33,530 bases of DNA from contig JALWQB010000272.1 of the NCBI GenBank assembly GCA_026994795.1, forward strand, positions 1 to 33,530, written 5' to 3'. Both the position numbers and the translations under genes were made by a program. Each line of letters begins with the position of its first letter. The stretch's first letter is position 1. Below are positions 1-33,530 of this stretch, piece by piece. Source of the DNA: Deltaproteobacteria bacterium (lineage in GTDB: Bacteria; Desulfobacterota; Dissulfuribacteria; Dissulfuribacterales; Dissulfuribacteraceae). The notes under the pieces are model-generated. The model was not told the DNA's origin, made no database searches, and was given only the letters and a program-made list of their open reading frames with translations.

Positions 1-1
1 T

Positions 2-70
2 GAACAGTTGATGCGCTGGTCAGAGCGCATCCTTACTGCTAAAACGCTGGCAGAGGTATTTGGAGACTGA
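2..70 (+). CDS. C-terminal end of a gene entering from the left edge
   Basis: An open frame enters from the left edge and ends at TGA 68-70, giving 22 residues. The sequence has the form ..RWSERILTAKTLAEVF.., which resembles the C-terminal tail common in Rpn/PD-(D/E)XK transposase-type or DUF4351-like proteins. The match is to a short, low-information tail, so the family call is tentative. Nothing else of the gene is in the window. Confidence 0.4.
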   Translation, partial: EQLMRWSERILTAKTLAEVFGD

Positions 71-304
71 AAAAACACTTTTCCATAACAAGCGCAAAAA
101 TTTCACTTTTTCAAGAGCCTGCAACGCCTCTTCTTTAGTTTTATTTAAAGGAAAAAGGCCATGCTTCAAGGTAAGAGACACAGAAATTTTATATTGTTCT
201 CCCTCTTTTTTAACAACCATCACGGCTGCTGTAATAGCCCTGCTTATATGGGAGAGGCGCACTGCTGTAAGATATGGAGACAAAGAGACATAGGAAAGGC
301 TCAA
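20..304 (-). CDS. Short unrecognised ORF, possibly a gene fragment
   Basis: This is a 94-residue frame with a TTG start. Its central part (VMVVKKEGEQYKISVSLTLK, then an acidic and lysine-rich helix) reads like real protein with alternating beta and helix patterns, unlike the plus-strand frame over the same bases. It overlaps the tail of the plus-strand gene ending at position 70 and shows no clear ribosome binding site. I do not recognise a family. It may be a remnant of a displaced gene or a chance frame. Confidence 0.2.
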   Translation of the reverse strand: MSLSYVSLSPYLTAVRLSHISRAITAAVMVVKKEGEQYKISVSLTLKHGLFPLNKTKEEALQALEKVKFLRLLWKSVFSVSKYLCQRFSSKDAL

Positions 305-413
305 AAAAGACTATGGTATTGAGCAAATAAATAAGGTATTAGAGGCCCTCCGTATGAGGGTTAAAAAGGATGTGGAGCTTGCAGGCATTCTCAAGCCCCT
401 TGGTCTCCTATAA
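294..413 (+). pseudogene. C-terminal gene remnant without a start
   Basis: After an in-frame TAG at 291-293 the frame encodes about 39 protein-like residues (..KKDYGIEQINKVLEALRMR.. to ..GILKPLGLL) and stops at TAA 411-413. The helical, charged composition suggests the tail of a former gene whose upstream part is missing. No family is recognised. No structure was noted in the remaining bases up to the end of livF at 459. Confidence 0.2.
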
Positions 414-458
414 TCTAATCTGGCATTTTATGCACATTATTATTATGATAAGGAATCC

Positions 459-1166
459 TCAAAAAAAGAATTTTTCCAATTCTTCTGGATTGTCAATAAA
501 GTTTTGAGGCTTATCACTTTCATAGACCACCCTTCCAGATACTATCACCAACACCCTTGTTGCCCAGGGGAGCGCATAGCGAAGGTTGTGTTCTACCATG
601 CAGGTGGCATCAATACCCACGACCTCAGAGACCTTTTTTATGTGTTCAAGCATCTCATTGGCTGTTTTTGGAGAAAGCCCTGCAGTTGGCTCATCAAGGA
701 GGATGAGCTTTGGCCGTTTGATAAGGACCATGCTTACAGCAAGGGCCTGGCGTTCGCCTCCAGACAAAAATCCAGCGCGCCTCTTAAGTTTTTTTCCCAG
801 AAAGTCAAATACGGAAAATACTTCGTTTAGGCGTCTGGTAAATTCATCTTTTTTAAGCCCGTATGCAGCAATTGAAAGATTTTCCTCTACAGTAAGATCA
901 GGCACGATATTATTACTCTGAAGGAGGTAGGAAATGCCCGCCTTGACCCGCCCCATTGCTGAAAATCCTGTTATTTTTTGCCCCATAAACTCAATTGCGC
1001 CTTGTTTTACTGGAATTAGCCCAGCAATTGCCTTGAGAAGCGTTGACTTTCCAGCGCCATTTGGCCCAAGAAGCAGCAGCCTTTCGCCATTGCCTATTGA
1101 AAACGATGTATCTTTAATTATGTGTTTTGCGCCGTAAAAGACATGTATAGATCGCACATCCAACAT
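459..1166 (-). CDS. livF: LivF: branched-chain amino-acid-type ABC transporter ATPase
   Basis: This is an ATP-binding subunit of a hydrophobic amino-acid uptake (HAAT/Liv) ABC importer, acting on the cytoplasmic face with LivG under the LivHM permeases. It shows Walker A GPNGAGKST near residues 34-42, the ABC signature LSGGERQA, Walker B LILLDEP and a later switch histidine (VEHN). At 235 residues it has the usual LivF length. The ATG lies one base after the livG stop codon, so it is the last gene of the six-gene minus-strand operon. The substrate cannot be told from the ATPase; Liv systems also carry amides, urea and aromatic compounds. Confidence 0.95.
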   Translation of the reverse strand: MLDVRSIHVFYGAKHIIKDTSFSIGNGERLLLLGPNGAGKSTLLKAIAGLIPVKQGAIEFMGQKITGFSAMGRVKAGISYLLQSNNIVPDLTVEENLSIAAYGLKKDEFTRRLNEVFSVFDFLGKKLKRRAGFLSGGERQALAVSMVLIKRPKLILLDEPTAGLSPKTANEMLEHIKKVSEVVGIDATCMVEHNLRYALPWATRVLVIVSGRVVYESDKPQNFIDNPEELEKFFF

Positions 1167-1167
1167 A

Positions 1168-1929
1168 TTAAAACCCCAAATACATCTCTCTCACTTCCCT
1201 TGCGCCAAGCACATGGTCTGTCCTGCCAAAGAATGCAACCTGTCCTTCATTCATGAAATACACCCAATCAGCCATCTCAGTAACAACCTTCATATTGTGT
1301 TCCACTACAACTATAGTCTTATCCCTATCTTCTGAGACGATCCTTTCAAGGGTCGCCATGACCTTTTTTGTGGCTATTGGGCTAAGACCAGATGCTGGCT
1401 CATCAAGGAGCATTACTCTAAAGCCCTTTGAAAGAAGGCGCGCTATGGCAAGGAGCTTTTGCTGACCAAAAGATAGCTCTGATGCAGGGTAGTCCTTTTT
1501 CGCATAAAGCCCAACAAATTCCAGCCAGTAACACGACCTTTCCCTCGCATGTTTATATAATCTGCTAAGGCGTAAAGGACGCATGAAGGGGAAGAGGGGA
1601 GACTCAGAGGCATAGGGCATACATGCTGTAACCACATTTTCAAGGACAGTCATACCTTCAAATATCCTCACATCTTGAAACAGCCTTCCAATGCCTTTCC
1701 GCGCCACCTGATATGGTTGAAGGCCGGTTATATCTTCGTCATCATAAAAGACTGCCCCGTTATCTGGCGTAAGGTATCCGCAAATGAGATTAAAAATAGT
1801 AGTCTTTCCCGCCCCATTCGGCCCTACAAGCGCTGTTATCCTGCCGGGGAGAAAAGTCGCAGTAACCTTTCTTATTATTTCCATGCCCAATAGCGTCTTG
1901 CTTAAATTCTTTATTTTTAACCCAACCAT
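1168..1929 (-). CDS. livG: LivG: branched-chain amino-acid-type ABC transporter ATPase
   Basis: This is the second ATPase of the Liv importer, at 253 residues. Walker A GPNGAGKT sits at residues 36-43, the signature motif is the LivG-like variant LSFGQQKLLA, and Walker B is VMLLDEPASGLSP. The long insert after the Q-loop and the C-terminal ..VREMYLGF are characteristic of LivG and distinguish it from LivF. It follows livM after a 16-base gap and runs directly into livF. The SFGQ form of the signature is normal for LivG proteins and does not suggest loss of activity. Confidence 0.95.
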   Translation of the reverse strand: MVGLKIKNLSKTLLGMEIIRKVTATFLPGRITALVGPNGAGKTTIFNLICGYLTPDNGAVFYDDEDITGLQPYQVARKGIGRLFQDVRIFEGMTVLENVVTACMPYASESPLFPFMRPLRLSRLYKHARERSCYWLEFVGLYAKKDYPASELSFGQQKLLAIARLLSKGFRVMLLDEPASGLSPIATKKVMATLERIVSEDRDKTIVVVEHNMKVVTEMADWVYFMNEGQVAFFGRTDHVLGAREVREMYLGF

Positions 1930-1945
1930 CTAACCTTGGCCCTTA

Positions 1946-2815
1946 TCACCTGAGTTTGAATTCGCCTGCAATTCCCCGCGGTCTTAAAAACATAAACGCC
2001 ACAATTATAAGGCCATAGAGTATCTGCCTTACATTTGGTGCTATAGTATCGGGCAGGCCAAGAAATCTCAATGCCTCCGGGAGCAGTATCAAAAAGACCG
2101 TGCCAACCACCGGGCCCTTCAGATTCCCTGTTCCCCCTACAAGGAGTATGACAAGCAAAAAGATGCTTTCGTCCAGAGTAAAGGAGGTGGGGTCAATATA
2201 GGTAACATAGGTAGCATAGAGGCTGCCTGCCACTGATGCAACCATGCCTGATATCACAAATGCACCTAAGAAGAGGTAAAAAGGCGGTTTGCCAAGCCCT
2301 TCTGCTGCCATCTCGTCATCTCTTAATGCCTTAAGCGCAAGGCCAAATGGCGACCTGTAGATTATTACTAAAAAGATTATTATTACCCCTGCAAAAAGAG
2401 ATGTAAGGATAAGATATTCTGGAAGCTCCGTTACTTCATAACCTGCTATGGATGGCCTTGGAATGCCCGGTATGCCGTATGGGCCGCGCGTAAGCTCCAC
2501 CCAGTTATATAGGATTGTAAATACGATTGCCTGAAACCCTAAGGTAACAAGCACAAAGGGGTCTCCCCTGAACTTTAAGGCAGGAATGCCTATTGCCAAG
2601 GCGAATATGCCTGTAATAAGCACGGACAATAAAACTGCTGCCATAAATCCAACCCCGACCTTCATCATAAGAAGCGTTGTGGCGTACGCCCCAATCCCGT
2701 AAAAGACCGCCTGACAGATGGAAAGGAGCCCCCCAAAACCAACCACCAAGTTCAGCCCCAGGGTCAAAATAAGATATATAGCTATCATTATGATGAGGTG
2801 TATTATGTAGTTCAC
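1946..2815 (-). CDS. livM: LivM: ABC transporter permease
   Basis: This 289-residue integral membrane permease has about eight hydrophobic helices. It carries the LivM landmark GLNLVVGFGGLLSICQAVFY near the N-terminus (family pattern: GLNL..G..G..S.GQ), here with C replacing the usual G before Q. The C-terminal FLRPRGIAGE is the typical LivM ending. The start ATG overlaps the livH stop in an ATGA arrangement at 2812-2815, implying translational coupling. It pairs with LivH to form the channel. Confidence 0.92.
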   Translation of the reverse strand: MNYIIHLIIMIAIYLILTLGLNLVVGFGGLLSICQAVFYGIGAYATTLLMMKVGVGFMAAVLLSVLITGIFALAIGIPALKFRGDPFVLVTLGFQAIVFTILYNWVELTRGPYGIPGIPRPSIAGYEVTELPEYLILTSLFAGVIIIFLVIIYRSPFGLALKALRDDEMAAEGLGKPPFYLFLGAFVISGMVASVAGSLYATYVTYIDPTSFTLDESIFLLVILLVGGTGNLKGPVVGTVFLILLPEALRFLGLPDTIAPNVRQILYGLIIVAFMFLRPRGIAGEFKLR

Positions 2816-3693
2816 CTTTCCTCTGCCCTCCTCTTTGGGGAAAAGATGCCATCTGGCCTGAATATTAGTGTGATTATGAGTATTCCAAAGGTTATGAGTT
2901 CATTCCATTTGGCGGAAAAGAGCCAGACCCCGATGGCCTGTAAAAGGGCTATTAAAGACGCCCCTGACACCCAGCCCCAGTAAAAATTTACGCCGCCAAC
3001 AATAACGGCAACTGCCCCTGTAAGGAGCGCTCCCATTCCAACATGCGGGTCAATGCCAACATCCAGGGTAGTAATGATGGAGGCAGCGGCAGCAAAGAGA
3101 GCGCTCAGGGAAAACACAATAGCCCTCATCCGTTTATAAGGAAGTCCCAGGGCAATGACGAGTTCAGGCGCTATACCCATTGCCCAGATAGCCTTTACAA
3201 GCGTATTCTTTCTGATGGAAAGCCAAAAAAGGATTGCGCCTGTCCATCCAATCAGTATTTGCGCTATCTGAATCCTTGTAACTATTATTGGGCCAATCGT
3301 AAAAGAAGGCTCCATGCCTTTTGTTATGATTTTTATCTCATTGCCAAATATGAGCGCGATGAGGTTCACAATAGCTATATACACCCCAAGAGATGCCACA
3401 AGAAGCACCCCTGTTGGAGCGCCATATCCTTCAAGGGGAGAAAAGACGAGCCTGTCTATGAGTATGCTACTCAATATGCCAGCAAAAATGCCCAAAGGGA
3501 TAGAGGCAAAAAGCGGGATGCCAAAGGTTTCTGATAGCGCTATTACAACATAGGATGCAATTACATAAACTGCCCCAAAGCCAATGTTAAAGAACCTCAA
3601 AGACCTGTAGATAAGCCCAAAGCCAATGGCAAGAAGCGCATATATGGCCGCATTACATACGGCGTTTACGAGTAGCTGCAATAAGAGGGTCAT
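2812..3693 (-). CDS. livH: LivH: ABC transporter permease
   Basis: This 293-residue permease has multiple membrane helices, the early GLIYRSLRFFNIGFGA segment of LivH proteins, and the C-terminal ..IFRPDGIFSPKRR motif. Its start overlaps the stop of the upstream receiver gene (ATGA, 3690-3693). A Liv permease directly coupled to two response-regulator genes is unusual. It suggests that transporter expression and regulation are tied to one signal. No periplasmic binding protein is in this operon; a candidate lies divergently at 9123. Confidence 0.92.
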   Translation of the reverse strand: MTLLLQLLVNAVCNAAIYALLAIGFGLIYRSLRFFNIGFGAVYVIASYVVIALSETFGIPLFASIPLGIFAGILSSILIDRLVFSPLEGYGAPTGVLLVASLGVYIAIVNLIALIFGNEIKIITKGMEPSFTIGPIIVTRIQIAQILIGWTGAILFWLSIRKNTLVKAIWAMGIAPELVIALGLPYKRMRAIVFSLSALFAAAASIITTLDVGIDPHVGMGALLTGAVAVIVGGVNFYWGWVSGASLIALLQAIGVWLFSAKWNELITFGILIITLIFRPDGIFSPKRRAEER

Positions 3694-4055
3694 GCGATCT
3701 TTTTAATTATCTTTAATAGCTCATCTGGATTAATTGGTTTTTTTACAAAATATTCTGCCCCAAGGTTTAATGCCTCAACAGCATGGTCAAATTCCTTATA
3801 TGCGCTCATAATAATGACTGGCAAATTGGGATACTTACCCTTTATCCATTGAAGGAGCAAAAGACCATCCCTATTCTCATGATCATTTTCATCAAGGACT
3901 ATATCTACAATGGCAATGTCTATATGCTCGCCAGCCAGTATAGCCTTGGCTGAGTCAAGGTCATTTGCCTTAAAGATAGTGAAATTATCTTCAAGATATG
4001 GTTCAATAGTGGCGCTATATTCGGGAATGTCGTCAACTATCAAGACCTTTTTCAT
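3690..4055 (-). CDS. Single-domain response regulator (CheY/Spo0F-like receiver)
   Basis: This 121-residue protein is only a receiver domain. The acid pair D8-D9, phosphoacceptor D51 (IAIVDIVLDEND), the switch residue S84 (VIIMSAY) and K106 (VKKP) are all present, so it should be phosphorylatable. It has no output domain and may act as a relay intermediate or phosphate sink, or bind a partner protein. Its start overlaps the stop of the NtrC-type gene (4052-4055) and its stop overlaps livH. The soluble kinase-like protein at 10280 is a candidate partner by proximity only. Confidence 0.9.
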   Translation of the reverse strand: MKKVLIVDDIPEYSATIEPYLEDNFTIFKANDLDSAKAILAGEHIDIAIVDIVLDENDHENRDGLLLLQWIKGKYPNLPVIIMSAYKEFDHAVEALNLGAEYFVKKPINPDELLKIIKKIA

Positions 4056-5479
4056 CTTTTTAGGTAGCTCCTTTTTATTTCAGGGAACCTCTCTAAAATG
4101 TCTGGAAAGTCCGAGATGATCTTTTTGACCCTTCTCAACATGGAAAATCTATTTGGATATCCAAGCAATTTCCATGCCTCTGTCTTTCGGCCCCCTGCTC
4201 GCTTCAATGCAATGTCTATGAGTTCAAGTTCGGTTTCTGCCAGTCTTTTGAAGACATTTAGTTTAGATGGGCATTTTTCAAGATAATGGCCTTCTCTGTA
4301 TAGAAGTGGCAGTATGTGTGATGGCATAATCTCTTTGCGCCCTTCAAGCCTGCACCTGAGGGCTGCGCCCTCTATGACGGCCTTTAGCTCCCTCACATTG
4401 CCTGGCCAGTAGTGGTGAAGCAGTATATCAATGGCATCACGGCTGATGCTATTAGCAGGCGTTCTGCCCTTTTTCATCAATTGCTTAAGAAAATAGAGGG
4501 CAAGTATCTCTATATCGCCTTTTCTATCTCTTAATGGTGGAAGGTTTATCTCAAGCACCTTTAACCTGTAATACAAATCCTCTCTAAAAGTGCCCTCATT
4601 TACCATTTTTTCAAGTGGCCTATTTGTGGCTGCCACTATCTGTACATCCACTTCTATGTCTTTATCCCCACCCATCCTCCTGAATTTACGACTGTCAAGG
4701 AACCTAAAGAGTTTGATCTGTATCTCCATAGGAAGGTCGCCAATTTCATCAAGGAATAGCACCCCCTTATGGGCCTGCTCAAAGACCCCCCTGTGTCTTG
4801 CTGTTGCGCCAGTAAAAGCGCCCTTTTCATGCCCAAATAACTCTGAAGTTATTGTCTGAGGATTAACATCAGTGAGGGCAATGCTAACAAATGGATAATC
4901 CTTTCGTATGCCCTGTGAATGGATTGCCTTTGCCACAAGCTCTTTTCCAGTGCCTGTCTCCCCTCTAATGAGCACCGTAGCCTCACCATCCTCAGCTACA
5001 AGCCTGATATGGCGTTTAATGTCAGTTATTTTCGGGTCTTCCCCTACTATTTCATCGTTCTTTTGAAAAAGGGATTCAAGATGACGAATTCTTCTTTCTG
5101 CACTGGTTTCTTTAAGTATGTGCTCAACACGCACACATATTTCATCAAGGTCAATCTTATCCTTTTCAAGAAATGTCTTGGCCCCTTTATGAAGCGCCTC
5201 AACAGCAGTGGCGATGTCTCCATATCCAGAGATCACAATAACGGCAATGCCGGGGTCCTCATCAATTATAATCTCAAGGAGATCAAGCCCTTCCTTTGCC
5301 TCTTTTAGACGGAGGTCAAGCAGGATGAGGTCAAATTTATAAGGGGCAAATATCCTTCTAAATGCCTCTTCTGAATAAACAGCCTTGACAGATGCCATAG
5401 TCTCAAGTTTATTCTTAAGCGCATCTGTAAAACGGCGGTCATCATCAACAATGAGTATGTGCGGATTTTTAACATTCAT
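4052..5479 (-). CDS. NtrC-family sigma-54-dependent response regulator
   Basis: This 475-residue transcriptional activator has three domains. The receiver (1-125) has acidic residues D12-D14, phosphoacceptor D55, S84 and K106. The AAA+ domain (about 143-380) has Walker A GETGTGKE at 173-180, the sigma-54-contacting loop GAFTGA at 220-225, and Walker B LFLDEI at 241-246. A C-terminal Fis-type helix-turn-helix lies around 425-465. The intact GAFTGA loop indicates real sigma-54 activation. It is the first gene of the minus-strand operon. No good Shine-Dalgarno precedes the ATG, so translation initiation may be weak. A sigma-54 promoter and an inverted repeat lie in the divergent region beside it. 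Confidence 0.95.
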   Translation of the reverse strand: MNVKNPHILIVDDDRRFTDALKNKLETMASVKAVYSEEAFRRIFAPYKFDLILLDLRLKEAKEGLDLLEIIIDEDPGIAVIVISGYGDIATAVEALHKGAKTFLEKDKIDLDEICVRVEHILKETSAERRIRHLESLFQKNDEIVGEDPKITDIKRHIRLVAEDGEATVLIRGETGTGKELVAKAIHSQGIRKDYPFVSIALTDVNPQTITSELFGHEKGAFTGATARHRGVFEQAHKGVLFLDEIGDLPMEIQIKLFRFLDSRKFRRMGGDKDIEVDVQIVAATNRPLEKMVNEGTFREDLYYRLKVLEINLPPLRDRKGDIEILALYFLKQLMKKGRTPANSISRDAIDILLHHYWPGNVRELKAVIEGAALRCRLEGRKEIMPSHILPLLYREGHYLEKCPSKLNVFKRLAETELELIDIALKRAGGRKTEAWKLLGYPNRFSMLRRVKKIISDFPDILERFPEIKRSYLKR

Positions 5480-5504
5480 GTTTTAATAATAACACATTTG
5501 TAGT

Positions 5505-5532
5505 ATATGTCCATAGGTCAAACTGGACATAT
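5505..5532. promoter_or_regulatory. 9-bp inverted repeat, likely activator binding site
   Basis: ATATGTCCA at 5505-5513 and TGGACATAT at 5524-5532 are perfect inverted arms with a 10-base spacer. The site is 26 bases upstream of the NtrC-type gene and about 115 bases upstream of the predicted start from the sigma-54 promoter at 5621, which is a normal enhancer distance. On the minus strand a candidate -10 (TATACT, 5507-5502) overlaps the left arm, so the same site could autoregulate the regulator operon. Binding by the neighbouring activator is inferred. Confidence 0.6.
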
Positions 5533-5568
5533 TGGAAAAAATTTTACAGAAAACTGGTGCAATTCCCC

Positions 5569-5597
5569 TTGACAAAAACAAAAATGTAGACTGTAGA
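5569..5597 (+). promoter_or_regulatory. Possible sigma-70 promoter
   Basis: TTGACA at 5569-5574 is a perfect -35 hexamer. With a 17-base spacer it is followed by TGTAGA at 5592-5597, which matches only three of six -10 positions. It could give basal transcription of the rightward genes, but the weak -10 and the better sigma-54 site downstream make it a secondary candidate. Confidence 0.3.
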
Positions 5598-5620
5598 GAA
5601 TGTTGTGCTATTTAAGGGAA

Positions 5621-5636
5621 TGGCACATAACATGCA
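5621..5636 (+). promoter_or_regulatory. Sigma-54 (-24/-12) promoter for the 5695 genes
   Basis: TGGCAC-ATAAC-ATGCA matches the consensus TGGCAC-N5-TTGCA at all but one position, and the invariant GG and GC doublets are exactly ten bases apart. The predicted start is near 5646, about 50 bases before the ATG at 5695. A sigma-54 activator gene is transcribed away from it and an inverted repeat sits at a typical enhancer distance upstream, so the three elements form a coherent control region. Confidence 0.75.
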
Positions 5637-5694
5637 GAGAAGTCTTGGCTATCAAGATTGCAATATTGACAAAATGTAAAGTAATGAGGGAATA

Positions 5695-6762
5695 ATGAGT
5701 AATAAATCAAATCCATATCAAGATACTGAAAAAGAAATACTTCCAATATTGAAATTTACTAATGAACCATTGGAGAGGATAATTAAACAAAAGAGTTGTA
5801 ATCAAACCCTAATAATTGTTGATGATTATAATTATAAAATTATAAACAAATTAACTGGTATCGCTTGTAAAGAGATTATTCCTATTGAGGATAGTAATGC
5901 AAAGAGTATTGAAGAAGTAAAATCGTCACTTGAGTTTAATCGTGTTATTGCCATAGGAGGATGTAGTGCTCTTGACTTCGGAAGGGCTTGTGCAAAATCT
6001 AAAATAGATATTATAATCATTCCTTCAATTCTGTCAACATCCTGTATTAGTGTTGATTGTAGTATTATATATGATGGGAATAATCATTTTTCTGTGAAAA
6101 CCCCTATCCCAAAAGAGGTCATAATTAGTTTTCCACTATTAACTAAATCTAATGAAGATATTGTAAAAAGATGGACTTTTTCTGGGATTGCCGATTATCT
6201 ATCAAATATAAGTGCAACAATTCAATTTATATATGAAAATAATCAAAATTTACTTAAAAAGAAACCTAATGATATCATTCAAGTATTAAATAACTATCTA
6301 CCAGATTGTATGAAACTGTTAAAATGGATTTTAAATGATTTTACTGAACTAAATCATAATGCTCTAATGATTATTGCCAGACACTTATATAATGCTGGTA
6401 TAATTGTTATCAAAAATAAAAATCCTAAATTAAGTGCTGGGACAGAACATGAATTGTATTACTATTTAAAATTGCACAAGAGATATAATCGTGATAATCC
6501 AACCCATGGAGAATTAGTTTCAATAGGAACTTTAATAGCTGCAAAAATGTTAGAAGAGCAATTTAATCAAGAAGTTTTGTTCTTAAAACTTCTTTCTGTT
6601 TTTAAAAAATTAAAACTTCCCACAAAGCTTAATGAGTTTAAAGGTATTAATGTTAAAACAGAAGATATTATTGAAGGCTTTGAGCATGTAAAAAATAGTA
6701 GTCTATTTTGGAAAGAATTATATAGTCACGATTTACTAAATAGCTGTTATATGGCTAATTGA
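5695..6762 (+). CDS. Glycerol-1-phosphate dehydrogenase-like / Fe-ADH superfamily enzyme
   Basis: This 355-residue protein belongs to the dehydroquinate synthase-like/iron-ADH superfamily, closest by eye to sn-glycerol-1-phosphate dehydrogenases (AraM/EgsA type). The NAD-binding turn is GGCSALDFGR at 88-97. Three expected metal ligands are visible: D167 (SGIADYLS), H252 (GTEHEL) and H271 (THGELV). Family members reduce dihydroxyacetone phosphate to glycerol-1-phosphate with NAD(P)H, but cyclases share this fold, so the substrate is uncertain. The start is supported by GAGGG at 5686-5690. It is the first gene after the sigma-54 promoter and is strongly AT-rich. The GGCSA turn departs from the usual GGGs. 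Confidence 0.75.
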   Translation: MSNKSNPYQDTEKEILPILKFTNEPLERIIKQKSCNQTLIIVDDYNYKIINKLTGIACKEIIPIEDSNAKSIEEVKSSLEFNRVIAIGGCSALDFGRACAKSKIDIIIIPSILSTSCISVDCSIIYDGNNHFSVKTPIPKEVIISFPLLTKSNEDIVKRWTFSGIADYLSNISATIQFIYENNQNLLKKKPNDIIQVLNNYLPDCMKLLKWILNDFTELNHNALMIIARHLYNAGIIVIKNKNPKLSAGTEHELYYYLKLHKRYNRDNPTHGELVSIGTLIAAKMLEEQFNQEVLFLKLLSVFKKLKLPTKLNEFKGINVKTEDIIEGFEHVKNSSLFWKELYSHDLLNSCYMAN

Positions 6763-6775
6763 AAAACTGTTCTTT

Positions 6776-7714
6776 ATGAGTAAAAAAACATTTCAGCATT
6801 TCAAAGAACCAGCACTGTTGTATGAAATTTTGGAAGAGATAAAAAAAAGGCATCCTTATGGGTATGAAGGATTATTGAAAAAAATTATTGATGGAATTTC
6901 AGAATATTATAATAGCATAGTAAATTTTCAAGCACAATATGATAACACACCGAAGTTTTTAATCGGACTATCAGGTGGTATAGATTCTGCACTAGTAACA
7001 TATTTAGCTGTAACTGCCGTAGGTAAAGAAAATGTTTTTCCTCTTACAATGCCAGTTAGAGATGAAGAAAAGGAAAGTCTATTAAACGCAGCTTTAATAA
7101 GAGCGGAATTAGGTATAGAATTACATAATTTTCCTTATGTTATTTCTATAAAAAATATTGTAGAACAACAAATAGCTACTATTAATATGCTTAACTGTAA
7201 TTTTCTTACCATTGAGACAGATATAAATTCTCAGACCATTGATGATAAAATTCGTATAGGAAATTTAGCGTCCAGAACAAGAATTAATATACTATACGAC
7301 TTTGCACGAAAACTAAATGGCAGGGTGTTGGGCACAGGAAATAAAATAGAATTAATGCAAGGTTTTGCTGCAAAATATGGCACTCCTTTTTCTTGCGATT
7401 TTAATGTATTATATGAGTTATATAAAGTGGATATTTATGAATTGGCCCGTTTACTTAATATTCCACAACAAATAATAAATGCAATTCCAACAACGGGGTA
7501 TTATTCTGGTCAAACACATGAATCTGAGTTAGGGGCCACATTAGAAGAACAAGATGCTATTATTTATTTATTGTTTGATAAACATGTTGATCCAACTGAT
7601 ATTGAAAAAGAATATAAAGTTAATCCAAAATTTATAAATATTATAATTAATAGATATAAAAATTCTCTTCATAAAAGAATGTTAAAACAAAAATATATTA
7701 AAATTAATTATTAG
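6776..7714 (+). CDS. NAD+ synthase-like ATP-pyrophosphatase (NadE family)
   Basis: This 312-residue protein has the PP-loop LSGGIDSA at 65-72. It also has the NadE motifs SRTRINILYDFA, GTGNKIE and a long C-terminal match to the NadE pattern LYK..(V/I)YELAR.L.IP..II...P..GY..GQT.E.ELG. NH3-dependent NAD synthases amidate nicotinate adenine dinucleotide through an adenylate. There is no glutaminase domain. The usual TKYGD is AKYGT here, so it could be a family member amidating another acid. It starts 13 bases after the previous gene without an obvious ribosome binding site, suggesting coupled translation. Confidence 0.8.
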   Translation: MSKKTFQHFKEPALLYEILEEIKKRHPYGYEGLLKKIIDGISEYYNSIVNFQAQYDNTPKFLIGLSGGIDSALVTYLAVTAVGKENVFPLTMPVRDEEKESLLNAALIRAELGIELHNFPYVISIKNIVEQQIATINMLNCNFLTIETDINSQTIDDKIRIGNLASRTRINILYDFARKLNGRVLGTGNKIELMQGFAAKYGTPFSCDFNVLYELYKVDIYELARLLNIPQQIINAIPTTGYYSGQTHESELGATLEEQDAIIYLLFDKHVDPTDIEKEYKVNPKFINIIINRYKNSLHKRMLKQKYIKINY

Positions 7715-7718
7715 TGTA

Positions 7719-8987
7719 ATGGACATGCTTTCACAAAATGCCAGAATATTAATTATTGGAGCGGGTAGTGGAAGAGATATTACAGCTTGTATCCTTTTAA
7801 AAGAATTTATTACTTCTCTAAATACCCAACTAGTTGATATAGCAGGTTTTCTTACTCCTTGGTCACTTCATTTTTTTAATAATCAAATTGAAAAAACCAT
7901 AAATAAGATACCTGTAGAAAAATATGTTAAATTTTATCCAGCTAAGAGACGAGCTTTACAGACTTTTTTTGAGCCGTTATTAATAAAATATAATGATAAG
8001 TTTGGATTAGGAATCAATAATGTGTTTTTATTTTCTTTACAGTACGGAACTGATAGGTTAAAAAAAGATATCTATGAATTAGTAACTACAAGGAGATATG
8101 ACGCTATTTTTGTAATTGATGTGGGAGGTGATATTCTTGCTGATAAAAACGATTTTAGTACTATTTTAACTCCTATAGTAGACCTTGCCTGTCTTGAAAT
8201 TGTATCAGAATTATCTTATTCTTGTTCAATATATTTAGCAGTATTAATGCCGGGTGTATGTGGAGAGATACCATTACACAGAATTGATGAAATTATTAAT
8301 GAAACAAAAAAGAACAATTCTTTAATTGATATTATTACTTTTAATAAGTTAGCTACCGGGTTTAAAAAATATGTTAAAATTAACAATGAAATTAATCAAC
8401 AAACTAAATCATATAGCCATACTGAAAAAATAATAAGAGAAATTACTGAAAAAGAAATATCTACAAATATAAGGCTACTATATAAAAAAGAATATCAGAT
8501 TAATAATATGGCATGGAAAATATACTTTCCTGTACAACTTGGAGAAAAATATTATAGGAGTATTTATCTGTTTGATCTTAAATCTTTTAAATTACATCGT
8601 AATCAAATAAAAATGAGATATAATTCAATTATAGAAGGATTTATGCGAAATAAACTACTTGGTGCTTGTGGAACTGAAGTAGATTTATCTGAAGTTCTTT
8701 TGCCTTTTAATAAAGAACCATCTATTGATAATACTGTATTTTTATTGAGTCCATGTTGTCATACGACTATAGATCAAAGGGAAGCTATACTTAACTATGG
8801 ATTAGAATATATTAAAAGAAGAAATATTAATAATATATTAGTATGTATGAAGGATATATCCCTTTTCAAAGGGGAGATTTCATCAACTGCTTATGAGTTT
8901 GGAAATGACTTTTTATTCATAACTAATAGATTAGAACATGAAAAAATAGCATATGATTTATATGAATCATATATCAAATTGAAATAA
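7719..8987 (+). CDS. DUF1152-like protein
   Basis: This 422-residue protein has an N-terminal Rossmann-like glycine turn (ILIIGAGSGRD, near residue 10) and the DUF1152 landmarks VIDVGGDIL, LTPIVDLACLE and a PGVCGE turn. DUF1152 proteins are uncharacterised; a nucleotide or dinucleotide ligand is plausible from the glycine turn but unproven. The C-terminal third beyond about residue 270 has no resemblance I recognise. The start is five bases after the NAD synthase-like gene, so the three genes are a unit. After it, 135 AT-rich bases separate it from the next gene. Confidence 0.65.
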   Translation: MDMLSQNARILIIGAGSGRDITACILLKEFITSLNTQLVDIAGFLTPWSLHFFNNQIEKTINKIPVEKYVKFYPAKRRALQTFFEPLLIKYNDKFGLGINNVFLFSLQYGTDRLKKDIYELVTTRRYDAIFVIDVGGDILADKNDFSTILTPIVDLACLEIVSELSYSCSIYLAVLMPGVCGEIPLHRIDEIINETKKNNSLIDIITFNKLATGFKKYVKINNEINQQTKSYSHTEKIIREITEKEISTNIRLLYKKEYQINNMAWKIYFPVQLGEKYYRSIYLFDLKSFKLHRNQIKMRYNSIIEGFMRNKLLGACGTEVDLSEVLLPFNKEPSIDNTVFLLSPCCHTTIDQREAILNYGLEYIKRRNINNILVCMKDISLFKGEISSTAYEFGNDFLFITNRLEHEKIAYDLYESYIKLK

Positions 8988-9010
8988 TTCTTAAATTAAA
9001 GTTAATCTAT

Positions 9011-9110
9011 TATAATGACTTGATATTATTGTATCTATAATGGTATTTAATCTATTAAAAATTTTTTAGAACTATTTGTTAGTTACTTAAATCAGTTTTA
9101 AGAAAGGGGG
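9011..9110 (+). promoter_or_regulatory. AT-rich leader with promoter-like boxes and a ribosome binding site
   Basis: The 135-base gap before the binding-protein gene is very AT-rich. TATAAT occurs at 9011-9016 and again at 9036-9041, and TTGATA at 9020-9025, but none has a good partner at 16-18 bases. A strong Shine-Dalgarno, AAAGGGGG at 9103-9110, stands 12 bases before the ATG at 9123. An independent promoter here is possible but not convincing. No terminator hairpin was seen after the DUF1152 gene. Confidence 0.3.
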
Positions 9111-9122
9111 ATATAAATAAAA

Positions 9123-10262
9123 ATGAAACGAACATTTTTAAGAGTTATTAGCGCCATTGTTTTAATAGTATTGGTTGGATATTTTATTAATGGATGTAGT
9201 AATTCTAAAGATAACAATACGGCAAAATCCATTTATATTGCTGGTAATATACCTTTAACTGGTCCAATAGCAAGTTTTAGCGGGCAGTATGCCAAAGGGT
9301 TTAAGATGGGAATTGACGAAGCGTGTTCCAGTCTTGGCATTGATGTAAATAGATTTAAAATAGACTTTCAAGATAATGCTGGAAAACCAACAAAAGCAGT
9401 AACTGTTATGCAAAAACAATTTTTAATGAACAAACCTGATGTATATGTATCCGGGACCTCTGGCATGTCAGATGCTATTATTACGGAGATTTCACGCCAT
9501 AAAATTCCTCATTTTTTAGTTTCATTTGATGCATTTATGACGAGAAATAATCCTCTTACCTTTAGAGTTTTACCGAATTTTAAAATAGAAGCTCCTCTTT
9601 TTATTAAATTTATTGAAGAAAATCATGCTAAACGTGTCTTCTTTTTTACCCCTAATCTAAAAGCATATTTAGAACAATCAAATAAACTTATTTTGCCTCA
9701 TTTAAACAAAAACGGCATAGATTATCATCGTGAATTGTTTGAGTTTAACCAAAAAGACTACCGTTCTTTGGCTGCAAAAGCAAACAGATATAATCCTGAT
9801 GTAATTGTTGTTAGTGGTTATGCATTCCATGTATATCCAATTATTAGAGCACTTAGAGAATATCAGCTCATTAATAAAGCAAAAGTTATTTGTACTCTTG
9901 ATTATATAGATTTACTTCATAATAAGACTTCAAAAGATGAACTGAAAAATATTGCATTTACATCACCTGAATGTGAGATTCCAGGAAAGGTAAAAGAATT
10001 TGATAATTGGCGGAAAAGATTTAAGAAAAAGTATGGAAAAGAACCTAGTTATGTTGATGCTTATGCGTATGATACTGCCCGTATTCTCGTAATGGCATTT
10101 AGCAAGGCACGAACTATTGATGAACATAGCATAAGGAGTGTACTGCCTTTTGATGGCATTGTCGGTAGAATTGACCTTGATAAAGAAAGAGATTTAAAAT
10201 CTACCCTTCTAATTGGCTATTTAAATAGCAAAGGCATTGTTGTTGAATGGAATAAAAAATAA
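9123..10262 (+). CDS. Liv-type substrate-binding lipoprotein
   Basis: This 379-residue protein has a lipoprotein signal (hydrophobic stretch to residue 20, lipobox FINGC with C25). It is followed by a type I periplasmic binding fold: IYIAGNIPLTGPIASF, DNAGKPTKA, a DVYVSGTSG segment and YVDAYAYDTARILVMA, all typical of LivJ/LivK-like proteins. The residue after Cys is Ser, so inner-membrane retention by an Asp+2 rule is not expected. It is the only binding protein in the window and probably serves LivHMGF. It lies only 17 bases before the kinase-like gene, so a ligand-sensing role feeding that protein is also possible. Confidence 0.88.
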   Translation: MKRTFLRVISAIVLIVLVGYFINGCSNSKDNNTAKSIYIAGNIPLTGPIASFSGQYAKGFKMGIDEACSSLGIDVNRFKIDFQDNAGKPTKAVTVMQKQFLMNKPDVYVSGTSGMSDAIITEISRHKIPHFLVSFDAFMTRNNPLTFRVLPNFKIEAPLFIKFIEENHAKRVFFFTPNLKAYLEQSNKLILPHLNKNGIDYHRELFEFNQKDYRSLAAKANRYNPDVIVVSGYAFHVYPIIRALREYQLINKAKVICTLDYIDLLHNKTSKDELKNIAFTSPECEIPGKVKEFDNWRKRFKKKYGKEPSYVDAYAYDTARILVMAFSKARTIDEHSIRSVLPFDGIVGRIDLDKERDLKSTLLIGYLNSKGIVVEWNKK

Positions 10263-10279
10263 AAAAGGGAGCATGATGA

Positions 10280-12481
10280 ATGAATGCCAAAGAATGGTCA
10301 GAAATCTTTCATGAAATTTCTTTTATGGCCAAAAAGATTAGTTGTTCTGAAGTGCAGCCAAAGGGAAAAGAATGTATTATAACCTTAAACGAAAATATGG
10401 ATTTTGAACAATATAAAGGAGAAAATTGGTACGATGTTTTTATTCCACTAATAAAAAAGATAATAAATAGCTGTCATTGGATAGCGTTAGGTTTTTTTGA
10501 ATATGACGGCCCACAAATAAATAGGCATTGGCTATATTTTATCAAAGAACGTAATAGCCAAAAAGAATTTCTCCTTAGTTTGATCGGTAGAAAAAATTTT
10601 TTTGATGACTATTTAAAAGACAAGATTATTTTATCTGAGCCACTATCTCAAGTGATTCGAAAGAAAATAGACTTACAATATAATATACCACTTATTATTC
10701 AGTTAAAAAAGGGAGACACTTTTATAGGACATTGTAATGACAAAAATTATTTTTTGTATGACTGTAGTGATTTTTTTAAATCTCTACAACGTCAAGTAAA
10801 ATTAAATATACCTAACAAAACGGAGATTGATAATAGAACTAATATAGACTTTGTTGATTTTGATAATAAGGAAAATTTAAAAAAGGCAAAAGAGTATATT
10901 GAAAATCTTGATAAACAGTCACATACTTTTAACAATAAGCAACTTCTTCTTTTTTCTAATAATGATAGGCAAGAAATTTCTCTTGACGACCACGATGTTC
11001 AAAAAAGAATAAGCAATTATTTGACCATGATGTACGATTTAAGTGGTACTGATACTTCTCTAATTTTTACTTATCCTGCATGGCGTCCTCACGGAGAAGA
11101 ACGTCGTTTTGTTAGTATAGCATTTATAGCATATTTTAAGGATAGAAGTTTACCTTTAGATGATTTAGATAATATTGTGACTGCATTAGACTTGGGATGT
11201 ACAAATCTATCTCTATTTATTTTTAATTTTCTTAATAAAGAAATAAAGAAACATTCTATAAAAGCAGCAATTGCAGCCATCATGTCCCGTAATATGTCCC
11301 ACAATATTGGAAGTCATGTGCTGGCAAAAGTTTCAGGGGCAAACCTCAAAGACGAAGAGTGGAAAGAATGGGGGCGCGATTTTCAAATACTTTCTCAATA
11401 TCTCCAACAAAGACAGGATTTTATTGCTCAGATAGCAACAGAGTGGCCAAGTTGGACATATCCTACTTGGCTCATGAAAGACCTTATGCGATGGTTTTTA
11501 TCACAGAAACATATATTGAATTACATCGCGAGCGCAGAAGATTTGCGAGCACACATATATAGCAGCGAACCAGAGCAAGAGAGCACATTTATTAATAAAA
11601 AACAAGATATTAGGCTGCATGTATTCAAGTCTTGTAAAGAACTATGGGACGAAAAGGTATGGAAAATAAAAAGCAAGGAGAATGAATCTGGTCAATTTAA
11701 AGGCAGTGGCGTTGACCAGTGGCAGGAGAGGATAAATCAAATCTGTCCAAGGGCATGTAATACCTGCCAACTAAAGGACAATAAACATTGTTCTAATCAG
11801 GAAAAGACAATAAGGCATACGCTACTTTTTACCGGGAAAGATGAACAATGTTGTTGTCTTGACGAAGACATACAGCTTGCCATACCAGGAGGGATAATAG
11901 GATATCATGCATTTTACACCATTCTTGAAAATGTAATCCGTAATGGCGCAAAACATTCATTTACAAAAATGAAGCAATTAAAGAAAGAATGGAATGAGAA
12001 AAAATTTGAAAGTAGTTCAATTAAAAAAAATATAGAAAAACGGCTTAAGATTGCCTTTGGGGAAGACATGGAAGATATTCATATGGATGTAATTATAGAA
12101 TTTCTGGATGAAGATGAATATCTCGATAATAATGATACTAATACTCAATTAAAAGAAAAACAATACTATAGGATAAGAGTTTATGATAATGTGAGCTTTT
12201 TGGGAGATAAAGAAATAGAAGAAATGAATAATAACTTTCGCCAAGATATTATCACAGAAACTGGAGAGCTTAAAAAAGGCAACTGGGGGCTTGCTGAGAT
12301 GAAAATATCTGCCGGTTATTTGCAAAAAAGAGGACTATCAGAGATTGGAATGGGCAGAGAGGCGATCACATCAGGTGATGATTTTATCATAAGAGCCACT
12401 ATTTCGCCCTTGGGGACTCTCGCCTATGAATTTAGAATTCCAAAGCCCAAAGAGGTGGGAATAGTATGCTTGGAGGATTAA
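10280..12481 (+). CDS. Soluble histidine-kinase-like ATPase with four-cysteine cluster
   Basis: This is a 733-residue cytoplasmic protein with no membrane segment. The N-terminal 320 residues are unrecognised. A kinase-type H-box follows (IMSRNMSHNIGSH; H341 or H346). The C-terminal GHKL ATPase has N-box residues around E550, N551 and N555 and a late WGLAEMKISAGYL. The G1 motif reads YDNVSF, lacking the usual glycine, so nucleotide binding or turnover may be altered. Between helix and ATPase lies C489-x3-C-x2-C-x7-C504, a plausible metal or Fe-S site, with three consecutive cysteines at 524-526. GGGAGCATG upstream supports the start. It could phosphorylate the receiver proteins nearby. Confidence 0.75.
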   Translation: MNAKEWSEIFHEISFMAKKISCSEVQPKGKECIITLNENMDFEQYKGENWYDVFIPLIKKIINSCHWIALGFFEYDGPQINRHWLYFIKERNSQKEFLLSLIGRKNFFDDYLKDKIILSEPLSQVIRKKIDLQYNIPLIIQLKKGDTFIGHCNDKNYFLYDCSDFFKSLQRQVKLNIPNKTEIDNRTNIDFVDFDNKENLKKAKEYIENLDKQSHTFNNKQLLLFSNNDRQEISLDDHDVQKRISNYLTMMYDLSGTDTSLIFTYPAWRPHGEERRFVSIAFIAYFKDRSLPLDDLDNIVTALDLGCTNLSLFIFNFLNKEIKKHSIKAAIAAIMSRNMSHNIGSHVLAKVSGANLKDEEWKEWGRDFQILSQYLQQRQDFIAQIATEWPSWTYPTWLMKDLMRWFLSQKHILNYIASAEDLRAHIYSSEPEQESTFINKKQDIRLHVFKSCKELWDEKVWKIKSKENESGQFKGSGVDQWQERINQICPRACNTCQLKDNKHCSNQEKTIRHTLLFTGKDEQCCCLDEDIQLAIPGGIIGYHAFYTILENVIRNGAKHSFTKMKQLKKEWNEKKFESSSIKKNIEKRLKIAFGEDMEDIHMDVIIEFLDEDEYLDNNDTNTQLKEKQYYRIRVYDNVSFLGDKEIEEMNNNFRQDIITETGELKKGNWGLAEMKISAGYLQKRGLSEIGMGREAITSGDDFIIRATISPLGTLAYEFRIPKPKEVGIVCLED

Positions 12482-12514
12482 AAAGGCCTTTAATTAGCAT
12501 TCAGACCTTTTTAA
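12478..12514 (+). terminator. AT-rich hairpin after the kinase-like gene
   Basis: TTAAAAAGG at 12478-12486 and CCTTTTTAA at 12506-12514 are perfect 9-bp inverted arms with a 19-base loop, starting at the stop codon of the kinase-like gene. The right arm holds five T residues. The stem is AT-rich and the loop long, so termination would be weak. It may only attenuate expression of the following genes. Confidence 0.3.
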
Positions 12515-12594
12515 AAGGATTAGAAGGTTGAAACTACTATTAATTGTAATTGATATAAATTTATATTAGGCTTTTTATTTTTCTGGAGGATAAG

Positions 12595-14220
12595 ATGTCT
12601 GTATTGTGTAAGGAACTATGGGAGACAAAAAAAGACAGTCTCAAAAAGGAGTCGATTTTTCTGCTAAAATATGAAAATGAAATTGGAATGAATAAAACAC
12701 CTGAACGTGACTTTGAATTTTTTGTCTTTGTGGACCCAGAAGATGAAGAAAAACGTCCAGATTTTATAAGAGAACTCTATCAGTATTTATGCAAGGATGA
12801 CAATAGCTTTGCTCAACAAGAACATAAGGAAGAACTCAAAAAGTGGTTGCATCTTGCTGATAATGATACTGCTCTTTTGACTCCATTAAATTGGCTAAAG
12901 GTTGCCATTGAAAGGTATCCATACAGATTATTTGTTGTTATTGACTCTGAAAAATGGCAGGATGATAAGGGTTTTTCTCCATTAGATGATGAATTCTGGT
13001 TTACTGATAAAACTCCACCTGAGGATATAACTAACTGGGAAAAAAGCCCTTTCCTTTATAAGAGAATTTGTTGGGTGGAGAGAAAGGAGTTTGAGAACCT
13101 TGATATTAAAATCACTAAAAATTCTGAGAAAAAACAGAAAGATGATGTAAATCTAAAGCAAGAAGAAAAATTTAAATTGTGGCTGTATGTAAGATGGATT
13201 CATCATTTACAGAATAAAATATGTAGCTTAACTGGAAATATTGTTTTAGTTAAAAGATTATTTGATCCTGGAGGAAGCACTGATGACATCTATAATCCTG
13301 TAACACTACCTAAAAATTTACGATTGGACAAATCAAAGAATTTAAAAACAACAAACAAGAAATATAATATCGCCTTTTTAGAAAAAAGAATGTGGAATAC
13401 ATTTAAAATATTATCAACTAAAAAACCTCAATCAAACAATAGCGATAATAAATCAGAGAATTCTATTATAATTATATATGCAAGACACAGAAATTTTTAT
13501 GAGCTTCAGGGAGGTTGGAAAAAAGATGATAATTTTTGGTCACCTTTGTTGCAAAAGAAAACAGATTCACAAAAAAATGTAGTTATATATTCTGAAAATT
13601 TATCTGGTATACTTTCATACTGGAATATGCTAAAAAGTTTAGATGAACAAAATGAGTTAACCTACAATAAGGTTAATTTTGATTTATGGTTAATTGAAAA
13701 TGGATTACTAAATATTTGTATTATTGATGAAAGAGTTCAAGAAAAATATTTTAATATTGAAGCAGCGCCATTGGGAAGAATCTTACAAACAAAAGTATTT
13801 CCAGCTTTTTTCGATCAATCAGGCAAATACGGTCAGATCAGTAAAAGTTCTACCTATGAAATAATATTTAATAGTGACAATTATATGTTACAGTTTTCAT
13901 CCCCCCAAAAAAATAAGTTAATAACAGATTTTTTAACCGAAAATCCGAGAATAGATTGCTTATTAATTCATCAAGGAATTCTTGATAAACTAAAAAGAGA
14001 GAAACATCTTAAAAAAGAGTATTTATTAAAATTAAAGGAGAATATTCCCTTTTTAATTATAACATCGGGTAGAGGAAAAACAAAGGAAATACCCATAGAA
14101 GCAAAATTTGTTCATTTTTCAGAAGTGCACAAGTGCATGTTAAATGAGAGGATAGAAAAGCTTATTTTAACACTTATTATATCAAAACTTATTCAATCAA
14201 AGGAGGAATATGATGTCTAA
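12595..14220 (+). CDS. Unrecognised protein with a C-terminal degenerate receiver-like domain
   Basis: This 541-residue soluble protein matches no family I know. The last 170 residues follow the beta-alpha order of a receiver: LNICIIDERV (372-381), IDCLLIHQGI (453-462), IPFLIITSGRG (484-494) and AKFVHFSEVHK (503-513), then an amphipathic helix. H459 stands about where the phosphoacceptor Asp would be, while T490/S491 are kept, so it looks like a pseudo-receiver. A charged low-complexity stretch (about 275-290) separates it from the N-terminal part. TGGAGGAT supports the start. Its place directly after the kinase-like gene makes a signalling partner likely; this is inference. Confidence 0.5.
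   Translation: MSVLCKELWETKKDSLKKESIFLLKYENEIGMNKTPERDFEFFVFVDPEDEEKRPDFIRELYQYLCKDDNSFAQQEHKEELKKWLHLADNDTALLTPLNWLKVAIERYPYRLFVVIDSEKWQDDKGFSPLDDEFWFTDKTPPEDITNWEKSPFLYKRICWVERKEFENLDIKITKNSEKKQKDDVNLKQEEKFKLWLYVRWIHHLQNKICSLTGNIVLVKRLFDPGGSTDDIYNPVTLPKNLRLDKSKNLKTTNKKYNIAFLEKRMWNTFKILSTKKPQSNNSDNKSENSIIIIYARHRNFYELQGGWKKDDNFWSPLLQKKTDSQKNVVIYSENLSGILSYWNMLKSLDEQNELTYNKVNFDLWLIENGLLNICIIDERVQEKYFNIEAAPLGRILQTKVFPAFFDQSGKYGQISKSSTYEIIFNSDNYMLQFSSPQKNKLITDFLTENPRIDCLLIHQGILDKLKREKHLKKEYLLKLKENIPFLIITSGRGKTKEIPIEAKFVHFSEVHKCMLNERIEKLILTLIISKLIQSKEEYDV
14201..14206 (+). promoter_or_regulatory. Ribosome binding site deciding the next start
   Basis: AGGAGG lies inside the 3' end of the 541-residue gene. 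The next gene has two consecutive ATG codons at 14210 and 14213. The second is at the better six-base spacing, so 14213 is taken as the start. The genes therefore overlap by eight bases. Confidence 0.6.
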
Positions 14221-14764
14221 AGTCAAAATATTAGTATTTGTTATGAAATCAAATAATAAGAAGTTTAAAAATGATGGTATAAGTTTATGTTGTAACGAAA
14301 CGGATGCTTTTGAGAAAAGTTCTGAAAAAGAATTATGGGATACAGTGTTAGAGAATATAGAAGATAAAGATTCTATCAATATAATAGAATATGATGAGTC
14401 TGCTAAATTATTTGTAGAAAGTATTAATAATCACATTGTTATTAAACAAGAAAAAGCAGATAAGCCCTTATGTGAAGTGGACAATTCTTTTGAGAATATT
14501 TTTATATTATTAAGTCATTATTTCTTTGGCGTAGATATAGAGGATGAGCAAGAAAATATTATTCAAATCTTTGAAAAGAATTATAATGATGTGCCTAACT
14601 ACCCCTATTTTCAGAAAAATGAAGATAAACAAAATAATGTATACTTTTCATCTTTTAGATCTGATGATATGTATACAGACGAAAATTCTATAATTTGTTT
14701 TATCTATAACGAAGGCAATAAAGTTACTTGCGAAAATTTATTTAAATTATTACTTAATCAATAG
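14213..14764 (+). CDS. Small acidic protein of unknown function
   Basis: This 183-residue protein is rich in Asp, Glu, Asn and Ile, with a short N-terminal beta strand (KVKILVFVMKS) and no membrane segment or recognisable motif. The centre (FENIFILLSHYFF) is a hydrophobic helix too short and polar-flanked to be a clear membrane span. It overlaps the preceding gene and is followed after 33 bases by another small gene, so it belongs to the same transcript. It may be an adaptor in the relay, but this rests on context only. Confidence 0.6.
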   Translation: MSKVKILVFVMKSNNKKFKNDGISLCCNETDAFEKSSEKELWDTVLENIEDKDSINIIEYDESAKLFVESINNHIVIKQEKADKPLCEVDNSFENIFILLSHYFFGVDIEDEQENIIQIFEKNYNDVPNYPYFQKNEDKQNNVYFSSFRSDDMYTDENSIICFIYNEGNKVTCENLFKLLLNQ

Positions 14765-14797
14765 TAGTTTCAATTACAAAGGAGCATTAAAGCAAAA

Positions 14798-15553
14798 ATG
14801 CAATCCTCTGATAAGTTTGAAAAAATTGGTATCTGGCTAATTTCTAAGGCACTTAAGGAGGCGGCCCATTTTAAGAAGTTTAATTTCGAAACTGAAGATA
14901 TTGTTAATTATAAAACACATAATGGAGACAAAATTATAGTATGCTATATATTTAATAATGATATGAAGGGAAAAACTCTAAAGATAGAGAGTAATACATT
15001 AAAAATTCTCAAAAATAATAATAAAAAAGAAGACTCTATTTTTTGCATTAATATGACAGATAATCCTCAAATTTTTACGCTCCGTCATGGTATTCCAAAT
15101 GGCAATATTGATATGAAGATTGAAGTGTGTGATTATAGCAGTCGTGATACGGATTATCTTGATTGGTGGAAGAGAATATCATTTGTTAATGATATTGAAG
15201 AAGTCTTTAAAATTGGACAAGAGTGGTATAATAATAAAAGAACTCTTCCCACTATTATTACTCTCTTAGTTTCCTTAAAGATTGATTTAATAGGATTAAA
15301 AACGTGCTCAAGCGACCATCAGCATCATTTTATTGAAAGTATATGTGAAACGAAAAGGCTTAATAAAATAAGCAAGTGTATTAAGATGTTGAATAATGTT
15401 GGCTTCTTTGATCAAGATGATAAACTAAAAAACGAAATAGAAAATAAGATAAAATTAATAAAAAGCGAAGAGTGTAAACAAAATGTTTTTGATGAACGCA
15501 TAATAACTCAATTTATTAATAATTTGGTAGAGCGATATTCTAAACTTATTTAG
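14798..15553 (+). CDS. Protein of unknown function in the signalling island
   Basis: This 251-residue soluble protein is preceded by AAAGGAG at 14778-14784, 13 bases before the ATG. The first 120 residues are predicted by eye to be mostly beta strands with short turns. The rest is helical and includes a CSSDHQHHF segment that could bind metal. No family is recognised. It sits between two other small unknowns with no room for a separate promoter, so it is probably co-expressed with the kinase-like protein. Confidence 0.6.
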   Translation: MQSSDKFEKIGIWLISKALKEAAHFKKFNFETEDIVNYKTHNGDKIIVCYIFNNDMKGKTLKIESNTLKILKNNNKKEDSIFCINMTDNPQIFTLRHGIPNGNIDMKIEVCDYSSRDTDYLDWWKRISFVNDIEEVFKIGQEWYNNKRTLPTIITLLVSLKIDLIGLKTCSSDHQHHFIESICETKRLNKISKCIKMLNNVGFFDQDDKLKNEIENKIKLIKSEECKQNVFDERIITQFINNLVERYSKLI

Positions 15554-15557
15554 TTGT

Positions 15558-15992
15558 ATGACTACAAATATACTAACAATGTCTAAATACATTGGTGAGG
15601 CGCTTATGCGCTATTTGGTTTTTGCGCTTGGCTTTAAAAAAAATGAATGCAATATTATCTTGTTTGGAGAATCAAGCGGTCTTTCACGGGATATTTTTAA
15701 AGCTCATCTGTGGCTCATTGATGCATGGAATCATTTCCGTCATGATCCTGAAGGATTTAGAACTGCCTATAAACTGGCAGGTAAGATAAAGTGTTTGTTA
15801 TTATTTTACAAAGTACCTGATGGTTTTCCGGAAGAAGGGGAGTTTTGGTGTAACCCATTAAGCTGTAATCTTGAGCAGAAGATAAAAGAGGTGCTTGAAA
15901 AACCACCTCCTCATAAAACTGATTTTGAAGCACTCATACAAATATGGCCTGAACTGGGAAAAACTTCAGGACACCACCATCATCATCACTGA
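15558..15992 (+). CDS. Small protein ending in a natural hexahistidine tail
   Basis: This 144-residue protein ends ..GKTSGHHHHHH before TGA at 15990-15992, so a His6 tail is encoded by the genome (codons mix CAC and CAT). The body has two hydrophobic strands (NIILFGESSG and KCLLLFYKVPDG) separated by a Trp/His-rich helix; an incomplete alpha/beta receiver-like fold is possible. The ATG at 15558 follows the previous stop by four bases without a ribosome binding site. An internal ATG at 15606 preceded by GGTGAGG is an alternative that would remove 16 residues. The tail may bind Ni, Zn or Cu. Confidence 0.6.
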   Translation: MTTNILTMSKYIGEALMRYLVFALGFKKNECNIILFGESSGLSRDIFKAHLWLIDAWNHFRHDPEGFRTAYKLAGKIKCLLLFYKVPDGFPEEGEFWCNPLSCNLEQKIKEVLEKPPPHKTDFEALIQIWPELGKTSGHHHHHH

Positions 15993-16004
15993 AAGAGGTA
16001 TTTT

Positions 16005-17765
16005 ATGAGCAGTGAGCAGGCTGGGGGAAAAACAGCGTTTGTATATAGCACTGATGAGTGGGCCTATGTTGGTTGTGCCATTGAGAGGTATTTCAAGCAT
16101 CTTTATAATGTGGAAGTCAATAAAATAAAAATAAATCTTGATGACCCATCTTTTTCAACTAATATTCACAACTATAATATCCTATTGACACCATTATTTG
16201 AAAAGAGCAATCCCTTTGGTCTGCAACTTATAAATAGATTAAGAATAAAAGAGGCCAACTATAAAATATTACCCGTCTTTTTAGTAAGTCATTCAAAAGA
16301 CATCCCGCAGTATTTCAATCAACATCTTAAAATGACCGATGGGGCAAGAAAAGTAATAAAAAATCCTGATTTTGGAGATATAAGAAAAGCTATTTTCCTT
16401 GCCGAGATAATGTTTGAAGATCGTAAGTTCATTAACTTAATAGATTTGTCCGAAGAAGATGCTCTTCCTAAATTAAAAGAAATTATTCTTGATAATAAAA
16501 TTAAGCCGTTCCCTGAATGTTACTTAAAAAACTTTTATGCCTCATTTATCAATTACTATGAGCCCTTTAATTTCAAAGAGCATTTAACTACCTTAAATGT
16601 TGATCAAGAGCTATTTCGTGTCCCCTCTTATTGCAATTCCAATGAATCAAAAGATCATAACAATAGCAAGCAACTTTCGCGTTATGTTAACGCTTTTCAC
16701 AATGCATTAAACAAAGAGGACAAAAATAGCATTTATATTTTTCTTAAAATAGCAGATACCATTTATAGTGAGCTCAACAATTTTAGAAGATTTACAAAAA
16801 AGAAAGAAAGGGGAGATGCCCACCGAGTGCATCTTGAACTCTTCCGTTCTCCAGTCCCATTTCCACTTCAAGAATTGATTCACGCTAAAAATAAATTAAA
16901 AAAACTTGACCATAAGGTAAAATTGCTATTAATAGACAACAAACCTGAGACAAAAAAAAGTTCTTTAGAGAAGATATTTGAAAAATATCGCATTAAGGAT
17001 AAACTTTGTATTGACGATAAATCCGCTGAGGAATTCAACTTTAAAGATTTCTTAGAGAAAAAAAATTATAGAGATGAAATATATAATAAGGTAAAAGATG
17101 CCCACTTTATTCTCCTTGATTTCTTTCTGGATGAAAATAATACTTACCTTGCATTTGATTTTGTAAGGGAAATTTGTGAATACAAAAAACAAAAAGGGGA
17201 CTATCAGACTACATGGTTTTTTATCACCTCAGCAGTTTATGACTCTGTAGTAAAATACTCACAGAGCGGGGTTCTGGCAGAATATTATGAATCTGCTGTA
17301 GTCAATTCAGGAGATGACCCCACAAATGAAAAGAGAGAGATTATTTTCTTGTATAAATTATTAACCTTTATACAAGCAAGGATAGAAAACTTCAATCATT
17401 GTAAAAATCAGATTGAGAGCAAGATGTTTGCTTCAAGGCTTTGTCTGAATTGCAAAGATAAAAGTGAAAAATTTAATGTGTGCCTAAAACAAATTAGAAC
17501 TTATATCAAGAGATATCTTACTGAATATGAAACAATGCATTCAATATGCTATGCTACTCCAGAAGAAGCCGAAAGGTATCTAAACATTATTGATCTTATA
17601 GATATATTAATACAATACTTTCAATGGCTACCTGATGCAGACTGGCGAGTTATCCAGCACCATATTGAGGCTATCAATTCCAGATTAAAGGCCATAGATG
17701 ATAGCAAAATGTTCAGTTGCTCTTATATTCTTGAGGAAATCAAGGAAAGGAGCGATATATTTTGA
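16005..17765 (+). CDS. Receiver-containing protein, probably with two receiver-type domains
   Basis: This is a 586-residue soluble protein. A near-canonical receiver is visible at about 304-430: KLLLIDN (D311 of the acid pocket), ILLDFFLD with D372 as phosphoacceptor, FFITSA with T408/S409, and K417. The first 140 residues show a second receiver-like order (AFVYSTDEW, ILLTPLFE, LPVFLVSHS) with T62 near the phosphoacceptor position, so a pseudo-receiver. The C-terminal region is helical with a CLNCKDKSEKFNVC segment. No DNA-binding or enzymatic output is seen. AGAGGT at 15994-15999 supports the start. It is the best candidate target of the kinase-like protein encoded upstream. Confidence 0.55.
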   Translation: MSSEQAGGKTAFVYSTDEWAYVGCAIERYFKHLYNVEVNKIKINLDDPSFSTNIHNYNILLTPLFEKSNPFGLQLINRLRIKEANYKILPVFLVSHSKDIPQYFNQHLKMTDGARKVIKNPDFGDIRKAIFLAEIMFEDRKFINLIDLSEEDALPKLKEIILDNKIKPFPECYLKNFYASFINYYEPFNFKEHLTTLNVDQELFRVPSYCNSNESKDHNNSKQLSRYVNAFHNALNKEDKNSIYIFLKIADTIYSELNNFRRFTKKKERGDAHRVHLELFRSPVPFPLQELIHAKNKLKKLDHKVKLLLIDNKPETKKSSLEKIFEKYRIKDKLCIDDKSAEEFNFKDFLEKKNYRDEIYNKVKDAHFILLDFFLDENNTYLAFDFVREICEYKKQKGDYQTTWFFITSAVYDSVVKYSQSGVLAEYYESAVVNSGDDPTNEKREIIFLYKLLTFIQARIENFNHCKNQIESKMFASRLCLNCKDKSEKFNVCLKQIRTYIKRYLTEYETMHSICYATPEEAERYLNIIDLIDILIQYFQWLPDADWRVIQHHIEAINSRLKAIDDSKMFSCSYILEEIKERSDIF

Positions 17766-18271
17766 TACAAATAAAGAAATTCACAATAAAAAGAGCAATA
17801 GAAAATTTTTTAAAGAGCAGGATTCCTGTTTTATTTGTAATGCTTATTACTGCACTTATAGTTATAGGCATTTGGGCGGGTTTGAATTTGAGTATTCCCT
17901 TACAACAATTAGGCCCATTGTGCGTTTCAACAATGGCAGCAGTTTCTATGCTTTCCTTTGCCTTCTTTCCTTATATAATTATCACCCTTAAGCCATCGGA
18001 TACCCCTCAGGACTACAATTCAATAACAATGTGGATTGACGGACGAAGGTTTGAGTATGATAAAAATTCTCTTCCACTACAAGAAAAGGTCATATTGTGG
18101 AGAAAAGGTATATATGAGATAATAGTCTGTTGCAATTACTGTGATTCCAGTGGTAATTCTCCTAATAAAATTCTTAAAGAGGACAGGATAGAAGTCTGGT
18201 CAAGACGCTGCCAATCCAAGACAATCGCTTTGAATAAAGAAGAGTCTAAAAGAGAAACTGAGAAGGATTAG
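17762..18271 (+). CDS. Small membrane protein with two transmembrane helices
   Basis: This 169-residue protein starts with TTG at 17762, overlapping the upstream TGA by four bases, with AAGGAG upstream at 17743-17748. Two hydrophobic helices (about 22-44 and 51-76) form a hairpin, followed by a soluble beta-rich domain with three cysteines (VCCNYC) and a charged tail. Coupling to the receiver protein suggests it may anchor the relay at the membrane. No family is recognised. Confidence 0.6.
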   Translation: MIQIKKFTIKRAIENFLKSRIPVLFVMLITALIVIGIWAGLNLSIPLQQLGPLCVSTMAAVSMLSFAFFPYIIITLKPSDTPQDYNSITMWIDGRRFEYDKNSLPLQEKVILWRKGIYEIIVCCNYCDSSGNSPNKILKEDRIEVWSRRCQSKTIALNKEESKRETEKD

Positions 18272-18277
18272 GCCTGC

Positions 18278-20173
18278 ATGATAGGCAACTACTATTTTTT
18301 TGAAAAAAAGAAATTTAAGAGCGCTTCAGGGCTTAAAAAAGATGTATATTATGAATATAAGGGTTATCTTGCCAGAAATAATGAAGGAAGGCTTTATTGT
18401 CCTATTATTTTACATTTTGGCAGAGATGAAATCTTCTTTTTATACATAGACAAAGATGGAAAGCCCTATAAGGTATTTACCCTTCCAGTGGCAGAAGGGG
18501 AATTAAACCAGGGGCGTCTTTCTCAAAAGATAGAGGCATACTGGAAGATGCCTTTATGGAAGCCAATAACCAAATCAGCAGGGGATAACAACCATCAATT
18601 CTTTATTGAGACATCACTGAGTCATCTGAGTTACTTTTTGACCATCTATGGGATTGGCGTAGAAAAAGATAGTTCTAAAAATGATGTTTTTGTCCGTAGG
18701 CTTATCCTTGAAGATGGCTCTCCTTATGACAATTATTTGCAGATTAACATCAAAGACACAGGGAGAAAACTTATATTTGCTTTTTTGAATAGAGAAGAGG
18801 GATACGGTTTTGATAATGACCATAATGAGATATGGGAATTGTTTGAAGATGCAGAAGACGGCAATGAGAGGATTAAGACTAATTATATAAATTTTCGCAA
18901 ATTATTTCTTGATTTTTTATATGATCTTGAAAATTCCACCACTTTTGACGATGAAAATTTTTTGTTGCTCCAGCCTGTCTTACAGAACAACAAGCTCATC
19001 TTTGCCCTTAGTAAAAAATGCAGGTTCTATCATGTCCTGACATTTATAGATGGATACATTCAGGGATACAAGATGCCTGACCTTCCAAAGGAATACAGGA
19101 CAGTTGAGAAGGCGTGGCTCAATGTCTGTTTTTCTGAACAATACAGGGAGGTCTTCATATCCCGAGATTCGGTATTTTTACCCCCTGAGGACGAGGTGCG
19201 CAATGTAATCTTCAATGCAAATGTTATATTAAAAGATAATCTTTTAAAGAGAAATGAGCTCTTGACCAAAGAGGATATACCGCTCAGGAATCAGGCATCC
19301 ACCTTTTTTTTAAGACGCTATCTCATATTTGATGCCTTTGATATATTGATGTCAAGGGCATGGACATTTACCCTGTTTTTGCTCTTTGCCTTTACCCCAT
19401 TCAGCGATTACCTGCTAAAAAGGTGGGATGCGTGCAAAGACATTGCAGGGACATACACAGCAGTTATGCCTGTCTTTATGCTTGGGGCATGGGGCTGGTA
19501 TTACTACAGGCACAGGATAAACCTGTTTAAGCTCATTCTGCCAAGGCTTTTTCTGGGTATATTGCTTGGATGGGCGGCCTTTTGGGGTGGAGAGGACTCA
19601 TGGAAGGCGGCCCTGATAGCCTCTGGGCCAAAAGTGATTATATTAGACCTCTTTCTTTTGATTTTGCTTTATCTTTACATCTTTACGGATATTAGGAATA
19701 AACTCGTCCTGATCTCTGACTGGCAGGTGGCCAAGAGGGCATTCTGGCTTGTGTTTTTCGCAATGATAATATCTCTGGTGCAGGGGCATTATGTCATACA
19801 GTTTAAGGCAAAGACAATGATTGAAAACTCAGGTTTTTTAGAGACATTGACCCAAGGGCTCTCTGAGACCAAGAGTATTTCCGTCCTGAAAGGCATAAAG
19901 GAGATAAGAGAAAAGGCAAAGAAGGGATTGAACTCAAAGGAGTGTAAAAAAGGGCCTGTTGAGCTTGCTGATTATGAAAAACATAATGGCGACTTCATCT
20001 TGGGTTGGGATGGTCTTACCATCGCTGTAGATAATTACAGTGAAATAGACCGTTCTCTCTATAAGGTAAGATATATATGGTCTGTCCTTTTATCGCAGTT
20101 TTTGATGTCAATCCTCATTGGCATAATACTGCAACTCATCTGGGAGGATAGGCCGATTACTGAACCGCTGTAA
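18278..20173 (+). CDS. Membrane protein: large soluble N-terminal region plus six C-terminal helices
   Basis: This 631-residue protein has about 350 N-terminal soluble residues, beta-rich and without a signal peptide, so probably cytoplasmic. Hydrophobic helices then follow (WTFTLFLLFAF, AVMPVFMLGAWGW, LFLGILLGWAAFW, IILDLFLLILLYLYIF, FWLVFFAMIISL and a last one near the C-terminus). A loop of about 100 residues between the fifth and sixth helices probably lies outside. AGAAGGAT at 18261-18268 supports the ATG. Base composition is less AT-rich than in the genes before it. It is the last gene before the envelope operon and could link the two regions. No family is recognised. Confidence 0.6.
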   Translation: MIGNYYFFEKKKFKSASGLKKDVYYEYKGYLARNNEGRLYCPIILHFGRDEIFFLYIDKDGKPYKVFTLPVAEGELNQGRLSQKIEAYWKMPLWKPITKSAGDNNHQFFIETSLSHLSYFLTIYGIGVEKDSSKNDVFVRRLILEDGSPYDNYLQINIKDTGRKLIFAFLNREEGYGFDNDHNEIWELFEDAEDGNERIKTNYINFRKLFLDFLYDLENSTTFDDENFLLLQPVLQNNKLIFALSKKCRFYHVLTFIDGYIQGYKMPDLPKEYRTVEKAWLNVCFSEQYREVFISRDSVFLPPEDEVRNVIFNANVILKDNLLKRNELLTKEDIPLRNQASTFFLRRYLIFDAFDILMSRAWTFTLFLLFAFTPFSDYLLKRWDACKDIAGTYTAVMPVFMLGAWGWYYYRHRINLFKLILPRLFLGILLGWAAFWGGEDSWKAALIASGPKVIILDLFLLILLYLYIFTDIRNKLVLISDWQVAKRAFWLVFFAMIISLVQGHYVIQFKAKTMIENSGFLETLTQGLSETKSISVLKGIKEIREKAKKGLNSKECKKGPVELADYEKHNGDFILGWDGLTIAVDNYSEIDRSLYKVRYIWSVLLSQFLMSILIGIILQLIWEDRPITEPL

Positions 20174-20245
20174 TGGCAACATGCCTAACGCTGATGAAAC
20201 AATGGTGGATTTGGCTTAGAAATTTATTTTCAGGACAATTTCATC

Positions 20246-20274
20246 TTGACATAGTTGCAGGAATAGTTTTATGA
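20246..20274 (+). promoter_or_regulatory. Candidate promoter of the envelope operon
   Basis: The 220-base gap between the 631-residue membrane protein and the envelope operon is the largest gap in this part of the window. TTGACA at 20246-20251 with a 17-base spacer precedes TTATGA at 20269-20274, a perfect -35 with a weak -10. No terminator or clear operator was found in the gap. It may mark an independent transcription start for the ten genes to the right. Confidence 0.35.
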
Positions 20275-20393
20275 AATGATAATCAGATAAGAGGTAAGAG
20301 GGGCTCTCCTCAATATAAAGAGAAGGAAAAGGGGCAGCAGGAGCCTCTAAAGGCATTCAGGTCGCATTTAAACATAAGGCATTGGAGGTATGT

Positions 20394-21302
20394 ATGAAAC
20401 GGCTATTTTTATGCGCGGTAGTGTTTTTGTGTGCATCCTTTTCTATGGCGTATGCCTATACAGAGCCAGAGGGCATAGCCATTATGAAGGTGCAGAACAG
20501 GGTTAAGGCCGAACTTAGCTCTCTTGGGCAATCTGCTCAGGTGAAAAAGGTCTATAAGCTGACCAAGAAGATCGCAACGCAGGCCGAGACCTACAACTCT
20601 ATCTGCGGCGATCGCGTAGGGGCGCGCTTTCACAAAGATGATTCATGCGGCAAGATGTTAAAAGAACTCAGGCAGACATATATGGATTTGATGGGCAATG
20701 TAAAGAATATACTGCCAGAACTCATACGGAGGCTGGATGAGGCAGCCCAAAGCTCTGCTGCCATCTTTGTATCTCATGTAGATAGTAACCTCACGCCTGC
20801 ACAGCTATATGAACAGCTCATGGAGAGGGAGACAAGTGATGAGGTTCCAGGCAATGAGGAAGAGGCAGCAGTAGAGATTGAGGATTTTGACAGATTTCTG
20901 GATACAGGTTCTGATATACTGGAGGAGAGCGGCTTTGGAGACTTTATGGCAAGTATGCAGGCACTGATTGGGCCTGATACAATGGCAGACAGGCCAGAGA
21001 TAGTAAGTTCAGCCTATATGTTCCTCAATTTCCACAGCGCTTCACAGCGGGTGAAAAAGTTTTTAAACAGCTTAGAACAACGGTATGAAATGCTTCGTTG
21101 GTCAGAAGATTATGGCCGTCTTGCTGGCAGCATCACCCCTGATGTGCAGAGGGTGGCTAAATTGCTGTCAGATTACTTTAATATGCCGCGTATCAAGATA
21201 AAGTCAGTGAGGTCGTCAGGCAGGCCAGCGGCCTATCGTAAATCCACCAGCAGGTCAAGGGGCATTAGTAAAAGAAATCTGGGTTATGCGCCAAGGCGAT
21301 AA
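20394..21302 (+). CDS. Secreted helical protein with a basic tail
   Basis: GGAGGT at 20384-20389 places the start at ATG 20394, giving 302 residues rather than an upstream TTG. A clear Sec signal (MKRLFLCAVVFLCASFSMAYA, cleavage after about residue 21) precedes a mostly helical mature domain with an acidic middle (about 145-180). A strongly basic C-terminal 40 residues, rich in Arg, Lys and Ser, could contact peptidoglycan, lipid A or nucleic acid. No family is recognised. It opens the envelope operon, 22 bases before the lipoprotein gene. Confidence 0.7.
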   Translation: MKRLFLCAVVFLCASFSMAYAYTEPEGIAIMKVQNRVKAELSSLGQSAQVKKVYKLTKKIATQAETYNSICGDRVGARFHKDDSCGKMLKELRQTYMDLMGNVKNILPELIRRLDEAAQSSAAIFVSHVDSNLTPAQLYEQLMERETSDEVPGNEEEAAVEIEDFDRFLDTGSDILEESGFGDFMASMQALIGPDTMADRPEIVSSAYMFLNFHSASQRVKKFLNSLEQRYEMLRWSEDYGRLAGSITPDVQRVAKLLSDYFNMPRIKIKSVRSSGRPAAYRKSTSRSRGISKRNLGYAPRR

Positions 21303-21324
21303 ATAAAGAGAAGGGAGGAAGAAC

Positions 21325-21903
21325 ATGAAAAGGGTGGCATTTATATTCTTTATTGTTGCATTGACGGCAGGATTGGTCTCATGCCTTCACAGGAACAGGG
21401 CAGTAATCGTGCAGGACAACAACACTATGGAAACGACCATTGCTGCCTGCACTGAGATAGACTGTATATCATCCTTTGACCTGAAGACTGCCTGCATTCA
21501 GGCAAGGGAGGTTATAGAGGCGCAAAGCTATGACAAAAAGCTCCTTGAAAAGGTCTTTGAAAAGCTGGTTAAGATAGCTACCCATGCGCCCAGCCACGAT
21601 AATCCAGAGGTCATCTGGAATAATTTTGTTCAGGCGCTCATAAATTCTGCAAAGGTCCCAAGGGACGAAATCGTCTATCTGTGGAATGCCTATTTTTCAT
21701 CACGGTTTGTAAGCCTTCCTGACAATGGGGGCATGAATGAATTTTGTATGGAGTTAAACACAATTAAAAGAAAACTTGCACGGGAGTATCACCTGAAAAA
21801 AATAGGCTTTAAGGCAGCAGATATGAATAATCCCGCTTCACTGGCAAAACGCGCTGCTGAGGTATTCAACTGCATGAGAACGGCCTGCAGCCTGCAATAC
21901 TGA
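21325..21903 (+). CDS. Lipoprotein, paralogue of the next gene product
   Basis: This 192-residue protein has a lipoprotein signal ending in LVSC (C20). The residue after Cys is Leu, which fits outer-membrane sorting. The mature domain is helical. Residues of the pattern PEV..F...L....K(V/L)P.D.(I/V)..L....F...FVSL...EF...N..KR...GF(K/R)A recur in the downstream 208-residue protein, so the two are paralogues. GGGAGGAAG precedes the ATG. Function is unknown; a pair of related proteins with different anchors may bridge inner and outer membranes. Confidence 0.72.
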   Translation: MKRVAFIFFIVALTAGLVSCLHRNRAVIVQDNNTMETTIAACTEIDCISSFDLKTACIQAREVIEAQSYDKKLLEKVFEKLVKIATHAPSHDNPEVIWNNFVQALINSAKVPRDEIVYLWNAYFSSRFVSLPDNGGMNEFCMELNTIKRKLAREYHLKKIGFKAADMNNPASLAKRAAEVFNCMRTACSLQY

Positions 21904-21924
21904 TACGGCACAAAAGGAGGGGGT

Positions 21925-22551
21925 GTGCGTGGCCTGTATATACTTGGGGCATCGGCGCTTATTGCAGTAATATTAGGGGCAGCAGGGCTCTGGACAGGCA
22001 TATTGCACATAAAGGGACATAACCCCCTGCCCTCCTCCACCACCCCTCAGCCCGACACTTTTTTTAAGGTCAATGCCACAAAAGCCAGCATAAAAAAGAC
22101 TGATATAAAGAGGGAAACTAATCCATTAACATCTACATCTAAACCAGTTGAGGTCAGTAAAAAGGGAGCGCCCACCCTTCCACCCTTTGATGAGGCATTG
22201 ACCTATCTTAAAAGCCTTCAATCCTCGTCTCTTTCCCCCCCTGAGGTGGAGGCGGCATTCAAGAGATTTCTTGCAGAGACCCTAAAGCTCCCTCAAGACC
22301 AAGTAAATACACTATACAAGATGGCGTTCTGGAAGGGGTTTGTCTCGTTACAGCGCCGCTGGGGGCATGAAGAGGTGGATGAATTCGTTCAGACATTTAA
22401 TGCTGAAAAAAGGCTCAAGGTGGCTGGATTCAGGGCAAAGGGGCTTAAGCTCTTTACAGGGGTTATCAAGGAGGCTGATGCCTCATTTATGGAGATGAAA
22501 AAGGGCATTGAAAAGATAAAAGAGAGGCAGGGAGAGGCAGGAAGAAGATAA
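21925..22551 (+). CDS. Membrane-anchored paralogue of the lipoprotein
   Basis: It starts with GTG at 21925 behind AAAGGAGGGGG and has 208 residues. One N-terminal hydrophobic helix (about 3-28, no lipobox Cys) anchors it in the inner membrane. A Pro/Thr/Lys-rich linker (about 33-85) reaches into the periplasm, and a helical domain (about 87-175) matches the preceding lipoprotein. The tail is rich in Lys, Glu and Arg. The shared domain with different anchors suggests local duplication followed by specialisation. Confidence 0.68.
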   Translation: MRGLYILGASALIAVILGAAGLWTGILHIKGHNPLPSSTTPQPDTFFKVNATKASIKKTDIKRETNPLTSTSKPVEVSKKGAPTLPPFDEALTYLKSLQSSSLSPPEVEAAFKRFLAETLKLPQDQVNTLYKMAFWKGFVSLQRRWGHEEVDEFVQTFNAEKRLKVAGFRAKGLKLFTGVIKEADASFMEMKKGIEKIKERQGEAGRR

Positions 22552-22572
22552 TGAGCAGATTAGGAGAATAAT

Positions 22573-23118
22573 ATGAGGTCGCTTTCGCTCATACTGATTT
22601 TATCCATTATATGGACTGTTATATTTGTGGCATTTGGGGTATTTAGCGGATGGCTGACCATAACTGTAGATATTCCATGGTTAATACACCCGTTTTCATT
22701 CATGTATAGACACCTTCGTCTGTCCATTGTGCCGTTTGGCATGTTGTTCCTCTACTATATCTATCTTGTGTTTCGCATAAAGTTCCTTTTAAATGAAAAG
22801 ACCACCCGTATCTCTACCCTCTCATACTACAACAGGTTGCTCAACACCACTATCTCACTATTCTTTGGCGTAGGGGTTATCTGGACGGCAATTGGCATGG
22901 AGACTGCCCTTATGAATGCCCTTACATCAAATACAGGGGCATCTGGACATGAGCAGATGAGCGCATGGGAGCTTTTGAATCGGCTGGTAAACGGTGGGCT
23001 TCTCCTTGCGCTGAGCACCACGGTCTTTGGCGGGATATGCGGATACCTCCTGAGGCTCTTTAAGATCATACTCATAGGAGAGGGCTGGGACAGTTTTATG
23101 TTAGGAGACAGCAGGTGA
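22573..23118 (+). CDS. TolQ/ExbB/MotA-like membrane protein (diverged)
   Basis: This 181-residue protein has four hydrophobic helices (about 4-28, 49-71, 88-113, 136-168). The last two read like the conserved pair of TolQ/ExbB/MotA proteins: a G.GVIWTAIGME segment and, after a loop, GGLLLALSTTVFGG (family pattern GI..AL.TT..GL). These subunits form the pentameric proton or sodium channel of rotary motors in the inner membrane. It is shorter than standard TolQ and lacks the usual large cytoplasmic loop, so the assignment rests on the helix 3/4 motif and on the TolR-like gene that follows. AGGAGAAT supports the start. Confidence 0.6.
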   Translation: MRSLSLILILSIIWTVIFVAFGVFSGWLTITVDIPWLIHPFSFMYRHLRLSIVPFGMLFLYYIYLVFRIKFLLNEKTTRISTLSYYNRLLNTTISLFFGVGVIWTAIGMETALMNALTSNTGASGHEQMSAWELLNRLVNGGLLLALSTTVFGGICGYLLRLFKIILIGEGWDSFMLGDSR

Positions 23119-23939
23119 TGGCGGAGAGGAAGCTGAACATAAATCTCCTGCTCAATGAAGAAGGCGGTGAAGAGCACCTTTTAGAGACAGATATTATGCG
23201 TTTTATGGCCATAATTGGCATTGTCTTCTGGATTATATTCTCACTGGTAAAGACCATGCCACTTTATCCCCAAAAGGATGATAACACGCGAAAACAGGTT
23301 GCCATCACCCCTGCCATTTCTACAGTTGCCTCAAAGGCGATAAAAAAGACACTGGAGAAATCAGCGCAAAAACCTGTAGAAAAACCAGTAAAAAAACAGA
23401 CAGAAGAGAGCCGTTTTATGCCTGTAAAAGAGGCTCTAAAGCCTGTTAAGCCAATTGCAAAACAGGGAGCAAAGAGGGCTAAAAAGAAGTCCGCAGCAAG
23501 GCGCGCTTTTAGGAGGAGAAGGGGCATTACCATTGAATTTCGTTCAAGAGACGATCTGCTGGAGCTTATGAAGGCAGGGAGGGTTCAGTTATATGCCCTT
23601 GTAAGGGCGCCTGGCTTTAATTTTATATTCAAGGGCGAGAACCAGTCTGGCAATCTGCGGTTCAATATGGCAGATTCACTGCCCAATGACCTGTGGGAGA
23701 TGAAAAGCGGCAATGCCCATGACGAATTTCTTTCCATGTTAAAGACCAAGAACCCACCGCTGGATGCCTTTCCTGAAAAACGCATATTTGTAAAATTCTA
23801 TGATAAAGGGCTTGAGAAGGATATTGATGCCACACTCCAGCGCCTGAGGGCAGAGAAAAAGGATGGGGTCATATATATATGCAAGGAGGGAACGATTAAG
23901 TATGAGGGCTTTAAGGAAGATGAGGGCGATGATGAATAG
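23118..23939 (+). CDS. TolR/ExbD/MotB-like single-span partner
   Basis: The upstream TGA (23116-23118) overlaps the ATG at 23118, so the pair is translationally coupled; the GTG three bases earlier is less likely. The 273-residue protein has a short cytoplasmic N-terminus, one membrane helix (about 27-47), a long Lys/Pro/Ala-rich linker (about 50-135) and a periplasmic alpha/beta domain ending in GVIYICKEGTIKYEGF, reminiscent of ExbD/TolR. The usual Asp of ExbD/TolR helices is not at its expected place: the helix has D26 at its cytoplasmic edge only. It is probably the stator partner of the TolQ-like protein. Confidence 0.55.
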   Translation: MAERKLNINLLLNEEGGEEHLLETDIMRFMAIIGIVFWIIFSLVKTMPLYPQKDDNTRKQVAITPAISTVASKAIKKTLEKSAQKPVEKPVKKQTEESRFMPVKEALKPVKPIAKQGAKRAKKKSAARRAFRRRRGITIEFRSRDDLLELMKAGRVQLYALVRAPGFNFIFKGENQSGNLRFNMADSLPNDLWEMKSGNAHDEFLSMLKTKNPPLDAFPEKRIFVKFYDKGLEKDIDATLQRLRAEKKDGVIYICKEGTIKYEGFKEDEGDDE

Positions 23940-24795
23940 AATGGGACAAATGAACTGCATGGCAAGAGAGGCAGGGGCATGGCTTTTTTTTGCGTTGTTT
24001 ATGGGGGCTATAGTATGTTCAGTCATGTTACAACAAGTGGCTGAGGCATACATTGAAGACAGGTTTGAGGTAGAGGCGCGCCTTAGTGAGGCGACATCTT
24101 CCAGCCTCCATCCTCAGGGCTATCCATATCAAAAGTTCTTTGAGAGCTCATGCAGCAAATATGGCGTTCCCCTTCCCATTGCCATTGCTGTTGCAAGGGG
24201 AGAATCCTTTTTCGCAGCAGATGCAAGGAGCCCAAAGGGGGCAATCGGCGTTATGCAGGTCATGTCCCAGACTGGCCGTCAATATGGATACAAACCCATT
24301 GAGCTATATGAGCCTCAGAAGAATATTGATGCAGGCGTCCATTATCTTGCAGACCTTTACAAGGACTTTAATCAGGATATGTTCAAGGCACTGGCTGCCT
24401 ACTATTGCGGGCCTAACAGGATAAAAGGCGCTGAGACCATGCCTGAGGAGTGTCAAGAATATGTGTTCTATATTGATACCCATCTACAAAAGGTTATGAA
24501 ATTTGCAGAGAAGCGCCAGCCTGAAAAGACAATTGCCAGAAATAAATTTTTTACGGTTGCTACCTTTGATTTTATTATAAACGCCAAGAATTACATAAAG
24601 ATATTGTCAGAAAAACTGCCTGCTCTTGAAATTGACCTCAAGCGTGAGGAAAAGACAAAAGATGGCCGTTTCAGCCTGAAATATCATGTAATTGCATGGT
24701 TTGTCCATGAAGATGAGCAAACGAGCATTTGTAAAAACATAAACCGTGTTACAGGCTTTGCCATGTGCGGAGCAAAGGAGGAAGAGAAGAAATAG
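23902..24795 (+). CDS. Membrane-anchored lytic transglycosylase (Slt/GH23 type)
   Basis: AAGGAGGG at 23883-23890 favours ATG 23902, giving 297 residues and a 38-base overlap with the TolR-like gene. An N-terminal helix (about 24-46) is a signal anchor. The GH23 core follows: catalytic E101 in ARGESFF, then SPKGAIGVMQVMSQT (109-123), NIDAGVHYLADL and AAYYCGPNRI. The enzyme cleaves the MurNAc-GlcNAc bond, leaving 1,6-anhydro ends, and would open the cell wall for a trans-envelope assembly. The C-terminal 100 residues are not part of the GH23 core and may dock partners. The YCGPN form replaces the usual YNAGP. Confidence 0.88.
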   Translation: MRALRKMRAMMNRMGQMNCMAREAGAWLFFALFMGAIVCSVMLQQVAEAYIEDRFEVEARLSEATSSSLHPQGYPYQKFFESSCSKYGVPLPIAIAVARGESFFAADARSPKGAIGVMQVMSQTGRQYGYKPIELYEPQKNIDAGVHYLADLYKDFNQDMFKALAAYYCGPNRIKGAETMPEECQEYVFYIDTHLQKVMKFAEKRQPEKTIARNKFFTVATFDFIINAKNYIKILSEKLPALEIDLKREEKTKDGRFSLKYHVIAWFVHEDEQTSICKNINRVTGFAMCGAKEEEKK

Positions 24796-24797
24796 CC

Positions 24798-26999
24798 ATG
24801 TCTATCATGTCTATAAACATGTCTATAAAGATACTGAGACAGTATGGGGCAGTGTTGTTCATGCGGTCAATTGTAGCTGTAGCTCTCCTGATGGTCTGGG
24901 GGATGAGCGCCTCTTCTGCTATGGCGAAAAATGTCATTATCGTTATAGACTCATCAGGCAGTATAAAGCACAAGGACCCAAAGGGATACAGAAAGATGGC
25001 GGCGCAGGCCCTTGTATCCCTGCTTGACCCCCATGACCTTGTGGCCATAGAGCAGTTTGATTCCAAGGGCCTTGTGCTGCAGGACTGGATAGAGGCGGTA
25101 AATACCCAGCAGATATTTAAGGCAATTTCAAGGGCAGGGAAAAATGGCCAGTACACAGACTTTAGGGCAGCGCTTGAGACTGCCATCGGGCTTGTAAAGA
25201 GGCTCAAATCCACTGATGAGACAGTGGTGCTCCTGTTTACAGACGGAGAGTTTGACCCTGATATATACAGCGATAGATATGCCCCATACAATCTTACGGG
25301 CTTTCAGTCAAGAAAGGACAGGAAACTGGCATCTAAAAAGATACTTCCAAAGGCGCAGCGTATAATTGAAGAAGAGCTACTACCACAGTTCAGGGAATAT
25401 GGGGTTCAGATATTCACACTTGCCTTCAGGATAAAGGCCAAAGACAGACAATATCTCAAAATGCTCTCTGATGCAACAACGCGTTTTCCATCTGAAAGAC
25501 ACCATTTCTATGTCCAGAGCCCAATGGACTTGATGGATGCCTTCTTCAGCCTCCTTGCCTACCTTGATTATGGCCATATTGTATTCAGGGATGAATATGC
25601 CTTAGACCGCCAGAGCCCTCCAAGATGCAGGACTGTATATCTTGACAGCTTCTTTATGAATGCCTCATTTATTGTGGCAGCGGATTCGCGTGATATAAGG
25701 GTGAAGCTCTCAGGTTATCAGTCTATGGATGGCACACATGAATTTTTGACTATCATCCCCATAAAAAGAGACATATCAGGGAAAAAGAACATCTGCATTG
25801 AAGGAAGCGGCCGTTTTAAGACCCTACTTGTTGGAAAGGACAACTTCAAGATAAGGGTCAAAGGGCTTAAGGCACGATACCTTCCAGGGGAAAGGATAAA
25901 GGCGATGATAGAGCTGGCGCCTGCTACTAAAGGGGCATCTGTAACGCTCAATGGGCTAAGGCCAGTTTGTCGCATAATGCCGCTAAAAAGACAGAAGGAA
26001 AAGGCTAAACGCATTAAAAATATCAAAGAGATTACTTTAACGCCTGTGAGTAAGGGGGATGTAAGAGAATTTTCCCTTGACTATCAGCCTGAGATTAGCG
26101 GGGACTATCTTTTGACCGCCCTTATCAAGGGAAGGGACAGTGGCGGCCATCCCATTATCCCGAGAAAGAGCAGGCAATATCGTTTCACTGTAGAAAAGGG
26201 CTTTTTCATAGATGCCGACAGGGTGAGCCTTGGCACTGTTGATTCCTCTAAAAATATCACTGCCACTGTAAGGATGTTTGCCATAGATACAAGCCCGAGG
26301 ACCGTAACTGTAAATGGCAGGTTGAGCGCAGCAACTGCGTGCGACCCATCCCTTGAGCCTCAGCGCATACCTCATATCAAGCCGCTGACCATAAAGACAA
26401 CACCAGGAACTTATACGCCCCTTAAACTCGCTCTTGTCATCCCTAAAGACCACTGTTGGGGTGATTTTCAGATAGAGGTAACTGCCACTACTGATACGGG
26501 CAGTTCTGATAAGGTGCTCCTCACCCTCCATATCCCGAGCCTGTATGAAAAACTTACCATACCTGTTCTCATTGGGCTGGTTATAGCGATGGCAGTCTTC
26601 ATCTTTCTGCTGATGGGCTGGCTGTCAGTCCCATTGCCAAGGGGCAGTCTGGAAGTATCGGATGAAGATGGAAACATACGGATATTTAACCTGAGAAGAC
26701 ACAAAAAAGGACTGTCCCGATATCTCTGGGCACGGAACAGGCTTATGATAGGACCTGATGAGGAGGCGGATATCCGCCTTGAAAACTGTCCTGCTGCATT
26801 TACCCTCAAATTTTACAGGCGAAAGAGGGTCTATCTCATAATCCACAAGGGCACCCTGACCCTGCTGAAAGACGGGGAAGATGGGGAAGAAGGACAAATA
26901 TTGACCACTGCCATACAAATAGACAGTGGGGCATCCTGGAAGGCAAACCCGCAGGATGGACAAGAAAAGAGCGCTTATGAATTCAATTTTAATTACTGA
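24798..26999 (+). CDS. Membrane-anchored VWA protein with FHA-like C-terminal domain
   Basis: It has 733 residues from ATG 24798; a later in-frame ATG at 24861 is an alternative start. A signal peptide ends at ..SASSAMA. The VWA domain has an intact MIDAS (IVIDSSGS, the Thr of QYTDFRAAL, FTDGEFDPD). Two to three beta-sandwich-like regions fill about 290-590. A membrane helix (about 594-615) is followed by a cytoplasmic domain of about 115 residues with RLMIGPDEEADIRLEN, which resembles an FHA domain lacking the phosphothreonine-binding Ser and His. VWA domains bind proteins through a metal ion, so it probably joins periplasmic partners to cytoplasmic ones. Confidence 0.82.
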   Translation: MSIMSINMSIKILRQYGAVLFMRSIVAVALLMVWGMSASSAMAKNVIIVIDSSGSIKHKDPKGYRKMAAQALVSLLDPHDLVAIEQFDSKGLVLQDWIEAVNTQQIFKAISRAGKNGQYTDFRAALETAIGLVKRLKSTDETVVLLFTDGEFDPDIYSDRYAPYNLTGFQSRKDRKLASKKILPKAQRIIEEELLPQFREYGVQIFTLAFRIKAKDRQYLKMLSDATTRFPSERHHFYVQSPMDLMDAFFSLLAYLDYGHIVFRDEYALDRQSPPRCRTVYLDSFFMNASFIVAADSRDIRVKLSGYQSMDGTHEFLTIIPIKRDISGKKNICIEGSGRFKTLLVGKDNFKIRVKGLKARYLPGERIKAMIELAPATKGASVTLNGLRPVCRIMPLKRQKEKAKRIKNIKEITLTPVSKGDVREFSLDYQPEISGDYLLTALIKGRDSGGHPIIPRKSRQYRFTVEKGFFIDADRVSLGTVDSSKNITATVRMFAIDTSPRTVTVNGRLSAATACDPSLEPQRIPHIKPLTIKTTPGTYTPLKLALVIPKDHCWGDFQIEVTATTDTGSSDKVLLTLHIPSLYEKLTIPVLIGLVIAMAVFIFLLMGWLSVPLPRGSLEVSDEDGNIRIFNLRRHKKGLSRYLWARNRLMIGPDEEADIRLENCPAAFTLKFYRRKRVYLIIHKGTLTLLKDGEDGEEGQILTTAIQIDSGASWKANPQDGQEKSAYEFNFNY

Positions 27000-27011
27000 T
27001 TTAATTACTGA
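26988..27011. repeat. 12-bp perfect tandem duplication across a stop codon
   Basis: TTTAATTACTGA at 26988-26999 is repeated exactly at 27000-27011. The first copy ends in the VWA stop codon, so the second supplies an extra in-frame stop before the next ribosome binding site (AAGGGAG at 27011-27017). It looks like a recent replication slippage event. Confidence 0.8.
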
Positions 27012-27025
27012 AGGGAGATAACGCT

Positions 27026-29785
27026 ATGAAACCAACTCTTTACATAGGCATGGGTGGATTTGGAAGCGAGATAGTAAGACTGCTCAAAGAAAACTTGGAT
27101 AAGGGCGATACCAGAGAAACACATACCTGCCAGTTCCTTGCACTGGATACAAAGGCCCTTGATGTCAATGATAAACTACAGGATACTGAATATGTTGAGT
27201 GCATCGGGATAAATATAAAAGAGACCATTGAATATGAGGGCGAACAGTTAAAGTGGTTTAAAGAGCTTGTAAACGAGTTGCCTGAACATGAAAGGATAAA
27301 GGATGGTGCGGATGCCAATAGATTGATAGGGAGGCTGGCGCTCAGGGCAAGGACAAATGTGAGCAAATTCATCAATAAGCTATCTTCAGCCTGTTCTGAG
27401 CTGTTTCAATTTGATACAAGCCAGACCATTGATGCTGTCAAGATATATTTCATATCCTCAATAACCGGGGGTACTGGTTCAGGGTGTCTGCTTGATGTCA
27501 TGGGCATTACCCGCGCAGTGATTGATCAGACCATTTCGCAGGGCGTGGAGATTGAAATGAACGCCATAATCTTACCTGCTGATATAGTGGAGCTAAGGCT
27601 ATCGCCAACTTCAAGGGCAAAAATATTTGCCAATACCTATGCTACATTAAAGGAGCTGCATTATTTTTGGGCAGGCAATAAGATAAAAGAGCTAATATGC
27701 AGCAAGGAACATCCATGCACAGGCATTACGGAGATGGAGTTGTCAAGGCGGGCGCTTCCCACAGTAATTTACTATGTGAGCCGTATGAACGAGGAGGGAA
27801 AGGCTATATGTGATGATGATACCCAGATCATGAACATGATAGTGAACTTTCTTTTGGCTGAACTTAAGCCTGAGGTGGAAGAAAAATTTATTGGCGGCAG
27901 AATGCCAAATCCCTACTCAAAAGAAAATACAAAAGAGATGACTGACCTGCACGGACACTATAATCTGCTGTCATCCTTTTCTGTATTCAAATTTACCATA
28001 CCATATAAGGAATTGAAGGGGTGCCTCTATGATATGCTTATGAGGCACTGTATAGAGAGAGAGCTAAAACCATCATTGGGCATGGAGGCAACAGAGAAGG
28101 ATGTTAGCAGTTGGTTCAGGGACAGTCACCTTTCTGAGATAGATTCTGATGAACTGCAGGAATCTCTTAGAAGAGATATTAAATGGAATATTAGCATGGA
28201 TGCCCCTTCTAATGGATTGAATCTGGATAATATTATATCAAAACACCTGAAAAAGATAGATGATAACGCTAGAAATTTTGAAAAAGATATAAAGAAAAGG
28301 CTCAAGGATAAAGTGCATAAGTGCATCCAGTCTTATTCATTGAGGACTGCATATGATTTTATGGCTGTCCTTATGGAGCTAATAGAGCGTCATAAGGAGG
28401 CGCTAAATAAGGAGATTGCTGATACGGAAAAACGGGTAAAATTCAGGTTAAAGACGGTAGATAATGCCATAGAGGACATAAAGGAGGCAAAAGAAGGATG
28501 GTCAATATTCTTCTGGAAGAAAGAGGAGAGGATTTATGAGGCGGAGCAGAATTTTCAAAATGTTCTAAAGAAATGTGGTAAAGAGAAAATAAAATTACAT
28601 TCCCAGCAAAAGGCATTGTCCGTTTATGAAAATCTGATTGATAATATCAAAAAAGATATAAGAGAGATAGAGGCTATACTACAGTATTTCAATGGCGCTT
28701 TAAAAAACATTTCACGCAGAGAAAGGGCGAGATATGGACATTTTAAAAAGAGGCTGGAGGTTGATGCCTCAAGCAATCTAACTAATGAGATATGTCTCAT
28801 AAATCTCAAAAGATTTGAGGAGATAAAAAAGGGGTGGAAAGACGCCTTTTCTAAAAACGCAGATATTGTTGATAGCCTGCGGGAGAAATTACTCCACTTT
28901 GTAGCTACCAACAAGATGCAAGGAGAAGACAAGGACATCATTGCAAGGTTGTGGGAAGAAATATTTGCTGGGCAAGATGCCGGCCAAAGGTCTCCAATAA
29001 GGGACTTTATAGAGCAAGAGATACGCCAGCTTTCCATACCTGAATATATAAACAGTCTGAGGGATGACCAAACACAAATGACAGCGCTTAAATATATTGT
29101 CAAAGAGCTCATCAGCCCGAGATACCCGCTGAGGATGGAAGTAGGGCCTTATCCTACTACAATAATGGTCTTAAAAAGGGATGATACCCCTGCAACTGAT
29201 ATATACAGGCTCATGGGTCTTGATCCAAATGATATTACAGAGCTTAAATTGACTCACAATGGCGATGACTTTTCATGGCAATTTATTGTGATCCGACACG
29301 GCTATTCCATAGAGTCGGGTCTGTATCTAAAAAAATATTATGCCTCTTTTTGCTCCCAGATGGAGCTATATGAGGAAAAACATAGCATGTTCCCACCTCA
29401 TGTATTTCCTGATGTGTTAAAACACGGGGAAGAACTTATAAAAGAGACCAGTGATTTTGAAAGACTATTTAGTATTGGATTGGCGTTTGGCTATATAGAA
29501 CGGAGCGGGAATTCCTATTCCATCGTATTATCAGATGGAACAAAAATGCCCCTTGAATCGGGCTTAGATAAGGCCATAAATGTCTTTGTATCAGATATGG
29601 CCTCAAAAGAGGCTGTAAGAAAACAGAGGGATGAGTTCATTAATAGAAATGGCCTTTCAAACTACAGGGATAAACTGGAGGAGGCTGTAGAAAGATTCAA
29701 AAAAGAGGACAAAAGAGGCCATTTTGATAAGATAGTATCTTACATAAATGAAGAGATAAAATGGGTGAAGAAAAAATTGTCTTAA
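27026..29785 (+). CDS. Tubulin/FtsZ-like protein with long coiled-coil region
   Basis: This is a 919-residue cytoplasmic protein. The N-terminus YIGMGGFGSEIV (6-17) matches the first nucleotide loop of FtsZ/tubulin relatives. ITGGTGSGCLLDVMG (146-160) is the tubulin signature GGGTG(S/T)G with one Gly replaced by Thr. This fits the large bacterial tubulin-like (Tubulin_2-type) proteins rather than FtsZ itself. Residues about 400-600 are strongly coiled-coil. The last 300 residues form a separate alpha/beta region. Family members hydrolyse GTP and can form filaments; related genes have been found beside VWA genes and proposed to act in membrane remodelling. It follows the VWA gene after 26 bases. 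Confidence 0.82.
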   Translation: MKPTLYIGMGGFGSEIVRLLKENLDKGDTRETHTCQFLALDTKALDVNDKLQDTEYVECIGINIKETIEYEGEQLKWFKELVNELPEHERIKDGADANRLIGRLALRARTNVSKFINKLSSACSELFQFDTSQTIDAVKIYFISSITGGTGSGCLLDVMGITRAVIDQTISQGVEIEMNAIILPADIVELRLSPTSRAKIFANTYATLKELHYFWAGNKIKELICSKEHPCTGITEMELSRRALPTVIYYVSRMNEEGKAICDDDTQIMNMIVNFLLAELKPEVEEKFIGGRMPNPYSKENTKEMTDLHGHYNLLSSFSVFKFTIPYKELKGCLYDMLMRHCIERELKPSLGMEATEKDVSSWFRDSHLSEIDSDELQESLRRDIKWNISMDAPSNGLNLDNIISKHLKKIDDNARNFEKDIKKRLKDKVHKCIQSYSLRTAYDFMAVLMELIERHKEALNKEIADTEKRVKFRLKTVDNAIEDIKEAKEGWSIFFWKKEERIYEAEQNFQNVLKKCGKEKIKLHSQQKALSVYENLIDNIKKDIREIEAILQYFNGALKNISRRERARYGHFKKRLEVDASSNLTNEICLINLKRFEEIKKGWKDAFSKNADIVDSLREKLLHFVATNKMQGEDKDIIARLWEEIFAGQDAGQRSPIRDFIEQEIRQLSIPEYINSLRDDQTQMTALKYIVKELISPRYPLRMEVGPYPTTIMVLKRDDTPATDIYRLMGLDPNDITELKLTHNGDDFSWQFIVIRHGYSIESGLYLKKYYASFCSQMELYEEKHSMFPPHVFPDVLKHGEELIKETSDFERLFSIGLAFGYIERSGNSYSIVLSDGTKMPLESGLDKAINVFVSDMASKEAVRKQRDEFINRNGLSNYRDKLEEAVERFKKEDKRGHFDKIVSYINEEIKWVKKKLS

Positions 29786-29796
29786 GAAGAGGTAAT

Positions 29797-31404
29797 ATGA
29801 TGGCTTTTGACAATATCTTAAGAATCATAAGAGAACGCAGGCTTGAAGGGCTTTTAAACATAGAGAGTGGGGCTGGTTTCTGCCCTACTCTGATGATGAG
29901 TAATACCAATACGTGGAGCAAACATATTGTATGGATAAAGGTTGACTTCCTTGGGCTCAAGCCCGAATGGGATGGGTGTTTTCCGTGGTTCTATCTTGAC
30001 AATCAAATAGATAACAAGCAGCTTGAAAGGTTTTTGCACATAAACACCATTAGAGAAGTTAGAAAGGATAATGTTAAGATCATTGATAATATTCGTCAAT
30101 TGGTTGCCTTTATTGACATAGGTGGTAAAGATAGCAGGCAGGATGAGATAGAAGCTGCAACAAAGTGGATGGACGATTTCAACAATGCTCTCCATAAAAA
30201 ACTTGGACAAGATGGAGACAATTTTAAGCGGTGGGCAATTGCGCTACTTAGGGATGGGGAAGATAAGACTGATGAGATCACCAAACTTAGAGGCCATTTT
30301 GACCATATTATCGTTATCAGCCCATCAAATGGAGACTATGTTATAACAAGCGCCGAGCAGCAGCGACTTGCCATCTGGTGTCTTGCGTTTATTATTTTAG
30401 GGCCTGCTCATTCAGGGGATTTTTATGAATACTTTAACAGAGACTGCCCTTATCTGGGTGCAGCAGGCTGCATCTTTCGCGTGCCAGTTAAAAAGATGCT
30501 CTTAGTCCATGGCATGTCTGAGGCATTAAAGGGATTTAATGACTGGCTCATAAGACGCCCCGCCACTACTACTACTACTACCCTGTCCCCCAACGACAAC
30601 GATATCTTAGAAACGGATAGCCTGATAACAGAAGGGGAATTTGAGGAGGCATCTGAAGAGGCATCTATAGTGGAACTGGATGACAGGTTGATGGATATCA
30701 TAAAGAAGAAAGGGCTTTGTGAGGCAATAGTATATCTGGAAGGGCTTAAAAAGACTGATGATTCTTCAGGGGATTCTTCTATTATAACCTTGCGTCTTGA
30801 TGGGCTTAAATCCCTTGAAAAACGACTGGGCGAACTAAGCGGCCTGATTCCCAAAAAGGCTGATGACCTGTTTAATGAGCAGGAAAACTCCCTTGAAATC
30901 GTTCTTAATCTAAAGCCAGATGACCTGCTGGACTGTAGTAACCAAGAAGGCATAGTCCGTAACAACTCTGCCTTATATGAGGAGTTGCTCCCATATTTCT
31001 TCAGGTTTGCACAGGACGGCTATAATCAGCTCAACCAGTGGGAGACATACCTTATGGAGGGGCTTGAAGGCATTGCAGTGGATGTGATAGAGAGGTGTCA
31101 TGTAAGAGAGGACTTCTGTATATTAGAGCAGGAGGAGTTCAAGAGACCTGATGAATTGTGGAAAAGAGATGTAAGGCTGTATATCCGCTCCCCTTTTGCC
31201 AAGACATATTCCAGCCATAAGGACAGGCCTGTAGTTGCCACATTTCTGCCAGTTAATGACAGATATTATCTGGAACAATGGGAAGGGCAATGGAAAGAGC
31301 GCATTAAGGATGGATTGGACCCAAGAGTTCACTTGACCATCCCTTCTATCTGTGGGCATTTTGGTATCCTGGCACTTTATAACCTTCAAGAAAAGAGGCC
31401 ATGA
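29797..31404 (+). CDS. Unrecognised protein coupled to the tubulin-like gene
   Basis: The start is ATG 29797 or 29800 behind AAGAAGAGG, just after the tubulin-like stop, giving 535 residues. It has no signal peptide or membrane helix, so it is cytoplasmic. The N-terminal 250 residues have alternating strands and helices (LVAFIDIGGKD, HIIVISPSNGDYVI). A run of six Thr encoded by (ACT)5ACC at 30565-30582 plus an acidic stretch form a linker. A helical domain follows, then a beta-rich end. No family is recognised. Its place after the GTPase-like gene suggests a direct partner or regulator. Confidence 0.65.
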   Translation: MMAFDNILRIIRERRLEGLLNIESGAGFCPTLMMSNTNTWSKHIVWIKVDFLGLKPEWDGCFPWFYLDNQIDNKQLERFLHINTIREVRKDNVKIIDNIRQLVAFIDIGGKDSRQDEIEAATKWMDDFNNALHKKLGQDGDNFKRWAIALLRDGEDKTDEITKLRGHFDHIIVISPSNGDYVITSAEQQRLAIWCLAFIILGPAHSGDFYEYFNRDCPYLGAAGCIFRVPVKKMLLVHGMSEALKGFNDWLIRRPATTTTTTLSPNDNDILETDSLITEGEFEEASEEASIVELDDRLMDIIKKKGLCEAIVYLEGLKKTDDSSGDSSIITLRLDGLKSLEKRLGELSGLIPKKADDLFNEQENSLEIVLNLKPDDLLDCSNQEGIVRNNSALYEELLPYFFRFAQDGYNQLNQWETYLMEGLEGIAVDVIERCHVREDFCILEQEEFKRPDELWKRDVRLYIRSPFAKTYSSHKDRPVVATFLPVNDRYYLEQWEGQWKERIKDGLDPRVHLTIPSICGHFGILALYNLQEKRP

Positions 31405-32603
31405 CCAGTCTTTCTGCACTGTTGTATCTCATCATCTGGCCAATTGTAACACGAGCCCTGTTCACACGGAATATGGGCACCCTTGAAAATCTCCTATATG
31501 GGGGATTTTGTCTCTATTTTATTATCCTTACCTTCTGTGCTGTGTTTGCAAGGATAATACAGTCTGATGAACCGCCAGATGAGCCAAGACCCCTATTCAT
31601 AAGGGCATTTTGTCCTGTCTCAAGGGCAAGAAGACGCCTTATAGGACTTACCATATTTACCGCATCTTCAGCCATTATGCTTGTCCTTAATCTTTATGGT
31701 CAACTTAGCGATTTTAGATTCTCTCTTATTGCCCCCTGCATGTTCGCTGGCATTGGAGGCCTTTTGGGTATTCACTTATGCCCCCCAATAGAGAGCGAGA
31801 AGAAAACCACTATACAAAAACAGTCTCTACAAAAAATTCCACACAAAAAAGAGCCACTTCCAAAAGAACCTGCCCCCAAATGCCCTGCAACCCCTCCACA
31901 AGACCTGCCTCAATCAGCCCCTACGCATATTAGCAATAACATCTCTTTATGGGAGATTCCATTCACTATCAATATGTTAGATAATACCAACAAATTACAG
32001 ACCGTCCTTCCTGTCCCTGTGCGTAATAAAGAGCTTAAGAGGGTCATAAACATCCGAAATACTGTTGGCCCCTATGAGTTTGAAGAAATAGAATATAAAT
32101 GGCTCCAGATGGCCTTAATAGAGGGCAATTCCCATGAGTTAAAACACATCGCCACCACCATGATCTTCACAGCCAAAAGGCATATCCCTGAGCTTTCTGT
32201 AAAAGACTTAGTAGGGTGTGCATCGTCTCTGGTCTCAGGCATCATTGAGTGCAGGCCAATTAATGAAAAAAAGGTGGTGTCATGGGAACACCTTTGTCTC
32301 CCGCTTGAGGTGTTAAAGACCCGCAAGGCCTGTCTTCTGGAGCTTATGGCCCTTTACGGGGTCCTCATTCACCACCTCGTTGTAGGGAGCGAAATACACC
32401 TCTTTATCCCGCCATTAGACCAGATGACGGGCAACTGGGCGCTAACGGTGCGTGGGCCATTTGAAAGGGATTATTTGAGCTTCAGGTTTAAGGACTTTGC
32501 CCTTGTGCCAGAGCCCCATGAGGAAAGTATAAAGAGGCCTGTGGGATGGGAAATATGCCTTGATAAACACGGCTCTGTGAAGGGAAAGGTTGTAGAAGGC
32601 TAA
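31401..32603 (+). CDS. Membrane protein with Pro/Lys linker and soluble C-terminal domain
   Basis: The ATG overlaps the preceding TGA (ATGA, 31401-31404). In 400 residues there are about four hydrophobic helices in the first 130 (around 5-22, 28-52, 79-98 and 106-126), a Pro/Lys/Gln-rich linker (about 130-175) and a soluble alpha/beta domain to the end. The short loops and the length of the linker suggest that the soluble domain is held away from the membrane, probably in the cytoplasm, where it could recruit the tubulin-like filament. No family is recognised. It closes the envelope operon. Confidence 0.65.
   Translation: MTSLSALLYLIIWPIVTRALFTRNMGTLENLLYGGFCLYFIILTFCAVFARIIQSDEPPDEPRPLFIRAFCPVSRARRRLIGLTIFTASSAIMLVLNLYGQLSDFRFSLIAPCMFAGIGGLLGIHLCPPIESEKKTTIQKQSLQKIPHKKEPLPKEPAPKCPATPPQDLPQSAPTHISNNISLWEIPFTINMLDNTNKLQTVLPVPVRNKELKRVINIRNTVGPYEFEEIEYKWLQMALIEGNSHELKHIATTMIFTAKRHIPELSVKDLVGCASSLVSGIIECRPINEKKVVSWEHLCLPLEVLKTRKACLLELMALYGVLIHHLVVGSEIHLFIPPLDQMTGNWALTVRGPFERDYLSFRFKDFALVPEPHEESIKRPVGWEICLDKHGSVKGKVVEG
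31535..31564 (+). repeat. Direct repeat, copy 1 (inside the 400-residue membrane protein gene)
   Basis: This 30-base segment (31535-31564) recurs with one mismatch at 32604-32633. In this copy it encodes CAVFARIIQ within the second membrane helix. Confidence 0.8.
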
Positions 32604-32633
32604 CTGTGCTGTGTTTGCAAGAATAATACAGTC
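32604..32633 (+). repeat. Direct repeat, copy 2 (directly after the stop codon)
   Basis: Copy 2 matches 31535-31564 at 29 of 30 bases. The only change is AGG to AGA, silent in the frame of copy 1, and that frame then meets TAG at 32638-32640. It looks like a remnant of a duplicated gene segment rather than random similarity. Confidence 0.8.
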
Positions 32634-32751
32634 CGCATAGCCACCACAGCAGGGGTACCTGTGAACCCCCTTGAACTACTCACCCCACATTTTTCAGACG
32701 ATTTCACAAAGTTTAGACTGGACTTAATGCAAAAAATAAAAAAAATTATTC
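32634..32751. other. Gene-poor stretch after the envelope operon
   Basis: No intact gene is seen here. On the plus strand, in frame after the 32601-32603 stop, about 60 codons stay open to TAA at 32784-32786 and read in part like protein (VNPLELLTPHFSDDFTKF), perhaps a decayed gene. A short hairpin, GGGGT at 32652-32656 with ACCCC at 32665-32669 (8-base loop), could slow transcription but lacks a T run. Confidence 0.3.
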
Positions 32752-32850
32752 CTAATTATAATGTATTTTGGGGAGGGCTACGATAACCTCTTTATTTACT
32801 TGTAAAGCAATTTTATGAAGTTCTTCTTGAATTTCTTCAGATAAAATCAT
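32752..32850 (-). pseudogene. 32-codon remnant of a small helical protein
   Basis: ATG at 32850 is preceded by AAAGGAAA, and the frame runs 32 codons to TAG. The sequence (MILSEEIQEELHKIALQVNK..) is amphipathic and looks like the start of a small regulator or antitoxin. It overlaps the stop of the remnant upstream of it by the ATGA pattern (32847-32850). It seems too short to be complete. Confidence 0.3.
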
Positions 32851-32918
32851 TTTATTTTCCTTTTGTCCATAAATTTTATGTTTTTTACATCTAACATTAT
32901 CCTATCTTTTGAAATCAT
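32847..32918 (-). pseudogene. 23-codon remnant, possibly antitoxin-like
   Basis: A short frame beginning MISKDRIMLDVKN resembles the N-terminus of DUF433-type antitoxin proteins (M.S.DRI..DP), but is only 23 codons long. It runs into the next small frame with an ATGA overlap. The arrangement suggests a decayed two-gene unit between bioA and the envelope operon. Confidence 0.2.
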
Positions 32919-32939
32919 CTTATGATACACAATATCTTA

Positions 32940-33530
32940 TTACTCTGTCCAGTTTTTGGGGTCCACTATACTATTATACAACCTTGGCCATATATCCCTT
33001 TCCCATTCCTTAAAGGTATCCCATAACCTCTCAAAACAGTCCTCTATCTGTCTTAATGTTATGGCAGGCGGAAGAAACAAATATGTTACATCAGCAAGTG
33101 GGCGGAGTATAAGGCCATGTTTAAGCCCTGTAAGATACATTCTCCAGCCCGCCCTTAACCCTTGTGGAAACGGCGTCTTTAAGTCTCTATCCATTACAAG
33201 CTCAAAAGCAATTATCATGCCTATGCCCCTTATATCTCCCACAAATGGAAATTGATAAAATTTTGAGGAAAGAGCTTGAATAAGCAGTTCTTTTTTCTTT
33301 ACAGATGCTATTATATCCTCATTTCTGTCTCCAATAAGCTCTAATGACGCCTTTGCAGCAGTGCAGGCAATTGGATTTGCAGTAAATGTATGTCCGTGAA
33401 AGAATGTCTTACCCTTTATATAGTCGTCATAAAACGCCATGTATATCTCATCGGACGTAATGGTGGCGGCAAGGGCAAGGGTCCCTCCAGTGAGTCCCTT
33501 TGAAATGCAGAGAAAGTCAGGGACAATATC
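32940..33530 (-). CDS. bioA: BioA: adenosylmethionine-8-amino-7-oxononanoate aminotransferase, C-terminal part
   Basis: The frame enters from the right edge and ends at 32940, giving 196 residues, about the C-terminal 45 percent of a class-III aminotransferase. CISKGLTGG contains the PLP-binding lysine. FFHGHTFTANPIACTAAKASLE and the late ILRPLADVTYLFLPPAIT are BioA-type motifs. The enzyme moves an amino group from S-adenosylmethionine to 7-keto-8-aminopelargonate in biotin synthesis. No other biotin gene is in the window. The internal ATG at 33440 is not the start. Confidence 0.9.
   Translation of the reverse strand, partial: DIVPDFLCISKGLTGGTLALAATITSDEIYMAFYDDYIKGKTFFHGHTFTANPIACTAAKASLELIGDRNEDIIASVKKKELLIQALSSKFYQFPFVGDIRGIGMIIAFELVMDRDLKTPFPQGLRAGWRMYLTGLKHGLILRPLADVTYLFLPPAITLRQIEDCFERLWDTFKEWERDIWPRLYNSIVDPKNWTE

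Follow-up and report, generated by a model that had tools for sequence, protein, structure and literature searches.

Tubulin-like proteins of the FtsZl1 family (Pfam Tubulin_2) are encoded in gene clusters together with VWA proteins, and a role in membrane remodelling has been proposed for these clusters (Makarova and Koonin, 2010, PMC2875224). Tubulin and vWA proteins are also found in the GAP1-N2 systems, which are GTPase-centric predicted conflict systems (Kaur et al., 2020, PMC7159879). In the literature searched, no experimental function of FtsZl1 tubulins was found, nor any experimental tie of these tubulins to phage defence (subscription journals lay outside the search). The window analysed here is a stretch of 33,530 nucleotides from a member of the Dissulfuribacteraceae and makes up the entire contig JALWQB010000272.1; all features discussed below lie on its forward strand. 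At positions 20394–32603 it carries ten ORFs, g1–g10, which form one tight unit; as a preliminary description had noted, they share one direction and overlap or are separated by short gaps (21–29 nt). That description took the ten genes for a single machine, yet the set fails to recur elsewhere, and it is a composite because g1–g6 and g7–g10 live separately in other genomes.

The second half of the unit centres on g8 (27026–29785), an FtsZl1 tubulin-like protein that scores 111 bits against Tubulin_2 (PF13809, E 9e-32; cut-off 27 bits) and has a T4-type loop, ITGGTGSG, whose glycines are invariant across five aligned rows. Directly upstream of it lies a VWA gene, g7, the neighbour expected of an FtsZl1 member. 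The start of g7 (24798–26999) is more likely the ATG at 24798, 2 nt past the g6 stop, the alternative being a reading from 24765. Its product is a periplasmic VWA protein with one TM helix, which matches VWA_2 (PF13519, E 6e-11) with 43 bits against a cut-off of 27; the MIDAS site is complete (D62, S64, S66, T131 and D160 in the numbering of the 24765 reading), and the cytoplasmic tail appears FHA-like when read by eye. The earlier tubulin/FtsZ-like and VWA calls are upheld by these matches, and the link that had been drawn to the published tubulin/VWA association was right (Makarova and Koonin, 2010).

A quartet formed by a VWA protein, a tubulin, a protein of ~730 aa and a membrane transglutaminase-like protein is kept in this order in four other genomes, from the Desulfobacterota, Nitrospirota, Aquificota and Acidobacteriota. 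The g8 protein and the four other quartet tubulins form one clade with support of 100/100, and g7 aligns with the quartet VWA homologues at 27–31% across the full length. By position and by hhalign, g9 (29761–31404) is a shortened, divergent counterpart of the ~730-aa protein (E 0.0018 against A2; controls 0.1–0.5). The same two lines of evidence make g10 (31401–32603) a four-TM counterpart of the membrane transglutaminase-like protein, the hhalign match being that of its TM part to A3 (E 0.009; controls 0.05–0.6); a match to the C-terminal transglutaminase-like domain was unsupported. Structure prediction for the ~730-aa protein of the quartets (pLDDT 56) gave no convincing PDB match, and a hit to the dynamin LeoA (E 0.005) was set aside. 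The genes g7–g10 are, in divergent form, a copy of a four-gene cassette that centres on VWA and tubulin and is found in other phyla.

The cassette is rare. When contigs were scanned with a single tubulin protein nothing was found, and a two-row alignment retrieved five loci; the quartets number five, all on MAG contigs, several of which are cut at contig ends. The G1144 tubulin on C21 was rejected as part of a quartet. FtsZl1 relatives of any kind, mostly distant ones, were present in 3 of 395, 4 of 296, 2 of 136 and 11 of 297 genomes of the sets searched. A plasmid search with the g8 tubulin gave no match, while the tubulin of the Nitrospirae quartet (L010) found three distant plasmid relatives and no phage relative. 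Viral contigs held no match for the tubulin or for u541, a protein discussed below; their matches to the transglutaminase alignment were secreted proteins sharing that domain only. The locus resembles the described FtsZl1/VWA clusters in that HMM search places g8 in the family, a VWA gene is directly adjacent and extra membrane proteins are nearby. It differs from them in that neither a GTPase nor a protein kinase nor an OmpA protein was detected here, in its partners, which are the ~730-aa protein and the membrane transglutaminase-like protein, in the signalling block that lies upstream and in the motor/wall operon joined to it. With the GAP1-N2 systems it shares a tubulin-like protein with a long C-terminal region and a membrane-bound vWA protein whose vWA and beta-rich domains lie outside the cytoplasm; however, the partners differ and no GTPase or GAP1 was detected in the window, a search for GTPase families among g1–g10 and eight upstream proteins giving no match.

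The first half of the unit, g1–g6, is also present in a sister genus, where the six genes form a complete operon in collinear order that has neither tubulin nor VWA. In the window it comprises a secreted protein with a signal peptide and a basic tail (g1, 20394–21302; sister-genus homologue E 3e-25), a lipoprotein with the lipobox LVSC (g2, 21325–21903; E 1e-37), a TM-anchored paralogue of it (g3, 21925–22551; E 1e-15; hhalign between g2 and g3, E 5e-5), a probable TolQ/ExbB/ZorA-like motor subunit (g4, 22573–23118; E 6e-66), its probable TolR/ZorB-like partner with a single TM helix (g5, 23115–23939; E 1e-47) and a TM-anchored lytic transglycosylase of the SLT/GH23 type (g6, 23932–24795; E 5e-56). 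The start of g6 is more likely the ATG at 23932, giving an 8-nt overlap with the g5 stop, than the position 23863 chosen previously. Its SLT domain (PF01464, E 4e-24) scores 85 bits against a cut-off of 21 and has the catalytic-Glu motif ARGESF. The earlier calls of a GH23 enzyme, a lipoprotein and a secreted basic protein stand, and family matches and membrane predictions bear out the statement that the parts cover all layers of the envelope.

The TolQ/TolR call fared less evenly. Neither g4 nor g5 has a Pfam match, and a whole-genome search with PF01618 (MotA_ExbB) did not report g4 at E ≤ 1. ZorA models were the only motor models that touched g4 (E 0.27 and 0.08), and hhalign against ExbB/MotA alignments gave short, non-significant matches only. 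The AF2 model of g4 (pLDDT 61) has ZorA (probability 0.85), TolQ and ExbB as its best Foldseek matches in the PDB, all at E ≥ 0.23. The membrane motifs of g4 are kept in the sister-genus homologue, and g5 and its homologue, as two sequences only, have in common LLETDxMRFxAIIGIVFWIIF, in which an Asp sits where the TM helix begins. A motor pair of the TolQ/TolR kind is plausible: the MotA_ExbB model does not match, but ZorA, TolQ and ExbB head the fold matches, all of them below significance, and the membrane motifs are conserved. With the ZorA/ZorB pair of Zorya systems the locus shares this probable motor, ZorA being the nearest, non-significant model and fold for g4; however, no OmpA-type peptidoglycan-binding domain is seen in g5, no ZorC, ZorD or ZorE was detected, and searches for Zorya components in PADLOC and Pfam gave nothing beyond the weak ZorA matches. 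The genes g1–g6 are an operon in their own right, six genes long, that belongs to this bacterial family and here runs in the same direction as g7–g10 at a spacing of 2 nt. No second case of g1–g6 with the quartet was found among the quartet loci.

The limits 20394–32603 first given for the system were wrong, as g1–g6 is a separate module and the shared neighbours of the tubulin part begin near 10280. The first of these, u733 (10280–12481), is histidine-kinase-like (GHKL-type), with H-box-, N-box- and ATP-lid-like motifs by eye; its C-terminal residues 571–732 are 46% identical to a protein (L050) in the same place upstream of a Persephonella quartet, while Pfam and an HK profile built from only two kinases gave no match. 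It is followed by a soluble protein, u541 (12595–14220; Persephonella homologue at L011:127–1551, E 1e-46), which is present in one of 390 Desulfobacterota genomes, its own. Two further ORFs, u184 (14210–14764), encoding an acidic protein, and u251 (14798–15553), had no relative in the searches. The best conserved upstream part is u144 (15558–15992), a small protein ending in six His (L011:2727–3164, 47% identity, E 2e-38). The weakly receiver-like u586 (16005–17765) matches L011:3112–4509 in position; each aligns best to receiver profiles, but no better than E 0.007–0.03 (controls 0.28–0.5; E 0.004–0.03 over the receiver comparison as a whole), their mutual alignment is non-significant, and u586 has no Pfam match. 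A two-TM protein by hydropathy, u169 (17762–18271), precedes the membrane protein u631 (18278–20173), which matches PADLOC Mem_01 proteins through its membrane domain and its QLIWEDRPITEPL tail. The Mem_01 HMM itself hits u631 at E 0.05, and Mem_01-type proteins of type III CRISPR loci (L085 and L087) match it at phmmer E 1e-6 and 4e-7 and hhalign E 3e-9.

In the Persephonella MAG, homologues of u733, u541 and u144 and positional counterparts of u586 and u631 stand upstream of the quartet in the same order, and upstream-block homologues thus accompany the quartet in a different phylum. This block, overlooked in the preliminary description, is likely to comprise partners of the tubulin set. Because its base composition differs from that of g1–g10 (GC3 15–34%, AT-rich, against 42–55%), it may have arrived separately. 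An Rfam search gave no match. Mem_01 (PADLOC PDLC01155) resembles Cam3 (PMC11229360), to which it is likened by description alone. With Mem_01 of type III CRISPR, u631 shares the membrane domain and the QLxWExxxTEPL tail; it differs in its N-terminal domain and in its neighbours, which are kinase- and receiver-like, not CARF, and no cas gene was detected in the window, cas families being absent from the proteins tested.

Genes of an immune type adjoin three of the four other quartets: NACHT proteins at L009; a TIR-STAND-WD40 protein and DUF4062 (PDC-S60, E 1e-25) at L010, within a tRNA-adjacent integrated element; and, ~1 kb from the quartet of G140, a type III-B CRISPR locus with a Mem_01 protein. 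On three Thermaceae plasmids brxL follows distant vWA-tubulin genes. These plasmid genes resemble the present ones in the order of vWA, tubulin and large protein and in their defence neighbours, but the tubulin is distant (~28% across less than one third of the length), relatedness of the large hypothetical protein to g9 is unsupported (E 0.013), and no transglutaminase gene or signalling block is seen there. The neighbour control was biased. Defence genes cluster by nature, and the quartet neighbours may therefore be passengers.

Since the tubulin set has its own upstream signalling genes, the whole looks like a signal-controlled, probably defensive envelope machine. With moderate confidence, the locus can be read as a composite envelope conflict system of ~22 kb (10280–32603), signal-gated and tubulin-based, that has captured a wall-motor operon. 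The kinase- and receiver-like proteins would detect infection or stress on the envelope and work together with u631; the signal would switch GTP-dependent assembly of g8 beneath the inner membrane, with g8 tied to the membrane through g9 and g10 and to a periplasmic ligand through the MIDAS site of g7. In this lineage such assembly might also control or position the probable ion-driven motor g4/g5 and the wall-cutting g6, and activation would lead to local opening or remodelling of the envelope. The most likely purpose would be conflict with phages or other mobile elements by arrest, lysis or blocked release. More tentatively, and with some doubt, these genes could represent a conflict or antiviral machine of a new class. 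In it, a tubulin-like polymer, linked through the inner membrane to a VWA sensor, would be gated by a phospho-relay-like sensor module together with a CRISPR-type membrane protein, and in this lineage the machine would drive a wall hydrolase and an ion-powered motor, the effector that breaks the envelope. The kinase, receiver and motor calls lack HMM significance, which counts against a conflict-system reading.

The published proposal (Makarova and Koonin), the presence of parts in each envelope layer and a wall enzyme within the same operon would also suit a membrane-remodelling or vesicle machine, in which FtsZl1 filaments and VWA shape the membrane in normal physiology while the motor and transglycosylase open the wall; such a role is rather unlikely, as the rare, patchy distribution and the immune-type neighbours ill fit a housekeeping function. 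Two or three neighbouring operons without common function, the tubulin/VWA cassette and the AT-rich island having been inserted beside g1–g6 by chance, would account for the separable modules and the differing base composition; this is unlikely, given that the 2-nt spacing between g6 and g7 suggests a common transcript and that the association of upstream block and quartet recurs in another phylum. A single dedicated ten-gene trans-envelope machine for secretion or predation, as first proposed, would fit the layer coverage and operon structure but is highly improbable, the set being absent from all other loci found, where its halves live apart. Of secretion, vesicle formation, predation and defence, the functions offered with it, defence or conflict is the one that genomic context favours, and no secretion-system family was matched.

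Together with its relatives, the locus marks out a small subfamily of FtsZl1 that is monophyletic, keeps fixed partners, apparently has an input module and lies beside immune-type genes. The general proposal of membrane remodelling by FtsZl1 proteins thereby becomes specifically testable, and what the operon would suggest to be a single machine can be two fused modules.

As the preliminary description had it, the ten reading frames g1–g10 (20394–32603, forward strand) are borne out and run in one direction, spaced by overlaps or by 21–29 nt; a 220-bp gap lies 5' of g1, and g6 and g7 are 2 nt apart provided that g7 starts at ATG 24798. Its tubulin-like, VWA and GH23 calls also hold in Pfam, where g8 matches Tubulin_2 (PF13809, E 9e-32), g7 VWA (E 6e-11) and g6 SLT/GH23 (E 4e-24). 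A signal peptide is present in g1 and a lipobox in g2, and hydrophobic segments number four in g4, one in g5, one plus a signal in g7 and four to five in g10. A 43-nt stretch of g10 (31535–31577) is repeated (84%) at 32604–32646, directly past the g10 stop codon, possibly the scar of a duplication or recombination at the operon end. The envelope parts list stands; the system boundaries were wrongly drawn, and in place of a single machine g1–g10 is very probably composite, a fusion of two modules. Recurrence of the whole set was checked, and relatives of g1–g6 and of g7–g10 occur apart.

The g1–g6 genes are an independent operon. When g5 and g1 were used as queries in 89 relatives, one clear genome with homologues of both was found, from the same family and a different genus (G029). 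It carries g1–g6 complete, in order and on a single strand (E 3e-25, 1e-37, 1e-15, 6e-66, 1e-47 and 5e-56 for g1 to g6), and next come genes for a lipoprotein of 457 aa and for a DUF6844 protein; the independence of the operon follows from this completeness in a stretch with no VWA gene and a genome with no tubulin match.

Relatives of g7–g8 are found in Deltaproteobacteria (G140, JAGXTA010000151), Acidobacteriia, Nitrospirae and Persephonella MAGs, in all four within a quartet ordered as VWA, tubulin, a ~730-aa protein and a four-TM-helix protein of ~350 aa that has a transglutaminase-like domain. Homologues of g1–g6 are absent from the stretches examined around these quartets, of which the G140 and Acidobacteriia loci end at a contig end just upstream. 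The five quartet tubulins form a single clade (support 100/100, tree of 20 FtsZl1 relatives), with g8 as a long branch inside it. The last two positions are occupied by g9 and g10, each with a weak collinear profile match to its counterpart (E 0.0018 and 0.009, respectively, versus 0.05–0.6 for controls); g9 lacks the TM part of the ~730-aa protein, and profile comparison gives no support for the transglutaminase half of g10. Neither the ~730-aa nor the ~350-aa protein has a match among neighbours of other FtsZl1 loci. At L012:1–1016 a quartet tubulin fragment, the start of a ~730-aa-family gene and then unrelated genes mark the decaying remnant of a further quartet.

The proposed TolQ/TolR identity of g4/g5 is unproven, although a motor-like reading is plausible. 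No Pfam, NCBIfam or PADLOC model matches g4 significantly; ZorA was the sole motor model to appear (E 0.27 and 0.08, not significant), and a whole-genome PF01618 search found two other copies and did not report g4 at E<=1. The single-sequence AF2 model of g4 was poor (pLDDT 61), and a fold search with it of 350,542 PDB chains ranked ZorA top (probability 0.85), then mainly TolQ and ExbB, none significantly. The sister-genus homologues keep LLNTTI-xx-FFGVGVIWTA-x-GME-x-ALM and LVNGGLLLALSTTV-x-GG-x-CGYLL in g4 and LLETD-x-MRF-x-AIIGIVFWIIF in g5. In our judgement g4/g5 are probably motor-like and are not PF01618 members.

Ahead of g1 lies a block of eight genes (10280–20173, forward strand), five of which have counterparts, in the same order, upstream of the Persephonella quartet: u733 (46% over the C-terminus), u541 (E 1e-46), u144 (47%, E 2e-38), u586 (by position alone) and u631 (by position and a common C-terminal tail). 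Inspection by eye shows motifs resembling those of kinases in u733 and a receiver-like pattern in u586; u631 has its membrane domain and QLIWEDRPITEPL tail in common with PADLOC Mem_01 proteins, which have a Cas_APE2256 neighbour in type III CRISPR loci of two Desulfobacterota. At L085:2071–3822 and L087:13901–15836 Mem_01 is paired with this CARF-type protein, and one of the two loci has RT-Cas1. The u144 gene ends in a natural HHHHHH (15972–15989), its Persephonella homologue in HHSY. The place taken by g1–g6 in the window is occupied in Persephonella, between its u631-like and VWA genes, by a PLP-dependent decarboxylase (L011:5830–7707), and is possibly a variable slot. It is likely that the upstream module belongs to the tubulin system. 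GC3 is 15–34% in the block and 44% in u631, against 42–55% in g1–g10, so the AT-rich block may have come later or separately in the window; composition is more even across the Persephonella locus. Very AT-rich genes (GC3 15–20%) also occupy 5695–10262, ending 18 nt before u733, and encode dehydrogenase-like and NAD-synthase-like proteins (both by eye), a DUF1152 protein and a periplasmic binding protein; they may be part of the same imported block.

Immune-type genes adjoin several quartets. The Nitrospirae quartet lies downstream of an integrase and of a tRNA cluster whose last gene is tRNA-Lys, where GC drops from 57% to 43–50%, and behind it come genes for a DUF4062 protein (PDC-S60, E 1e-25) and for one of TIR-STAND-WD40 type; an attachment-site repeat was sought at this locus and none was found. 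Two NACHT-type proteins follow the Acidobacteriia quartet, and ~1 kb separates that of G140 from a type III-B CRISPR locus encoding RT-Cas1 as well as a Mem_01 protein. Around non-quartet FtsZl1 genes, immune-type queries had no match in 17 of 18 stretches, a control biased because the queries were taken from quartet loci; the remaining stretch (L046) matched the RT-Cas1 query only, with what is apparently the reverse transcriptase of a group II intron, and another non-quartet stretch (L049) has cas3/cas5-like genes by eye. Two Nitrospirota loci with more distant FtsZl1 tubulins (L035 and L036) have the same conserved surroundings, made up of small membrane and lipoprotein-like genes. On three Thermaceae plasmids (Thermus, L107; Meiothermus, L108; Allomeiothermus, L109) more distant vWA, tubulin and ~680-aa hypothetical genes precede brxL, itself preceded on one plasmid by DUF1156 and Swt1-HEPN genes, which makes a candidate defence cluster; tubulin is unmentioned in a BREX survey (PMC12839542).

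Membrane remodelling has been proposed for FtsZl1/VWA clusters (PMC2875224), and tubulin/vWA genes also occur in GAP1-N2 GTPase systems, for which a role in conflict has been predicted (PMC7159879). A family search of g1–g10 and the eight upstream proteins detected no GTPase, so the window falls outside the GAP1-N2 definition, though it could act alike. Beyond gene identity, we infer that an NTP-dependent polymer would lie beneath the membrane, with VWA as an extracytoplasmic sensor; the upstream module would supply input, u631 could be a membrane relay or effector, and g4–g6 may provide an envelope output specific to this lineage. The most likely role of the tubulin half is in conflict or defence, the chances of a defence role being about even.
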